From: Alphaproteobacteria bacterium
Lineage (GTDB): Bacteria > Pseudomonadota > Alphaproteobacteria > Caulobacterales > Parvularculaceae
Assembly: GCA_013151255.1 (NCBI GenBank)
Contig: JAADIQ010000098.1
Span: forward strand, 1-64,000
Direction of reading: 5' to 3'
Length of the DNA stretch: 64,000 nt
Part shown: piece by piece, positions 1-64,000 of the stretch
Layout of the letters: the number at the start of each line of letters is the position of its first letter
Position numbering within the stretch: the first letter of the stretch is position 1
The notes under the pieces: model-generated
Told to the model about the DNA's origin: nothing
What the model saw: only the letters and a program-made list of their open reading frames with translations
The model's database searches: none
Made by a program: the position numbers and the translations under genes

Positions 1-1345
1 CATCGTCAGGCGGGGTCAGCCCCGCAAACGGGCTGTCGGCCGGAAACGCATCAAGCCGTTGCGGCGTTTCCCAGGTGAGCGCGCCGCCAAAAGCGCGCCC
101 GCCGCCGCGCAACGTGACCGGCAGGAGCGGCGGCGTGCGGTCTTGCGCCGCCTCGGCCAGCACCGGGCCGGCAAAGCGAATAAGAACGCCGCCCTTTTCA
201 ACCCAGGCGGAAAGCGCGTCGATATCGCCGCTACGCATGGCGGCGACATCATCAAGAATGATCACCGATGCATCCGAGGCGACAATGGCGCCCAGCCTGT
301 CGGTGAGGAACTCCGCATAAGGATTAAGAGATTGGCGCAAATAATGGGCGCCGTCGAGAAGATTGTTGCGCACCGGCCGCGCCTCGCCAACCAGACCGAT
401 GAGGGCGCGTCGCGCACGCGCGTCGATCAGTTGAACCGCGCCGGGAGAGGCTGCATTTTCTATCCGCACCGCGCCGAGTTCATTGCGCAGCGCCAGCGGC
501 AATTGCGCCGTGACATCGATTTCGGTTTGGCCTTCCTCCATCGTGACATCGATGCGCGTTAATTCGCGTCCGTCCCGCGCTGTGGCGACGAACGCGCCTT
601 CCCAGGCGTCGTTTGCGTTCAAACGCTCAATGCGAAACATTGGTCCGGCATTGGCAGCCGCCAGCGGCCGCAGGATTGGCGCGGGCGGATCGGTTAGCAA
701 CACCACGTCGCCGCGTTGGCGCAGGGCGTCGGCGAAAGCTTGATCATCTCTGTCGGCGACGCCGTCGGAGAGCCAGCGGATATCCCAGCGCTGGTTTCCA
801 TTATTGGCGGCGAATTGATCCAGCGCCGTCAGCGTCTCGATTGCGCCGGCGCGGTCGCTCGCCCAGGGCTGCGGCGTCAGCGTGTCGGCCATCGCTCGCG
901 CTTCCTGTGCGGTAAGCGGTTCGAGCGGCGCCGGCGTGCGTTTCGGCGCGGTGGTGAGGATGAAAATCGGACGGTCCGATTGCGCAGCTTCTGCGCTGAT
1001 GCGGCGCATCTCGTCGCGGCGCGCATTCCAGTTCGCCGCCGCCGCCCAGCCGTCGTCAACAATCAGCGCGATGGGGCCGCCGCCAGAAGCTGCGGGCGGC
1101 GCGTTTAGAACCGGCCCGGCAAGGCCGGTGATGACAATTGCCACCAGCAACAGCCTCAGCAACAATAACGGCCAGGGCGTGCGGTCCGGGGTTTCTTCTT
1201 TGGCGGTCAGCTGCCGCAAGATGATGAAGGCCGGAAACCGCGCCTGTTTTGGCGAAGGCGGCGTCGCCCGTAATAAAAACCACACCAGCGGCAGAGCGAT
1301 GAGCGCTGCGAGGATGAGGGGGGAGGTGAAGGAAAGTGCGCCCAC
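1..1345 (-). CDS. BatA-type N-terminal membrane-domain protein (aerotolerance-operon-like), incomplete at the window's left edge
   Basis: Not in ORF track. Reverse complement from GTG at 1345-1343 reads (V/M)GALSFTSPLILAALIALPLVWFLLRATPPSPKQARFPAFIILRQLTAKEETPDRTPWPLLLLRLLLVAIVITGLAGPVL..., open to position 1. Starts just after the DUF58 stop. Confidence 0.8.
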   Translation of the reverse strand, partial: MGALSFTSPLILAALIALPLVWFLLRATPPSPKQARFPAFIILRQLTAKEETPDRTPWPLLLLRLLLVAIVITGLAGPVLNAPPAASGGGPIALIVDDGWAAAANWNARRDEMRRISAEAAQSDRPIFILTTAPKRTPAPLEPLTAQEARAMADTLTPQPWASDRAGAIETLTALDQFAANNGNQRWDIRWLSDGVADRDDQAFADALRQRGDVVLLTDPPAPILRPLAAANAGPMFRIERLNANDAWEGAFVATARDGRELTRIDVTMEEGQTEIDVTAQLPLALRNELGAVRIENAASPGAVQLIDARARRALIGLVGEARPVRNNLLDGAHYLRQSLNPYAEFLTDRLGAIVASDASVIILDDVAAMRSGDIDALSAWVEKGGVLIRFAGPVLAEAAQDRTPPLLPVTLRGGGRAFGGALTWETPQRLDAFPADSPFAGLTPPDD

Positions 1346-1348
1346 GGA

Positions 1349-2248
1349 TTATTGCGTCCATCCTCGCGCGTCGCCAAGCGCGGCAAACAGCGCCAGCAGT
1401 GCGGTTTGCGCCGGCCGGTCAGTGCGATGGCTGATGAATGTCCAGCCGGCTTTGCTGGCGAGTGTCGCCAGAGCGTCGCGATGCGCCTGGAATTTTGCCC
1501 GGTAGTCTTTTGCAAGCGCGCCGGTCTCGCCAAACACCAACCGGTCTTTGCTTTCAAGGTCGTGGAATTCGACCCGTCCATGAAACGGAAAGTCCTCTTC
1601 CGCCGGGTCGCAAATTTGCACCAGCACGCCGCGCGCGCCGGCCGCGGCCAGGGTCGCGACGCTGGTTTCTATGGCGTCGGGGTCGGTGAAAAAATCACTG
1701 ATCATCACGACGCGCGCGCCGGGCGCCAGTTCAGCCGGTTCTGGCGAGGACGCGGCGTCGTTAAATTGCGTAATATGCAAAGCCTCAAGAATGCGCGACG
1801 GCGCGGCGCGGCCATGAAACGGACGCCGCCCTTCGCCCAAAAGGCCGATGCGCTCGCCAGCCTGTGACAACAATATTGTTAGAGCGACCGCCAGAACATC
1901 CGCACGCTGTCTTTTGGTTGGCGCCATCTTAGTTGAGGCATAATCCAGCGAGCGCGAGGGATCGCGCCATAGATAAACGGCGGCGGCCGCCTCCCACTCA
2001 TTTTCGCGAACATAAAGCCGATCGGCGACGCGCGCGGATTGGCGCCAATCTATGCTCGACACCGGATCGCCAAATGCGTAAGCGCGGTGCTGCCAGAAGG
2101 TCTCTCCAGGCCCGGCGCGGCGGCGTCCATGCAGCCCGGCGGCGACGGTCTGGGCGATGCGCGCCGCTTCCACCAGCAGCGCCGGGAAAAGGGCGGCGGC
2201 CTCTTCGGCCTGGCGCCTGACGGCGATTGCGCTTTGGGGTTCGGTCAT
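1349..2248 (-). CDS. DUF58 domain-containing protein
   Basis: 299 aa; GRRRAGPGETFWQHRAYAFGDPVSSIDWRQSARVADRLYVRENE is the characteristic DUF58 block; adjacent to a MoxR gene. Confidence 0.9.
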   Translation of the reverse strand: MTEPQSAIAVRRQAEEAAALFPALLVEAARIAQTVAAGLHGRRRAGPGETFWQHRAYAFGDPVSSIDWRQSARVADRLYVRENEWEAAAAVYLWRDPSRSLDYASTKMAPTKRQRADVLAVALTILLSQAGERIGLLGEGRRPFHGRAAPSRILEALHITQFNDAASSPEPAELAPGARVVMISDFFTDPDAIETSVATLAAAGARGVLVQICDPAEEDFPFHGRVEFHDLESKDRLVFGETGALAKDYRAKFQAHRDALATLASKAGWTFISHRTDRPAQTALLALFAALGDARGWTQ

Positions 2249-2280
2249 CAGCGCGGCGGTGTCCTTATTTACGCTTTACG

Positions 2281-3273
2281 CTATAGTCCGTCCAAAAGCT
2301 CGTCGATAAATTGATCGGTATCGAGCCCTTCGGATCTGGCGGCGAAGTTGAGCGCCATGCGGTGACGCAAAACCGGCTTGGCGAGCGCGCGCACATCGTC
2401 GAGCGATGGCGAATGACGTCCATCAATTAACGCTAGCGCGCGCGCAGACAATGAAAACGCCTGGCTGGCGCGGGGGCCCGGTCCCCATGCGACCAGCGAT
2501 TTAACGCGCGCGCTGGCGGCCTCGTCAGGCCGTGCCGAGCGCACCAGTTTTAAAATCATCTCGACGACTTGCTCGCCAATCGGCATCTCGCGCACCAACA
2601 TCTGCATGTCGATCAGATCGGCGCTGGTCATCACCGGCTCAATGGTCGCCGTCTCCAGGCCGGTAGTCTCGCTCAGCATGCGCCGCTCCGCTTCAAGGTC
2701 CGGATAGCCGACATTGATCTGCAACAAGAAACGGTCGAGCTGAGCTTCGGGCAGCGGATAGGTGCCTTCCTGTTCAATCGGGTTTTGGGTGGCGAGCACG
2801 TGAAACGGTTGCGGCAAATCGTGGCGCGCGCCGGCGACGGTGATGTGGTGTTCCTGCATCGCCTGCAACAGCGCCGACTGGGTGCGCGGCGAGGCGCGAT
2901 TAATTTCGTCGGCCATCAACAGCTGGCAAAAAATTGGCCCCGGAATGAACCGGAATTCCCGGGTTCCGTCAGCGGCTTGTTCCAGCACTTCCGAGCCCAA
3001 AATATCGCCAGGCATCAAATCGGGCGTGAACTGCACCCGCTTGGCAGACAGGCCCATCAAATCTGCGACAGATGTCACAAGAAGTGTTTTGGCAAGCCCC
3101 GGCGCGCCGACCAAAAGCCCATGCCCGCCAGCCGCCAATGTCGCAAGGCAAAGCTTGATCACCTCTTCCTGACCGAACACCACCCTGGAGAGGCTATCCT
3201 TAGCGCGCGCAAGGCTTGCCGCTATCTGGTCAAATTTCTGTAACACAGTCGCATCGGGCGTCGGGTCGGTCAT
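2281..3273 (-). CDS. MoxR-family AAA+ ATPase
   Basis: LLVGAPGLAKTLLV Walker A, MADEINRASPRTQSALLQAMQE Walker B region. Start likely MTDPTPDATV (3273) rather than the ORF-track start at 3315. Confidence 0.93.
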   Translation of the reverse strand: MTDPTPDATVLQKFDQIAASLARAKDSLSRVVFGQEEVIKLCLATLAAGGHGLLVGAPGLAKTLLVTSVADLMGLSAKRVQFTPDLMPGDILGSEVLEQAADGTREFRFIPGPIFCQLLMADEINRASPRTQSALLQAMQEHHITVAGARHDLPQPFHVLATQNPIEQEGTYPLPEAQLDRFLLQINVGYPDLEAERRMLSETTGLETATIEPVMTSADLIDMQMLVREMPIGEQVVEMILKLVRSARPDEAASARVKSLVAWGPGPRASQAFSLSARALALIDGRHSPSLDDVRALAKPVLRHRMALNFAARSEGLDTDQFIDELLDGL

Positions 3274-3533
3274 AGGGTCAAAGGTCTCTTTTTCCGTGGT
3301 TATTTCCAATATCATGGGTCAATGCCGTGTTAGCAACTGCTTGGCAAGAAAACCGAACGGATTGTCGCAAAACTCTTGCCTCTTGCGGTCAGGGGCCCAT
3401 TTTCTTTACGGTGTTGTCATAGTTCCGGCTCACGATTGCGTTGGTATGGTTGAGGGTGGCGGGTCAGCAACTATTTGAGTTACTTATTGCAGCGCGATGT
3501 TTCGCGTTTGGTCTGTAGAAAAAGGGGCAGTTT

Positions 3534-5429
3534 GTGTCTGATAATGAATCTAATTTCACCGTCTGGGGCTTCATCAAAGGCGCCGGTAAATTAATAATCG
3601 GCTTGTTGCTGTTAGTGCAGGGGTTAATTGGCCTGGTGGTGATGCTGCTTTTTGTCGGCGTCCTCGTCTCCGTCACCAACGGTATTGCCGGCAAGGGCGA
3701 GAAAGTTTCCATTTCCATTCCGGACGCCGCCGCGTTGCAGCTAAACCTCAACGGCGTGCTTGTGGAGCAGGCCGAAGTGGTCGACCCGTTCGAGGCTCTG
3801 ATCGAAGAGGCTTATGGCATGAACAAGCCGAGCCAAATCGAGGTTCACGATTTGGTGCGGGTGATCCGCAAAGCCAAAGACGACGAACGCATTACTGGCA
3901 TCGTGCTTGATCTTGGCTCGCTGCAGGTATCGCCATCAAGCGCCAGCAAAATTCACTATGTCGCCGCGGAGTTGCAAAAGTTCAAAGACAGCGGCAAGAA
4001 GCTTGTCGCGGTCGGTGATTTCTACAGCCAGGACCAATATCTTCTCGCCGCTACCGCCGACAAAATTATCATGAATAATTTCGGCAATGTCGTCATCTAC
4101 GGCTATGGCCGTTACGGCACGTTTGTTAAATCCTTCCTCGAGAAGTTAAAAATCAACAGCCACGTCTTCCGTGTAGGGACGTTCAAATCCGCCGTTGAGC
4201 CCTTCATTCGCGATGACATGTCGCCGGAAGCCAAAGAAGCCAATAGGGCCTATCTTGGCGTCCTGTGGCGCGAATATGTGAGCGCTGTTGAGGCCGCACG
4301 CGGGATGGACGCCGGCGTGATAGAAAACTACGCCAATAACCTTGGGCCCATAATGAAAACCGTTGACGGGAGTTTCGCCAAAGCCGCGCTAAAAACCGGC
4401 CTGGTCGATCAGCTCTCATCACGCGCCGAACAAAGCGAATATCTCATCAGCGAATTCGGCAAGGAAAAAGACGGCAAGTCCTATAGTCATGTGAGTTTCC
4501 GTCGGTATCTGAGTGCGATTGAAGGCGTCCATGACGGCGAGGACCCTAATATTGCAGTGATCACGGCCGCCGGCACAATCGTTGACGGCAAGGCGCCGGC
4601 AGGGCAAGCAGCTGGCGGCGACACGATTGCCGCGCTGTTGAAAAAAGCCCGGCTGGATGAAAACGTCAAAGCGGTTGTCCTGCGTGTCGATAGTCCCGGC
4701 GGCTCGACCTTTGCTTCCGATGTTATTCGCGACGAAGTTCTAGCGATTAAAGCGGCGGGCAAACCCGTGGTCGCGTCGATGGGATCGCTCGCGGCTTCCG
4801 GCGGATACTGGATTGCCGCGCCGGCCGATGAAATCTGGGCCTCGCCGACAACCATCACCGGCTCCATCGGTATCTTCGGCTATTTCAACACTTTCGAAAA
4901 CACCGCTGCAGAAGTTGGCATATTTGTTGACGGCGTTGGCACCACAAACCTGTCTCCGATCCTGGCGACCGGCATCGGGCCATTGCCAGATAGCATCGCC
5001 GATATCATCCAACAGTCGATCGAATATGGATATGACCGCTTCCTGTCGATTGTCGGCGAGGGCCGTGGCCTCGACAAGACCTATGTCGATTCTATCGGCC
5101 AGGGCCGCGTCTGGATTGGCGAGCGCGCCAAAGGCCTGCGGCTGGTCGACAAGCTTGGCAATCTCGATGACGCCATCGCCAGCGCGGCGAAGATGGCGGA
5201 GCTGGAGAAATATGACGTCGTCGATATGATAGAGAAAAAGACGCCGTTCGAACGCATTCTCGGCAATATGTCGTCGCAGATTTTAGCGGCGAGCGGGCGT
5301 GAAGACAAAATCCGCAACCGCCAAGGCGCGGTTCAAAAGCTGATGGCCAAAGCCGACGAACAACTCGCCTTCTTTGAGGAGTTCAACGACCCGAACGCCG
5401 CCTATGCAAGGTGCTTGGCTTGCGAATAG
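3534..5429 (+). CDS. sppA: signal peptide peptidase SppA, long (67K) form
   Basis: 631 aa; N-terminal TM segment, VVLRVDSPGGSTFASDVIRDE and MGSLAASGGYWIAAPADEIWA of S49 peptidases. Confidence 0.92.
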   Translation: MSDNESNFTVWGFIKGAGKLIIGLLLLVQGLIGLVVMLLFVGVLVSVTNGIAGKGEKVSISIPDAAALQLNLNGVLVEQAEVVDPFEALIEEAYGMNKPSQIEVHDLVRVIRKAKDDERITGIVLDLGSLQVSPSSASKIHYVAAELQKFKDSGKKLVAVGDFYSQDQYLLAATADKIIMNNFGNVVIYGYGRYGTFVKSFLEKLKINSHVFRVGTFKSAVEPFIRDDMSPEAKEANRAYLGVLWREYVSAVEAARGMDAGVIENYANNLGPIMKTVDGSFAKAALKTGLVDQLSSRAEQSEYLISEFGKEKDGKSYSHVSFRRYLSAIEGVHDGEDPNIAVITAAGTIVDGKAPAGQAAGGDTIAALLKKARLDENVKAVVLRVDSPGGSTFASDVIRDEVLAIKAAGKPVVASMGSLAASGGYWIAAPADEIWASPTTITGSIGIFGYFNTFENTAAEVGIFVDGVGTTNLSPILATGIGPLPDSIADIIQQSIEYGYDRFLSIVGEGRGLDKTYVDSIGQGRVWIGERAKGLRLVDKLGNLDDAIASAAKMAELEKYDVVDMIEKKTPFERILGNMSSQILAASGREDKIRNRQGAVQKLMAKADEQLAFFEEFNDPNAAYARCLACE

Positions 5430-5482
5430 AGGGCCTGCGAATGAACGGCTAGCGCTATCGCGCGGCTCTGAACTGAGATAAG

Positions 5483-5515
5483 AACCGGCGTCAGCGAAAG
5501 CGGCGCCGGTTTTTA
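5483..5515 (+). terminator. Rho-independent terminator downstream of sppA
   Basis: AACCGGCG / CGCCGGTT arms (5483-5490, 5504-5511) followed by a T run. Confidence 0.7.
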
Positions 5516-5517
5516 CT

Positions 5518-6087
5518 ATGAAAGACTTATTGAGCTACGCAATAAAGCTGGAAGGCGTGGGCGGAAAATCCTTGCCGCCGGTGCACAAATGGCATCCGGA
5601 CTTTTGCGGCGACATAGATATTGTCATCAAGCCCGACGGCACATGGTTTCATGAGGGAACGCCGATTGGCCGGGCGCGGCTGGTGCGGTTGTTCTCAACG
5701 GTCATGCGGCGCGACGGCGACGACTATTTCCTGGTGACGCCGGTCGAGAAGCTTCAGATTACGGTGGAAGACGCGCCCTTTGTCGGCGTTTCAATGCAGG
5801 TGGAAGGAACCGGCCAGAGCCAAAACCTCACCTTCACCTCCAATGTCGGCGACACCGCAACCGCCGGTCCCGACCACCGGCTGGTGTTTCGCAAACACCC
5901 AAAGACCGGCCAGGCCGCGCCCTATATCGATATGCGTGCCGGGCTTGAGGCGCGCATTGCGCGGGCGGTGTTCTACGACCTTGTCGAACTCGGTGAGAAG
6001 CGCCAGATGAACGGGGTAGAGATGTTTGGCGTTTGGTCCGGGGCCGTGTTCTTCCCGTTCGGGCCGGCGGACGAAATTTTTGAGTAG
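5518..6087 (+). CDS. DUF1285 domain-containing protein
   Basis: LPPVHKWHPDFCGDIDIVIKPDGTWFHEGTPIGRARLVRLFSTVMRRDGDDYFLVTPVEKLQITVEDAPFV. Confidence 0.9.
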   Translation: MKDLLSYAIKLEGVGGKSLPPVHKWHPDFCGDIDIVIKPDGTWFHEGTPIGRARLVRLFSTVMRRDGDDYFLVTPVEKLQITVEDAPFVGVSMQVEGTGQSQNLTFTSNVGDTATAGPDHRLVFRKHPKTGQAAPYIDMRAGLEARIARAVFYDLVELGEKRQMNGVEMFGVWSGAVFFPFGPADEIFE

Positions 6088-6096
6088 GTATTTGAA

Positions 6097-6795
6097 GTGA
6101 TGAGTGTCGCTAGAGGTAAGCTGCGAATAGAAGATGTTGATTGGCGTGCGCGCATTGCCTCCAATCTTGACCGGATGAGCGCGCAGCGCGTGCGGGCGTT
6201 GTTCCGTGAAATCAACCCGCATCTTGTTGGCGACAAAATGTTTGAAAGTCGCTGGAGCGATATCCGCAAAGACGCCGCCGTACTGGTGCCAATTATCAAT
6301 CGCCCCGAAGGCGCAACCATATTGCTGACGGTGCGCTCGTCCGACATGCCGTCGCATGCGGGGCAAATCAGCTTTCCCGGCGGCAAGGTTGAGCCCGGCG
6401 ACGCCTCGCGCGTTGAGACGGCGTTGCGCGAAGCCCATGAGGAAGTCAATATTGAGCCCGGCAGTGTTGAGGTCATCGGGCAGCTCGGCGTCCACGAAGG
6501 CGGTCTCGGATTTTCGGTGACGCCCGTGGTCGGGATTGTTCATCCGCAGACGGATATTCGCGCCTGCCCGCGCGAAGTACACGAGGTTTTTGAAGTCCCG
6601 CTCGATTTTGTGGCTGACTTGTCAAACCATGTCACCGAAGAGCGCGAGCACAAGGGCGTGAAATACAATATGTTCGCCGCACCCTATGGCCGGTTTCATA
6701 TTTGGGGCCTTACCGCAGGAATTTTGCGCACCATGGCTGAAGTCCTGCAAGATGAGCCGGGTGATGACGGCCAAGGCAATGATGGGGCGCTATGA
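6097..6795 (+). CDS. CoA pyrophosphatase, NUDIX hydrolase
   Basis: GGKVEPGDASRVETALREAHEEVNI Nudix box, preceded by SDMPSHAGQISFPGG typical of CoA pyrophosphatases. Confidence 0.9.
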   Translation: MMSVARGKLRIEDVDWRARIASNLDRMSAQRVRALFREINPHLVGDKMFESRWSDIRKDAAVLVPIINRPEGATILLTVRSSDMPSHAGQISFPGGKVEPGDASRVETALREAHEEVNIEPGSVEVIGQLGVHEGGLGFSVTPVVGIVHPQTDIRACPREVHEVFEVPLDFVADLSNHVTEEREHKGVKYNMFAAPYGRFHIWGLTAGILRTMAEVLQDEPGDDGQGNDGAL

Positions 6796-8030
6796 GCGCG
6801 GGCGAATTCATTCCCTTAACGGCGCAGCAGCGGACGCATTTTGGCTGGCTCGAAGACGCATCGCTCAACAAGGTGATTGCCGCGCTGGAAGCAGTCGAGC
6901 CGGGCTCGGCAAAATTTGTCGGCGGCTGTGTGCGCGATGCATTGTTCGGTACGGCGCCGAAGGACTTTGACGTCGCAACGACACTGCCGCCTGACAGGGT
7001 TGTCGCCGCGCTCAAAACCGCCGGGCTGCGCTCAGCCCCCACCGGGATTGAGCACGGCACGATAACCGCGATTGTCGACCATCACGGCGTTGAGGTGACG
7101 ACGCTGCGGGCGGATGTCTCAACAGATGGCCGCCGCGCAACCGTCGCCTTCACCCGCGACTGGCAGGTGGATGCGGGCCGGCGCGATTTTACTATCAATG
7201 CGATTTATCTGACGCCTGACGGCCAGCTCTATGACCCGGTTGCGGGGATCGCCGACATAGAGGCGGGCCGGGTGCGGTTTATCGGCGATGCGACGCGCCG
7301 CATCGCAGAGGATTTCTTGCGCATCCTGCGGTTCTTCCGCTTCACGGCGCGCTTCTCGGAACGTTTCGACGAACCGGGACTTACCGCTTGCACCGCCCAA
7401 AGGGGAGGGATCGCACGGCTTTCGGCGGAACGTATTGGCGCGGAATTGATGGCGATTTTAGCGCTACCGCGCGCCGCATTCGCGCTGAAGGCGATGCAGG
7501 ACGCCGGCGTGTTGCGGGCAATCTGGGATGCGCCGGCGCATATTGATGCGGTGGCGCGGCTTAAAACTATCGCGCCGGATGCGCTGGCGCCAGTGGTGCT
7601 GGCGGTTCTGTTTGGCGCAGACGGAACCGGCGTTGGTGCGCGCCTGCGCCTTTCCAATGCGGAAAAGGCGATCCGCTCAAACACGCTCAAAGGCGCGGAG
7701 CAGATTGTGCCAAGCTTGCAGGACAAAGCTGTGCGCGAACTAATCTATCGGCTCGGGCGCGATGTCTTTCTGGATGCCGCCGCCGCAGCTTTTGCCCTGG
7801 AGCGGATCGACGAGGCCGCCCATGCGCGCCTCACGGGGCTCGCCAAAGCCTGGCAGGCGCCGACATTATCAGTGTCGGGCCGCCATATTATCGACGCCGG
7901 CGTGCCGCCGGGCGTAGCGGTTGCGAAAATCCTGGAGGCGACCGAGGCGCAGTGGATCGCGGAAGACTTCCCGGCCCCCTCCCGACTCATCGAGATTCTG
8001 GAAACCCAAATCGCCGCCTTGCGCGCCTGA
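6792..8030 (+). CDS. cca: CCA tRNA nucleotidyltransferase / poly(A) polymerase family
   Basis: FVGGCVRDALFGTAPKDFDVATTLPPDRV, RRDFTINAIYLTPDGQLYDPVAGIADIEAGRVRFIGDATRRIAEDFLRILRFFRF; overlaps preceding stop (ATGA). Confidence 0.93.
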   Translation: MSAGEFIPLTAQQRTHFGWLEDASLNKVIAALEAVEPGSAKFVGGCVRDALFGTAPKDFDVATTLPPDRVVAALKTAGLRSAPTGIEHGTITAIVDHHGVEVTTLRADVSTDGRRATVAFTRDWQVDAGRRDFTINAIYLTPDGQLYDPVAGIADIEAGRVRFIGDATRRIAEDFLRILRFFRFTARFSERFDEPGLTACTAQRGGIARLSAERIGAELMAILALPRAAFALKAMQDAGVLRAIWDAPAHIDAVARLKTIAPDALAPVVLAVLFGADGTGVGARLRLSNAEKAIRSNTLKGAEQIVPSLQDKAVRELIYRLGRDVFLDAAAAAFALERIDEAAHARLTGLAKAWQAPTLSVSGRHIIDAGVPPGVAVAKILEATEAQWIAEDFPAPSRLIEILETQIAALRA

Positions 8031-8145
8031 AGCGGTCTTTGTCGCGCCGGCTCCCTTCCCATCGGGATGAATAACAGCCAAACCATTTGACCCCGAGGGG
8101 TTTCGGCGATTTGATATAGATAACAGGGACAGGGAGACGACCGCG

Positions 8146-9762
8146 ATGATGGGACAAATGATGAATCGGCCGCTTTTGACGACCGATATCCTCAAACACG
8201 CCGTGCGTAATTTTCGCCATACCGAAATTGTCACGCGCACCGTGGAAGGGCCGATCCATCGCTACACCATCGCTGATTCGGCCAAGCGTATCGCCAAGCT
8301 CGCCAATGCGCTGACCAATATGGGCGTCAAACGCGGCGACCGCATCGGCGTGATTGGCTGGAACACCTATCGCCAGTTTGAAATGTATTACGCCGTTGGC
8401 GGCCTCGGCGCGGTGTTGCACACCATCAATCCGCGCCTCGGGCCGGACAATGCCGCCTTCGTCATCAACCACGCCGAAGACGATTATCTGTTTTACGACA
8501 CGACCTTCGCGACACTGGTTGCCGCGTTGCGGCCTAAGCTTAAAACCGTGAAGGACTATTTCGTGTTGACCGACGCCGACAATGTCGGCGACGCTGGCGT
8601 GGGCGCGTCGACCTATGATGAATTTATCGCCGGTGAGAGCGATGTTTTCGAGTGGCCGGAATTTGACGAAAATACCGCCGTCACCATGTGCTACACATCC
8701 GGCACGACCGGCGACCCGAAAGGCGTGGTTTATTCGCACCGTGCGCTGGTGTTGCAGTCTTTCGCCGCCTGCCTGCCGATGGCGATGAATGTTATGGAAG
8801 GCGACACGTTGCTTCCCGTGGTGCCGATGTTTCATGTGAATGCGTGGAATGTTCCTTATTCCTGCCTCATGGTTGGCGTGAAACAGGTTTATCCCGGACC
8901 GAAGCTCGACGGTGAAAGCCTTTATGAACTTCTTGATACGGAGAAAGTCACCTATTCAGCGGGCGTGCCGACGGTTTGGCTTGGCCTCCTCCAATATCTC
9001 AAGAAAACTGGCAAAGAACTTCCCCATCTCAGGAAAGGGCTATGCGGCGGTTCGGCTCTGCCGGAAGCGCTTATTCGCGGCTACGCGGATTATGGCGTGG
9101 AGTTGCAGCAGGGCTGGGGCATGACCGAGATGTCGCCGATCGGCACCGTTAATGTGCTGCCGCCAAGATTAAAAGCGCTGCCGTTCGAGGAGCGCATCCC
9201 CTATCAGCTGAAAGCCGGCAGGGCCTTACCTTTCGTTGATATGCGGATTGTTTCTGGAGAGGGCGAAGTGCTTCCCCATGACGGTGAGGCCGACGGGAAC
9301 CTGCAAGTGCGCGGGCCGTGGGTTGTCGATCAATATTTCAAAGTGGATGAGCCAACGCTCACCGATGATGGCTGGTTCGACACTGGCGACGTGGCGATTA
9401 TCGACCCCGATGGCTTTTTGCAAATCACCGACCGTTCGAAGGACGTGATTAAGACCGGCGGTGAGTGGGTGTCGTCCATCGATATCGAAAATGCAGCGCT
9501 GATGCATGAGGGCGTGGCGCAAGCCGGCGTCATCGGGGTTTATCATCCAAGATGGCAGGAGCGCCCGTTGTTGATTGTGGTCAAGGCGGAGGGCGCGGAC
9601 CCGTCGCCGGATGAAATCAAGGAATTTTTAAAACCCAAGCTCGACAAGATCGCCTGGCCGGACGCAGTGGAGTTTGTCGACGAAATCCCGCTTGGCGCGA
9701 CCGGGAAAATCCTCAAAACCGAGCTGCGCAAAATGTTCAAGGGCTATGAGCTGCCGGGTTGA
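8146..9762 (+). CDS. long/medium-chain fatty acid--CoA ligase (AlkK-like)
   Basis: CYTSGTTGDPKGVVYSHRALVLQS AMP-binding motif; C-terminal GATGKILKTELRK. Confidence 0.9.
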   Translation: MMGQMMNRPLLTTDILKHAVRNFRHTEIVTRTVEGPIHRYTIADSAKRIAKLANALTNMGVKRGDRIGVIGWNTYRQFEMYYAVGGLGAVLHTINPRLGPDNAAFVINHAEDDYLFYDTTFATLVAALRPKLKTVKDYFVLTDADNVGDAGVGASTYDEFIAGESDVFEWPEFDENTAVTMCYTSGTTGDPKGVVYSHRALVLQSFAACLPMAMNVMEGDTLLPVVPMFHVNAWNVPYSCLMVGVKQVYPGPKLDGESLYELLDTEKVTYSAGVPTVWLGLLQYLKKTGKELPHLRKGLCGGSALPEALIRGYADYGVELQQGWGMTEMSPIGTVNVLPPRLKALPFEERIPYQLKAGRALPFVDMRIVSGEGEVLPHDGEADGNLQVRGPWVVDQYFKVDEPTLTDDGWFDTGDVAIIDPDGFLQITDRSKDVIKTGGEWVSSIDIENAALMHEGVAQAGVIGVYHPRWQERPLLIVVKAEGADPSPDEIKEFLKPKLDKIAWPDAVEFVDEIPLGATGKILKTELRKMFKGYELPG

Positions 9763-9829
9763 GGCGGTCTGGCCGATTTTGAAATGACCCCAGCCTTAAG
9801 TGTCGTGCGCATCTTTGTCCCATCCCGAT

Positions 9830-9922
9830 GTCATCACCGGATTTATTCCGGTGATCCAGGGCAAAGCAAAAGAAAGCTAAAGGCTTGCCTGCCTGGATTG
9901 CCGGAACAAGTCCGGCAATGAC
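9830..9922. repeat. inverted pair of REP-like 31-bp palindromic elements
   Basis: GTCATCACCGGATTTATTCCGGTGATCCAGG (9830-9860) and, inverted, CCTGGATTGCCGGAACAAGTCCGGCAATGAC (9892-9922). Confidence 0.8.
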
Positions 9923-10143
9923 ACTGAGCGGTGGTTTTGCGCGCGAAGCCGAACCAGGCGGCGCGTGTTTGGTGCTCCAAGCCGCAGGGTTAAACCGGAA
10001 AACGGTGGAACAAGTCGGGCTCTGCATGCTCTATTGGGACTAAATATCGTTGCGCCGAAAACTGAGCCAAAACCGAGATTGTCCCGGCGGAGGAATTCAG
10101 ATAGGCGTTGGCGGCGTAACCCATACTGACGGAGGCTTTTGGC

Positions 10144-11112
10144 GTGACGGGAAAACTGGCGGTTGTCTTTGGCGGATCGGGCTTTGTCGGGCGCAATACG
10201 GTGCGCGAGCTTGCCAAGCGCGGCTGGCGCGTGCGCGTTGCGGTGCGTCGTCCGCATTTGGCGCAGTTCTTACGGCCGATGGGCGCAGTCGGGCAAATCC
10301 AGCTCAAACAAGCCAATATCCGCTATCCCGATTCCATCGCCGGCGCGCTCACCGGCGCAGATGCGGTGATTAACCTGGTGGGCATTCTCCACCGCGAAGG
10401 GCCGCAACGTTTTGAGGCGGTGCAAAGACAAGGCGCTGCCAAGATTGCACAGCTGGCGGGCGAGGCGGGCGTTGAAAATTTTGTCCAGGTCTCGTCAATC
10501 GGCGCCGATGCGGACAGCGACAGCGTTTACGCGCGCACCAAAGGCGAGGCGGAGATTGCGGTGCGCGAAGCCATTCCTTCCGCGACCATCATCCGTCCGT
10601 CGATTGTCTTCGGCCAAGAGGACAAATTCTTCAACAAGTTCGCCGCCATGGCGATGATGTCGCCGGTGCTGCCGTTGATCGGCGGTGGCAAGACGCGGTT
10701 TCAGCCGATTTATGTCGATGATGTCGCTGATGCGATCTGCGAAGCATTGGTTCGCCCCGAAGCCAGGGGGCGTATTTACGAACTTGGCGGGCCGCGGATT
10801 TATACGTTCAAAGAGCTTCTGGAATTAATGCTGCATGAGATCGGCCGCAAGCGGGCGCTCGTCCCTGTGCCGTTCCCCATTGCATCGCTGATCGGCCTGG
10901 CCGGTGAGATGGCGGGCATTGCGCCATTTGTAGAGCCGCCGCTGACGCGCGATCAGGTGAGGCTGTTAAAACGGGACAATGTCGTGGGCACGGGCGGCGG
11001 TGTTGCAACGCTCGATGATCTTGATATTCAGCCGCATACGGTGGAAGCGATTTTGCCGACCTATATGACGCCTTACCGGAAATACGGCCAGTTCGCTGAG
11101 CGTCCGGCTTAA
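10144..11112 (+). CDS. complex I NDUFA9-subunit-family / NAD(P)H-binding atypical SDR protein
   Basis: VVFGGSGFVGRNTVRELAKRGWRVRVAVRRP Rossmann motif; INLVGIL, QVSSIGAD, TRFQPIYVDDVADAI; GTG start. Confidence 0.88.
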   Translation: MTGKLAVVFGGSGFVGRNTVRELAKRGWRVRVAVRRPHLAQFLRPMGAVGQIQLKQANIRYPDSIAGALTGADAVINLVGILHREGPQRFEAVQRQGAAKIAQLAGEAGVENFVQVSSIGADADSDSVYARTKGEAEIAVREAIPSATIIRPSIVFGQEDKFFNKFAAMAMMSPVLPLIGGGKTRFQPIYVDDVADAICEALVRPEARGRIYELGGPRIYTFKELLELMLHEIGRKRALVPVPFPIASLIGLAGEMAGIAPFVEPPLTRDQVRLLKRDNVVGTGGGVATLDDLDIQPHTVEAILPTYMTPYRKYGQFAERPA

Positions 11113-11115
11113 GTT

Positions 11116-12147
11116 TTACTTATACCCATCAGGATTGTTGCTCTGCCAACGCCAGTGATCGGCGCACATTTGGTCGATGGTTTTTTCTGCGCGCCAGCCA
11201 AGCAGCTTTTCCGCAAGCTTGGCATTGGCGTATACCTCGGCGATATCGCCCTCGCGCCGGGGCGCGATTTCGTAAGGAACGTCGCGGTTGGAAGCGCGCT
11301 TGAACGCAGCGACCGCTTCGAGCACGGAATAACCGGCGCCGGTTCCAAGATTGATGTCGAGCGCGCCGCCATCTTCCAACGCCGCCAGATAGTCGAGCGC
11401 TGCGAGATGGCCGCGCGCCAAATCGCTGACATGGATATAATCTCGCACGCCGGTTCCGTCGCGCGTGGGATAGTCGTCGCCGAACACCATCAGTTTTTTG
11501 CGCCGGCCGACAGCCACCTGAGCGATAAACGGAAACAGATTGTTGGGAACGCCGTTCGGGTCCTCGCCGATGCGGCCCGACGGATGGGCGCCGACCGGAT
11601 TGAAATAACGCAAGTTCACCACGCGCCAGGCGCCGTCCGCCGCCGCCAGGTCTTTCAGCATGTCCTCGATAATCAGCTTGGTGCGGCCGTATGGATTGGC
11701 AGCGCCGGTCTTTCCGGTCTCGTTTACCGGGCTGTCATTTAACGCGCCATAGACGGTTGCGGAGGATGAAAAGACAATGGTTTTCGCGTTCGCCGCGTCC
11801 AGGGCGCGGATCAGCGTTAAAGACGCGCCGATATTGGTTCGGTAATACAGCATCGGCTCGGCCACCGACTGGCCAACCGCTTTCAGTCCCGCCAGATGAA
11901 TGGCGCTGTCGGCGCCGAAGGCTTTGACGGCGGCGATCACATCATCACTATGGGCGGGGTTGGCGAGGTCGCGCTCCAGCAATTCAAGATTGCCCGGCGC
12001 CAGTTCTTTTATCCGCGCGAGCGCTTCAGGATGGGCGTTGGAAAAATCATCGATGATTAAAACATCGCGGCCGGCGCCCAATAGCTCGACGGCGACATGG
12101 CTGCCAATATAGCCCGCGCCTCCGGTGACGACAATTTTTTGAGCCAT
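11116..12147 (-). CDS. galE: UDP-glucose 4-epimerase
   Basis: MAQKIVVTGGAGYIGSHVAVELLGAG...; NPYGRTK motif; TRDGTGVRDYIHVSDLARGH. Confidence 0.95.
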   Translation of the reverse strand: MAQKIVVTGGAGYIGSHVAVELLGAGRDVLIIDDFSNAHPEALARIKELAPGNLELLERDLANPAHSDDVIAAVKAFGADSAIHLAGLKAVGQSVAEPMLYYRTNIGASLTLIRALDAANAKTIVFSSSATVYGALNDSPVNETGKTGAANPYGRTKLIIEDMLKDLAAADGAWRVVNLRYFNPVGAHPSGRIGEDPNGVPNNLFPFIAQVAVGRRKKLMVFGDDYPTRDGTGVRDYIHVSDLARGHLAALDYLAALEDGGALDINLGTGAGYSVLEAVAAFKRASNRDVPYEIAPRREGDIAEVYANAKLAEKLLGWRAEKTIDQMCADHWRWQSNNPDGYK

Positions 12148-12159
12148 AGAAAGTTCCGT

Positions 12160-13212
12160 CTACAAAAGATGCTGGAGGCCGCGTTTTTTTAATTCCTCGA
12201 CAATCGCACGCACGTCTTGTGCGTTGTCGCTGCGCGCCACCAGAACCGCATCGCCGGTGGCGACGATTATCAAATCTTCAACCCCGGCCGCGGCGATAAG
12301 CGGTCCGTCGCTGCGGATGATGTTGTTTGTCGCATTGACGCAAATGACATTGCCGCTGTTGTCGGCAGAGGCGACCTCGCTCCAGCTGCCGATATCGGTC
12401 CAGCCGACATCGACCGGCGCGACGATGGCGGCCTTGTCGGTTTTTTCCATCACCGCATAGTCGACGGAATCTGACGGACAGGCGGAAAACGCCGCCTCGT
12501 CAAGGCGCAGGGCGCCATCAGACGGCGCGGCTTTTTCAAGCGCCTCGCTCGCGGCGGCCATAATTTCCGGCGCAAGGCGCGCCATCTCGTCACGCATGGC
12601 GCTCGCTCGATAAAGGAATATCCCGGCATTCCAGTAATAGCGCCCGTCTTTGATATAGCGTTCGGCGGTCTCACGATCAGGTTTTTCTTTAAAGGCGGCT
12701 GCTTTGTATACAGATGGAAACAGCTGCGCGCCGGTCTCGATATAACCATAGCCGGTATGCGGGGTTTGCGCAGCTATGCCGAAGGTGACGATATTGCCAG
12801 CCTCAGCCGCCTTGGCGCCGAGCGCGACAGCGCTGCGAAAGCCTGCGCCGTCGGCGATATGATGGTCAGCGGGCATCAATAAAATGAGCGCATCTTCATC
12901 GCCGCGCGCAACCCAGGCGGCAGCGGCTGCCGCGACGGCGGCGGTGTTGCGCGGGCAGGGCTCCAGGATGATGTCTGCCGGCTGGATGGCGATCTCGGCC
13001 AATTGCTTGGCGACAATGGGCCCGTGATGGGCGCCGCAGATCACCACCGGATCGCCATAGCTGTCTTGCTTGCCGCAAACGCGCGAAACGGTGTCTTGAA
13101 ACATGGTGCGGTCGGTGACCAATTTTAAAAACTGTTTCGGCAGCGCCTTGCGCGACATTGGCCATAGTCGCGTGCCCGAACCGCCCGACATGATGACCGG
13201 CTGAATTTTCAT
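12160..13212 (-). CDS. mannose-1-phosphate guanylyltransferase
   Basis: MKIQPVIMSGGSGTRLWPMSRKALPKQFLKL; ILEPCPRNTAAVAAAAA; FKEKPDRETA; WNAGIFLYRA. Confidence 0.93.
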   Translation of the reverse strand: MKIQPVIMSGGSGTRLWPMSRKALPKQFLKLVTDRTMFQDTVSRVCGKQDSYGDPVVICGAHHGPIVAKQLAEIAIQPADIILEPCPRNTAAVAAAAAAWVARGDEDALILLMPADHHIADGAGFRSAVALGAKAAEAGNIVTFGIAAQTPHTGYGYIETGAQLFPSVYKAAAFKEKPDRETAERYIKDGRYYWNAGIFLYRASAMRDEMARLAPEIMAAASEALEKAAPSDGALRLDEAAFSACPSDSVDYAVMEKTDKAAIVAPVDVGWTDIGSWSEVASADNSGNVICVNATNNIIRSDGPLIAAAGVEDLIIVATGDAVLVARSDNAQDVRAIVEELKKRGLQHLL

Positions 13213-14381
13213 GATCGCTCGCGCTCCGCATTTTCAAAGCTTGCAGCATCGCCGACAGCTTCAAACAAATGGTAAAGAATACTGGCCGGCACGTCACGCG
13301 CTAGGGCTGCGCCATTGGCGTCAAATTGGTCGCACCAAAGCCCGGCGACGTCTTGGGCGAGGTAGCTCTTAAACAGCATGTCTATGAGGGCGCCGGCGCG
13401 CGCCGCCATCGCCTTGTCGCCGCGCCGCGCCAGGGTGATGGCGGCTTTGATATATTCGGTCTGCGGCCACAGCCGTCTTGGGCCGGGCAGGCTCTCCTTG
13501 CCGAGGCGCACCGTGTCGCGCAGGAAGCCGGCGCTATCAAGCCCGATCTCCTCGGCGCGACTATAAAGCCGCGTCATCTGTGCGGTGCTGTCGGTTGCGA
13601 ACAGGGCGTCATAATGCCCGAGCAGCCAAACCCACTCCATCATATGGCCGGGTTCGATAAGATCGCCTTTGTCCGTGCTAAGGGCGAAGTCCTGGTCAAA
13701 AAATTCACGCAACACGCCGTCGCGTTGGTCGAAGAACACGGTTTCAAACAGGGCGTAGACTTGCGCGGCGTAATCGCCATAGGCGCTGTCGCCGGTGGCG
13801 CGGTAGAGCGCCATGAACGCTTCCAGCAAATGCATGTGCGGGTTTTGCCGCCGCGGCGTCTCGCGCTGGTCGCTTTCAAGCCAGCCGCCATGGGGGGAGG
13901 CAAGCTCATGGTTGAGAAAAGCGATGATGCGTTCCGCCAGCGCCAGCGCGCGCGTGTCTTGCGCCGCTTGCCATCGTGACGCACAGGCGAGCAAAGCGAA
14001 GGCCTGGTCATAGAGATCGCGGCGATCATCGAGAACCGTTCCGTCATCGGACAGATGATGGACACAGCCGCGCGCGCCTTCATCCGGGCAGGCCTTAGTG
14101 AGAAAATAATCGAACCCGGCAGCGGCAAGCGCTTCGTAATCGGCGCCCCAACCGCGCAAGGCGGCTTGCGAGAAGGTGTGGATTTGCCGCGCCTGAACCC
14201 GCACCCTTCGCGGCCGGCCGGTCACCGGCGCGCCGGTGAAATCCAGACATTCGTAAAAGCCGCCGCGTTTGGCGTCATAGCCTTGTGCGCGCCACAGCGC
14301 CAATGCGTCGTCGCGAAACCAGCGCTCGAATGTCGATACGGACTGGCGCAACGCCGTCATAAACCAAACTCTTTCCCGCAA
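13209..14381 (-). CDS. AGE-family epimerase/isomerase (N-acylglucosamine 2-epimerase / mannose-6-P isomerase-like)
   Basis: 390 aa; GGFYECLDF, QARQIHTFSQA, NPHMHLLEAFMALY, EPGHMMEWVWLL motifs; overlaps the guanylyltransferase start. Confidence 0.88.
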   Translation of the reverse strand: MRERVWFMTALRQSVSTFERWFRDDALALWRAQGYDAKRGGFYECLDFTGAPVTGRPRRVRVQARQIHTFSQAALRGWGADYEALAAAGFDYFLTKACPDEGARGCVHHLSDDGTVLDDRRDLYDQAFALLACASRWQAAQDTRALALAERIIAFLNHELASPHGGWLESDQRETPRRQNPHMHLLEAFMALYRATGDSAYGDYAAQVYALFETVFFDQRDGVLREFFDQDFALSTDKGDLIEPGHMMEWVWLLGHYDALFATDSTAQMTRLYSRAEEIGLDSAGFLRDTVRLGKESLPGPRRLWPQTEYIKAAITLARRGDKAMAARAGALIDMLFKSYLAQDVAGLWCDQFDANGAALARDVPASILYHLFEAVGDAASFENAERERS

Positions 14382-14452
14382 ACTTATCTAATCCGGTAAC
14401 GCGTTGCGGCAGAGCGGTCAAACCAAAGCGGTGCGGGGGGCGGTTTTGCGGG

Positions 14453-16072
14453 CTAATCGGCGCCTTTGATCATGTCTGCGGCTTTTTCAGCGATCATGAT
14501 GGTCGGGGCGTTGGTGTTTCCCGAAACCACAAACGGCATCACCGAGGCGTCAACGACGCGAAGACCGCTGACGCCGGTAACGCGCAATTGTGGATCGGTG
14601 ACGGCCTGTTCATCGCGCCCCATCCGGCAAGTGCCGACCGGGTGATAGATCGTATCCGAACGATTTCGAATATCCTCAGTGAGCGCCGCGTCGCTGGCGG
14701 GCTCTTCCAGATAGAGCGATGCGCCCTTGACGCCGGCAAAGGCGGGCGCTGCAAAAATCCGTTCCATGATGCGCGCGCCTTTTATCAGGCGATGGAGGTC
14801 GTCTTCGTCTGCGAGGAAATTCGGGTCGATTGCGGGCGGCGCTTGCGGATCGCTTGAGGCGAGCGTGACGCTGCCGCGGCTTTTCGGTCTCAAAACGCAT
14901 GCATGACAGGTTATGCCGCCGCCGAGATGTTTCTTGCGGCCGTGATCATCGACCAGACCGGGAATGAAATGTAGCTGAATGTCAGGTTCTGCCTCAGTGG
15001 GATCGGTTTTTACAAAGCCGCCGCATTCTGCAAGGTTTGACGTGAACAGGCCTTCGCCGCGGTTTTTATAGGCGAAGAACGACGGGAAGAACTTTTTGAC
15101 CATGCCAAAATTAAGGCCGACAGAATCGCCTGACGATGTTTTATAAAGCGCGGGATAATCAAGATGGTCCTGAAGATTGGCGCCGACGCCCGGCGCATCA
15201 ACGACGACATCGAGGCCGTGCTCGCGCAAATGAGCGCCCGGACCAATACCCGATAGCATCAACATTTGCGGCGACTGGAACGCGCCGCCGGAAAGGATGA
15301 CTTCGCGTTTGGCTGCAACCGATTTCGGCGCGCCCATTTCAAGAAATTCAACCCCGCTTGCGCGTTTTGCGTCGAACATTACGCGCTCGGCGTAGGCGCC
15401 GGTGATGATGGTAAGGTTGGCGCGCTCTTTCACGGGATTGAGATAAGCAACCGCTGTCGAGCAGCGCCGGCCATCACGCTGCGTCACCTGATAGTATCCC
15501 ATGCCTTCCTGATCGGCGCCGTTGAAGTCATTGCAGTCGGGCAGCTGTAATTCAGCAGCAGCTTTCAGAAAAACATCCGACAATGGATTGCGGTAGCGCA
15601 AATCAGATACCGATAGCGGGCCGCCAACTGAATGGTAATTGTCGCTGCCGCGCTGATTGTCTTCCGCTTTCATAAAATACGGCAGAACCCCGTCCCAGTC
15701 CCAGCCATCGGCGCCTTCGCTCGCCCAGTGATCATAATCAGCGTGTGCGCCGCGAATATAAATCATCGCATTAATCGAGCTTGACCCCCCAAGCACGCGC
15801 CCGCGTGGCTGATAGCAGATGCGATCATTGAGATGTTTCTGCGGGACGGTATCAAAGCGCCAGTTTACCGGCGAGCTATCGGAAAAAAACGCAAAACCAA
15901 TCGGCGCATGAATGAGCGGGTCTTTATCGACGCCGCCCGCCTCTAACAGGCAAACGCTCACCGATGCGTCTTCGCTCAAGCGATTAGCAAGAACGCAACC
16001 CGCCGACCCGGCGCCGACAATTACATAATCAAACTCGCCCAGCTTTTCACGGGCGTTATTTTCTGCGGTCAT
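14453..16072 (-). CDS. GMC-family FAD-dependent oxidoreductase (choline / alcohol dehydrogenase-like)
   Basis: [79 protein letters not shown]. Confidence 0.93.
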
Positions 16073-16080
16073 AATTGCGC

Positions 16081-17529
16081 CTAAAGAATTTTCCGGATGA
16101 AGGAGAGGGTTTTTTCTAGTTTTTCTGTATAGGGAGGATGTAATAGCCCGCTACTGGCAAAACGGCTCTGGTAGAATACCGGTTTCAAATGTGAGAAAGT
16201 CTCAAACCCTGCGCGTCCATGATAGGCGCCGATGCCGCTTTTGCCGACGCCGCCAAAGGGCAGGTTTTCTTGCGCCAGATGCCATAATGTATCGTTGACG
16301 GTAACGCCGCCGGAAACGGTTTGCTGCAACACGCGGTCGCGCGCCTCATTGTCTTCGCCAAACCAGTATAGCGCCAGCGGGCGCTCGCCCTTGTTGATGT
16401 GGGCGATGGCCTCCTCGGTTGAGCCGTTCGGCAAAATCGGTAGGATCGGCCCGAAGATTTCCTCTTTCATGACAGCCGCATCCGCCGGCGGGTCGATCAC
16501 CAAAGTCAGCGGCAATTTGCGTTGCGGATGCAGCGCATTGGCGGAACCGACTTCAATAATCCGCGCGCCGCGGTCGCGCGCCTCTTCCACCATAGCTTTC
16601 AGCCTGGCAAAGTGTCGGTCGGAGATAATCGACGTATAATCCGCCGTCGTATCAATTTCCGGATAGAGCGCGCGCGCAGCGGCGGCGATGGCGGCGGCGG
16701 TCTCATCGAGTTTGTTGGTTGGCGCCAACACATAATCCGGCGCGATGCAAGTCTGCCCGGCATTGAGCATTTTGCCATAGGCGATGGATTGCGTGACTTT
16801 TCCAATATCGGCGCTGGCGTCGATAATCGCCGGGGACTTGCCGCCAAGCTCCAGCGTCACTGGCGTGAGGTTTTTTGCAGCGGCCTGCGCAACGCGTATG
16901 CCGATGCTGGTCGAGCCGGTAAACAGCAAATGGTCAAATGGTGTTTCGGTGAAAGCCTGGCCAGTATCAACGCCGCCGACAATAACGGCGAATTCTGATT
17001 CATCGAACGCCGCGCTAATTAACTCATGCATAACATCGCTGGTATGCGGGGTCAGTTCACTCGGTTTCAGCATCACCCGATTGCCCGCCGCAATCGCCGC
17101 CGCCGCCGGGGCCAGCGCTAAAAATACCGGATAGTTCCATGGCGAGATGATGCCGATAACGCCGAGCGGTTGCGGCTCAAGCTTGCTTTTCGCCGGCAGC
17201 ATATGCAGCGGTGTCGGCACGCCACGCGGACGCATCCAGTTTTTTAAACTTTTCTTCGCCATGCGCACGCCGGAAGTCAGGACCAGCATTTCTGCAATGA
17301 TGGTTTCATGTTTCGAGCGATTGCCAAAATCGGTGCTGATCGCCTTTGCGAAAGCGTCCTCATTGGTTTCAATCAGCTCGATAAGCTTATCGAGGCCAGC
17401 GATGCGTCGGTCATAAGAGGGAAACGGATTTTGCAAATAGGCGTCTTTTTGCAGCGCAAAAATGCGCTTGATCTCGCGTTCGCCTTCAGATTGGTCGGCG
17501 CCTAGTGTATGGGCGGTGTCGGCGGGCAT
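16081..17529 (-). CDS. coniferyl-aldehyde dehydrogenase family protein
   Basis: VTLELGGKSPAII and LNAGQTCIAPDYVL. Start set to MPADTAHTLGADQ (17529); the ORF-track extension to 17703 runs through a 17-bp tandem repeat and is probably non-coding. Confidence 0.9.
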   Translation of the reverse strand: MPADTAHTLGADQSEGEREIKRIFALQKDAYLQNPFPSYDRRIAGLDKLIELIETNEDAFAKAISTDFGNRSKHETIIAEMLVLTSGVRMAKKSLKNWMRPRGVPTPLHMLPAKSKLEPQPLGVIGIISPWNYPVFLALAPAAAAIAAGNRVMLKPSELTPHTSDVMHELISAAFDESEFAVIVGGVDTGQAFTETPFDHLLFTGSTSIGIRVAQAAAKNLTPVTLELGGKSPAIIDASADIGKVTQSIAYGKMLNAGQTCIAPDYVLAPTNKLDETAAAIAAAARALYPEIDTTADYTSIISDRHFARLKAMVEEARDRGARIIEVGSANALHPQRKLPLTLVIDPPADAAVMKEEIFGPILPILPNGSTEEAIAHINKGERPLALYWFGEDNEARDRVLQQTVSGGVTVNDTLWHLAQENLPFGGVGKSGIGAYHGRAGFETFSHLKPVFYQSRFASSGLLHPPYTEKLEKTLSFIRKIL

Positions 17530-17602
17530 TAAATTTCTCCCGTTATCAAATGCGCAAGGCTTGCGCAGAATGTGATGAATGCATAGGCGAAAGTCCACCT
17601 TC

Positions 17603-17670
17603 TTTGGCGCCAGCTGGGCTTTGGCGTCAGACGGGCTTTGGCGCCAGCTGGGCATTGGCGCCAAGCCGGC
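17603..17670. repeat. 17-bp tandem repeat, 4 units
   Basis: TTTGGCGCCAGCTGGGC (17603-17619), TTTGGCGTCAGACGGGC (17620-17636), TTTGGCGCCAGCTGGGC (17637-17653), ATTGGCGCCAAGCCGGC (17654-17670). Confidence 0.9.
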
Positions 17671-17777
17671 GCCCCCTGATTTTGCCCGGCATTGTGCCCA
17701 CATCGCCCGGTGGCTGACAACACGACAAAATGCGTCTAACCCTGCGCGGCAAAATCAGGCGCACAACAATAGCGAGC

Positions 17778-18902
17778 ATGGCCATGAAAAGTTTTTCTCC
17801 GCCCACCATACGTCTTATGGGCCCCGGCCCGTCAAAGGTGAGCGAGCGTGTGCTGGCCGCTATGGCGCGCCCGACGATTGGACATTTGGATCCGGAATTC
17901 ATCCGCCTGATGGATGAGATCGGGAGCCTTCTGCGCACTGCGATGCGGACGGAAAACGATCTGACATTTCCGGTTTCTGCGCCTGGCTCTGCGGGCATGG
18001 AAACCTGCCTGGTCAACCTCCTGGAGCCGGGCGACACAGCGGTTGTTTGTATAAACGGTGTCTTTGGCGGACGGATGAAAGAGGTTGTAGAACGCGCTGG
18101 CGCAACGGCGGTGGTCGTCAATGATGAATGGGGCGCGCCTGTAACACCAGACAAAGTGGAAGCTGCTCTCCAGGAAAATCCGCAAAGCAAGTTAGTCGCT
18201 TTCGTTCATGCTGAAACGTCAACCGGCGCCCTGTCGGATGCGCAACAAATTTGCCGTATTGCAAAAAATCACGGAGTGCTCGTCGTGGTCGACGCCGTTA
18301 CCTCTTTGGCAGGCGTGCCGTTGGAAGTCGATCGCTGGGGTATAGATGCGGTTTATTCCGGAAGCCAGAAATGTCTTTCCTGCCCGCCGGGTCTGTCGCC
18401 GGTCAGTTTGAATAAAGCTGCTTTGGCATGTGTTGAGGCGAGAAAAACGCCGGTTCAGAGTTGGTTTCTCGATCTGTCGCTTGTCGCGGCCTACTGGCAG
18501 GGAGATGGCGCCCGCGCTTATCACCACACCGCCCCGGTCAACGCCATGTACGCCTTGCATGAAAGCCTTATCGCATTGCATGAGGAAGGCCTGGAAGCAT
18601 CATGGGCGCGGCATGAACGAGAAAGCGGGGTCTTGCAGGAAGGCCTTTCAAACCTTGGGTTTGAGTTTCTTGTAGATAAAAAATACCGGCTGCCGCAATT
18701 GCTGAGCATTCGAATTCCTGAATTTGTGGACGATGAAGCGCAAATACGCCGCCATTTTCGCAATGCTTTTTCGCTTGAAATTGGCGCGGGCTTAGGCCCC
18801 CTTGCGGGCAAGGTTTGGCGCATTGGCCTGATGGGCGCCGGCGCCAATCGAGACAATATCGACGCTTGCCTTAGCGCCCTCGCTTCAATTTTTGAGACCT
18901 GA
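17778..18902 (+). CDS. alanine--glyoxylate / serine--pyruvate aminotransferase family protein (class V)
   Basis: IRLMGPGPSKVSERVLAAMARPTIGHLDPEF; GSAGMETCLVNLLEPGD; VDAVTSLAGVPLEVDRWGIDAVYSGSQKCLSCPPGLSPVS. Confidence 0.92.
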   Translation: MAMKSFSPPTIRLMGPGPSKVSERVLAAMARPTIGHLDPEFIRLMDEIGSLLRTAMRTENDLTFPVSAPGSAGMETCLVNLLEPGDTAVVCINGVFGGRMKEVVERAGATAVVVNDEWGAPVTPDKVEAALQENPQSKLVAFVHAETSTGALSDAQQICRIAKNHGVLVVVDAVTSLAGVPLEVDRWGIDAVYSGSQKCLSCPPGLSPVSLNKAALACVEARKTPVQSWFLDLSLVAAYWQGDGARAYHHTAPVNAMYALHESLIALHEEGLEASWARHERESGVLQEGLSNLGFEFLVDKKYRLPQLLSIRIPEFVDDEAQIRRHFRNAFSLEIGAGLGPLAGKVWRIGLMGAGANRDNIDACLSALASIFET

Positions 18903-19077
18903 CAGAGGGGTTTAGCGCCGCAACGCGGTTTGCCTTTTTCTCCTCAGCTAGGTTTGCTCCGGAAACGCTTCGCAGGCTCGCATCGGTGATAATTATTATT
19001 CTACCTGTGAGCGATGCGGGACCGTTCCCGCACGCCGTTGCGCTTGAAGTGAGGGAGGCGCCGCCTTCGCTCTCTCG

Positions 19078-21306
19078 CTATTTACCGAAACTAACTTTCA
19101 ACTCTACGCCATATTTGCGCGGCTGGTTGAAGTATCCGTTCAAAGAAATCGTTTGCAGCCGATAGACTTCATTGGTCAGGTTTTTGCCAAAGGCGCTAAG
19201 TTGCCAGCCATCGCCGCGCACCCCAAGGCGCGCATCGACAAGAAAGAAATCATCAAGCTCACGGCCTGTCGCTGACGTCGTTCCGCCAGAAGCATTCTCA
19301 AAGCCGCCGCCTTCTGTTTGCAAGCTACCGCCCATAAACCAGTCAACCGAGTCTGCAAGCGGCGCAAAATAAAACGCATTTGCCTGGATCACATAGTCTC
19401 GCGTTCGATTGACGCGCGCGCCCGATAGATCAATCGTTTCAATAACCGGGCCGCCTCCACTGGTGGTAATCAGCGAGCCATCGGAAAAATCGCCCCGGGT
19501 CGTCGCCGCACTGGCGCCCCAACGAAGTCGCCCCGGCCCAGCGTCAAACGCACCAGAAACATCGGCTTCAAACCCAAAAATATTGGTGTTTCCGACATTT
19601 TGAAGAGCTGTCGTCGTTGTGGTTGTGTCCAGCGTAGATACAGCCTGCACATCTTTGGTAACTACGTAAAAACCGGTGAAACCAAATCGCACCCCGCCTT
19701 GCGTGGCGCCCTTCCAGCCGGCCTCAAAAGAATACGCAGCCTCAGGATCGTAAGGAATAAACTGAGTATTACTTACATCAAGACCGGTATTGAAGCCGCC
19801 AGGCCGGTAGCCGCTTGCTGCGCGCAGATAAATTATCTGATTATCCGAAACACTATAGTTGAGCGTTGCGGCGGGCAAGAACCGTGTCCAGCTTTCCTCC
19901 AAGTCACCTGTGGCAAGTATTATTGAGCCGCTTTGATTGCGCGTAAAATTAAAATCCTTATTGTCATTTTGAACGCGCGCTTCCAATGTCAGTGACGTAG
20001 ATTGCGCAAGGCCAAACTCAACCAATCCGAAACCAGAAACCGATCTCAGTTTTTCAACAAACATATCTTGCCGAGTTGCAAGCGCTGCGAGCCCGCCCAG
20101 CCCTGAAGTCCCTCCGTTTGTGGTAACGACATCATCATTTGAACTTAGGAAGTCAGCGCCAATCAGCCAGGTGACCCCTGAGCCAGACTTTGACGCCAAG
20201 CGAATTTCGCCAACAAAGCGTTGATAATCTTCCGTCTGTGCGGCGGTGAGGTCCGTGGTGACACCGCCTACGTCAATGCCTTGAAAACCAATGAAGCTGT
20301 CGAGGTCTTCGTTAAAGCGGTTTCCATCCCTTTGTTTGTAGGAAAATATCGCTGTGAAATCACCGATAGCGAGATCGGAAGTCAAATCTGCAAACACCGC
20401 CGTAGAGTCGATCTCCACAACACCGATACGGCTGTCGTTGGTCTGATAGGGACCAGGGTCGGCGTCTCCGGTTTGCCCGGCTGCATTTCTGCCGGTGAAG
20501 CGTTGGCCGAGCGCACTAAAGCCGGGCGCTGTACTATCGTAATACTCGACAAGGACATTCGCAGTCGTGGACGGTGACAGGTCCGCACGCAGCGCGCCTC
20601 GCAGGCCAAGATAATCTCTTTGATCGACGGCGTCGCCAGTGTTGACATCGGTAATGAAGCCATCGTTTTGATCAATATAAAAAGCGCCTAGCCGTGCGGC
20701 TACGTTTTCACCCAGTGGCGCATTAACTATTCCGGATACTGAGTATCGTTCGGCGCTTTCATACCCTGCTTTTATTTCTGCCGTCGTTTCATCGGTAGGC
20801 TTCTTGCTGATGACGTTGATTGCGCCGCCCACGGCATTACGACCGTACAATGCGCCTTGAGGTCCGCGATATGTTTGAACATTATCAAGGTCAAAGAAAT
20901 CTAGTCGATTGAACGACCGCCCGCCAAACCCGCCGCCTGCGATATAAACGCCGTTGCGATAGATGCCTGTTGAGGATTCAGAAAACCCTTGGCGCCCGCC
21001 GCCCTGACCGCGAATTGAAATGTCGGATAGATATTCCGGCCCGCCATTCACCAAAATTGCATTGGGAATTTGTCGAATGTAGTCGGCGATCCCATCGAGC
21101 GCCAAGAGATCGGCGTCTTCACCTCGCAACACGCTGATGCTTGAGGGAACATCTTCAAGCGATTCTTCTTTTTTTCGGGCCGTGACAAGAATTGTATCTC
21201 GCGCATCGACGGCGTCTGCGTCTTCTTGCGCCATGGCGCCAGGAACTACAGCGCCGGACCCCAACGCTGAAATAATCGCTGCCGTGGTAAGTAATTTATG
21301 GTTCAT
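19078..21306 (-). CDS. TonB-dependent receptor
   Basis: ARDTILVTARKKEESLEDVPSSISVLRGED plug; YRGPQGALYGRNAVGGAINVISKKP; C-terminal KYGVELKVSFGK. Confidence 0.95.
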   Translation of the reverse strand: MNHKLLTTAAIISALGSGAVVPGAMAQEDADAVDARDTILVTARKKEESLEDVPSSISVLRGEDADLLALDGIADYIRQIPNAILVNGGPEYLSDISIRGQGGGRQGFSESSTGIYRNGVYIAGGGFGGRSFNRLDFFDLDNVQTYRGPQGALYGRNAVGGAINVISKKPTDETTAEIKAGYESAERYSVSGIVNAPLGENVAARLGAFYIDQNDGFITDVNTGDAVDQRDYLGLRGALRADLSPSTTANVLVEYYDSTAPGFSALGQRFTGRNAAGQTGDADPGPYQTNDSRIGVVEIDSTAVFADLTSDLAIGDFTAIFSYKQRDGNRFNEDLDSFIGFQGIDVGGVTTDLTAAQTEDYQRFVGEIRLASKSGSGVTWLIGADFLSSNDDVVTTNGGTSGLGGLAALATRQDMFVEKLRSVSGFGLVEFGLAQSTSLTLEARVQNDNKDFNFTRNQSGSIILATGDLEESWTRFLPAATLNYSVSDNQIIYLRAASGYRPGGFNTGLDVSNTQFIPYDPEAAYSFEAGWKGATQGGVRFGFTGFYVVTKDVQAVSTLDTTTTTTALQNVGNTNIFGFEADVSGAFDAGPGRLRWGASAATTRGDFSDGSLITTSGGGPVIETIDLSGARVNRTRDYVIQANAFYFAPLADSVDWFMGGSLQTEGGGFENASGGTTSATGRELDDFFLVDARLGVRGDGWQLSAFGKNLTNEVYRLQTISLNGYFNQPRKYGVELKVSFGK

Positions 21307-21380
21307 GTCTTCCTCCCAGAATTATGATTGGTCAGGCGGTTTTCAAAACGCTAGGCATGGGAGAGGCTCTTGTCCACACT

Positions 21381-21392
21381 ATTGTAGACAAT
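21381..21392. promoter_or_regulatory. candidate GntR operator ATTGTAGACAAT
   Basis: Inverted repeat ATTGT-AG-ACAAT between divergent TBDR (start 21306) and GntR gene (start 21626). Confidence 0.55.
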
Positions 21393-21625
21393 TCTGTAAG
21401 CAAACACGCATAATTTTAATCATGTGGCAATTTTCACACGATCCTCGCCGCGTTCTCTAGTGAAACCTGCTAACTGAGGCGAGCATGCGGCTGTTTTCAT
21501 GAATCTGCCGGCTAAAAAAGGGCAATAAGGCGCGCATTCTTTTTGAATAGCGGCGGAGAAATTGAAGGTTTCTATTTGGAATGACAATGTTGTATGCAGG
21601 ATTGCCAACAAAAGGAACGAGACCT

Positions 21626-22279
21626 ATGCCGCAACCTGCAGCAAAACGACTTACGTCGGACGATATTGTGTTTGAGATGATCAAGCTGTTGCAGAAGAAG
21701 GTGTATCAACCTGGCGACCGGCTACGCGAACAGGAGCTCGCCACCAGGTTTGGCGTGAGCCGCGGTCCCATTCGTGAAGCCTTGCGCGCGCTGGAAGCAA
21801 AATCACTGATCAAAATAGAGCCGATGCGCGGCGCCTCCGTAACCAGGCTGAGTGACAAAGACGCAATAGAAAGCGTTGAAATTAGCGCCACTCTGTTTGG
21901 CTTGGCTGCGAATAAGGCGGCCGGGTGTGAACAACATTTCATTACAAAACTGCGAACGCAATTGAAAACGCTAAATGACATGGTCAATCAAGACACCTCT
22001 GCGAAAGCTTTTTTTCTGCAGACCATCAAAATGGGCATGATCGTCGTAAAAGCTGCGGGCAGCGATCGATTGGCGGCATTGCTCTCGGATATCCGCATCG
22101 GCGCCCCCGATCTGTTCGGCCCTTTTGGCTTTACGTCATCAACGTTGCGCAAAAAAGCAGCGACGAAATGGGCGCGAATGATAGATGCAATCGAATCTAA
22201 TGATGTGGATGCGGCGGAAAGAATCGCGCGCGAGCTCAACATGGATTCGCTAAAAGCCGCTCTTGAAATTGTCGGGTGA
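21626..22279 (+). CDS. GntR-family transcriptional regulator (FadR/FCD-like)
   Basis: LQKKVYQPGDRLREQELATRFGVSRGPIREALRALEAKSLIKIEPMRGASVTRLSDKD winged-helix block; start MPQPAAKRL more plausible than 21581. Confidence 0.9.
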   Translation: MPQPAAKRLTSDDIVFEMIKLLQKKVYQPGDRLREQELATRFGVSRGPIREALRALEAKSLIKIEPMRGASVTRLSDKDAIESVEISATLFGLAANKAAGCEQHFITKLRTQLKTLNDMVNQDTSAKAFFLQTIKMGMIVVKAAGSDRLAALLSDIRIGAPDLFGPFGFTSSTLRKKAATKWARMIDAIESNDVDAAERIARELNMDSLKAALEIVG

Positions 22280-22419
22280 ACACGCAGGATGCTTTTGAGG
22301 ACTGGCGCCATTTTGTGTGTGGCGCAAATAATGTGCAACGCCCCTCGCGCTGCCAGCAAAGCGGTCAAACTATAATTGGCGCAAGCAAATGCGATCGCCG
22401 ATAACCAGGGGAGGCTCGG

Positions 22420-23991
22420 TTAATCGTTCTTTGGCGCTTGTGTCGATTGTTGTCGATCATAGAGGTTACGCCAATCTTCTGGCGGAAGCGGTAGCTGGCG
22501 GCTGTCCTTTTGTCGCGCAGGCTCAAACGCCGGACGCGGCTTGTCGGAGCGGACCTGTTCGAGCCAGAAGACGCCATCATATTCGCCGCTATTGCCACGC
22601 GTTGCAACGAAATCGATATCGCCATCGCCATCCATATCGTGCGGAATGAATTCGTCATACATGCCTCTTATCCGTCGCGAGATATCATGGCGAATCCATT
22701 CATTATACGGATTACCTGTATTTTGAAACCAGGTGATGCGGCCAACAGAAGAGGCGGCGGTAACGTCTGGATCGTCGTGATCACGCGCGGCGCCGGAATA
22801 TCCGCCGTCAAGCACATTCAGACCGGAATAGCCGCCAGCCATCACATCCAGGTCGCCATCATTGTCGATATCGGCAACGGCGAATCCAACGATTACATCC
22901 GGCATAACATCGCCAATTGTGAAGAACCGCCAAGGGTCTGAAAGACGGGCCGGCTGCCTTAGCCAGCCCAAGGAAACGACGAGCTCGTCAGTTCCATCTT
23001 CGACGATCACCATCACAAGATCAGTGCGCGCGTCGGCGTCCAAGTCAGCGTCCGCAGCATGAAACACATTTGTGCGTCCGCGCCATCCGGGCGGCATGTC
23101 CGCCCCGGGCGCTATTTCGATTGGTTCTACCGCCCACCCGCGCGCGCGTCGATCCGCCCGATCACTTTGTACGAGTAGCAGCGCCTTGTAGGTCAATCGT
23201 GATCCAGTTAAAATATCGACATCGCCGTCACGATCAATATCGATGGGCATTGCCGTATTCGGCACGCCAGCATCCCATAGTTTCATTTCCACCCATGAGC
23301 TTTGGTCAAGCGGATCACTGGTGATTTTGAAAACGGACAATACGCCGCTGCGGGCCTCTCCCGCGCTTACATCGATGACGTCAACGCCGCCCTTATTCGC
23401 AGCCAGAACTTCCGGCATGCCGTCGCCGTCCAGATCCGACATGAACACACGAAGCCATGACCCCCGGTTTTTAGTAATCGACGGAATTATGCGCGCCCAG
23501 ACGCCCCGGCGAATCTGGCGGCCGGGATTTTGTAGGTAGATGAGGTGACCGCGCTCGCAAGCAGCGACAATGTCAATCCAGCCATCGCGATTGAGATCGC
23601 CGAGTGCAACGTCCTCAATGGCGTTGACCTCTTCACCAAAGGCAACGGTGGTAAGAACCCATTCGTTCGGGTCATCCGTACCAAAAGCAATACGCAAATG
23701 ATCTGAATCCTCGTGAACGGATATGATATCAATATACCCATCGGCATCCAAATCCGCGAGCTTTAGCCCGTCGCCGCCGCGTATTGGAACGCCGCCATTG
23801 ATGTCTTCACCATCAATGAGATGCTCCGTCCAGGAAATATACGCGCCGTCGGGCGTTTGCGCTTGGGTCGGCGTCGAGGCGATGTTTTGCTGTGCAGGAG
23901 CGAGGCTTAATTTCTGGCTGCATCCGGACGCAATCATAAGCACAACGAATGTGATCAGGAAAAGGGGGATAGCAGAACATCCAGACTTCAT
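22420..23991 (-). CDS. FG-GAP/VCBS repeat lipoprotein
   Basis: LIASGCS-like lipobox (LMIASGCSQ); repeated Asp-rich motifs LADLDADGYIDIIS, LGDLNRDGWIDIVA, MSDLDGDGMPEVLA, IDIDRDGDVDILTG, VADIDNDGDLDVMAG, PHDMDGDGDIDFVA. Confidence 0.92.
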   Translation of the reverse strand: MKSGCSAIPLFLITFVVLMIASGCSQKLSLAPAQQNIASTPTQAQTPDGAYISWTEHLIDGEDINGGVPIRGGDGLKLADLDADGYIDIISVHEDSDHLRIAFGTDDPNEWVLTTVAFGEEVNAIEDVALGDLNRDGWIDIVAACERGHLIYLQNPGRQIRRGVWARIIPSITKNRGSWLRVFMSDLDGDGMPEVLAANKGGVDVIDVSAGEARSGVLSVFKITSDPLDQSSWVEMKLWDAGVPNTAMPIDIDRDGDVDILTGSRLTYKALLLVQSDRADRRARGWAVEPIEIAPGADMPPGWRGRTNVFHAADADLDADARTDLVMVIVEDGTDELVVSLGWLRQPARLSDPWRFFTIGDVMPDVIVGFAVADIDNDGDLDVMAGGYSGLNVLDGGYSGAARDHDDPDVTAASSVGRITWFQNTGNPYNEWIRHDISRRIRGMYDEFIPHDMDGDGDIDFVATRGNSGEYDGVFWLEQVRSDKPRPAFEPARQKDSRQLPLPPEDWRNLYDRQQSTQAPKND

Positions 23992-24085
23992 AAAAGCCGT
24001 ACTGTTTTTAGAGCCGCCAACCAACGACTACGCGTTTTCATAGTTTGTATTCCTGCAAGCGCAAAAGACATAGAAATGCCTTGTT

Positions 24086-24119
24086 ATTATAGAAGATACG
24101 ATATAGTATCACCTATAAT
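24086..24119. promoter_or_regulatory. 34-bp dyad-symmetric candidate operator between divergent genes
   Basis: ATTATAG-AA-GATAC-GATATA-GTATC-AC-CTATAAT. Confidence 0.6.
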
Positions 24120-24233
24120 CGCGGCCGACAACAAGAATTAAGACGTTTGGCGCGCTCCAAATTTTTGACAGGCCGTTTGCGCCGGCAACGCTAACGAAAA
24201 CCGCATCGAAGCAAGTAAGGACACCATTTAGCG

Positions 24234-26114
24234 ATGGCTCAATGTGACGGTTCAAAAATTTTAACAACACCGACAAGAATTTTCGCCGCTGCCGTGGCGC
24301 TTGCTCTCGCTTTAGCCGGGCTGAGCATCACAAGCCGTGCTCACGCTCAGGAAATGCAGCTTTATTGGGGCGACACCCATGTGCATACGAATTATTCTTT
24401 CGATGCTTATCTGTTTGGAAACAAAACCGCCGACCCAGACACAGCATACAGGTTCGCAAGGGGTGCGCCGGTTTTGCATCCGGCAACCAGGGTGCGGATC
24501 CAGTTAGATCGCCCCCTCGATTTTTTGACTGTAGCCGATCATGCCGAAGCGCTTGGCGTTATCAGACGCCTGGACGCCCGCGACAAAAGAATACTCGAAA
24601 CTCGGTTTGCCAAAGAAAACAAAGCGGCGTTTGCTTCAAATAACGGCTTGGAAATTTTTCGCCGCCTTGCGCAAGGGCTTAGCAAAGGCGAAAACCATGA
24701 TTTATATTCGGAGTTGCAAACCCCTGAAATTCTGGCGCCAGCGTGGAATGACGTGATTACCGCCGCTGACCGAAATAATCGGCCAGGTGAGTTTACCGCC
24801 TTGATTGGTTGGGAATGGAGCTCTGCGCCAGGCAATGCGAATTTACACAGAGTCGTCGTAAGCGACGCCAATGCGAGCACTGCATCGAACTTTCTACCCT
24901 TTTCTGCGATTGATAGCCAAGACCCTGAAGCGCTGTGGAGGTTTCTATCGGATACTGCATCCGAATTTGGCGTCAATTTTGTTTCTATACCTCATAATTC
25001 AAATTTATCGCGCGGCCTCGCCTTTGCTATTGAAGATGTCAACGGTCAACCGATTACAGCAGATTATGCGCGCAGGCGGATGATGTGGGAAAGAGTGGTT
25101 GAGGTCACTCAAACTAAGGGCGATTCCGAAACACATCCTGTTTTGTCTCCAACCGATGAGTTTGCCAATTTTGAATTCTATCCATTTCTAGTCTCTGGCG
25201 GTCAATATGGTGATGACGAAGAAATCAGCGGCGGAAGTTATGCTCGCTCAGCGCTAAAGCGCGGCTTGGCGATTCAAGGAGAGACTGGCGAAAACCCGTT
25301 TCAATTTGGCATGATCGGTTCAACCGACGTCCATACCGGCCTTTCTACAACTGGCGAACGCGAATTTGCCGGCAAGCTGCCAATGATGGCGACGCCTGAG
25401 GCGCGATTAGATCGAAAAAAGAACCTCGGTGATGACAGGGTCAATACGTGGGACATGGGGGCTCAAGGCCTTGCGGCTGTCTGGGCGGAAGAAAATACGC
25501 GGCAATCGATCATCAACGCGTTCCGACGGCGTGAGGTTTATGCGACGACGGGTTCAAGAATTATGTTGCGGGTGTTTGCGGGGGCATCGCTCAGCCCACG
25601 AATAATCAAGTCTCGAAACTGGATAGAAAAAGCCCGCTCAAAAGGAGTGCCGATGGGCGGAGAGCTTTTTGGCGGCGACACTGAAAAACCCCCAACGTTC
25701 CTCATTCAAGCCGTAAAAGACCCGCGCAGCGCCAGCCTTGACCGCGTGCAAGTGATCAAGGGGTGGCTGGATTCCTCTGGCGAAATGCATGAACAGGTCT
25801 TCAATGTCGCCCTGTCCGGTGATCGTATCATAGCCGCTGATGGCTCAGCGCCGGCATTGCTCGACACAGTCAACCGTGAAAATGCAAGTTATGACGCCGC
25901 TTCCGGCAATACAGAGTTTCTCGTTGCCTGGACCGATCCTGTCTTTAGAGCTGATGAACCAGCCTTCTATTATGTGCGCGTTCTTGAAGCGCCAACGCCG
26001 CGTCATTCCCTCTACGACCAGGTAGCGCTGCAAGAAACCATTCCAGGAAATGTGACGCTGACCCTGCAGGAGCGCGCTTACAGTTCTCCCATCTGGTACA
26101 CGCCCGCCCAATAA
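24234..26114 (+). CDS. DUF3604 domain-containing secreted protein (PHP-like metal-ligand pattern)
   Basis: Signal-like N-terminus; LYWGDTHVHTNYSFDAYLFG, DFLTVADHAEALG, VSIPHNSNLSRG, IGSTDVHTGLSTTGE. Confidence 0.9.
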   Translation: MAQCDGSKILTTPTRIFAAAVALALALAGLSITSRAHAQEMQLYWGDTHVHTNYSFDAYLFGNKTADPDTAYRFARGAPVLHPATRVRIQLDRPLDFLTVADHAEALGVIRRLDARDKRILETRFAKENKAAFASNNGLEIFRRLAQGLSKGENHDLYSELQTPEILAPAWNDVITAADRNNRPGEFTALIGWEWSSAPGNANLHRVVVSDANASTASNFLPFSAIDSQDPEALWRFLSDTASEFGVNFVSIPHNSNLSRGLAFAIEDVNGQPITADYARRRMMWERVVEVTQTKGDSETHPVLSPTDEFANFEFYPFLVSGGQYGDDEEISGGSYARSALKRGLAIQGETGENPFQFGMIGSTDVHTGLSTTGEREFAGKLPMMATPEARLDRKKNLGDDRVNTWDMGAQGLAAVWAEENTRQSIINAFRRREVYATTGSRIMLRVFAGASLSPRIIKSRNWIEKARSKGVPMGGELFGGDTEKPPTFLIQAVKDPRSASLDRVQVIKGWLDSSGEMHEQVFNVALSGDRIIAADGSAPALLDTVNRENASYDAASGNTEFLVAWTDPVFRADEPAFYYVRVLEAPTPRHSLYDQVALQETIPGNVTLTLQERAYSSPIWYTPAQ

Positions 26115-26175
26115 GAGCTTAAATTACTCGACATTTTATTCTGGACAACCGGAACGAAATCAAAAACGAAGCATA

Positions 26176-26853
26176 ATGTCAAAAAACAATAACACGGTAA
26201 CGAAGACGCCTGACGTTGAAACAGTGGATGGCCGCACGACGCGTTATGCCTCTCATAGAATACAACGTCGGGAGGCTCTGCTTGAGCAAACAACTGTGCT
26301 CTTGGCGAAATATGGGTTGCGCGCTTTAACGATCGACGACATCGTTGAAAGGCTGGATATAGCCAAGCCTGCTCTTTATCGCTATTTCAGTTCGAAAGAA
26401 GATCTGATCCGGGCTACGCTGACCCGCGCCCGAGAAGATCTTGTGGAGGCGGATATGGCGGCTGACAATAGTGATTGGCGGCTGCAATTGCTCGGCGCCA
26501 TTCGTTTCATCGCCGTCCGACCCGAGGCTTTTATAGTCTTATACCGGCACGCCGCTAATGATCCGGAATACCACTCGTATTTCAAGGCATACTTCGATCA
26601 AGCGTCGGAACTCACGTTGGAACGTCTTGTCAGGTTTTCTGCAAATAGTCCGGACACGCCAGTTAGCTTCGATTTTTGCGCACGCGCGCTCGTATCATTT
26701 ATTTTCAGCGCAACACTAACATGGATTGAAGATGGGGCTTGGGAAATCAAGGCGTTTCACAAATGGCTTGTGCTTTCAGCGGTCGCACTTACCGAAAGCT
26801 GGGCGGTGTTCACATTCGAATCCGCCGCTGAAGAAGAAAATTTCGGCCAGTAA
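26176..26853 (+). CDS. TetR/AcrR-family transcriptional regulator
   Basis: REALLEQTTVLLAKYGLRALTIDDIVERLDIAKPALYRYFSSKEDLIRATL. Confidence 0.92.
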   Translation: MSKNNNTVTKTPDVETVDGRTTRYASHRIQRREALLEQTTVLLAKYGLRALTIDDIVERLDIAKPALYRYFSSKEDLIRATLTRAREDLVEADMAADNSDWRLQLLGAIRFIAVRPEAFIVLYRHAANDPEYHSYFKAYFDQASELTLERLVRFSANSPDTPVSFDFCARALVSFIFSATLTWIEDGAWEIKAFHKWLVLSAVALTESWAVFTFESAAEEENFGQ

Positions 26854-26987
26854 CCTCGACATTCAGATAGCTTGCACGCCGTGACCCAACCCGCCCAAGA
26901 GCATTGCCGTGCTGAGCCCTTAATTTGGGCCCGAAAAAAATTTACCGCCGCAACCGCAACGGCATCAGTCTGTTTGAGGACAAGCAT

Positions 26988-27983
26988 ATGCAAAAAAACA
27001 AAGCCTTTATCAAAAGACAAGCGGAGGAGCCTAGGCTTTTGGGGGGCACGGGGAATAGCCGCGATAAAGGCCGAGCCACGAGTTTGTTTTGGTCTGCAAA
27101 GCGGCTATTTAGCGACCCGCTTACTCATTTTCTGATTATTGGTTTTATTATATTTTCTACCATAACCGCTTTATCGCCGGACGAGAACGAGGCGGTCATT
27201 ATTGTCGATGACGCCGCTATCTTAACGTATATTCAGTATCGTTCGAAAGCATTTGATGAAGAAAGCGCATGGGCGGCATATCGCAATCTTAGCGCTGATG
27301 AGAAAACCACATTAGTCAATGACTATGCCCGAGAAGAAGCGCTCTACCGTGAGGCAAAAAAACTTGGCTTTGAAAATGGCGACTACATCATACGTCAGCG
27401 ATTGATTCAAAAACTCGACTTTATCGCTGAAGCTGGTTCCATTCCACCATCACCTGATGTCGCGGAGATGCTTGAATTTTACACAAACAACAGCGATGAA
27501 TTCAGCGAGCCGGAACGCGCGTCATTTACACACATATTCTTTTCAAAGGACGGCAGTTCATACAACAATGCTTTGGTGCGCGCGCGCGCTGCTCTTTCCG
27601 TAATTGAGCGAGCGGAAACGATGCAAGATGGTAGCGAATATGGAGACCGTTTTCTTTATCAATCAAGATATACCAACCGAACGCATGATCAGATTGTTGA
27701 TATGCTTGGCCCCAAGGCTGCCGAGTTAATTTTTTCGCCAGAGGCATCAATAAATCAATGGGTTGGGCCGGTAACATCTCATCATGGCGTACACCTCATA
27801 TTCATTTCGAGCCGGCGCGCACAAATGACCGAACCGTTTGAAGCCGTGCAGGATATTGTAGAAGATCGAATGAGGCGGGAGGAGATCGCCAAGCGAAAGG
27901 CCGATTACATCAGGCAAATCGTCACCAACTATCAAATCAAGACCAAGCTATCGCCGCTGCACGATGCTGGCTTCACTGAATGA
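26988..27983 (+). CDS. membrane-anchored PpiC-type peptidylprolyl isomerase family protein
   Basis: Single TM (THFLIIGFIIFSTITAL); REEALYREAKKLGFENGDYIIRQRLIQKLDF; SEPERASFTHIFF; NQWVGPVTSHHGVHLIFISSRRAQMTEPFEAVQDIVEDRMR. Confidence 0.8.
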   Translation: MQKNKAFIKRQAEEPRLLGGTGNSRDKGRATSLFWSAKRLFSDPLTHFLIIGFIIFSTITALSPDENEAVIIVDDAAILTYIQYRSKAFDEESAWAAYRNLSADEKTTLVNDYAREEALYREAKKLGFENGDYIIRQRLIQKLDFIAEAGSIPPSPDVAEMLEFYTNNSDEFSEPERASFTHIFFSKDGSSYNNALVRARAALSVIERAETMQDGSEYGDRFLYQSRYTNRTHDQIVDMLGPKAAELIFSPEASINQWVGPVTSHHGVHLIFISSRRAQMTEPFEAVQDIVEDRMRREEIAKRKADYIRQIVTNYQIKTKLSPLHDAGFTE

Positions 27984-28978
27984 AATTAGGATTGAACATA
28001 GTTCTTGCCGGTCTAATACTCATCTTTAGCCAGGCGGCGTTTATAGCACGCGCCGAAGCCCATGAGGCTCGCCCCATCTACATTGAACTGACGCAAACGG
28101 GTCAATTTACTACCGTTTATTGGTCGACGCCGCCAACGCTTGCACAACGCCTCGCACCTAGAATTTCACTGACCGGTTGCAATTTGATCAAAGTGGTTGA
28201 TGGCGCCGCGTCCAGCGCCAACTTCCTCTCCTACAAATGCGCCAGCGTTTCCGGTCGGGTCTTGAATCTGGATTTTCCGTCTTACAATCCGTCACTCTCA
28301 ACAGTTATTAAGTTGCGCAAAGATGGAAAGAACCAGTTTGTCACTTTGGTCCCAGGCGTTTCACAATGGGTTGTGCCAGAAAATACAACCGGCGGCCAAA
28401 TCATCAAAGACTATTTCAGGATTGGGATCCAACACATTCTTCGCGGCGCCGATCACCTCCTGTTCCTCGCCGGCCTGATGTTTATCGCGCGCACGCCGGC
28501 AAGGATTTTGACCACCGTTACCGGTTTCACATTGGCGCATTCTCTCACTATTTTCCTAACGGCATTTAATATTATTCAGGCGCCTATCTTTGCGACCGAA
28601 ATTATTATCGCTTTGTCCATAGTTTTTCTTGCTAGCGAGATCGCTCGTAACAACAGGCAAACGCTCACCTGGCGCAGACCAATATTTGCAGCGTCAATCT
28701 TTGGTCTGTTTCATGGAATTGGGTTTGCTTCAGCTCTGGGTGAGATTGGGTTGCCGCAAACGGATCGAATTTTCGCTCTTGTTTTCTTCAATCTAGGCGT
28801 GGAGGCTGGCCAGATACTAGTTGGCGTCGCCCTGTTTTCTGCAGCGCGCTTATTCCTCGTATGTTTCGATCAAAAGAGAAGCGATACAATGAAACCGCAT
28901 TTGCAGACAGGCTTAGCATATATGCTAGGTATCGTATCTTCTGCCTGGTTCTTCGAAAGGCTTTTAAGTGCGGCGTAA
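27980..28978 (+). CDS. HupE/UreJ-family membrane protein
   Basis: FRIGIQHILRGADHLLFLAGLMFIARTPARILTTVTGFTLAHSLTIFLTAFNI; overlaps stop of preceding gene. Confidence 0.88.
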   Translation: MKLGLNIVLAGLILIFSQAAFIARAEAHEARPIYIELTQTGQFTTVYWSTPPTLAQRLAPRISLTGCNLIKVVDGAASSANFLSYKCASVSGRVLNLDFPSYNPSLSTVIKLRKDGKNQFVTLVPGVSQWVVPENTTGGQIIKDYFRIGIQHILRGADHLLFLAGLMFIARTPARILTTVTGFTLAHSLTIFLTAFNIIQAPIFATEIIIALSIVFLASEIARNNRQTLTWRRPIFAASIFGLFHGIGFASALGEIGLPQTDRIFALVFFNLGVEAGQILVGVALFSAARLFLVCFDQKRSDTMKPHLQTGLAYMLGIVSSAWFFERLLSAA

Positions 28979-29095
28979 CAACCCGGCGGGTTCAATTTCG
29001 ACTCGCTAACAACACAGCTCACTTTCAATTGTTTTGGATATACGCTTCCGCTCACCCTTTGCGTTGCGGTAAGAAATCCTGTTGCTCACTTAGCT

Positions 29096-29133
29096 AAAAA
29101 ATGAAGTGGCGGTGTCAAGAAACCACCACTTCA
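29096..29133 (-). terminator. Rho-independent terminator for the 29.2-kb serine hydrolase gene
   Basis: Arms 29102-29113 and 29122-29133 (12 bp, one mismatch), loop GTCAAGAA, followed on the minus strand by TTTTTT (A run at 29096-29101). Confidence 0.75.
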
Positions 29134-29239
29134 AGTTTCAGGGAGAGATCGAGCTTTTTTAAGCAAATTAGGTCGGCGCCCACAGCAGAGATTATAGACC
29201 CCGACGATACATTTCGCAGAGATGGGCAAACTTAAGAAT

Positions 29240-30211
29240 TCAATTGAAATAGGCCTCGCGAACAGCTTTTCCGCACACGTAGCTATTTTGAAAATTTGAG
29301 CTGTCTGTAGCGATAATACCGTAGCGTCCTTTACCGGCGCTAATCCAGGGATAAAATCCCAAGGCGCCAGGACTAGAGTAGGCGCCGTCACCAGGGCTCA
29401 AGGGCGTGCCATTGGGAAGCACGCCACCGGTGTTATCTTCAATCCAATGGTACAACGAATAATGTAGATCGACTGTACCAAACGGGCTGTTGCAATTCGC
29501 ACATTGGGTTGTGACAGGGCTGTCGCCTAAATAGGCGGACATTACGTAGGTCCCCTTCATAATGCCTTGAAGAAACGCAGCGTAATCGGCAGCACTTGCG
29601 CGCATGCCGCCGGCTACAGCCGGCATGTTATATGAAAAGTCGGAGCCAAGATTTAGAAAGCTGTTTATTTCGGTTAGCAGGGCGTTTGCATCTTTGTTCC
29701 CAAGCCCTAGCAGGTTGGACTTTGCGGCCGCGTACTGGCCATCACCGCCCCCATAGTTGAAAAAACCAACCTTACTGGGATCAACAACGTCATTGTTTCC
29801 GACTACGTAGCATCCATAGACTTTGTTAGCGAGAGCACACGAACCAGGATTAAAACTTGTATGGCCTTCCTTCATGTTAAGCGAGGATATTATTGTCGCT
29901 CCGGACGGCCCGGCAGGCAGCCCTCCATAACGCTGCAAGACGTAAGCGCCGAATATCCATTTTGAAGCTGATGCAATTCCAATTTGCGTGTTTCGGCCAT
30001 AAGTATTTCCGCCGACCTGTCCAGAAATGATCGGCCCACCCCATTTTCTGCCAATCTCCCAGTAAAATGGCTGCACAGCATTACATGCTGACCCGTTTGC
30101 TGCTGCGATAGCCTCTGGTTTTCCCGCATGAGCGATCGAAAATACGCTGGCGAGACCGACAAAGGCTGATGCAAGCAGTTTGAATATTGCAGCCCGGTTT
30201 GATTTTCTCAT
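29240..30211 (-). CDS. secreted beta-lactamase-superfamily-like serine hydrolase (SxxK)
   Basis: Signal peptide; IGIASASKWIFGAYVL (SxxK); six Cys in the mature region; C-terminal PGALGFYPWIS shared with the neighbouring gene product. Confidence 0.7.
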   Translation of the reverse strand: MRKSNRAAIFKLLASAFVGLASVFSIAHAGKPEAIAAANGSACNAVQPFYWEIGRKWGGPIISGQVGGNTYGRNTQIGIASASKWIFGAYVLQRYGGLPAGPSGATIISSLNMKEGHTSFNPGSCALANKVYGCYVVGNNDVVDPSKVGFFNYGGGDGQYAAAKSNLLGLGNKDANALLTEINSFLNLGSDFSYNMPAVAGGMRASAADYAAFLQGIMKGTYVMSAYLGDSPVTTQCANCNSPFGTVDLHYSLYHWIEDNTGGVLPNGTPLSPGDGAYSSPGALGFYPWISAGKGRYGIIATDSSNFQNSYVCGKAVREAYFN

Positions 30212-30272
30212 GAACGAATCTCCCGTTTCTTTAGGTTGAAACTGAATTTAAGGACTGCTTGCACCTTTTCAT

Positions 30273-30284
30273 ATTGTTGACAAT
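30273..30284. promoter_or_regulatory. candidate GntR operator ATTGTTGACAAT
   Basis: ATTGT-TG-ACAAT, about 62 bp upstream of the serine hydrolase start at 30211. Confidence 0.55.
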
Positions 30285-30582
30285 TATGCAAACAATATTT
30301 GACGACAGAATTGAGGTGGTTTTTCGCATGAACTTCAGATGCCAAACCTGAAGCGTCCGTTCATGAGGAAGGGGCCCGTAGAAGTTGGTCGTTCCTTGCC
30401 ATCGCACCCAGCGACGACCGCCGCCCTATAGGAAAGCGCCCATCATCTTCGAATGGAATGATCAGCTGGTCGATAGTCGATGAGCGGCAAAAAGAATTGG
30501 TCGTCTGCAGTCGTTTCATAGACGTCTGAAATTAAATCTTCACCGAAGATTGCAATCAATCTCCGTTGTTCGGCGCGCGACT

Positions 30583-31674
30583 TCAAAGGCAGTTTTCAAT
30601 ATTTTTTATCAACACACGCTCCGCATCCACAACACGGTTCAATCTGCTTTTTATAAAAATAACGCCCCATGTGCCGTCCGTTCGGTCAATCCACGGGTAG
30701 GCCCCCCAGGCGCCAGCGGAATGAACAAATTTACATGCGCCCCCCACGGTTTCATAACCTTCACACCAGCTGCCAAGACCATAGCTTGACCCGGTCACAA
30801 CAGCATTAGGCGCGAAATCAATCCTAGCGTCTCCGACTTGATCAGAAAACATCTGATCGATTGAGGCGCTGCTAACAATATCCCCGCCGCCAATACTTAA
30901 AGTATGTATGAGCGCGGCAAAGTCTCTGGCTGAAATAAATAACCCGCCGCCCAACATCTCACGACCAACTTCCGGGCCGCGCAACGGGCGCCCCCAAGCT
31001 GCTGTCTTTAAACCAAGGGGGCCGGCAACGCGCTCAGCGAACAGCGCTGACCAGTTTTTTCCCGTGATTTGCTCAGCAATGGCGCCGGCAACCTGCATAG
31101 AGCTGCCGCCATATCGAAAGGATGTTCCAGGCGGCGCTAGCAGCTTCGGCGCAAGCATACGCCGCGCAACGGATTGGGCCCCGCCCTTACCGGTGTCTCG
31201 CCTTATCAGCCTCGGTGCGATGCCGGACGTATGCGCCAGCAATTGCCGTAATGTGATGGATTTTTTGACGGCGTCAATTTCCGGAAAATATTCGCCAATT
31301 GTCGTGTCGAGCTTGATTTCTTCGCGGTCGACAAGCGTGAGAAGCGTTACCGCCGTCGCCCATTTAGAGGCGCTTGCGATGTTTATGGCGTCATTGGCGC
31401 CAAAATTGCCGTATTGGTTGGTATACTGAGCGCCATGCGCGTTTCCTGCGATGACAATAAATCCGTTGCTCCTCGGCGCCGATCGCAGTGTCGAAAAGGA
31501 CGTCTGCGTTGTTTCTTCGTCATTGACACATTGGGCGATTTTCTTTCCAGCTGATAGAATCGCAGCAGTATTTTCAACATTTGCTGCGTCATTACTGGTC
31601 GCGGTAGAACAGGCCGCAAGGGCCTGCATTACCGTAAAGACAAAGGAAAACAGAAGCTGGCGCGGGTAATTCAT
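30583..31674 (-). CDS. serine hydrolase, beta-lactamase class C-like, predicted lipoprotein
   Basis: INIASASKWATAVTLLTLV (SxxK); LRQLLAHTSGIAPRL; FRYGGSSMQVAGAIAEQITGKNWSALFAERVAGPLGL; HSAGAWGAYPWID. Start MNYPRQLLF (31674) gives a lipobox-like ALAAC; the longer ORF (31749) would run through the operator. Confidence 0.88.
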   Translation of the reverse strand: MNYPRQLLFSFVFTVMQALAACSTATSNDAANVENTAAILSAGKKIAQCVNDEETTQTSFSTLRSAPRSNGFIVIAGNAHGAQYTNQYGNFGANDAINIASASKWATAVTLLTLVDREEIKLDTTIGEYFPEIDAVKKSITLRQLLAHTSGIAPRLIRRDTGKGGAQSVARRMLAPKLLAPPGTSFRYGGSSMQVAGAIAEQITGKNWSALFAERVAGPLGLKTAAWGRPLRGPEVGREMLGGGLFISARDFAALIHTLSIGGGDIVSSASIDQMFSDQVGDARIDFAPNAVVTGSSYGLGSWCEGYETVGGACKFVHSAGAWGAYPWIDRTDGTWGVIFIKSRLNRVVDAERVLIKNIENCL

Positions 31675-31705
31675 GAGCAGGCTTTCCTTGATGCGAAGCT
31701 CCAAT

Positions 31706-31729
31706 AATGTAGACATTATTGTTAACAAT
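31706..31729. promoter_or_regulatory. two abutting candidate GntR operators AATGTAGACATT + ATTGTTAACAAT
   Basis: Inverted repeats 31706-31717 and 31718-31729, just upstream of the start at 31674. Confidence 0.6.
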
Positions 31730-31974
31730 ATAACGTCAATCCGAAGCAAGGCAAGGAAAATCTCAAGTAAGAAACAGTTGGCGCACTAACCCAGCCTGTC
31801 CCAAGTGAAAACCATATCCGGCAAGGTTCGCATCGTAAAGCTACTCGTGTTCGCAATACAGCATGTGGAATTTGTTTCACCTTTTGGTGCTTTTCCTGCG
31901 CGATATATTTCTATCACGTAAATTCTTGGAAGCTGAAAACACTTACCCCGCCGTCAACTTGGCGTATTGCAGCG

Positions 31975-33573
31975 CTAATCGTCAAATCGTTTTCGGCTCA
32001 TGCGGGCGACCGGTTTATCTTCTACTGGCTGGCGCTCATTCGTTTTTCCAATTGAACAGACAATGGCCGCGACTATGACGCCGACGCAAAGCTTCCAAGG
32101 AAACGCGATGTTTTTCATCGCTTCGGGAAGCCCTAATATATCGATCATGAATGCTTGCTGCGCCAGGATTACAAAGAACCCGATAATCAGCGCTGCGATG
32201 ACTGAGTTCGCTGAGCCTCTATTGGTGAAGACCGCAACGAAAAAGACGCCAAGCAGACCTGCATAGGCGAAGGTCATGACCGATAATGCAAATTCCAACA
32301 ACGGCATTTGTGCATAGCGCTGCCAATAGAAACAAATCGCGGACATTAGAAAGAGGCTGAGCGCAAAGGCGGCCATGCCTATTCTGCCTGCATTGACAAA
32401 ATGACTAGGGGCGAGTTTCCGGCGTCGTTCTATCCAGGGGCGGTAAAAATCTTCAATCAACACCGATGACATCGAATTCAGGCCTGAATTCAAAGTTGAT
32501 ATCGCGGCGGCCAGGACGCCCACCGTAACCAGCCCGCGCAAGCCCGACGGGATTTCGCTAAGGATGTAAAACATAAAAACGGTGATGGTCTCGCCCTGAA
32601 ACTCGCTTGCAACGCTCATCGTATCCGCGCGGGCCATTAGGTCTGGCCGTTCATAAAAAATGTGCAGCAGCTCGCCAATCGAGACAAACACCCAGACCAG
32701 CGGAATGGCGATCAGTACAGAGAAAATAATCGCTTTTCCCCCGCCTTTTTCATCCTTGCAGGAGAGCAAACGCTGTGTCGTGTCCTGGTCGAGCCCGAAA
32801 TTGCCGACATAAAGGAGGAAGACGCCAGTGCCGACGGCCCATATGGAAAATGGTTGGCTGAATGAGAATGAAAAATCGATCAGCGTGAGTTTGTTCTGGC
32901 CTGAAGGCGTGTTGGCGAGCGCGTCGAGAATATCGACGAACGGCAACGGAATTTGCATCCGCAGATATATCAATACGCCAATCGCGGCCCCGGCATAGAT
33001 AAGAAACTGGATGAAATCGCTCCAGATTACAGACCGAATGCCGCCGACAAAGGTAAACACAAAGCCGAGCAGCACAATCGCGAACGAAGCGGTGATAACG
33101 CTTGTCGCCGCGACATCTGCGAACAGGATCATGGATACAGCGATGGCCGCCATATAAAGCCGCGCGCCATTGGCGAACACCCGGCCGACGAGGTACATGG
33201 CGCCGGCGGCTTTTGTCGCCCGGTCTCCAAACTTCACAGCTAAGAGTTCATAAACCGTCGTCGCCCGAATGGCGTAAAAGCGCGGCACCAGGATTTTTGC
33301 GACAAAGACCGCCGCGAGGAATGCGCCGATAAAGGTGCTGAGATAGGTATAATCCCCTCGATATCCGTAATCGGGACCGCCAAGGAATGTTGCTGCGGAC
33401 TGGGTCGTGGCGAGAACGGAAATCGTCACCAGCCAAAGCGACATTTCATTGCCGCCGAGAAAATAGTCCCGTGAGCTTGATGCGCCTTTTCGAGAAAAGA
33501 ACCAGCCAAACATCGCGAGTATGACGAGATACCCGACGACAACCATCCAGTCAGCAAGAGAAAATTCTGTCAT
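31975..33573 (-). CDS. sodium:solute symporter (SSS family)
   Basis: 532 aa, multi-TM; SLADWMVVVGYLVILAMFGWFFSRKGASSSRDYFLGGNEMSLWLV; AAISTLNSGLNSMSSVLIEDFYRPW. Confidence 0.93.
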   Translation of the reverse strand: MTEFSLADWMVVVGYLVILAMFGWFFSRKGASSSRDYFLGGNEMSLWLVTISVLATTQSAATFLGGPDYGYRGDYTYLSTFIGAFLAAVFVAKILVPRFYAIRATTVYELLAVKFGDRATKAAGAMYLVGRVFANGARLYMAAIAVSMILFADVAATSVITASFAIVLLGFVFTFVGGIRSVIWSDFIQFLIYAGAAIGVLIYLRMQIPLPFVDILDALANTPSGQNKLTLIDFSFSFSQPFSIWAVGTGVFLLYVGNFGLDQDTTQRLLSCKDEKGGGKAIIFSVLIAIPLVWVFVSIGELLHIFYERPDLMARADTMSVASEFQGETITVFMFYILSEIPSGLRGLVTVGVLAAAISTLNSGLNSMSSVLIEDFYRPWIERRRKLAPSHFVNAGRIGMAAFALSLFLMSAICFYWQRYAQMPLLEFALSVMTFAYAGLLGVFFVAVFTNRGSANSVIAALIIGFFVILAQQAFMIDILGLPEAMKNIAFPWKLCVGVIVAAIVCSIGKTNERQPVEDKPVARMSRKRFDD

Positions 33574-33647
33574 GGCATATTCGTTCTGACTGTCGGGTTA
33601 GCTTATTGAGTGTCCATATTGGGCATAGCAAATTTTAGGCGTTACGC

Positions 33648-33686
33648 AAAAAAATGCGGGAGATGACACCGAAGTATCATCTCCCG
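33648..33686 (-). terminator. Rho-independent terminator downstream of TBDR
   Basis: CGGGAGATGA / TCATCTCCCG (33657-33666, 33677-33686); minus-strand T run corresponds to A run 33648-33654. Confidence 0.8.
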
Positions 33687-33763
33687 TCAGGACTGGCGCC
33701 GCCGCTCGGATGATGTCGGGAGAAAACATCTCGTCCCGTACGGAGCAAGCCTCTGTAATCGCC

Positions 33764-36475
33764 CTAAAAGCGCGCGCGAACCGTGGCGCCAAATGAACGC
33801 CCAACCGCATCATATTCACTAACCGTTCCGAAGAAATTGCCCCCGGAGAGCGGCACGGGCGGTTCTTTATCGAAGATGTTTTTGACGCCAGCCGTCACCC
33901 TGACATTGTCGGTGACGTCATAGGTGCCGGTCAGGTCAAAATAGTCCTGGGCGTTAATGGTATCGGTCGCATCGCCTGCGTTTCGTACGCCGCCGATCCG
34001 GCGCCAGCTCAACTGAGCGCCGAACGCGTCCATCGCCCAATCCAGGTTCGCGCGATGTTTGTAGTCCGGCTGAAGGAAGCTGGCGAAGTCGCCGCTGCAC
34101 GAGCCGCCGAATGTGCCTTTACAGTCGGTCGACGCAACAGTGGCGTTGGCTTGCCGGCTTTGAGCGGTAACGATTGTCGCCGAATAAGTCAGCCGAAACT
34201 GTTCTGCGAGCGTTCCCATAATATCCAATGGAAGCGTCAGGCCTATATCCAGCCCTTCTTGTTTCAGGCTCGCCAAGTTGAAGTCATTGACCAGCGCCTG
34301 GCTGATCAAACCCGTTCCCGGGTCCCGCAGGACAGCGCCACAAAGTGGATTGTCCGCAACCGGATTATCAATATAGCAATCCGTCAGGGCTGCTATCGGT
34401 TGGATCTGGCTCACCGCATCAGTGATTTCAATATTATAATAATCAACCACCAGGCTCGCGCCGGGATAAGCTTCAGGCGTCACCACCACGCCAACGGTAA
34501 TTGTTTCACCTTTTTCGGTGTCGATGGCTGGGTTGCCGCCGAAGCTGTAAATGGCCTGGCTGGTGTCGAAGGGCGTCCCCGGCGCCGCGGCGCCTTGTGC
34601 TGCGCATTGGGCTGCATCGCCGCGCCCATCCAAACAGGGATCGCCGTCAAACCGGCCGCCGAGACGCGGAATGAAGCTTGCGCTTGTTGGGTCGAAGAGA
34701 GCGAGCGACAATTGCACTTCGGGGCCTGCGAACTCACCCAGATTGGGCGAGCGAACGGTGGTTTGGCGCTGTCCGCGGAAGCGGATGGTGTCGTTTACGA
34801 CCCATGTGCCGCCGAACTTATCCGCGTTGCCCTTACCGGTTGTCGAAAAGTCGAACGAGCGAAAAGCGCCCTCAAAGTTCAACTGCTGAATGAACGGCAA
34901 GTCCGACAGGATTGGAACCAAAACTTCGCCAAAGACTTCGTTTGTATCAAACCCGGCATCGAGCGAGCTGACGCCGCCCAAGCCAAAAGCAAGACCGTTT
35001 TGCAAAGCAATCCCCGGCGTTTGGCGACCGGTTTCCTTGCGATACTCATAGCCGCCAGCAAAGCCTATAGGGCCGGCCGGCAATTCAAAGACATCGCTGG
35101 TGTCACCGGAAATAACGATTGAGGTAACGAACTGGTCGCGCGTCCTGTTGGAATGCACAATATCGGTTCCAAAACTGCTTAGATCTGCATTCGGACCAAA
35201 TATGTCCACTGTATCGGCAATGGCGCCAAACCGGCTGTTTCCACTTCCGTCGTTGACTATCGCATTATTAAATACGACGGCGTTTTCTTCCGCGCGCCCA
35301 TATTGGACATAAGCGTCCCATGAGACGTTATCGGTGATGGCGCCGCGCAATCCGCCGACGATTTGGAACGTATCCCGGCTGGTTTCCGTTCTTTGCAAGC
35401 CGAGACCAAGATTGCGCTCGACATTCACCGTCGCATTCCCGCTGCCATCGAAGGTCAACAGGGCGGCCGCCGCTGCCGGCAAGAATGGGTTTGTGTTGGA
35501 AATCGTCACTTCTTCATTGACGCTGATGGGCGTCTGCCCGGTCGATCCGGCGCCGGTCACATTGATGTCGGTGAAAAACGCCCGTCCATAGACCTCAACA
35601 TTGCTGAACAATTCATAGTCAAACAAAAGGCTAGCGTTGAAACGCGTCATCGGCTGGATCAGGAACCGATCAGGGGTGACATTGACGGTTTGCCGCGTCG
35701 TGCCGAAATTTCCGGCTTCGTCAAAGGAGAAGAAATTTCCTGAGGCGACATCCGTAAAGTTTCCGCCTTCAGACGGAATAGCTGTCACCGTTCCCGCGGT
35801 GAAGTCTCGCTCGCCGGCGAGAAGTTCAAAACGCTCAGTATACCCTAAATAAGCAACGACATGACCGCGCCCATCATGGATGTCGCTGCCAGCGATAAGC
35901 TCAGCTTGAATAGATTCGCCGCCGCCATTGGGCACATCGCCGGTGACAGAAAGCTGAAGGCCGTTAAAGTCATCATTGAGGATAAAGTTGACAACGCCGG
36001 CAACAGCATCCGCGCCATAGATCGCCGCTGCGCCGCCGGTCAGCACTTCAACACGTTTTATCAATCCGGTTGGTAGGCTGTTGGTGTCGACAGCATTGCG
36101 GAAACTAAACGGAACCGCCCGGGTCCCGTTCACCAGAACCAGCGTCCTGTTCTGGCCCAGGCCGCGCAAGTCGATGGTCGAGGAGCCGAGCGAATCGCCA
36201 ACCGCCGCGCCCGTCGCATTGGCGCCGCCGCCGGCTTGCGGAAGGCGCTGGAAAATATCTTCGATGGTTACAGATCGATCCGTAGCGATTTGTTCGGCGT
36301 CAATAGTGGTCACTGGCGTTGGCGACGTCAGTCCGGAACGGGCGATGCGCGAGCCCGTGACGAGGATTGTATCGCGCGCGTTATCTGTCGCTCCATCTTG
36401 CGCGGCGGCTTGCCCGCTGATGGCGAAGACAAGCGACGTCAGGCTCACCGCGCTTAATAAAACTGATCTTTTCAT
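33764..36475 (-). CDS. TonB-dependent receptor (long form)
   Basis: MKRSVLLSAVSLTSLVFAISGQAAAQ signal; ARDTILVTGSRIARSGLTSPTPVTTIDAEQI; GAAAIYGADAVAGVVNFIL; C-term GRSFGATVRARF. Confidence 0.95.
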   Translation of the reverse strand: MKRSVLLSAVSLTSLVFAISGQAAAQDGATDNARDTILVTGSRIARSGLTSPTPVTTIDAEQIATDRSVTIEDIFQRLPQAGGGANATGAAVGDSLGSSTIDLRGLGQNRTLVLVNGTRAVPFSFRNAVDTNSLPTGLIKRVEVLTGGAAAIYGADAVAGVVNFILNDDFNGLQLSVTGDVPNGGGESIQAELIAGSDIHDGRGHVVAYLGYTERFELLAGERDFTAGTVTAIPSEGGNFTDVASGNFFSFDEAGNFGTTRQTVNVTPDRFLIQPMTRFNASLLFDYELFSNVEVYGRAFFTDINVTGAGSTGQTPISVNEEVTISNTNPFLPAAAAALLTFDGSGNATVNVERNLGLGLQRTETSRDTFQIVGGLRGAITDNVSWDAYVQYGRAEENAVVFNNAIVNDGSGNSRFGAIADTVDIFGPNADLSSFGTDIVHSNRTRDQFVTSIVISGDTSDVFELPAGPIGFAGGYEYRKETGRQTPGIALQNGLAFGLGGVSSLDAGFDTNEVFGEVLVPILSDLPFIQQLNFEGAFRSFDFSTTGKGNADKFGGTWVVNDTIRFRGQRQTTVRSPNLGEFAGPEVQLSLALFDPTSASFIPRLGGRFDGDPCLDGRGDAAQCAAQGAAAPGTPFDTSQAIYSFGGNPAIDTEKGETITVGVVVTPEAYPGASLVVDYYNIEITDAVSQIQPIAALTDCYIDNPVADNPLCGAVLRDPGTGLISQALVNDFNLASLKQEGLDIGLTLPLDIMGTLAEQFRLTYSATIVTAQSRQANATVASTDCKGTFGGSCSGDFASFLQPDYKHRANLDWAMDAFGAQLSWRRIGGVRNAGDATDTINAQDYFDLTGTYDVTDNVRVTAGVKNIFDKEPPVPLSGGNFFGTVSEYDAVGRSFGATVRARF

Positions 36476-36912
36476 GGAATTCCCTCCCAGCGTATGATTA
36501 ACCAAAATTCTCGGCCTCTAAACCGTATAGATACCAATAAAACACCATTTTGGACCATTTGCAAATTCAGGCAAATGCTTTTTGTGATGGCGAGGCGCCT
36601 CTGTGACAAATTCGCAACGGCTCAGATAGCGCTGCCGATGTCAATATTTAAGTGATTCAGTGCCTTTCGCGATGTTGGCAGCCACAGAATCCACCGATAC
36701 CAATTTTTATGGATGCCGCCGCCAGGTGGAATCAGACGCGAAAAAGAAGGGCTTGAAGTGGAAGGCCATGTAGACATATATAATACCACTCGGTCATAAT
36801 TAACGATGCGTGCTGCGTTGAGGAGGGTTTTTGCCGCCTGCGCAGTAAGTTTCGACGCGCGCTGGCGCGCGATCGCAAGACGACGAGCACGACCACTACA
36901 AAGGAGGCTGCC

Positions 36913-37800
36913 ATGTTTTATCTGGGCGTAGACGCAGGCGGCACCCATTGCCGGGCGCAGCTGATCAATGAAGATGGCATCCTGGTCGGCTTTGGCGAAG
37001 GCGGGCCCGGCAACACCCGACTTGGCATTGACGCATCATTTGCAAGCATTGAGCAATCCTTTCGGCAGGCCTGTCAAAGGGCGCAGTTGGAATCGCATCA
37101 GCTTACGCAAATTGCAGCGGGACTGGGCGTCGCCGGGGTGGAGCGCGACGGCGCTAAGGAAAAATTGCGAACATGTCCGTTCCCGTTCAACACGGTTGAG
37201 ATTGCGAGCGATGTGGAAATTGCGAATTTGGGCGCCCATAGCGGTCAGGATGGCGCCGTCGTTATCGTTGGTACGGGAAGCATTGGGTTCGCGCGTTGTA
37301 AAGGCGAAACGTTTCGTGTCGGCGGGTATGGTTTTCCGATTTCCGATGAAGGCAGCGGCGCCTATCTTGGATTGCAGGCTTTGCGTGTTACGCTCAGGGC
37401 CGCAGACGGGCGGATTTCCGGAACCAACTTCACAGAAAATCTTTTTGGTGATTTTGACGCATCCTCCAGGAAGATTGTCGCCTGGATGGATGAAGCCGGG
37501 GCGACGGAATATGCAACGCTCGCGCCGAAGGTCGTTGAATATGCCCGCCAGGGAGACAAAATCGCTGCTGACCTTATGCGTCGTGCGGCTGAACATGTGA
37601 ACGCGATGGTGGAGAGCTTGTCAGACTGGGGCGCGCCGCAATGTTCTATCATTGGCGGTCTCTCGGAGCATATTATTGACTGGCTTCCGCATCGGACAGC
37701 CTCAAACATCAAGCCGCCGGAAGGCCAACCGATCGATGGCGCTATTCTTCTCGCCAAGACCCTCACGACGACAAATCGCCTCGCGCCCTCCAAACAATAA
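36913..37800 (+). CDS. BadF/BadG/BcrA/BcrD-type ATPase, probable N-acetylglucosamine kinase
   Basis: MFYLGVDAGGTHCRAQLINEDG; VGTGSIGFARCKGETFRVGGYGFPISDEGSGAYLGLQALR. Confidence 0.88.
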   Translation: MFYLGVDAGGTHCRAQLINEDGILVGFGEGGPGNTRLGIDASFASIEQSFRQACQRAQLESHQLTQIAAGLGVAGVERDGAKEKLRTCPFPFNTVEIASDVEIANLGAHSGQDGAVVIVGTGSIGFARCKGETFRVGGYGFPISDEGSGAYLGLQALRVTLRAADGRISGTNFTENLFGDFDASSRKIVAWMDEAGATEYATLAPKVVEYARQGDKIAADLMRRAAEHVNAMVESLSDWGAPQCSIIGGLSEHIIDWLPHRTASNIKPPEGQPIDGAILLAKTLTTTNRLAPSKQ

Positions 37801-37816
37801 CCGGCCTTGTTCAAGC

Positions 37817-39019
37817 ATGCTTAAAGACATTGAAAAACTCGCCGTCGTCGCCGCAAAAGAGGAACGAACCATCATCGGGCTGATGAGCGGCACGTCGTTG
37901 GATGGGCTTGATATTGCGTTGTGCAAAGTTTCAGGTTCTGGTCGCGACACCAAAGTCTCGTTGGAGGCATTTGCAACGGCGCCTTACCATGATGATTATC
38001 GGAGCAACATCGGCGCAGTTTTTTCAAAGCGCGATGTCGACCTAGAATTGGTGTGCCTGTTAAACCCTTATGTGGCAAGAATACAGGCCAGGCTCATAAA
38101 TCAACAACTCAGAGCCTGGGATGTACAGCCCCAGGATATTGATTTGATTGCGAGCCACGGACAAACGATTTATCACGCACCGAAATCGCAGCACAAACGA
38201 GATGTGTTCTCAAATGCAACACTGCAAATCGGCGATGGCGATCATATGGCGCTTGAAACCGGCGTCATAACGATCAGTGATTTTCGCCAAAAACACATCG
38301 CCGCGGGCGGCGAGGGCGCACCGCTTGCAGCTTATGGGGACTATCTTATTTTCAGCACCCCAGCAGAAAACCGAATTCTTCTGAATATTGGCGGTATCGC
38401 AAATATCACTTTCCTACCCAAAAGCCTTGAGGCGAGGGAAGTCTTCAGCACCGATATCGGGCCGGGCAATACAATCATGGACGCCTATATACGAGAGTAC
38501 TTTCCCGGAAAGCTCTACGATACGGACGCTGAGCTTGCTGGCGCCGGCGCCGTTCATGAACGGCTCTTGAGAGAGCTGATGTCGTCGGAATTTTTCGCAG
38601 TCGGATTTCCAAAAACCACAGGCCCAGAATTATTCAATTTGGGTTATCTAAAGCGCGCCCAACAAAACACTGGGACACAAGCGCTTAGCCACACGGATAT
38701 TATGGCGACCTTGAACCGGTTTTCCGCCGAGACTATCGCAGAGGCTATTGTCGCATGCCCGGCGTACCCGGCGAGCGCGACTATCTTCGCGAGCGGCGGC
38801 GGCGTTCATAACCCACTGCTAATAGCGACAATTCAGAACCTGCTGCCGCAAACCGATATCAAATCGACAGCTGAATTGTTTGTTGATCCCGATGCGAAAG
38901 AAGCAGTCCTGTTCGCCATTCTTGCTAACGAATGCGTAGCAGGGCAGGGCGCCGGCATCGGCAATCCAGACGCTGGCATACCCAGCATATCCATGGGCAA
39001 GATAAGCCTGTGTCATTGA
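37817..39019 (+). CDS. anmK: anhydro-N-acetylmuramic acid kinase
   Basis: IIGLMSGTSLDGLDIALCKVSG; IASHGQTIYHAP; LLNIGGIANITFL; FSTDIGPGNTIMD. Start MLKDIEKLAV preferred to the overlapping 37652 ORF start. Confidence 0.95.
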   Translation: MLKDIEKLAVVAAKEERTIIGLMSGTSLDGLDIALCKVSGSGRDTKVSLEAFATAPYHDDYRSNIGAVFSKRDVDLELVCLLNPYVARIQARLINQQLRAWDVQPQDIDLIASHGQTIYHAPKSQHKRDVFSNATLQIGDGDHMALETGVITISDFRQKHIAAGGEGAPLAAYGDYLIFSTPAENRILLNIGGIANITFLPKSLEAREVFSTDIGPGNTIMDAYIREYFPGKLYDTDAELAGAGAVHERLLRELMSSEFFAVGFPKTTGPELFNLGYLKRAQQNTGTQALSHTDIMATLNRFSAETIAEAIVACPAYPASATIFASGGGVHNPLLIATIQNLLPQTDIKSTAELFVDPDAKEAVLFAILANECVAGQGAGIGNPDAGIPSISMGKISLCH

Positions 39020-39069
39020 CGCGCCTTCACCGCCATAGACGCCCCGCTCGCTCACAAGAAAGCAATGGC

Positions 39070-40107
39070 ATGATCGAAGATTATTCTGGGACGCAAATGT
39101 ATGCCGAGGCGGCGCAGGCCAGTGATCGCGTAGAACAACAATCTAGAGAGATCAGGCCTGGCGTTGATGAGCTCGGCCGGATGTTTGGGGCCAACCGGTT
39201 TCATACCGTCCTCACCTGCGCACGCGGAAGTTCCGATCATGCCGCAACCTACGCCAAATATTTGATTGAGACGGAACTTGGCATTCCCGTCGCATCTTTC
39301 GCGCCTTCAATCGCGTCGGTTTATCATGCGCGACAGCGTTTGGAAGGCGCTTTGTTTCTGGCGATCTCACAATCGGGCGAGAGCCCTGATCTTTTGGCGG
39401 CGGCGGAGCATGCGAAAAAATACGGGGCAAGCGTTGCGGCCCTCGTCAATAACACAAGCAGTCCGCTTGCTGATGGTGCAGATATTGTAATCCCTATGGG
39501 CGCCGGGCCGGAACTGAGCGTGGCGGCGACAAAGTCGTTCATCTGTTCTCTTTGCGCCATTGCGCGCATCGTTGAGGCGGGCGCCAACAACACAAAGCTC
39601 AGCGCCGCATTGCCAGGCCTCCCGTCAGCGCTTTCCAAGGCGTGGTTATGTGATTGGTCGGAAGCGATTGAGCCGCTGGCGTCCGCGACAAATCTTTTTG
39701 TCATCAGCCGCGGGCTCGGTCTGTCCATCGCTTGCGAAGCGGCGCTAAAACTCAAAGAGACTTGCGCCCTGCATGCCGAAGGCTATAGCGCCGCCGAGGT
39801 GAAGCATGGCCCCATGGCGATAGCCTCCGACGGGTTTCCTGTCCTGGCTTTTGCCCCCTCGGACAAAACAGGCATAGGCTTCGATGCGCTGATAGAAGAA
39901 TTTTCATCGAGAGGCGTTAATTGCATGGTCGCCGGACTAAACCTGGCTAATGCGCTGCATTTGCCGAGCGTTGATGCGGGCGCTCACCAACTCACCCCAA
40001 TCGTACAAATACTCTCATTTTACCGCTTCGCGAACGCCCTGTCCTGCCGCCGTGGTCTCAACCCCGACGCACCGCCATTTTTAAAAAAGATCACGGAGAC
40101 GCGCTGA
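39070..40107 (+). CDS. SIS-domain sugar isomerase, GlmS C-terminal-like; probable glucosamine-6-phosphate deaminase (NagB-II type)
   Basis: TVLTCARGSSDHAATYAKYLIETELG; LAISQSGESPDLLAAAEHAKKYGA; AEGYSAAEVKHGPMAI. Confidence 0.88.
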   Translation: MIEDYSGTQMYAEAAQASDRVEQQSREIRPGVDELGRMFGANRFHTVLTCARGSSDHAATYAKYLIETELGIPVASFAPSIASVYHARQRLEGALFLAISQSGESPDLLAAAEHAKKYGASVAALVNNTSSPLADGADIVIPMGAGPELSVAATKSFICSLCAIARIVEAGANNTKLSAALPGLPSALSKAWLCDWSEAIEPLASATNLFVISRGLGLSIACEAALKLKETCALHAEGYSAAEVKHGPMAIASDGFPVLAFAPSDKTGIGFDALIEEFSSRGVNCMVAGLNLANALHLPSVDAGAHQLTPIVQILSFYRFANALSCRRGLNPDAPPFLKKITETR

Positions 40108-41261
40108 TGCTGGCAATTCATGGCGGCGAAATTCTTGTTGACGATGCATTCAGAAGCGATGTCTGTGTGTTGGTTTGCGATGGCGCCATCAAGGATATTG
40201 TGAGCCAATCTGATGCGCCGTCGCAGGCGGATCGCTACGACCTTAAAGGCGGATATCTCACGGCCGGTTTTATTGACCTGCAAGTCAATGGCGGCGGCGG
40301 CGTCATGTTCAATGATGCGCCGACCGTCCAAACGATAGAAAAAATTGCAGCCGCCCATCGTGCATTCGGTACGACAGGTTTTTTGCCGACGCTCATCAGT
40401 GATGATTTTGACATTATCCGCGAAGCGATCTGCGCGGTGGACGAGGCCATAAAGATTGGAGCGCCGGGTGTTCTCGGTATTCACCTCGAAGGCCCGTTCC
40501 TGAATGCAGAAAAACGCGGCGTGCATGACGTAAAAAAGCTGTTGCCGCTCGATGAGGCGTCGATAGATTTGATCTCATCGCTGAAGAACGGCGTAACGCT
40601 TGTGACTTTGGCCCCAGAAATGACAATGCCGGGCCAGATACGGGCGTTGACAGAGCGCGGCGTCATCGTTGCGGCCGGCCATACAAATGCTAGCTATGCG
40701 CAAATTAATGCGGCTATCGCAGAAGGCCTCAGCGGTTTTACGCATTTGTTTAACGCCATGTCGCAGCTAGGCTCGCGCGAGCCCGGCGCGGTTGGCGCCG
40801 CACTCGATTCAGACAGCGTGTGGGCTGGGATCATCATTGACGGCTTCCATGTTCACGACGCGTCGTTGCGCCTTGCGTTAAAGTGCATGTCGCCGGCCCG
40901 TGTTGCGCTTGTCACCGATTCCATGGCGACAGTTGGCAGTGATATCGATAGCTTTTCGTTAGGCGGCGCCATCGTAACGTCTAACAATGGCAAGCTTACA
41001 ACACCGCAAGGCACGCTTGCCGGCTCCACGCTCAACATGATGCTGGCGGTAAAAAACTGCCGTGCACGCTTAAATGTTGATCTTGCAACCGCGATACAAA
41101 TGGCGACGGCAACCCCTTCGCGAGCGTTAGGCTTACAAAATGCCCGGGGAGCGATTTTCACAAGCATGAAGGCCGACCTGGTTCACTTTTCCAGCCAATT
41201 TGATGTCGTTGAAACCTGGATCAACGGCAGCGCCAGCGCGTCGTCAAACCGGGATCGGTAA
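40107..41261 (+). CDS. nagA: N-acetylglucosamine-6-phosphate deacetylase
   Basis: GGYLTAGFIDLQVNGGGGVMFNDAP; GIHLEGPFLNAEKRGVHD; VAAGHTNASY; FTHLFNAMSQLGSREPG; LVTDSMATVG. Confidence 0.95.
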   Translation: MLAIHGGEILVDDAFRSDVCVLVCDGAIKDIVSQSDAPSQADRYDLKGGYLTAGFIDLQVNGGGGVMFNDAPTVQTIEKIAAAHRAFGTTGFLPTLISDDFDIIREAICAVDEAIKIGAPGVLGIHLEGPFLNAEKRGVHDVKKLLPLDEASIDLISSLKNGVTLVTLAPEMTMPGQIRALTERGVIVAAGHTNASYAQINAAIAEGLSGFTHLFNAMSQLGSREPGAVGAALDSDSVWAGIIIDGFHVHDASLRLALKCMSPARVALVTDSMATVGSDIDSFSLGGAIVTSNNGKLTTPQGTLAGSTLNMMLAVKNCRARLNVDLATAIQMATATPSRALGLQNARGAIFTSMKADLVHFSSQFDVVETWINGSASASSNRDR

Positions 41262-41264
41262 GCC

Positions 41265-42356
41265 ATGCCCCAGCGGCCGGAAAACCAACGCTTGTTGTCC
41301 ATCGACGCGCTACGTGGTTTCGATATGTTCTGGATTATCGGCGGCGATTTTCTGGCGCATGCGCTTGCCGACGCCACAGCTTTTCCCGCTTTCTTGTGGC
41401 TGTCCGCACAAATGCGCCATGCCGATTGGATCGGCGTCAATTTATACGATCTGGTATTTCCGCTATTTATGTTTTTGTCGGGCGCGTCTGCGGCAATCGT
41501 CCTATCGCGCAAGGATAATTCAAAAGCTCCCAGTACTTATATATCCGGCGCGGCAAAACGAGCGCTGATCCTGATCCTTTTGGGAATAGCGTATAATTGG
41601 GGGTGGGATATAACCGCTGAACGTTTTCGTATTCCCAGCGTGCTTGGTCTTATCGGCGTTGCATATCTCATCGCCATGATAATCCTTGTCACAATCAAAT
41701 CCTGGCCGCGGCGCGCAATGATGCTTGTAGCAATCTGGGTTTTTGTCGCATTGCTTCAACTCGCTACGCCAGTACCCGGTTTTGGCGCCGGCGACCTCAC
41801 CGCTGCGGGCTCCATCAATGGATGGATAGACCGAACTTTTTTGCCGGGCCGGCTCTATGGCGGCGCTTATGATCCCGAAGGGCTGCTCGGCATGATTTCA
41901 GGCGCGAGCATTACATTGGCCGGCGCCTTTGCAGGGGCGCTGCTGGTAAAACCAAACAAGACTTATTTAAAAAAGACCGCCATCCTTGCCGGGACGGGCA
42001 TCGTTCTCATCCTATCGGGTTTAGCTTTGGCGCCATACTATCCACCGATCAAGAAACTATGGACGGTGACGTTTGACCTCATTGCCATCGGCGCCTGTAA
42101 CATATTCCTGGCGCTTTTCATTATACTGATCGAGCAGCTTCGCTTACGGCGGTGGGCAACATTCTTTGCGGTCATTGGGGCCAACTCCATCGCCATCTAT
42201 ATGGTTGCGCGCTTTTTTGCCTATCCGGTGCTTATTCCGCTTTCGACTTTTGACGGATCAATCGGGTTGAGGATTTTAGGCATTATCGCCATTCTCGCGG
42301 TCGAGTGGGGCTTGCTTTTCGCCCTCTACCGCAAGCGGATTTTCGTGAAAGTTTGA
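41265..42356 (+). CDS. DUF5009/heparan-alpha-glucosaminide N-acetyltransferase-like membrane protein (NagX-like)
   Basis: MPQRPENQRLLSIDALRGFDMFWIIGGDF; YDLVFPLFMFLSGASAAIVLSRK; multiple TM segments. Confidence 0.87.
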   Translation: MPQRPENQRLLSIDALRGFDMFWIIGGDFLAHALADATAFPAFLWLSAQMRHADWIGVNLYDLVFPLFMFLSGASAAIVLSRKDNSKAPSTYISGAAKRALILILLGIAYNWGWDITAERFRIPSVLGLIGVAYLIAMIILVTIKSWPRRAMMLVAIWVFVALLQLATPVPGFGAGDLTAAGSINGWIDRTFLPGRLYGGAYDPEGLLGMISGASITLAGAFAGALLVKPNKTYLKKTAILAGTGIVLILSGLALAPYYPPIKKLWTVTFDLIAIGACNIFLALFIILIEQLRLRRWATFFAVIGANSIAIYMVARFFAYPVLIPLSTFDGSIGLRILGIIAILAVEWGLLFALYRKRIFVKV

Positions 42357-42565
42357 GCAGGTAAAGAGTTTGCGGCCTTGCGCGAGCCCCCCGTCAGCGC
42401 AGCCGTTTGCCTGCCGGGCCCAATAATCCGCCTGATTTTCCGGCGTTTACCATAATCACTGGCTTTACAAAGGTATAGCACCAATTTAATACATATTATG
42501 GGCCGCGTTGGCGACTTTACTATAGGTTTTCTGAGGCGGCCGTTTGCGTGGAGCCAAATTAGCCT

Positions 42566-43477
42566 GTGGCGAAACACAGGGACATGGGGGCGTGGATGCC
42601 AACTGAGCACCTGAATGAACGATTCGTTGAGATCGACAGCTGGTCTACTGCGGAAGCCGTTGAGGCCATGCTGGAAGGACAATTGAGCGCTGTTGCGGCG
42701 GTAAAGCCGATTACGCCGCTGATTGCCAAGGCGAGCGAGCATGCATCGGCGAGGTTGGCGCGCGGCGGACGGTTGGTTTATGTCGGCGCCGGTACATCGG
42801 GGCGAATTGCCGCTCAGGACGGCGTTGAATTGACGCCCACCTTTGGCTGGCCAAAAGACAGAATCAAATTTGTCATTGCTGGAGGGCTGGAGGCATTAGC
42901 CGCAAGCGCTGAGGCCGCAGAAGACGACGGCGGCGCATCTGCTGAAGCGCTTTCTTCTTTAAACTTGAACGCCGAGGATGTTGTTATCGGCGTTGCGGCC
43001 AGCGGCGAAACCCGGTTCACTGTCAGCGCGCTTGAGGCTGCGAACAAGGTTGGCGCCCTTACGATTGGTATTGCGAACAACGAAAACACGCCCCTGCTTC
43101 AAGTGGCGGAATTCGGGCTTTGCGCGGAAACAGGAAGCGAGCTTGTCGCCGGGTCAACACGGATGAAAGCCGGGACTGCACAGAAAGTAATCCTCAACCT
43201 GTTTTCGACGGCGACAATGATCCGTTGCGGGAGGGTCTATAAGGGCTTGATGGTGAATATGCTGATTTCCAATTCAAAACTGAAACGGCGCGCAACTGAA
43301 ATCGTGCAGCAGCTCACAAATACTGATGTTGAAACCGCAACAAAAGCGATTGAAGCCGGGCAGGGGGATTTAAAGTCTGCAATTTTAATCGGCCTGGGCT
43401 ATGGTCGCGAAGAAGCCGCCTCCCGGCTCCAATCCAGTAACGGCAACCTGCGGGCCGCCATTGAGAACAACAGCTAA
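42566..43477 (+). CDS. murQ: N-acetylmuramic acid 6-phosphate etherase
   Basis: TEHLNERFVEIDSWSTAEAVEAMLEGQLSAVAAVKPI; RLVYVGAGTSGRIAAQDGVELTPTFGWP; GSTRMKAGTAQKVILNLFSTATMI. Confidence 0.95.
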   Translation: MAKHRDMGAWMPTEHLNERFVEIDSWSTAEAVEAMLEGQLSAVAAVKPITPLIAKASEHASARLARGGRLVYVGAGTSGRIAAQDGVELTPTFGWPKDRIKFVIAGGLEALAASAEAAEDDGGASAEALSSLNLNAEDVVIGVAASGETRFTVSALEAANKVGALTIGIANNENTPLLQVAEFGLCAETGSELVAGSTRMKAGTAQKVILNLFSTATMIRCGRVYKGLMVNMLISNSKLKRRATEIVQQLTNTDVETATKAIEAGQGDLKSAILIGLGYGREEAASRLQSSNGNLRAAIENNS

Positions 43478-43488
43478 GGAATTTCTCC

Positions 43489-44208
43489 ATGGAGGATCTA
43501 AGCCCTAGCAAAGCCAGCAACACGCCGCTCTATCTACAAATTGCCAGCAACCTACGCAATCGGATCAACACTGGCGGCGTTGGCACGGGCGAAGCACTGC
43601 CGTCGGAGCGCGACCTGAGCGAGCTGACGGGCGCCTCGCGGGTCACCATTCGCAAAGCGATAGACACGTTAATCGCGGAGGGGTTGCTGTTTCGCAAGCA
43701 AGGCTCCGGCACTTTCGTATTGCCTCGGATCGAGGCGCCAGGCTCTTACTTAAGCGGATTTAGCGACGACGCGCGCGCCCGCGGAGATGAACCGCGCGCC
43801 CTATGGATTGTCAAAGCCTACGCCCCTCCAACCAGTGACGAGGCATCGCATCTGAATGTGTCCGCTAGTGCAGAAGTTGCACGATTAGGCCGTGTACGGC
43901 TTTCCGGCGGCGAGCCGTTGGCGATTGAGCATGCGGTGGTTCCGAAGCACCTGCTGCCGCCTTTGGATGATATCGGCGATTCTTTGTATGATGCTTTAGA
44001 AAGCATGGGCAACCGCCCCGTTACAGGCAAACAAAAAATTAGGGCGTCCCTCGCCACCCCGACTGAGGCCGGCTTGCTGATGATAAAGGAGAACAGCGAA
44101 ATTCTCCGTATCGAGCGGATAACAAAACTGGCCGATGGAACCGTTGTTGAGTTCACACGATCTGCTTATCGTGGCGACCGATACGATTTTGTTTCAGACC
44201 TTCAATAA
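43489..44208 (+). CDS. GntR-family regulator with UTRA domain (NagQ/HutC-type)
   Basis: PLYLQIASNLRNRINTGGVGTGEALPSERDLSELTGASRVTIRKAIDTLIAEGLLFRKQGSGTFV; UTRA-like C-terminus. Confidence 0.92.
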   Translation: MEDLSPSKASNTPLYLQIASNLRNRINTGGVGTGEALPSERDLSELTGASRVTIRKAIDTLIAEGLLFRKQGSGTFVLPRIEAPGSYLSGFSDDARARGDEPRALWIVKAYAPPTSDEASHLNVSASAEVARLGRVRLSGGEPLAIEHAVVPKHLLPPLDDIGDSLYDALESMGNRPVTGKQKIRASLATPTEAGLLMIKENSEILRIERITKLADGTVVEFTRSAYRGDRYDFVSDLQ

Positions 44209-44293
44209 GAAAGCCCCCGCGGGGAGAATTGCCTTTGCGTTGAATACGCAACTGGATTGTTGAGCAAAAATTTAAAAACACCTGTTATAGATT

Positions 44294-45982
44294 ATGCCGA
44301 ACCAAGAGCTTCTGGCGACACTTCAAACAATTGTTGGGCGCCGGTATGTTTTGACCGACCCCAAAAAGACTGCGCCATTTCGACATGGGTATCGGTCAGG
44401 CTCGGGCAAGGCCCTGGCGGTCGTCAGACCCGGCTGCCTCGTCGAGCAATGGCGCGCACTTCAAGCTTGTGTCGCGGCCGACAAAATAATCATTATGCAA
44501 GCTGCCAATACGGGCCTCACCGAAGGGTCAACGCCGACGATAGGCTATGATCGCGATGTCGTAATTTTCAATACACGGCGGATGAAGACAATTCAGGTTT
44601 TGCCCGACGCCCGTCAAATCATTGCATTTCCCGGAGCGACGCTGTTTGATCTTGAAGGCCTTTTGCAGAAATGTAACCGCGAGCCACACTCCGTCATCGG
44701 CTCTTCATGTATTGGCGCTTCGGTTGTGGGCGGCGTATGCAACAATTCCGGCGGCGCATTGGTCGCGCGCGGCCCCGCCTACACGCAATTATGTCTTTAT
44801 GCAGAAGTCAAAGCAGATAGACGGCTCACCCTCGTCAACGAATTGGGCATTGAGCTTGGGCAGGACCCGGAAGAGATGCTCGCGCGGCTCGAACGGAAAG
44901 AATATTCGCCTTCAGACATAAGCGGCAACACGCTGAAAGGCTCTGACAATGACTACGCGTCCTGGGTGCGAAATATCGATAGCCCAACCCCAGCACGCTT
45001 TAACGCCGATCCGCGCCGCCTTCATGGCGCCAGCGGTTGTGCAGGAAAGCTAGCTGTTTTCGCCGTACGATTGGACACATTTCCTAAACACGAATTAGAA
45101 AAAACCTATTATATCGGAACCAACGATCCCGCCGCGCTGACAAAGCTACGGCGCGACATACTCGGCAAATTCACAAATTTACCTGTATCGGCTGAGTACA
45201 TGCATCGGGACATGTTCAATATTTCGGAGCAATATGGGCGCGACACAGTTTGGTTGATTTTGTTACTTGGTACAAAATTTTTGCCGACATTTTTCGCCGC
45301 AAAAGCATCGATTGACGGGTGGCTTGCCGGAAGGAAGTTTTTTTCTCGCCAGCTCACGGATAGGGTGCTGCAAACAATAGCGAGAATTCTTCCCAACCCG
45401 CTCCCAAAAAGCATTAGGTCCTGGCGCGATCTATATGAGCACCACCTCATTTTAAAAATGAACGATCAAGGCGTTAGCGAAGCAACGGAATACTTAAGTT
45501 CCTCCTGTAAAAAATACGATTTTGGGTATTTTGAATGCTCCCCAAACGAAGCAAAGCTAGCTTTTCTGAATCGGTTTGCAGCGGCAGGCGCTGCTGTGCG
45601 GTTTGACGCCGTGCATAAAGGCGATGTTGAGGGTATTTTGGCGTTAGACATCGCCCTGCGTCGTGATGATAGCCAATGGTATGAAACTCTCCCTGAAGAT
45701 ATTGAGGCGGAGCTGTTGCACAAATTATATTATGGGCATTTTCTCTGTCATGTTCTGCATCAAGATTATATAATCAAAAAAGGCGCCAATATTGACGCTA
45801 TAAAACATCGCATGCTGGAGATTTTGGATCGGCGCGGCGCTAAATATCCCGCCGAACATAATGTCGGGCACTTGTATCAAGCAGGCGCCGTGCTTGCAGC
45901 GCACTACAAAACCATAGACCCAACCAACACATTTAACGCGGGCGTTGGGAAAATGGAGAAAACAAAAAACTATTCAAAATAA
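44294..45982 (+). CDS. dld: D-lactate dehydrogenase (quinone), FAD-binding, membrane-associated type
   Basis: 562 aa; QAANTGLTEGSTPTIGYDRDVVIFNTRRM; GSSCIGASVVGGVCNNSGGALVARGPAYTQL; KYPAEHNVGHLYQ. Confidence 0.93.
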   Translation: MPNQELLATLQTIVGRRYVLTDPKKTAPFRHGYRSGSGKALAVVRPGCLVEQWRALQACVAADKIIIMQAANTGLTEGSTPTIGYDRDVVIFNTRRMKTIQVLPDARQIIAFPGATLFDLEGLLQKCNREPHSVIGSSCIGASVVGGVCNNSGGALVARGPAYTQLCLYAEVKADRRLTLVNELGIELGQDPEEMLARLERKEYSPSDISGNTLKGSDNDYASWVRNIDSPTPARFNADPRRLHGASGCAGKLAVFAVRLDTFPKHELEKTYYIGTNDPAALTKLRRDILGKFTNLPVSAEYMHRDMFNISEQYGRDTVWLILLLGTKFLPTFFAAKASIDGWLAGRKFFSRQLTDRVLQTIARILPNPLPKSIRSWRDLYEHHLILKMNDQGVSEATEYLSSSCKKYDFGYFECSPNEAKLAFLNRFAAAGAAVRFDAVHKGDVEGILALDIALRRDDSQWYETLPEDIEAELLHKLYYGHFLCHVLHQDYIIKKGANIDAIKHRMLEILDRRGAKYPAEHNVGHLYQAGAVLAAHYKTIDPTNTFNAGVGKMEKTKNYSK

Positions 45983-45994
45983 CAGCAATAAATC

Positions 45995-46978
45995 TCACTT
46001 GAGCTTAACAACGACGCATGTTGCATCGTCAGATTTCTTTACCCGTATATACTTCCTGCATTCCGGGTCCGCATTCTCTGCACCGCGAACATCATCCGCC
46101 ACATAAAGAAGGGGATTTTTTTGGACGCGCTCAAACAAGTCCGTGTAATTGCCGAGCTCAAAGGTTTCTGTATATCGCAAAAACCCATCACTCATGAGTG
46201 CAAGACTGTCGCCGGCATTTAAAGGCGCGCGTTGAATGTTCAAATCGTCTACGTTTATCTCTGTCAGACTGAGAATTCGATAGCCGTCAGGCTGATTCAT
46301 CTTTTGTCGGTTTTCTTTCATGAACGGCGTCAGCTTGGAAACAAGTTCCGCATGCGACAAGTCCGGATTATATTTTCGTATCTCGCGAAGCGCTATCTGT
46401 GTTCTGTTTTCAAACGGTTCAAGCGAGTCATCATAAAATATACGCGTGTCTCCGGTTTCATCAGTAAACAACGCTTTGCAATCGCCCAGTGAGGCGATTT
46501 CTATTGCTCCCCCAAGCATTCTGACCATCACAAAGGCGGCTGAAGGCGCCAATGTTGAGCTACGATCAGAATTAGCGGACCCTTCCAAATATTTATTTCT
46601 GGTCGATGCAATGGCTCGGTTCATGATGTCAAGCGTTGGCGCTTCGGGCGTCGTCAGTAGCTCAAAATCCAAAAAACGGCTGAACGTGCGAACGAACCAA
46701 TACGCATCGCTTGGGTAGGGCAGCTTTTCATCGGAAACGCCTGTCGCTCCATCAAGAACCCATGCCGCTTTTTGCGTCCATCCAAAAAAATCTTCGTTCA
46801 CAACGCCGTCGCCAGCGAGCGAACAACCGGCTGATAAATCGAAACCTAACAACGCGTTTTCCATTGAAGCATCTGTCCTATTTTCTCGAAGCAAACCATG
46901 CGCAGCGCCGATTATCATCGATAGCATTTTGATCGCACGCCTCTCAACTAAAATCGCCAGTTCGCGCGCGATTGGCAT
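45995..46978 (-). CDS. PP2C-like serine/threonine phosphatase-family protein
   Basis: NEDFFGWTQKAAWVLDGATGVSDEK; AFVMVRMLGGAIEIASLGDCKALF; DSLALMSDGFLRY. Start may be MENALLGFD at 46864. Confidence 0.75.
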   Translation of the reverse strand: MPIARELAILVERRAIKMLSMIIGAAHGLLRENRTDASMENALLGFDLSAGCSLAGDGVVNEDFFGWTQKAAWVLDGATGVSDEKLPYPSDAYWFVRTFSRFLDFELLTTPEAPTLDIMNRAIASTRNKYLEGSANSDRSSTLAPSAAFVMVRMLGGAIEIASLGDCKALFTDETGDTRIFYDDSLEPFENRTQIALREIRKYNPDLSHAELVSKLTPFMKENRQKMNQPDGYRILSLTEINVDDLNIQRAPLNAGDSLALMSDGFLRYTETFELGNYTDLFERVQKNPLLYVADDVRGAENADPECRKYIRVKKSDDATCVVVKLK

Positions 46979-47328
46979 TGTCTATGAGACGTCTATCGCC
47001 CGACTTGCCGTAAGATAGGTATTGCAGAGCCAGCCTATTGCTAATGGAGGAAGCTGTTTGCTGCGATTGGCCGCTTCGTTTTGGGTTGAACTTACCGACG
47101 ACATCAGTTGTGCGAGGTTTGTTCGGTAAAGAAACTGGGCGCCAAAAGTACTGATAATTGGGGGGTATGGGGCAATCCTGGCGAAACAGCTCGGGTCTTT
47201 CTTTAAGCGGTAGCGACTGGCTAGAAGTTCACCCCAGAGCAAAGCTGGTAGAGCGGTTGGCTTTCGCGAAGCAGGTGATTGAATTTGCAACCCGGTCCAC
47301 CAAGGACCATAACCAGAACAGGGCGAGC

Positions 47329-48261
47329 CTATAAACGCGGGCAATCACAGGGCAACGTCAGGACAGGCAACTTTTGCGAGTTTGATAGAGCTGATACATG
47401 GATTACACGGTTACTCCAGCTGTGCGGATTTTTCATGAAGCCCTTCTTGTTGTGGTTGCAGAGCAAGAGAAGGCGAAAACAGCCGGCGGCGATGATGACG
47501 GTGGGCGGTAGCTTGTCGATGTTGTTGGCTAATATTGGCGACAGGTTAGGATTTTCACGTAAAGATGCGCCGTTTAAATACCAGTCCACTGTCGCATCGA
47601 TGCCAGCGCATGAAAGATAATAGGCGCCGTCTCCAAATTTGATGCGCGAGGCATAAGCTGAATGCGGCTGGCTGATATCAAGTATCGGATAGAGGAGGAA
47701 TTGTGCAGCGAGCTTTATCCGGCCCGCCACATGAACCCTATGGGCGACCGCCGCGGTAAGATTGCCGCCGGCGCTATCGCCCATGACGGCAAGGTGCTCT
47801 GGATCTGCGCCAATTGAGTTTGCGTATAGCGCCGCCCACTCTACGGCGGCTATGCAGTCGTTGAGACCGGCAGGAAACTTGTGCTCCGGCGCGAGACGGT
47901 AATCGATACTGAGAAAGATGGCGTCAGAGCGAGTGCATAGGGCCCGCATCAACTCGTCATAGCAGTCCAGGTCGCCCAGCGACCATCCGCCGCCATGAAA
48001 AAAAACTATCAACGGCGCCGGCCCCTTGCGTGGCGCGTTCGGCCGGTAAAGCCGCGCCGGAATTTCGCCTGCTTCGCGGGGAATACAAACTTCTGTCACA
48101 ACGCAATTGGTTTTTTCTGCACCAGAGAATTCGGCGAAAACGGCAGCCACGCCGTCGCGTGCATCGGCAACATCAAACGCCTGCTTCGTGGCGCCAGCTC
48201 CTTGCACATCGGGTACCAATTTTTGTAAAAGGACGGCGGTCTGCCGGTCGAGCATTCTCAA
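47329..48261 (-). pseudogene. alpha/beta hydrolase (HSL-type esterase) with disrupted C-terminus
   Basis: Intact VFFHGGGWSLGDLDCYD and VMGDSAGGNLTAAVAHR, but after PPTVIIAAGC the frame becomes unrelated; an HSL-like KIRTAGVTV is present in another frame near 47406-47434; no HGF catalytic-His block in frame. Confidence 0.75.
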
Positions 48262-48325
48262 CCTCGCAATATATGAGTTGCTACTATTTGTGCGCTGACC
48301 ACGCCTTCTAATTTCGCGAGCAACC

Positions 48326-49190
48326 TTAGTACCGGAAGATCACTCGGAAATCATAGATGCGCGGAGCCGTATAAAATCCCAGTTCTACGCCTGGAAACTC
48401 AGACAGATTAAATCCTTGAACGCGGATTGCTTGGTTAGTAGCGTTGCGGACGCCGCCTCGCCACTCCCATCGTCCGCCCGCCGTCTTGAGCGATACAAAA
48501 GCATTTAGGAGAACATACCTATCCTGAGCAAGAATGGGAGACGCTGTAATTTCGTTGAAGGACATGCCGCGATAGGATGCATCCACATGAGCCGTTGCAA
48601 CCAATCCCGGCGTTACTTGTGTTTCATAGGTCGCGCCAAGATGGGCGTTCCATTTTGGCGAATTGACTAACCCCCTGTCGCTAACATCGGTAACAACGCC
48701 GCCAACCAATGTTTCAAACTCATCATACTCGGCGTCGAGATATCCCACCGAGCCATTCAATGTCAGTGAATCAACAGGTTGTGCAACTATTTCAAGCTCA
48801 ACACCTTGCGCATGCGCGGCTGCGGCATTGGTGAAACGACTTACAAACACACCCGAGATAGGGTCGGCGCCGAATGATGTTACCTGAATATCAGTGTAGT
48901 CATTATAAAAATAGACTGCATTGAAGATCAGCCGTCCATCATACCAGCTTGATTTCATACCGCCTTCATAGCTCCAGACGAATTCCGGCTAACCTTGCCC
49001 TCTACGGTTAATAGAAAATCGACATTGTCAGAAGGCGTATAGAGCAGTGAGCCGCGCCCGGAAAACGAATCTACATCGCCATCGTTGCTCCCTGTGAACG
49101 TGTTTGTGTTGTAACCGTCGCGGCGCGTATAGGAAATATAGTAACGGCTTCCTTGATCAGAAGGAAGCGCGGCGACAAGAAAGAGCCACT
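48326..49190 (-). pseudogene. TonB-dependent receptor fragment (beta-barrel part only)
   Basis: 48326-48958 encodes the barrel C-terminus (GMKSSWYDGRLIFNAVYFYNDYTDIQV ... APRIYDFRVIFRY). Upstream, in another frame, DQGSRYYISYTRRDGYNTNTFTGSNDGDVDSFSGRGSLLYTPSDNVDFLLTVEG; in-frame TAG between; plug domain absent. Confidence 0.85.
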
Positions 49191-49209
49191 AGGCCGCGGC
49201 AGGTTATGC

Positions 49210-50556
49210 TTAACCTTCCCAATCATGTTTCAGGCGCGGCGCCGTAATCATAAACAACGTCGCTGCAATGAGATAAAATACCGTTCCTGATAAAATCGCG
49301 TAGCGTAAGGATTCTTCTGCAAACCGCACCGCAAGCGAGTCTGAAAGAACGCCGATAGCTAGGTTGCCTAATCCGATGCCGATGAGGTTGTTGATGAACA
49401 AAAAAATTGCCGAAGCCGTCGCGCGCATGTTGGGCTGAACTAAATGCTGGAACGCAGAAAGCACAGGCCCGAGCCAGACGAGGCTGAGCGCCTGGATAAA
49501 CAAAAATGTGAAGAAAGTCAGAACTAGCGTATTTGAAAGCACGCCGATAATGAACAAGGGAATTGTTGCCAGAAATGCGACGGCGGGAATGATTGCATAG
49601 GCGCCTTTTTGGCGGGCCCCGTAACGGTCGGCCAACCAACCGCCGAGCCAGATTCCCGCAATCCCCCCAACCAGCAAAATTGTTCCGTAGAAATAAGATG
49701 CATAGAGCAGAGGGCCAGCATCAGGGGGCACAAGAAACGGCGGCATCCAAGAGAAAAATCCAGGAAGCGCATCGCCAAAACTACGTACAAAAAATGACGG
49801 CAGCCAAAAAATAAGACCGTATCCCATCATTGACGATGACGCGGCGCCAATGGACATGCCCCAAAAACTCTTTTTACGGATGAGTGTTCTGAAAACCACC
49901 CGAATTGACACAGGCTCAACACTTGCCGACGCCGGGTCATACTGGCCGCGTTTCGGCTCACGCACCGTAAGCCGAAATATTGGCGCGATCACAAGGCCCA
50001 TCAGGCCAACGATGATGAAGGCTGCGCGCCAGCCGATCATGTTCGTCAAAATGCCGCCGAGGATAATGCCAATTGCGCTGCCGATTGGTATGCCAAAAGA
50101 ATATATGCTCAATGCGCGCGCGCGCTGGTTGGGTGGAAAATAATCAGAGATCAAAGAATAAGCCGGCGCCACGCCGCCCGCCTCGCCGATACCGACGCCG
50201 AGGCGGGCCAGGAACAGCTGAAGAAAGTTCTGTGTGAACCCGCATACCGCCGTCATGGCGCTCCATATTACAAGTGCGGCGGTCATGATCCAGGTCCGGC
50301 TCTTGCGATCCGCGAGCCAGGCGATCGGGATGCCGAGAAAAGTATAAAACAGCGCGAAGGCCAAGCCTCCCATGAGGCTAAGCTGCGTATCGCTTAAATT
50401 TAGGTCCGCCTTGATCGGCACCGCAAGAATGCCGACAATTTGTCTGTCGATAAAATTAAATGTGTAGACCACAACAAGAATGAACAGCACCCAGGCGCGA
50501 TAGCCGTCGGTAATGGGAGGTGCGCTTTCAGACGAGCTTTTGTTTATTGCCGTCAT
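49210..50556 (-). CDS. MFS transporter
   Basis: YTFNFIDRQIVGILAVPIKADLNLSDTQLSLMGGLAFALFYTFLGIPIAWLADRKSR; GVGIGEAGGVAPAYSLISDYFPPNQRARALSIY. Confidence 0.95.
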   Translation of the reverse strand: MTAINKSSSESAPPITDGYRAWVLFILVVVYTFNFIDRQIVGILAVPIKADLNLSDTQLSLMGGLAFALFYTFLGIPIAWLADRKSRTWIMTAALVIWSAMTAVCGFTQNFLQLFLARLGVGIGEAGGVAPAYSLISDYFPPNQRARALSIYSFGIPIGSAIGIILGGILTNMIGWRAAFIIVGLMGLVIAPIFRLTVREPKRGQYDPASASVEPVSIRVVFRTLIRKKSFWGMSIGAASSSMMGYGLIFWLPSFFVRSFGDALPGFFSWMPPFLVPPDAGPLLYASYFYGTILLVGGIAGIWLGGWLADRYGARQKGAYAIIPAVAFLATIPLFIIGVLSNTLVLTFFTFLFIQALSLVWLGPVLSAFQHLVQPNMRATASAIFLFINNLIGIGLGNLAIGVLSDSLAVRFAEESLRYAILSGTVFYLIAATLFMITAPRLKHDWEG

Positions 50557-51500
50557 TGATGTGTTCCAGCAGCTTCGTTTAGAAATGAGATTGCGTCTCG
50601 CACAGTGGTTTCAGAAATCTCTTCCTGAGGAACATGGCCTGCGCCATCATAAATGATGAGCCGCGCATCGGCTATTGCCGCTTCCATCCGCAGCCCGTGG
50701 TCGACGGGGATTAGCTTATCCTGACGTCCCCACATGACCAGTACGGGAGCGCTGATGCGGGCAAGATCAGGATTTGGGTCCGGCAAAGTGAACTCGCGCA
50801 AATGCTCCACGAACGCATCGCCATTACCTTTGCGGCGCATCATATCACGAGCGAGTGCGACACGCTCGTCTGTGATGTTTGCACTGTCGGCATAAAGAAA
50901 CTTCATTGATGCGCGCACGCCCTGTTCTGGCGCGGTGCGCAAAAATATTTCTATCGCAGGCGGAATAGGCGCCGGGACATCCGTCACGCCATTCATGGGA
51001 TAGGCGCCGGCATCGATAAGGATCAGGCGATCAACCCGTTCCGGGTTGTTGACGGCAAACCGCCATGCAATGAGCCCGCCCAGAGAATTGCCGGCAATGT
51101 GGGCCTTATTTACCGCCAACGCGTCCATCACCTCTTCAAGGAACGCCGCACGCTCCTGAGGCGAATAGCGTTTTTGCGGGTCCGGACCGGTGAGGCCGTG
51201 CCCGAGCAAGTCGTAGCGAATAACACGGTGCGTTTTGGAAAGCTCTTGCGCCCAGCCGTCCCATGTCTCGAGGCTAAAAGTGAAGCCGTGAAGCAATATT
51301 ATCACGGGCCCATCGGTAGGCCCTTCCTCCCTGACGCGCACGCGGACGCCCGCGATATCAATAAAACGATCCGCACTGGTTAGATATTTCGGTTCTGATG
51401 AAGAGACAGAAACACCCCGCGCCGATTTCCAATAGGCATAGCCAACGGCCGCGACGCCAAAAACAACGATGATGAAAATTGCGAGCAGGATTTGTTTCAC
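50553..51500 (-). CDS. alpha/beta hydrolase
   Basis: VIILLHGFTFSLETWDGWAQEL; AHIAGNSLGGLIAWRFA; VLVMWGRQDKLIPVDHG; GAGHVPQEE. Confidence 0.93.
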   Translation of the reverse strand: MKQILLAIFIIVVFGVAAVGYAYWKSARGVSVSSSEPKYLTSADRFIDIAGVRVRVREEGPTDGPVIILLHGFTFSLETWDGWAQELSKTHRVIRYDLLGHGLTGPDPQKRYSPQERAAFLEEVMDALAVNKAHIAGNSLGGLIAWRFAVNNPERVDRLILIDAGAYPMNGVTDVPAPIPPAIEIFLRTAPEQGVRASMKFLYADSANITDERVALARDMMRRKGNGDAFVEHLREFTLPDPNPDLARISAPVLVMWGRQDKLIPVDHGLRMEAAIADARLIIYDGAGHVPQEEISETTVRDAISFLNEAAGTHQ

Positions 51501-51592
51501 GGGCCGGCTTCCCCTCAGGCTGGTTGTTCATATGACGAGGCGGCGATCATACATAGATCGCCGCCCCCGGCTCTAGGAAGGGAGTAAATATC

Positions 51593-53950
51593 CTAGAACC
51601 GTACAGAAACCGTGCCTGTCACCGTGCGCGGCGGACCGAAGAAGGCCGTTTCAACACCCTCAACACCCAGTGTCGACGTCAGCGGCGAGACAAAGCTGCC
51701 ATCCAAATTCTGAGCCAGGAAATTATATCCCGCAACGCGATATTCACGATCAAATAAGTTCTTACCGTGAACGCCAGCTTGCAGGCGCCCATCATCAGAC
51801 GTCCACACCAGGCTGGCGTCAAACAGACCGTACCCGCCCTGATCGAGAAATGCGTTTGGCGTCTCGAAAATATGCGTCCGCGATTTGTAAGACGTTTGCG
51901 TAATGAGCGCGAGATCGCCGCCTGCCATTGGGTGTGTATAGTTGGTGGTGATCGCGCCGGAAAATTCCGGCGTATTTTGAATAACGCGTGAACTTGCAAT
52001 ATCAACCGGAGGCGTGCCGGTTACAAACTCGGTATAGCGCGCATCAATCCAACCACCGCCCCAACTGACCGTGAAGCTGTCGCCTGCGCCAAACAAATCT
52101 TCGCCAACAAGCGCGCGGCCTTCCCATTCAATGCCATAGAATTCGGCGCCGCCCGCATTGGTCGTTATGCCAATAAAGGTCGGCGCCATAGTGATTGGGT
52201 CAATACCGCCCTGGGAGCCTGGGATCTGCACGTTTTTATAATCGGCATAGAAAAAGGCGAGGTTGGATGTGATCCGCCCCTCTGCAAGAGAAGATTTCCA
52301 ACCTATTTCATAGCTATCGACTTCTTCCGGTTCGAATTTAAAGAATTCAAAAATGTCGTCCCCATCGACATCGCCATCGCCGTCAAAATCAATCGTGACC
52401 GCAGAGGATTGCCCCCGTGGATCAAACCCGCCGCCCTTGAAGCCCTGCGAATAGGAAACATAGAAATTATGATCGCCATTCGGGCTCCAGCCAAGAGATA
52501 CGCGCGGGCTGAAATCGGTAAACCTCTCCGATCCTTGAAAATCCGATGTCGTGGCGATGAGCGTCGATGTTGTCCCGCCAAATAACGGCGTGTTGCCGCC
52601 GATAAACGTTTGCCGCAACACGCGCGCCGAACGTTTGTCGCTTGTATAGCGTCCACCGACAGCGAGTTCGATGCCTTGAACGCCAAAAATTTCTTCCAGG
52701 TCGAAGGTTACGTCCCCGAAGATCGACCAGGAATTGGTGTCCACATCGCCGAGCGTATTTGCGTTAAGACCTGGTAGGCTGATTAAAGTCCCAACGACAT
52801 CAAGTATGACGTCAAAAGTATCAAACGCATTTGCATCGATATAATAGAACCCAAGCACACCTGCGACCGCATCACTCTCATAGAGCAATTGCAGCTCTTC
52901 CGTAAATTGTTCATTTTGATAGATTACAGGAACGTCGAGATCAGCGCCGGGCAAAGCATCAAAGTCGATTTGCTGAATATTATCGTCCTTACGATATGCC
53001 GCAATATTCTTCAGCGTCCACTGATCGTTCAGCGCAATCTCGACATGCAGTGCGCCGCCATAAGCTTCGGCTTCGTTCTGTCCGGTAATGCCGCCGCGGG
53101 AATCGTAAACATTGTCAAGCACGGGCGCAGCTGTGAACAGGCTGGGAATAAGTCTGTGCCCGCCTTTCGGGTTTGACTTGTCTTTGAGATAATCGCCGCT
53201 CAGGCGGATAAAGACTTTGTCGTTGTCATATTCAGCGCTGGCGCGGAATGCGAGAACGTCCTTATCATAATTTTCTGCGCCCGTTGTCAGGTTTGTTCCA
53301 AACCCGTTACGCGAGAGATACGCTACCGATCCGCCAACTGATAAAGTATCGCTCAAAGGCATGGCTGCCGTACCAACAATATCAAGCTGGCCAAATGTAC
53401 CGCCGGATGCGCGAAGCTTGGCCATCGGTTCGTTGCCCAGTCGCTTGGTGACATATTTTATCGCGCCGCCAACGGAGTTGCGGCCGTATAAAGTTCCTTG
53501 CGGTCCGCGCAAAACCTCGATGCGTTCGACGTCATAAATATCGAGGACGGCGGCTTGCGGGCGGTTGAGGTATATATCATCGACATAAATACCGACGCCG
53601 GCTTCAAAGCCGGCGACAGGGTCCTGCTGGCCGACGCCGCGAATGAACGCTGTCAGGGTCGAGTTCGTGCCGCGCGAGACTTTCAAGGTAGTGTTCGGAA
53701 TCGACTGCGTTAGATAGGTTATGTCCTGCGCGCCGACTTGTTCTAGGGCTTCGCCGCTAATCGCCGTGACGGCGATCGGCACATCCCGCAGGGATTCATC
53801 GCGCCGCCGGGCGGAGACGATAATGACATCGCGATTGGCCGCATCGCCATCCTGGGCGATCGCCGGCGCTGGCGCCATTATCAGCAATGGCGCGATCGCT
53901 GCTCCCGCTGCAAGCGCAGACTTGAAATTGTTATACATTCGCTTCCTCAT
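51593..53950 (-). CDS. TonB-dependent receptor
   Basis: NRDVIIVSARRRDESLRDVPIAVTAISGEALEQVGAQDITYLTQSIPN; LRGPQGTLYGRNSVGGAIKYVTKRL; terminal VTGTVSVRF. Confidence 0.96.
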   Translation of the reverse strand: MRKRMYNNFKSALAAGAAIAPLLIMAPAPAIAQDGDAANRDVIIVSARRRDESLRDVPIAVTAISGEALEQVGAQDITYLTQSIPNTTLKVSRGTNSTLTAFIRGVGQQDPVAGFEAGVGIYVDDIYLNRPQAAVLDIYDVERIEVLRGPQGTLYGRNSVGGAIKYVTKRLGNEPMAKLRASGGTFGQLDIVGTAAMPLSDTLSVGGSVAYLSRNGFGTNLTTGAENYDKDVLAFRASAEYDNDKVFIRLSGDYLKDKSNPKGGHRLIPSLFTAAPVLDNVYDSRGGITGQNEAEAYGGALHVEIALNDQWTLKNIAAYRKDDNIQQIDFDALPGADLDVPVIYQNEQFTEELQLLYESDAVAGVLGFYYIDANAFDTFDVILDVVGTLISLPGLNANTLGDVDTNSWSIFGDVTFDLEEIFGVQGIELAVGGRYTSDKRSARVLRQTFIGGNTPLFGGTTSTLIATTSDFQGSERFTDFSPRVSLGWSPNGDHNFYVSYSQGFKGGGFDPRGQSSAVTIDFDGDGDVDGDDIFEFFKFEPEEVDSYEIGWKSSLAEGRITSNLAFFYADYKNVQIPGSQGGIDPITMAPTFIGITTNAGGAEFYGIEWEGRALVGEDLFGAGDSFTVSWGGGWIDARYTEFVTGTPPVDIASSRVIQNTPEFSGAITTNYTHPMAGGDLALITQTSYKSRTHIFETPNAFLDQGGYGLFDASLVWTSDDGRLQAGVHGKNLFDREYRVAGYNFLAQNLDGSFVSPLTSTLGVEGVETAFFGPPRTVTGTVSVRF

Positions 53951-53968
53951 GGGTTTACCCCTCCCTGG

Positions 53969-54838
53969 CTAATGCGCCGCCACGATAAACGGCGTGTTAC
54001 TGATCGTTTTGGAACTCAATTTTTCAATGAAAGTAATAAGCCGCTCATTGAAGCGGTCAGGCTCTTCCAAATGAGGCGCATGGCCGGAATTTGGAAAGCT
54101 TGCAATTTCGCAATTCGGTATTTCGGAGGCGACAAACTGGCTTGTCGCCTCTGGATATAGTTGACTCTGCTCACCATAGATGACGAGCGTTGGGATGTTC
54201 AATAATCGTATTGTTTTTCGAAAATCCTGAACCGCCATGGACTCCCATAGGTCGGCCATGGTTTCTGCATTCAGTGCGTTCGCCTCTTCGATCATCTCCG
54301 CGATATGCACGCCATGGTTGGTTTTTCTGTTTGGCGAAAAAATTCTGGGTACGAACTGATGGACCATCGCTGGCCAGTCCTGGCGCATGGCTTGCGCCGC
54401 GCGCAATGCCGCAAGCGGCCGGCGGCCGTCAGAAAGACCAAGCTGCCAGGAGGCGTCATTAGAAATGCGTGGGCTCATGTCGATGATGACAAGACCGCTG
54501 ACGCGGCGAGCGAATATTTCCTGCGTCATCGCCTCCCACGCGACCATGGCGCCCATGGACCAACCGACGCAAACTGCTTCTTGAAGATTAAGCTGCTCAA
54601 AAATCTCGACAAGATCAGCGCCAAGCCGTTCAACCGTCGCCGCTGCATCATGGGAAGCGGAATGGCGGTGCCCGCGCAGATCAAACGAGATAACCTGATA
54701 GTTTTTTGACAGCGCATCATGCTGCGGCTCAAACATACCGCCATGCATTGCCCAGCCGTGAACAAACACCACAGGCCGGCCTTCACCCGATATTGTCAGG
54801 TTGATTTTAGCGCCGTCGCTAAGGGTCAGTGTCGTCAT
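53969..54838 (-). CDS. alpha/beta hydrolase
   Basis: RPVVFVHGWAMHGGMFEPQ; AVCVGWSMGAMVAWEA; LVIYGEQSQLYPE; SGHAPHLEEPDRF. Start MTTLTLSDGAK (54838) preferred over the ORF-track start 55096, which would overlap TetR. Confidence 0.9.
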   Translation of the reverse strand: MTTLTLSDGAKINLTISGEGRPVVFVHGWAMHGGMFEPQHDALSKNYQVISFDLRGHRHSASHDAAATVERLGADLVEIFEQLNLQEAVCVGWSMGAMVAWEAMTQEIFARRVSGLVIIDMSPRISNDASWQLGLSDGRRPLAALRAAQAMRQDWPAMVHQFVPRIFSPNRKTNHGVHIAEMIEEANALNAETMADLWESMAVQDFRKTIRLLNIPTLVIYGEQSQLYPEATSQFVASEIPNCEIASFPNSGHAPHLEEPDRFNERLITFIEKLSSKTISNTPFIVAAH

Positions 54839-54926
54839 GGCGGCGTCGGCTTCCTCCAATATCTTCGCCGGCGGCTGGAGAGAAATCCACGCCGGGCTTG
54901 CCTTTGAGGGCCGATTGGGCTCATGA

Positions 54927-54964
54927 TGAAACATGAACCAACAATCATATTGAAACATGAACCA
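54927..54964. promoter_or_regulatory. 14-bp direct repeat TGAAACATGAACCA x2 at the TetR/hydrolase divergent promoter
   Basis: 54927-54940 and 54951-54964, identical copies with starts 24 bp apart; second overlaps the TetR start region. Confidence 0.5.
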
Positions 54965-55577
54965 GTTATCAGATTTTGTCCATAGCCTTTCGGAAAAGAC
55001 GCCAAAAACCGCGCGGGGACGGCGAACCTGGCAAAAACTCCTGGATTCGGCGGAAAAAGAATTTGGTGATCGCGGCTTCCATGAGGCGGCGATCAACCGG
55101 ATTACTGAAAATGCCGGCGTCGCGATGGGGACATTTTATGTCCATTTTCAAAGCAAGGAGGCGATCTTCCGGGCGCTCGTCGCCTATATGGGCCATCTGA
55201 CGCGACGCTGGATCGCTGAGCGAGTGGCCGATGCTCCCAATCGGCTCGCCGCTGAGCGCCAGGGGTTGGAAGCGTTCATCGAATTCGTCCGTGAACACGG
55301 CGACCTTTACCGCATCGTCAATGAGGCCCAATTCGTCGCGCCCGACGCCTATCGCGAATATTATTCGGAATTTGCCAAAGCCTATCAGCGCCGGCTGGAA
55401 GACGCCGTTGCAAATAACGAAATCAAACCCGGCGATGATGAGCAACGTGCATGGGCGCTGATCGGCGCAAGTGTCTTTTTAGGCATGCGCTATGGCGTAT
55501 GGGATGATGCGCGCCCCGCAAGCGAGGTTGCCAAGGGCGCGGCAGATCTTTTCGAGTTCGGTTTAAAACCGGAGTGA
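54957..55577 (+). CDS. TetR/AcrR-family transcriptional regulator
   Basis: WQKLLDSAEKEFGDRGFHEAAINRITENAGVAMGTFYVHFQSKEAIFRALV. Confidence 0.92.
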   Translation: MNQLSDFVHSLSEKTPKTARGRRTWQKLLDSAEKEFGDRGFHEAAINRITENAGVAMGTFYVHFQSKEAIFRALVAYMGHLTRRWIAERVADAPNRLAAERQGLEAFIEFVREHGDLYRIVNEAQFVAPDAYREYYSEFAKAYQRRLEDAVANNEIKPGDDEQRAWALIGASVFLGMRYGVWDDARPASEVAKGAADLFEFGLKPE

Positions 55578-55593
55578 CAATCAAGCAGTTGCG

Positions 55594-57102
55594 ATGAAAG
55601 AAATACCGGACCTGATTGCAAAGCGGGCCATACTGACGCCGGACAAAACGGCGATGGTCGATCTCCTGTCGGGTACATCTACAACTTATCGCACGCTAGA
55701 CAGGTCTGCGATTGACGCGGCAAACATGCTCGCCGGATTGGGCGTTGCCGCGCAGGATCGTGTCGCCATTTTATGCCGCAATCGGATTGAGTTTTTTGAG
55801 CTGCTCTTTGCTTGCGCTAAGCTTGGCGCCCTCCTGGTTCCCTTGAATTGGCGCATGCCTGATAAAGAGTTAAAGACGATTATTGATGATTGCCGCCCGA
55901 AGCTTGTGCTGACTGGTGCGGAAGATCGAGGCAAATTAACGGGCGTTGCAGCGGACGCAACTATTATTGAGCTGGATAGTCCCGATACGAATGGCTATCG
56001 CGCACGTTGCGCCGCCGCCGACCACACGCCTCTGCGCGAGTTCTGGCCGGGCGATGAGCCCTGGTATCTGCTCTACACATCCGGCACGACGGGCAAACCC
56101 AAAGCCGTCATTCAGACCTATCAGATGGCGGTCGTCAACTACATCAATGTGCGGCAAGCCATTGATCTGCGCGCCGAAGATGTCACCTTAAATTTCCTGC
56201 CCTTGTTCCATACCGCCGGCATCAACCTTTATACGCTGCCATTTTTGTTTGCAGGCGGTGAGGTAAAAATCTTACCGAGCTTTGATGTCGAAAAAACTAT
56301 CGCCTTGCTAGAGGGCGGCGCCGTCAACGCCTTTTTCGGCGTCCCTGCGGTTTATCAAGAAATCAGCCTACACCCTAAATTTGTGGATGCGGATTTATCG
56401 AAAGTCAGGAGCTGGGGATGCGGCGGCGCGCCCCTGCCAGACATATTGGTTGAAAAATTCGCCAAACGCGGCGCGCTTGTTTGCAACGGATATGGCATGA
56501 CAGAGACAGGCCCCACGGCATTTTTAATGGATGAGGCTCACGTTACGCAAAAAATTGGCGCTGCCGGTCGGCCCCAAATGATGACCGCGGCGCGCATTGT
56601 GGCGAGTAACGGCCAGGAAACCGAACCCGGAAAAACTGGTGAGATACAGCTGAAAGGCCCAGGCATTACACCGGGCTATTGGAATGCGCCCGACGCGACA
56701 AAAGCAGCGTTTACGGATGATGGCTGGCTCAAAACCGGCGATCTGGCGAAGACAGACGCCGACGGTTTCACCTATATTGTCGGTCGATCAAAAGACATGT
56801 TCATTTCCGGCGGCGAAAACATCTACCCGGCGGAAGTTGAAAATATCTACGCCAAGCACCCGGCAGTGCTGGAAGCGGCGATCATCGGCGTCAAGGATGA
56901 AAAATGGGGGGAAGCCGGCCAAGCTTACATCCTGTTGCGAGAGGAGGAGGCAGTCAGCGCAGAAGAACTGACACGTTACGGCCGCGACCACCTTGCGGCG
57001 TATAAAGTACCCAAGTCGTTTGTCTTTGTTGATGCGTTCCCGAGAACTGCAGCCGGCAAGGTTCAAAAACACTTGTTGGCGGCGAAAAATCTAAGCTCAT
57101 GA
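55594..57102 (+). CDS. acyl-CoA synthetase (AMP-binding)
   Basis: LLYTSGTTGKPKAVIQTYQ; GYGMTETGPTAF; GRSKDMFISGGENIYPAEVEN; TAAGKVQKHLL. Confidence 0.94.
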   Translation: MKEIPDLIAKRAILTPDKTAMVDLLSGTSTTYRTLDRSAIDAANMLAGLGVAAQDRVAILCRNRIEFFELLFACAKLGALLVPLNWRMPDKELKTIIDDCRPKLVLTGAEDRGKLTGVAADATIIELDSPDTNGYRARCAAADHTPLREFWPGDEPWYLLYTSGTTGKPKAVIQTYQMAVVNYINVRQAIDLRAEDVTLNFLPLFHTAGINLYTLPFLFAGGEVKILPSFDVEKTIALLEGGAVNAFFGVPAVYQEISLHPKFVDADLSKVRSWGCGGAPLPDILVEKFAKRGALVCNGYGMTETGPTAFLMDEAHVTQKIGAAGRPQMMTAARIVASNGQETEPGKTGEIQLKGPGITPGYWNAPDATKAAFTDDGWLKTGDLAKTDADGFTYIVGRSKDMFISGGENIYPAEVENIYAKHPAVLEAAIIGVKDEKWGEAGQAYILLREEEAVSAEELTRYGRDHLAAYKVPKSFVFVDAFPRTAAGKVQKHLLAAKNLSS

Positions 57103-57500
57103 ACGCAATCCCTAAAACGCACATCGCCATAGACCGCACGCTCACGCAGGATGATTTTGATGCGTTCGCGGCGTTAAGCGGAGATGACAACCCAATTCAC
57201 GTTGATCCTACGTTTTCAGCCCGCACAAACTTTGGGCGGACGGTTTCACACGGCATGCTGCTTTACACGATCCTGCGCGGCCTGGCGGATCAACTGGCGC
57301 CAGGAGCGCGGCAAGTCTCGCAGGAGTTGAAATTCCCCGCCCCCGCCTATGCCGGCGAACCGATCCGCTTTGAGGCAAGCCTCACCGAACATAATTCTTC
57401 GCACTGGTCGGTGACGATGCGCGCAACCAGAACCCATGACCAGACATCCGTCTGCGAAGGGTTGTGCATACTCGAATCCACCCAAAGGCGCGCTCAATGA
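57099..57500 (+). CDS. MaoC-like hotdog-fold dehydratase
   Basis: QDDFDAFAALSGDDNPIHVDPTFSARTNFGRTVSHGMLLYTILRG hydratase-2-like motif. Confidence 0.88.
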   Translation: MNAIPKTHIAIDRTLTQDDFDAFAALSGDDNPIHVDPTFSARTNFGRTVSHGMLLYTILRGLADQLAPGARQVSQELKFPAPAYAGEPIRFEASLTEHNSSHWSVTMRATRTHDQTSVCEGLCILESTQRRAQ

Positions 57501-57856
57501 ATGTCGGAGACAGATCGCAAATCGAACGGTCCTTTACCGAAAGCGATGTCGCCGCATATGTGTCGCTCGGCGGCGCACCGACAAACAACGATACCGTCCC
57601 CGAGCCGATGATCGCCGCCCTTTTTTCCTACCTGCTTGGCATGCGCCTCCCAGGGCCAGGTACAAACTACCTCAAGCAGTCTCTAGAATTTTACAGCGCC
57701 GCCAAGATCGGCGACATGCTAACGGCAAACGTCGAAATCATCCGTATCAGACCGGAAAAGTCATTAGTTTATTTAACAACCCTATGCGTCAACGAATGCG
57801 GCGAGGAAATTAATTCGGGACGCGCTCTCGTGCGCGTAAATGATGTTGAGCGCTAA
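57497..57856 (+). CDS. MaoC-like hotdog-fold protein, second copy
   Basis: QIERSFTESDVAAYVSLGGAPTNNDTVPEPMIAALFSYLLGMRLPGPGTNYLKQSLEFYSAAKIGD; ATGA overlap with preceding gene. Confidence 0.8.
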   Translation: MNVGDRSQIERSFTESDVAAYVSLGGAPTNNDTVPEPMIAALFSYLLGMRLPGPGTNYLKQSLEFYSAAKIGDMLTANVEIIRIRPEKSLVYLTTLCVNECGEEINSGRALVRVNDVER

Positions 57857-58083
57857 TCCAACAAAAAGTTACTGCGTGTTGCTCACACGGGAAAAAGAAT
57901 AATAGGCATAAGAAATTCCGCGCGCCGCATTACTGGAACAAGTCGCTTTGTCGGCGAGCGGTCTACCGCAGAACTTACTCGGTTCAATTTTTTTTGGGGC
58001 AAAGGATGCCCGAAAATATATTACTTAATTTGGTTTAAGATTCATCGAGAAGGCCAAGCGCTCAAGGTTCCAATTATGTCATC

Positions 58084-59535
58084 TCAGACTTCAAGGCAAA
58101 GATATTTTGTTTCGAGATATTCTTCGACGCCCTGACGCCCGCCTTCTCTTCCGAGCCCGGATTGTTTGACGCCGCCAAAGGGCGCGACTTCCGTTGAGAT
58201 GATGCCGGTGTTAATACCCACCATGCCGGCCTCAATCGCTTCAGCGGTTTTGAATGCGCGCGATAGGTTTTGCGTGAACAGATAAGCGGCCAGTCCGAAT
58301 TGCGTATCATTGGCGAGAGCAATGGCCTCATCATCAGTTTTGAATTTTATCACCGGGGCCAGCGGCCCGAAGGTCTCTTCATGAGCGATTTTCATGGTCT
58401 GCGTGGCGCCAGTCAAAACCGTTGGTTCAAAAAATAAGCCGCCGCGTGCGTGCGGCTTCCCGCCGGTTGTTACCGAGGCGCCTTTATCTAAGGCGTCGGC
58501 TAAATGCGCCTCGACCTTGTCCACCGCCGCCGCATCAATCAGCGGGCCGATTTGCACGCCGTCATCCATGCCGTCGCCAACATTCAACGTCGAAGCAAGC
58601 CGCGATAGTCTTTCAACAAACCCATCATATGCACCCTCTTGAACATAGATGCGATTAGCGCTGACGCATGTCTGGCCTGCATTTCGAAACTTGCATAAAA
58701 TTGCCGCAGCGGCGGCTTTGTCTAAATCGGCGTCATCAAGAACCATAAAAGGCGCATTGCCGCCCAGCTCTAAGGATAGTTTTTTGATCGTGTCCGCACA
58801 TTGGCGCATCAACAGCCGGCCAACTTCCGTCGAGCCTGTAAAAGTCAGCTTACGAATGGCCTCATTGGCTGTAAGCTCACCGCCGATCTTGGCGGCATCG
58901 CCAGTGATAACTGAAAAAACGCCGGGCGGCAGTCCCGCTTTGTCGCCGAGTGAAGCTAACGCAAGCGCAGACAGCGGCGTTTGCTCCGCGGGCTTCACGA
59001 TCATCGCACACCCCGCAGCAAGCGCGGCGCCGGCTTTTCGCGTAATCATCGCATTGGGAAAATTCCACGGCGTAATTGCTGCTGTTATCCCCACAGGCTG
59101 TTTGATTGTGATCAGTCTTTTGTCACGCATATGGCCTGGGATTGTTTCTCCGTAGGTACGCTTTGCCTCCTCCGCAAACCATTCAATGAAAGAAGCGCCA
59201 TAGGCGATCTCTCCGCGCGCTTCTGCGAGTGGTTTTCCCTGCTCAAGCGTTAAAAGGCGCGCCAGATCTTCCTGCTCGGCCATGATCAACTCAAACCAGC
59301 GCCGAAGGATTACGCTTCGTTCTTTCCCTGTCTGCTCACGCCATTGTTCGAACGCAGGGCCCGCTGCGGTGATGGCTGCGCGGGCCTCACCGGCGCCCAT
59401 ATTGGGGACGCTGGCGATGACCGCTCCGGTCGAGGGATTGCTGACATCAAACGTCGTACCGTCATCGGCGCCGCGCCATTCACCGCCAATATAAGCCTTA
59501 TCATTAATCAGATGCGCAACCACTGCTCGCTCCAT
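58084..59535 (-). CDS. NAD(P)-dependent succinate-semialdehyde dehydrogenase family protein
   Basis: TPWNFPNAMITRKAGAALAAGC; KKLSLELGGNAPFMVLDDADLDKAAAAAILCKFRNAGQTCVSANRIYVQ; GGVKQSGLGREGGRQGVEEYLETKYLC. Confidence 0.92.
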   Translation of the reverse strand: MERAVVAHLINDKAYIGGEWRGADDGTTFDVSNPSTGAVIASVPNMGAGEARAAITAAGPAFEQWREQTGKERSVILRRWFELIMAEQEDLARLLTLEQGKPLAEARGEIAYGASFIEWFAEEAKRTYGETIPGHMRDKRLITIKQPVGITAAITPWNFPNAMITRKAGAALAAGCAMIVKPAEQTPLSALALASLGDKAGLPPGVFSVITGDAAKIGGELTANEAIRKLTFTGSTEVGRLLMRQCADTIKKLSLELGGNAPFMVLDDADLDKAAAAAILCKFRNAGQTCVSANRIYVQEGAYDGFVERLSRLASTLNVGDGMDDGVQIGPLIDAAAVDKVEAHLADALDKGASVTTGGKPHARGGLFFEPTVLTGATQTMKIAHEETFGPLAPVIKFKTDDEAIALANDTQFGLAAYLFTQNLSRAFKTAEAIEAGMVGINTGIISTEVAPFGGVKQSGLGREGGRQGVEEYLETKYLCLEV

Positions 59536-60908
59536 TATTTATTAGATTCACTTTTGTTTCGCGCCATGAGTAAAAACAAGAGCCCTAATCCAAACCACAC
59601 TGCCAGCAGTCCCCATTCATGGGGCCATTGAAGGGCCGCTGGCGAGCCAGGCAGGTAAAGCGCCAACAAAGCGATGCTGAAAATGAGTGCTGCAACGCCG
59701 GTCAATACGCCGCCCGGCGTTTTATAGGGCCGTTCCAGCAACGGCTCGCTGCGACGCAATTTCAAAAACGCCGCAGCAACGAATAGATACGCAACAACAA
59801 TGCTAAACCCGCCAGCGTTTACGATCCACACCAAGGCGTTGCGTCCAAGCATCGGGGCAAAAACAGACAGTATTCCAATTAACAAGATCGCTGGCCATGG
59901 CGTACCAAAGTTGGGGTGCACCTTGCCCAAAAAGGCGGGTAACTGTCCGGAACGCGCCAATGCAAATACCGCCCGGCTGCCGCCAATCAGGAATGCATTC
60001 CAGCTTGTCAAAATGCCGCCGATCCCGGCGATGACTATGAATTGTGCAGCGGTTCGCGAACTCCAATAGGCGCCGGCCGCATCTGCCGCCGCCAGGTCAA
60101 AGCTATCCTTTGACGCCGGCGCCAGACCGACAGCGAAAACAATCAGCAGATAAAATATCACCGCAAATATAATTGATTGAACAAGTGCGCGTCCGATTTC
60201 ACGTTTTGGCGCGTCGATCTCTTCTGCTGATTGCGGAATGACATCAAATCCAACGAATAGAAACGGCACCATGACAATAACAGAGAAGACGCCCGCAAGC
60301 CCTTTCCAGGCAGGCTGATCGAAGTGCATCGCGTTCATACTAGTCGCGCTGCCGCTCAGTAAAACGAGCCCTGCAAGAAGTATTAAGACCAAAACCACCG
60401 ACTGAACACGCGCCGCAACACGCACGCCGAGGATATTTATCATTGTGATAAGGATGGCTCCGCCGGCGCCCAGCGCCACTTCGCTGGCGTGGACGGTGTA
60501 TCCGGCAACCACCCACAAAGGCGCTATCTTGAATTCCGGAAAGAGGTAAACAACCGCCACCGGTAAAGCGATGGCTTCGAATGCAACCACCGACACATAA
60601 CCGAAAATAATCGACCAGGTGCAAATGAAAGAAACCGTCTTGCCAAAGGCGCGTTCGGTATAGGCGTGCTCACCGCCAGCGAAAGGCAATGCTGAAGCAA
60701 GTTCGGCGTAAGTTAATCCAATTACAATGATCGCGATGCTGCCGAGGAAAAAGGCGAGGCTTGCGCCCAAAACCCCTGCTTGGGATATCCATAGCCCCGC
60801 CAGGATAACCCAGCCCCATCCGATCATCGCGCCGAACCCCAGCGAGACAACATCAAAACGTCCAAGGACGCGTTTCAGACGGGGCTTTTTATTGGTTGGC
60901 TTGTTCAT
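59535..60908 (-). CDS. APC-family amino acid permease
   Basis: 457 aa; LGRFDVVSLGFGAMIGWGWVILAGLWISQAGVLGASLAFFLG; SALPFAGGEHAYTERAFG; multiple TMs. Confidence 0.92.
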   Translation of the reverse strand: MNKPTNKKPRLKRVLGRFDVVSLGFGAMIGWGWVILAGLWISQAGVLGASLAFFLGSIAIIVIGLTYAELASALPFAGGEHAYTERAFGKTVSFICTWSIIFGYVSVVAFEAIALPVAVVYLFPEFKIAPLWVVAGYTVHASEVALGAGGAILITMINILGVRVAARVQSVVLVLILLAGLVLLSGSATSMNAMHFDQPAWKGLAGVFSVIVMVPFLFVGFDVIPQSAEEIDAPKREIGRALVQSIIFAVIFYLLIVFAVGLAPASKDSFDLAAADAAGAYWSSRTAAQFIVIAGIGGILTSWNAFLIGGSRAVFALARSGQLPAFLGKVHPNFGTPWPAILLIGILSVFAPMLGRNALVWIVNAGGFSIVVAYLFVAAAFLKLRRSEPLLERPYKTPGGVLTGVAALIFSIALLALYLPGSPAALQWPHEWGLLAVWFGLGLLFLLMARNKSESNK

Positions 60909-60943
60909 TAGGTCTCTCGCGGCTCAATCTTCTATATCAAGTA

Positions 60944-62611
60944 TTAATCAACGCCGCGCTCATAGACGACTTCACCGTTGAGGATGGTGATATCAACTTG
61001 CGCATCGAGTATTTGCTTCGGTCGCGTTCCGGTGATGTCGCGATCAAGAATAACGATATCAGCCATCATGCCTAGCGAAATCTGTCCTTTCTTGTGGTCT
61101 TCAAATGTGAAATAGGCGCCGCCGGCCGTATACATCCTCAGCGCCTCTAGCACACCGATACGTTCTTCCGGACTATAGACGGTCCCTGATTCACCCTTGC
61201 GCGTAACCGCTGCGTAGACGCCGACAAGCGGGCCCATCGGAATAATGTCCGATGAAAAAGCCATTTTAATTCCATAACCTATCGGCGTCGCAATGGAGTT
61301 GTTATGGGCCAGTCGCGGCCCCGATAAATACGCCGTGTAGCGGCCTTCAAGACTATAGGTGAAATTTGGCTGCTGAATAATGCCGATGCCATGATCGGCC
61401 ATGAGCTTCATGGTTGGTCCCGTCGGCATGACTGTGAAATGGTTGAGATAGTGCCGATGGTCGACGCGGGGGGCGCGCTCAAGGATGCGGCTAAAAATAT
61501 CAACAGTTTCTTCAATTGCCGCATCGCCAATCGTGTGAAACCCTAGCTGCCAACCTGCCTCATGCGCTTCATCTGCAAGAACAGCCAATTCATCGAGCGA
61601 TACGGAAAGGGACCCAAAATAATCGGGGTCGTCTTTATACGGCTCGCGCGTCCAGGCTGCGGGACCTGTGAATCCGCCATCTACAAAAACTTTGAGCGGC
61701 CCAACCTTGAGCTGCTCATCGCCATCGCCTGTTTGCAACCCAAACTCTGTAAGTTGCGCGAATGCATCTGCGGCGGATAAATTTCCGAAGCCAGAATTAA
61801 TTTGCACTGTTGCGCGCGGCAGAGGGCTGCGTGATTGTTCATATACCGCGCTCCAGATTTCCCGATAATCAGAAATGCTGGTCGATGCATCGGTGAGGCT
61901 CGTAATTCCTAACCGGAACTGATCTCCTAACCGTTGTTCCAGGTCTGCTTTTATTTCCGCCGGATTTCCATCAGGAATATGCCTGTTAATAAGGTCGCGA
62001 CGTTCGCGAATAATACCTGAAAGCGCGCCGTCATCGAAACGCTCCAGCACGCCGCCATCCGGATTGGGGGAGGCCGCACTTAATGCCGCGATTTCCAAAG
62101 CAAGAGAGTTTGCAACGCCGCTATGGCCTCCTTCGCGCGTAAGAAAGACAGGATTGTTGGGTGCTACAGCATCCAAATCAAGCCGTGAAGGTTTGCGCCC
62201 ATCCTCCAAACGGTCTTCGGACCACCCATAGCCGGTGATCCAGGCGCCGGGCCCTAGTGCTTCAGCCTTCTGTCGCACCAGGTTTTGGAGTGCAGTGATT
62301 GACTTAGTTTCAGATAGGTTGATCCAACGATCAGGCCTGCCGCGAAGATGCGTATGCGCATCGTTAAATCCTGGAAGCGCTAACCGTCCCTCAAGATTAA
62401 TTGTTTGATCAGCTTTGTATTTCTCAAGGAGATCATCACTGCCGGCTGCAATGATTATTCCATCGGATATGACAATGGTTCGGTAGAAGTCATGTTTGTC
62501 GTTCGCAGAAAATATAGGGCCGTTATATATGATGAGATCAGCTGGGTGTCGCCCTTCGGCGCAGCTAGTAACAGAAATTAGAGCGATGCAAACTAGTAGT
62601 TTTAAATTCAT
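60944..62611 (-). CDS. amidohydrolase family protein (YtcJ-like), predicted lipoprotein
   Basis: MNLKLLVCIALISVTSCAEG lipobox-like; GRLALPGFNDAHTHLRG; WITGYGWSEDRLEDGRKPSRLDLDAVAPNNPVFLTREGGHSGVANSLAL; GFHTIGDAAIEE. Confidence 0.9.
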   Translation of the reverse strand: MNLKLLVCIALISVTSCAEGRHPADLIIYNGPIFSANDKHDFYRTIVISDGIIIAAGSDDLLEKYKADQTINLEGRLALPGFNDAHTHLRGRPDRWINLSETKSITALQNLVRQKAEALGPGAWITGYGWSEDRLEDGRKPSRLDLDAVAPNNPVFLTREGGHSGVANSLALEIAALSAASPNPDGGVLERFDDGALSGIIRERRDLINRHIPDGNPAEIKADLEQRLGDQFRLGITSLTDASTSISDYREIWSAVYEQSRSPLPRATVQINSGFGNLSAADAFAQLTEFGLQTGDGDEQLKVGPLKVFVDGGFTGPAAWTREPYKDDPDYFGSLSVSLDELAVLADEAHEAGWQLGFHTIGDAAIEETVDIFSRILERAPRVDHRHYLNHFTVMPTGPTMKLMADHGIGIIQQPNFTYSLEGRYTAYLSGPRLAHNNSIATPIGYGIKMAFSSDIIPMGPLVGVYAAVTRKGESGTVYSPEERIGVLEALRMYTAGGAYFTFEDHKKGQISLGMMADIVILDRDITGTRPKQILDAQVDITILNGEVVYERGVD

Positions 62612-62615
62612 GGCC

Positions 62616-63890
62616 TTATGCCGCCAATGCTTTTTCAACAACATCGAGCCCTTCATCAAGCAGGGCGTCAGAGATCGTTAAGGGGTAAAGAAATCTGATT
62701 GTCTCGCCTGAAACGCCGCAACTTAATAAAACGAGCCCATGGTCGAGAGCTTTTGCGGTTACACGCTTCGCCGCCGCGCCATCGGGTTTTTCGCCGCCGC
62801 GCGTTGTGACAATGTCGAATGCGACCATAGAGCCTAGCCCGCGAATAGCGTCGATTGGTAAAAGGTCATCGCGGCGTGAAAATTTCTCAAGCCGTTCGGT
62901 GAGATGCGCGCCGAGTGCTACGGAACGATCAAGCAGGCCTTCCTCGTCGATCACATCTATCACAGCGAGCGCTGCTGCGCAGGCGACAGGAGAGCCGGCA
63001 TAGGTGCCCCCAAGGCCGCCCGGACCAACGCTATCCATAATATCCGCTTTGCCGATGACAGCGGATAAAGGAAAACCGCCAGCCAGAGATTTCGCGGATG
63101 TAATGAAATCTGGCTCAACGCCTGAATGTTCGATGGCGAATAATTTACCTGTTCTGGCAAATCCAGATTGAACCTCGTCTGCAATCAGCATTATTCCGTA
63201 TTCATCACATAGGGACCGTAATTTCTGTAACAGCTCAACTGGCGCAACATGAAACCCGCCTTCACCCTGAACGGGTTCAATGACAATTGCAGCCAAACGG
63301 GAAGGGGCGATATCCGCTCTGAATATGTGCTCTAAAGCGTTTAACGTCGCCGGAACATCAATGCCGTAGCGTGAGATGGGGAACGGCGCATGATAGACAT
63401 CCGCAATCATTGGCCCGAAGGCATCCTTATAGGGAACAACTTTTCCGGTCATTGCCATTGTCATCATCGTGCGCCCATGAAAACCGCCAGAAAAGGCGAG
63501 GACGCCGGAGCGACCAGTCGCCGCGCGTGCAATTTTTACTGCATTCTCAACCGCCTCAGCGCCGGTTGAGAAGAGTATGGTCTTGGCTTCGCGGATTGGC
63601 GCGCGTTCATTCAGCCGCTCCGCCAGTTCGATATACGCTTCATAACCCGCAACCTGAAACGCCGTATGGGTGACTTTGTCAATTTGCGCATGCGCGGCGG
63701 CAATAACCTTAGGATGACAATGCCCCGTATTGAGGACCGCAATGCCGCTGGCGAAATCAATGTAGCGACGTCCCTCGACATCCCACATTTCTGCATTCTC
63801 AGCATGGTCAATGAAAATAGGCGCGGCTGTAGCAACGCCGCGCGGCACAGCGTTGTATCGCCGGTTTAATAGATCATCATTTGTCGACAT
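62616..63890 (-). CDS. class III aminotransferase, probable 4-aminobutyrate--2-oxoglutarate transaminase
   Basis: YIDFASGIAVLNTGHCHPKVIAA; FHGRTMMTMAMTGKVVPYK; MLIADEVQSGFARTGKLFAIEHSGVEPDFITSAKSLAGGFPLSAVIGK. Confidence 0.92.
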   Translation of the reverse strand: MSTNDDLLNRRYNAVPRGVATAAPIFIDHAENAEMWDVEGRRYIDFASGIAVLNTGHCHPKVIAAAHAQIDKVTHTAFQVAGYEAYIELAERLNERAPIREAKTILFSTGAEAVENAVKIARAATGRSGVLAFSGGFHGRTMMTMAMTGKVVPYKDAFGPMIADVYHAPFPISRYGIDVPATLNALEHIFRADIAPSRLAAIVIEPVQGEGGFHVAPVELLQKLRSLCDEYGIMLIADEVQSGFARTGKLFAIEHSGVEPDFITSAKSLAGGFPLSAVIGKADIMDSVGPGGLGGTYAGSPVACAAALAVIDVIDEEGLLDRSVALGAHLTERLEKFSRRDDLLPIDAIRGLGSMVAFDIVTTRGGEKPDGAAAKRVTAKALDHGLVLLSCGVSGETIRFLYPLTISDALLDEGLDVVEKALAA

Positions 63891-64000
63891 ATCGAATACC
63901 CTCTGCGTCCTTCGTTTTTGGATATGGGCGAGCGCCGCTTAACTTTGAGGTTTCGCAGTGCGATCCAAGTTCAATGCGGGCAGCAGCATCACCATAGCGC

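Follow-up and report, generated by a model that had tools for sequence, protein, structure and literature searches.

The GntR-family protein encoded at 21626-22279 of the 64-kb window (the whole stretch of 64,000 nucleotides analysed here) is very probably a local metabolite-responsive regulator, which would control a TonB-dependent receptor (TBDR), two serine hydrolases (SH1 and SH2) and its own gene through the inverted repeat ATTGTNNACAAT. Such a coordination of a receptor with two secreted hydrolases had been proposed in a sequence-only reading of the same DNA, and is supported here by the rarity of the motif, its promoter positions and its footprint beside GntR orthologues. As regulator, box and receptor recur together in relatives, that proposal stands. 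The genes and sites concerned are as follows:

19078-21306, minus strand: TonB-dependent outer-membrane receptor (Pfam Plug and beta-barrel), divergent from the GntR gene
21369-21392, minus strand: TBDR double operator, on the gene strand ATTGTCTACAAT-AGTGTGGACAAG
21589-21612, plus strand: candidate autoregulatory double site, weak, GTTGTATGCAGG-ATTGCCAACAAA, just 5' of the GntR ATG
21626-22279, plus strand: GntR-family regulator of the FadR/FCD type (Pfam), 217 aa from ATG 21626
29240-30211, minus strand: SH1, exported serine hydrolase with a serine beta-lactamase/PBP-like fold (signal peptide by eye; predicted structure)
30273-30296, minus strand: SH1 operator, strong ATTGTTGACAAT (30273-30284) and weaker abutting TATGCAAACAAT (30285-30296)
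30583-31674, minus strand: SH2, beta-lactamase-family (S12) serine hydrolase (Pfam PF00144, 8e-36) and predicted lipoprotein (lipobox LAAC by eye)
31706-31729, minus strand: SH2 double operator, on the gene strand ATTGTTAACAAT-AATGTCTACATT

The three motif copies reported earlier were all found in place (21381-21392, 30273-30284 and 31718-31729), upstream of one TBDR and two serine hydrolases as claimed, in promoter positions 32-86 bp before the start codons. Dinucleotide shuffles gave an expectation of 0.07 copies per window, close to the roughly 0.06 estimated in the earlier reading, and none of 100 shuffles reached three. In a pattern search of the whole genome (G000; 3,121,887 bp in 131 contigs, 92% complete) the exact motif turned up four times in 3.12 Mb; three of these copies fall within 10.4 kb, each at a promoter, and the motif is not common genome-wide. 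The fourth lies within an ilvH-like coding sequence and was set aside as a regulon member on account of that location. With its 2-nt spacer, the motif (ATTGT-N2-ACAAT / TTGT-N2-ACAA) conforms to the FadR-subfamily consensus TKGT-N2/3-ACMA (PMC4494728), in keeping with the expectation that FadR/FCD-type GntR proteins use short inverted repeats of such shape.

Each window box forms part of a 24-bp double operator consisting of two 12-bp palindromes arranged head to tail with 12-bp spacing. Abutting boxes had been recognised at the SH2 site, where ATTGTTAACAAT (31718-31729) adjoins AATGTAGACATT (31706-31717), but that site is not the only double one: ATTGTAGACAAT (21381-21392) is joined by CTTGTCCACACT (21369-21380), and the box at 30273 also has its partner. 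The proximal edge of the TBDR operator lies about 62 bp before ATG 21306, and the SH1 box starts 62 bp before ATG 30211. For SH2, the mechanically assigned start TTG 31749 was set aside for the likely start ATG 31674, which follows AAGGAAAG and opens a frame with an apparent signal peptide and lipobox; this start places the double site 32-55 bp upstream. No further match to the double-site pattern (at most 2 mismatches) was found in 3.12 Mb outside the three window sites. When the window was scored with a weight matrix derived solely from genomes other than G000, the three boxes took ranks 1-3 among single boxes, at 18.7-20.2 bits against 14.8 for the next, and the ranking of tandem sites was headed by the three double sites (27.0-28.7; best other 12.3). 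Mean flank signal around 12 primary boxes peaked at 12 bp; several relatives have a degenerate second box or none, and in G335 and G320 it is offset by 11 bp, not 12.

The motif is also conserved in relatives beside GntR orthologues: the TBDR next to the GntR gene has an exact box in front of it in Marinicaulis flavus and in genomes G335, G320, G238 and G245. Seven exact boxes were counted in 82 kb of orthologous loci, against none in the 711 kb around paralogous GntRs and hydrolase homologues that served as control; exact boxes were likewise absent at 6 loci whose GntR relatives are more distant and at 35 loci of SH1 homologues. In M. flavus, where the TBDR orthologue is 67% identical, both boxes of the TBDR operator (ATTGTCAACAAT-AATGTGGACAAG) are kept amid otherwise diverged promoter sequence. 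Boxes also precede exported alpha/beta-hydrolases (PAF-AH/PETase-like) in G238 and G245, making the combination of a TBDR with a secreted hydrolase a recurring theme. Since a search of 40 relatives for SH2 gave nothing at E <= 1e-30, the case for hydrolase control across species has to come from these analogous enzymes. The GntR and TBDR of G245 are distant (E 2.9e-30; 24% identity), so that another regulator of this type may be at work there. A class-wide search of 387 genomes at a strict cut-off gave no further orthologues, the GntR protein query of named genomes gave no matches, and no plasmid-borne relative was found at E <= 1e-20. Most genomes examined carry at least one exact box besides these that looks like chance; the further ones of M. 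flavus, G245 and G320, which for the most part fall within coding DNA or at unclear positions, were taken as chance.

The regulator itself combines an N-terminal GntR winged helix (Pfam, 1.9e-16) with a C-terminal FCD domain (7.9e-06), both above gathering score; its M. flavus orthologue is 60% identical, with a start matching ATG 21626. In an FCD sequence alignment, the window protein has I-K-M and K-W where 7xp0 has D-F-H and H-H, and the His are missing from the GntR orthologue alignment as well; the metal ligands appear to be absent. E. coli FadR is itself without the FCD metal site (PMC7674646), so such a lack would not exclude FadR/FCD membership. The pair at 21589-21612 is a probable weak autoregulatory double site: its degenerate box at 21601-21612, in tandem with that at 21589, ranked 5 among single boxes in the window by the same matrix, and M. 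flavus has GTTGTACACAAA at the equivalent place before its GntR gene, plus a double site further upstream.

We suggest that the window GntR most probably acts as a repressor. It would usually bind ATTGTNNACAAT as a pair of neighbouring dimers, presumably cooperatively, occupying the two abutting 12-bp palindromes, which lie about a helical turn from each other, and would thereby hold off transcription of the TBDR, SH1 and SH2 genes and, more weakly, its own. A small-molecule effector, probably a hydrolase product imported through the TBDR, would release the repressor and thereby switch on cleavage and uptake together.

Activation or dual regulation at the TBDR and hydrolase promoters is a much less likely alternative: some FCD regulators do activate, CitO among them (PMC4746285), and the main TBDR box, 75-86 bp before the ATG, could, given a short leader, lie upstream of the core promoter. 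Against activation, a sigma-70-like hexamer pair at 31754-31727 overlaps the SH2 box and another, on the GntR strand, the 21381 box, although both are consensus matches only, at near chance frequency. It is more doubtful still that the GntR-FCD operators are confined to the TBDR and its own gene, with the SH1 and SH2 boxes being true operators of a different regulator with a similar motif, such as the UTRA/HutC-type GntR at 43489-44208. The gene of this second GntR protein (UTRA, 8.7e-34) lies at a distance of 12 kb, in the amino-sugar cluster adjoining SH2, whose surroundings comprise an SSS transporter, a TBDR and this amino-sugar/MurNAc-type cluster. However, the spacer from GT to AC is mostly 4 nt long in HutC-subfamily sites (PMC4494728) and 2 nt in all boxes here; the same box accompanies the FCD-type GntR in relatives, and the SH2 and TBDR sites have the 24-bp double arrangement in common. 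A chance cluster of AT-rich palindromes, compatible with exact matches in coding DNA in several examined genomes, is scarcely credible given the shuffles, the cross-genome footprint and the independent matrix ranking; at the TBDR site, the conservation seen in M. flavus, G335, G320 and G238 refutes it.

The proposed repression from abutting palindromes can be compared with several described systems. FadR-subfamily (FCD/VanR-type) regulons with a 2-nt spacer (Suvorova et al. 2015, PMC4494728) have the A/T-rich palindrome TKGT-N2-ACMA in common with the window and are alike in being local, with the regulator encoded next to what it controls, with double sites, and with additional weaker boxes at 7-12 nt from the centre of the site; here, in contrast, a TBDR and exported hydrolases of the serine-beta-lactamase fold are the targets, and the extra box, offset by 12 bp, often forms an almost complete palindrome. 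Atu1419 of Agrobacterium fabrum (PMC7797058), a VanR-type FCD repressor, recognises the palindrome ATGTATACAT with the same 2-nt GT/AC spacer and combines autoregulation, probable in the window too, with several sites in one gene cluster, as here; its palindromes, however, are 190 bp apart and served by a looping tetramer, whereas those of the window abut, and it binds Zn. NanR of E. coli (PMC8012715), a GntR/FCD repressor whose adjacent dimers bind a tandem operator cooperatively, resembles the window system in protein family and in the side-by-side arrangement of its sites. Its operator, however, consists of (GGTATA)3 direct repeats, which are not present at the window sites with their abutting inverted repeats of TTGT/ACAA, and it needs a 32-residue N-terminal extension, unlike the 217-aa window protein, which has no such long extension.

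The regulon is a solid new example of a kind of system already known. No paper on a GntR regulon of a TBDR and hydrolases in this group, nor the literal ATTGTNNACAAT, was found in the open-access literature, which, being the only literature searched, gives weak evidence of novelty. A broader reading, somewhat less likely than not, is that the clade has a distinctive operator code consisting of two abutting palindromes at 12-bp spacing bound by two cooperating GntR dimers that have lost the FCD metal site. This class of regulator would couple outer-membrane TonB uptake to exported ester or amide hydrolases whose folds are unrelated (that of the serine beta-lactamases in Marinicaulis, alpha/beta-hydrolases elsewhere), as a hydrolase-swappable extracellular uptake regulon within the order. 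TonB receptors are abundant in such bacteria and their substrates are mostly unknown. A conserved operator tying one receptor to exported hydrolases offers a direct handle, as the effector of the regulator and the products of the hydrolases should point to the substrate.

The two hydrolases were not regarded as close paralogues, their BLAST relation being weak (27% over 107 aa, E 1e-4). SH1 had no Pfam or NCBIfam match, the Beta-lactamase model included, and is at most a divergent branch with a common fold, not a PF00144 member. Its AlphaFold2 model (pLDDT 86, pTM 0.85) predicts a serine beta-lactamase/PBP-like fold, with 5tgf (a putative beta-lactamase; E 1e-8), DD-peptidases, Est-Y29 and AmpC as best Foldseek matches (TM about 0.6). 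The S-x-x-K motif (S81-A-S-K84) is at least 90% conserved among 20 homologues. An SH1 query of named genomes returned M. flavus plus distant homologues, the latter without exact boxes. The M. flavus protein is 68% identical and located behind EthD-like and PQQ-dehydrogenase genes, and no box precedes its start even when 2 mismatches are allowed. The family also occurs in other Proteobacteria and in Myxococcota, and the regulon gives a functional setting to this divergent serine-beta-lactamase-fold family outside Pfam and NCBIfam.

Three exact copies of the candidate 12-bp operator palindrome ATTGTNNACAAT were found in the window, where shuffles predict 0.07. The sequence-only reading had claimed three such boxes in promoter positions; all three were recovered, each preceding a gene on the minus strand:

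21381: box before the TonB-dependent receptor gene (minus strand, ATG 21306)
30273: box before the gene of exported serine hydrolase SH1 (minus strand, ATG 30211)
31718: box before the gene of exported serine hydrolase SH2 (minus strand, likely ATG 31674)

The motif was also rare genome-wide, with a single additional exact copy in the whole 3.12-Mb assembly, located within an ilvH-like gene. The receptor gene is divergent from the GntR/FCD regulator gene, whose start (21626) agrees with that of its Marinicaulis flavus SY-3-19 orthologue. A weight matrix built from boxes of other genomes alone was scored on all positions of the 64-kb window; since its sites were chosen for likeness to the window motif, the ranking is a test of cross-genome consistency rather than blind motif discovery, with 30273, 21381 and 31718 placed first to third (18.7–20.2 bits; next 14.8) and 21601, immediately 5' of the GntR ATG, fifth. 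Two-box sums at offsets of 10–13 bp put the three operators on top (27.0–28.7), and nothing elsewhere in the window exceeded 12.3.

Conservation across relatives supports the receptor site. M. flavus shares 60% (GntR), 67% (receptor) and 68% (SH1) identity with the window and retains both boxes upstream of the receptor despite a changed gene order, in which GntR and receptor are co-directional. Strong GntR orthologues in the order (E below 1e-60) were found in related genomes G335, G320 and G238, all three with an exact box ~60–90 bp before an adjacent receptor 38–45% identical to that of the window; the first two genomes are closely related (89% identity between their receptors) and so amount to roughly one observation. 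In G238, GntR lies ~2 kb from the receptor, whose start is missing from the contig reading frame. G245, with a weaker GntR match, has the same arrangement. Collectively, orthologous loci carried seven exact boxes in 82 kb, versus none in 711 kb of control loci (six around other GntR relatives, 35 around SH1 homologues of other groups).

Double sites were seen at the receptor (ATTGTCTACAAT-AGTGTGGACAAG on the gene strand) and SH2 (ATTGTTAACAAT-AATGTCTACATT, likewise); at SH1, a weaker box abuts the far side of the strong one. A double-site pattern derived from window and M. flavus sequences, and thus descriptive in these two genomes, matched only the three window operators at up to two mismatches across the whole genome, scattered chance matches turning up at three; in M. 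flavus it matched the receptor promoter perfectly and, with two mismatches, a site upstream of the GntR gene. No site better than three mismatches was present in G238, G335, G320 or G245, so what is conserved outside Marinicaulis is the single box, with a looser second one. Flank signal averaged around 12 primary boxes peaked at 12 bp (z > 2 in 8/12 sites), which is supporting rather than independent, as the test included some sites noted beforehand; the offset in G335 and G320 was 11 bp.

By analogy with the characterised FCD regulators Atu1419, DgoR and NanR, two adjacent GntR dimers would repress at the double operator and a small-molecule effector would release them; the regulon is another example of an already known kind of system. 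Hexamers resembling sigma-70 elements overlap two of the boxes, that of SH2 and, on the GntR strand, that at 21381, both at near-chance frequency. In alignment, the usual metal ligands appear to be missing from the FCD domain. The window's UTRA-type GntR (43489–44208) is an unlikely alternative reader of the SH1 and SH2 boxes, as spacers in its subfamily are usually 4 nt long. This gene belongs to an amino-sugar/MurNAc-type catabolic cluster (36913–45982: BadF-type kinase, AnmK, SIS protein, NagA-like amidohydrolase, acyltransferase/DUF5009 protein, MurQ-like SIS protein, UTRA-type GntR, membrane D-lactate dehydrogenase), separated from SH2 by an SSS transporter and a second TonB-dependent receptor (31975–36505). 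A separate FCD-GntR clade (L128 7494–8207 and 12879–13598; L129–L133), with some genes near TonB-dependent receptors, had no ATTGTNNACAAT box at these loci and probably uses a different operator code.

The proposed link between GntR, receptor and two hydrolases was supported, with conservation at the receptor site. No box lies near the M. flavus SH1 start, and 40 relatives (M. flavus not among them) contained no SH2 homologue at E <= 1e-30. The hydrolase sites therefore rest on exact and tandem matches in the window genome and on analogous hydrolases elsewhere. SH2 falls in the Pfam beta-lactamase family and carries a lipobox, read by eye; SH1 matched nothing in Pfam or NCBIfam, conserves S-x-x-K, and its confidently predicted model (pLDDT 86) has a serine beta-lactamase/DD-peptidase/esterase fold. 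In G238 and G245, ATTGTNNACAAT-type boxes also precede exported alpha/beta-hydrolases with PAF-AH/PETase-like Pfam matches, and one of these hydrolase genes is oriented divergently from an MFS transporter gene. In G238 the box also stands before the gene of a large PKD-chlorophyllase-type protein and, with one mismatch, before an SDR/FAA-hydrolase gene set; its place before a TPP enzyme gene there is less certain. Pairing of receptor and exported hydrolase recurs across genomes with varying enzyme fold, and we therefore read the regulon as extracellular cleavage and outer-membrane uptake of a putative ester- or amide-bearing compound.

The secreted SH1 family (L072–L106), of predicted serine beta-lactamase fold and without a Pfam or NCBIfam model, has homologues 32–41% identical in Burkholderiales, Nevskiaceae, Steroidobacteraceae, Myxococcota and others. 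Between GntR and SH1 lies a DUF3604/PPIC-PPIase/HupE-UreJ gene set (24234–28978); a similar-looking set, judged by the start of its sequence, occurs in G338 (L128 51–3041) near GntR/receptor/sulfatase-like genes. At 47329–48958, a 210-aa C-terminal receptor fragment adjoins an alpha/beta-hydrolase ORF with a C-terminus that seems to be in another frame, possibly reflecting pseudogenes or an assembly fault.

Follow-up and report, generated by a model that had tools for sequence, protein, structure and literature searches.

A conserved gene trio for a DUF3604 protein, a PpiC-type protein and a HupE/UreJ-2 permease, a probable envelope operon of Alpha- and Gammaproteobacteria

The genes for a DUF3604 protein, a PpiC-type protein and a HupE/UreJ-2 permease appear, on balance, to constitute a conserved three-gene envelope operon that is widespread in Alpha- and Gammaproteobacteria. 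The example described here lies in a 64,000-nucleotide stretch of DNA (the window, meaning the whole stretch that was analysed) from a 3.12-Mb draft genome, in which it includes the single DUF3604 gene. We lean towards a maturation role for the second and third genes, with PpiC folding, and HupE handling metal for, an exported metallohydrolase.

A preliminary description of this DNA had grouped five genes into one extracytoplasmic system. All five open reading frames are present as described, and their Pfam families agree. The first, on the minus strand (22420..24024), encodes an FG-GAP repeat lipoprotein (Pfam FG-GAP_3 1.5e-22, in three stretches), for which at least six Asp-rich motifs had been claimed; the translation contains the lipobox MIASGC and seven Asp-rich repeats. 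It is a divergent neighbour outside the conserved core. The remaining four genes are on the plus strand and begin with the DUF3604 gene, the first of the core (24234..26114; 626 amino acids; PF12228 5.2e-217 over its full length), followed by a TetR-family regulator that is also outside the core (26176..26853; TetR_N 2.6e-14). The second core gene (26925..27983; Rotamase_2/PpiC 5e-9) encodes a PpiC/SurA-type protein with one N-terminal transmembrane helix, and the third (27980..28978; HupE_UreJ_2 1.6e-39) a permease with a periplasmic N-terminal beta domain. The reported overlap of the PpiC stop and HupE start is confirmed, the two genes sharing four bases (ATGA, 27980-27983). A search for defence systems with PADLOC gave no match for the locus, and a known defence system was ruled out on that ground.

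DUF3604 loci were drawn from 299 genomes of the order, 399 genomes of the phylum, GTDB contigs and plasmids. PpiC and HupE genes adjoin DUF3604 in 28 of the 40 loci fetched from the order, with a few more cut by contig ends, and elsewhere in the phylum 17 of 20 loci sampled from other orders and classes likewise have the pair next to DUF3604. The order of the genes is similarly constant: DUF3604 is directly 5' of PpiC in 27 of the 28 loci with a called PpiC, and HupE is directly 3' of PpiC in 25 of 28, a 4-base overlap being the commonest arrangement. At least 43 genomes of the order have HupE no more than 6 kb from DUF3604; a rough estimate from genome lengths puts the chance expectation below one. 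The trio, usually with the 4-base PpiC/HupE overlap but with differing neighbours, is found on annotated plasmids of seven strains in six genera, namely Rhizobium leguminosarum (two strains), Neorhizobium, Sinorhizobium meliloti, Ruegeria, Rhodobacter and Pseudoalteromonas. The preliminary description had named a gene order conserved in no other genome as the outcome that would speak against it; the trio recurs across Alpha- and Gammaproteobacteria.

The original grouping of all five genes fares differently, as only DUF3604, PpiC and HupE travel together. The conservation that it had proposed to check for DUF3604, HupE_UreJ and PpiC, with the FG-GAP (VCBS) protein as an optional fourth, holds for the trio and not for FG-GAP. 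FG-GAP homologues occur in 16 of the 299 genomes of the order, those in the 15 other genomes being 48–59% identical to the window's, and one of these does adjoin a trio (locus L056 in genome G279), next to HupE. In the remaining genomes carrying one the homologue is away from the trio, and in those examined it is mostly near a TonB receptor, carboxylesterases, a CoA ligase and an MFS transporter. The TetR gene has no counterpart between DUF3604 and PpiC in the other trios of the set; it is a local insertion that probably gives local control. The divergent layout of FG-GAP and DUF3604, with a 30-bp imperfect dyad (TATAGAAGATACGATATAGTATCACCTATA, 24088..24117, with no strand assigned) in their shared promoter region, would suit functional partnership of the lipoprotein and the regulator with the trio, and the dyad is possibly, albeit weakly, a candidate TetR operator. 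The exact dyad is restricted to the window's genome among 30 genomes, but its symmetry is not above chance for 64 kb, being equalled in most randomised windows. A similar dyad upstream of another DUF3604 gene was found only at one locus (L063), from which the search pattern was itself partly derived. We thus regard a functional five-gene system as highly improbable and reject it, since neither FG-GAP nor TetR is a regular companion of the trio.

Clustering the neighbours of 55 DUF3604 loci revealed no extra partner as frequent as the trio genes. Sulfatase or arylsulfatase genes are near three trios, and some DUF3604 loci have TonB/ExbBD or a TonB receptor next to them. Commonly a single PpiC-HupE pair accompanies two or three DUF3604 genes, and there is one clear case (L198) of a pair with no adjacent DUF3604. 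The form of HupE found in the trio is distinctive: wherever HupE scored at least 290 against a profile of trio HupE proteins, PpiC adjoined it in every locus examined. Among 20 further loci (one trio control and 19 in which HupE had not been listed close to a full-length DUF3604), those with HupE scores of 88–186 on this profile had no PpiC alongside. Trio-type HupE proteins also exceed the order's other HupE_UreJ_2 proteins in length, with median open frames of 342 and 267 amino acids respectively.

A second, deeply diverged branch that keeps the same order of the three genes shows the putative operon to be ancient. In this second family within the order (clade 2), DUF3604-like proteins of 750–800 amino acids match only part of the DUF3604 profile. 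The DUF3604-like gene is followed by PpiC in 13 of 15 loci, 12 of which also have HupE, and the two further loci show HupE alone, with a long frame called on the opposite strand. Clade-2 PpiC proteins score 36–94 bits, whereas those of clade 1 score about 300, and the HupE proteins 94–177 bits, compared with about 390; Pfam confirmed all three families. As the gene order is the same and all three proteins have diverged, the three genes diverged together. In a tree of 97 DUF3604 proteins (66 from trio loci, four from partial loci and 27 solo), trio loci are scattered across the whole main group, and the trio of a genome of the same class (G595) is sister, with short branches, to a Rhizobium plasmid trio, which makes Alphaproteobacteria the most likely class of the window's genome. 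Pairwise distances are correlated for PpiC and HupE (r=0.78), DUF3604 and PpiC (0.60) and DUF3604 and HupE (0.57), and none of 2000 permutations was as high; part of this correlation comes from the common ancestry of the host genomes.

The DUF3604 protein belongs clearly to its family, scoring 722 bits against a cut-off of 20.4, with residues 39–624 aligned to positions 2–591 of the 591-position profile. By inspection it has a predicted Sec-type signal peptide, which in several relatives is replaced by a lipobox, and a predicted beta/alpha domain carrying the ligands described below precedes a C-terminal Ig-like beta domain. The DTHVH, ADH, PHN and DVH patterns singled out in the preliminary description are present, and their His and Asp residues are invariant or nearly so among relatives. 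Nine PHP-type metal-ligand codons lie within 24378..25334 on the plus strand: H49 (24378), H51 (24384), D57 (24402), H103 (24540), E194 (24813), H205 (24846), H254 (24993), D365 (25326) and H367 (25332). In the alignment these are invariant columns in 34 of 34 proteins from both clades, and they provide the complete PHP nine-ligand set (HxH, D, H, E, H, H, DxH), in the same order and of the same kinds as in the PHP superfamily.

By profile comparison DUF3604 is distantly related to the CehA/McbA metallohydrolases. Alignment with hhalign places E194, H205 and H254 on their CehA/McbA counterparts, at 81% against 0.3% and 2.5% for unrelated control profiles, and the NCBIfam CehA_McbA model gives weak matches at the HxH and DxH ends of DUF3604, the best (1.5e-6) in clade 2. 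The 80-bit cut-off of that family (NF038032) is not reached by the window's DUF3604 (15.1 bits) or by clade 2 (up to 27.9 bits); one locus (L168) bridges the two families. An AF2 model of DUF3604 (mean pLDDT 86.7, pTM 0.88) has alternating strands and helices over residues 42–440. Taken together, we favour DUF3604 as an exported, multi-metal-dependent hydrolase of PHP type, the hydrolase activity being suggested by remote homology. Counting against this, Foldseek with the model matched only the C-terminal Ig-like part, with no PHP enzyme among the matches listed, and no relative of DUF3604 was found in the PDB by sequence.

This remote kinship with carbamate hydrolases raises the prospect of a catabolic module, in which DUF3604 would hydrolyse an environmental ester or phosphoester, HupE would import the product or a counter-ion and PpiC would fold the enzyme. 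The sulfatase and arylsulfatase genes near three trios would fit such a role. However, the trio has no catabolic neighbour that recurs from locus to locus and the metal-site histidines are kept in HupE, and we consider this explanation quite unlikely.

The second protein of the trio is a parvulin by its Rotamase_2 score (37.5 bits against a cut-off of 27), and its profile matches the structures of SurA, PrsA and CBF2. Its start is TTG as listed, with an ATG at 26988 also possible. We take it, with somewhat better than even confidence, to be a dedicated folding helper of the exported enzyme, both the client and the isomerase activity being presumed.

The third protein is a HupE_UreJ_2 family member (PF13795; 135.5 bits against a cut-off of 24.5), and by inspection its predicted mature N-terminus is His28 (AEA|HEARP). 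Among 57 HupE proteins of clade 1, plasmids and neighbouring loci, His occupies the predicted mature N-terminus in 42 and Asp in 12, with three unmatched; in clade 2 all 14 of 14 have His there. A membrane triad, H152/H159/H187, is invariant in 40 of 40, and the codons for His28 (28061) and the triad (28433, 28454 and 28538) lie within 28061..28540 on the plus strand. The proposed metal site of MmAng-2a, His194/His201/His229, has the same spacing as this triad (PMC12537917). An AF2 model of HupE, made from a five-sequence input and of moderate confidence, places a beta domain between the signal peptide and the membrane domain. The best Foldseek matches of the N-terminal domain are ZrgA, PA4063 and the Ang-1 domain 9GCE, all of them weak (E 0.002–0.013; 9GCE 0.013). 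ZrgA and PA4063 are zinc-binding, and the 9GCE domain is copper-binding. Sequence homology to RbAng-1a (9GCE) was found neither with the HupE profile (E≤1) nor with the Ruegeria trio HupE (E≤10), and no PDB relative of HupE was found by sequence. In a 2025 study, the Ang-1 domain of another HupE/UreJ-2 protein binds Cu and Ni via its N-terminal His (PMC12537917). It seems fairly probable that trio HupE likewise binds a transition metal, through a periplasmic domain with a free N-terminal His and the invariant membrane His triad.

In that study HupE/UreJ-2 "anglerases" are proposed to be importers that capture metals in the periplasm (PMC12537917), and the trio could accordingly be read as a metal acquisition system. 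DUF3604 would then hydrolyse a metal-binding organic ligand in the periplasm, and the N-terminal His domain of HupE would catch the metal and import it, the enzyme serving the permease. TonB/ExbBD or a TonB receptor beside some DUF3604 loci would be in keeping with this. However, no additional neighbour of the trio is frequent enough to point to a metallophore system, and the dependence runs the other way: solo DUF3604 genes exist, several DUF3604 genes share one pair, and a trio-type pair is hardly ever found without DUF3604, so that the pair looks like an accessory dependent on the enzyme. We therefore consider metal acquisition unlikely and favour the maturation role.

What survives of the preliminary description is its core, an exported hydrolase that depends on metal and has a dedicated folding helper and a metal membrane protein, because the trio keeps its gene order across Alpha- and Gammaproteobacteria and also in the deeply diverged clade 2, and the PHP-type ligands and HupE metal ligands are invariant; the FG-GAP and TetR members drop out. 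In this maturation role DUF3604 would be exported and, either in the periplasm or beyond it, hydrolyse a phospho-, carbamate- or other ester as a PHP-type enzyme. PpiC, tethered to the inner membrane, would aid its folding and possibly that of the permease too, and HupE/UreJ-2 would supply or handle metal for DUF3604, in the manner of HupE with hydrogenase and UreJ with urease. Metal delivery to the enzyme, and its direction, are presumed. Relatives of HupE are regarded as importers, and this alone does not explain how a periplasmic enzyme would be supplied. Also counting against the maturation role are the presence of Asp in place of the N-terminal His in roughly one in five trio HupE proteins, the weak matches of the HupE N-domain with no sequence match to 9GCE, the 27 solo genes among 97 and the L198 pair. 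A more specific version, in which the HupE/UreJ-2 protein uses its N-terminal-His domain to insert metal into the exported PHP-type hydrolase, aided by the membrane-tethered parvulin, is offered tentatively and is rather doubtful; if true, this metal-insertion module would be the first such route for extracytoplasmic PHP enzymes, and ancient and widespread.

The trio is common to Alpha- and Gammaproteobacteria and is carried on plasmids of root-nodule and marine bacteria, and the constant presence of a foldase and a metal permease hints at a way in which an exported metalloenzyme could be matured. Each of the component families is known, as are operons joining a metalloenzyme with a HupE/UreJ permease, but a trio of constant make-up, in which the enzyme is exported and of PHP type and a parvulin is included, appears to be undescribed in the literature searched. 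No published description of a DUF3604-PpiC-HupE trio was found in the literature searched, and there is essentially no DUF3604 literature beyond a single incidental mention. The main text of the anglerase paper names neither DUF3604 nor a peptidyl-prolyl isomerase (PMC12537917), and the newly described HupE/UreJ-2 metal-binding proteins gain in DUF3604 a candidate client enzyme.

Compared with the Ang-1/Ang-2 anglerases (PMC12537917, PDB 9GCE), trio HupE shares the signal peptide, predicted N-terminal His, periplasmic beta domain and HupE/UreJ-2 membrane domain, although in clade 1 the HupE domain is shorter (about 110 versus about 175 residues), His1 is not universal and a sequence match to 9GCE is lacking. 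DUF3604 resembles the CehA/McbA metallohydrolases of the PHP superfamily in motif order (HxH, DH, E-H-H, DxH), export and remote profile similarity, but stands at 15 bits where the NCBIfam cut-off is 80, and has its own Ig-like C-terminal domain. Trio PpiC has the N-terminal SurA-like helices and parvulin-type domain of the SurA, PrsA and CBF2 foldases, and differs in its single transmembrane anchor, its confinement to an operon and, in clade 2, a degenerate parvulin motif. There is a parallel in organization with the HupE (hydrogenase) and UreJ (urease) operons, in which a HupE/UreJ-family permease likewise shares an operon with a metalloenzyme that it possibly serves; the trio departs from these in that its permease is of the HupE_UreJ_2 type with an extra periplasmic domain, its enzyme is exported, and a PpiC-type foldase has been added.

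Loci L216–L230 constitute a second, deeply diverged branch of the DUF3604-PpiC-HupE system. Gene order is the same as in the trio, with a DUF3604-like protein (750–800 aa) followed by PpiC and HupE; the DUF3604-like proteins retain all nine PHP ligands (H49, H51, D57, H103, E194, H205, H254, D365 and H367 of the window protein), and an N-terminal His is predicted in 14/14 of the HupE proteins. At L191 and L193, plasmid loci of Pseudoalteromonas and Rhizobium, the trio has an additional, short HupE/UreJ protein as its neighbour.

The five-gene stretch of the window (22420–28978) is adjoined by genes for an aldehyde dehydrogenase, a GMC oxidoreductase, a PhnW-like class-V aminotransferase, a TonB receptor and a GntR regulator similar to phosphonate regulators (14453–22279), which possibly form a separate catabolic cluster. 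Homologues of the FG-GAP lipoprotein in another family of the order (L131–L141) have a recurrent neighbourhood of their own, possibly an ester-catabolism cluster, with a TonB receptor, two carboxylesterases, a CoA ligase and an MFS transporter. A secreted protein of 323 aa (29240–30211), without a Pfam match, and an adjacent beta-lactamase-family protein (30583–31749), both on the reverse strand, have an IASASKW stretch in common; the former is probably a remote serine hydrolase relative.

The L168 protein (675 aa, genome G104) bridges the DUF3604 and CehA/McbA families, with matches to the profiles of both.
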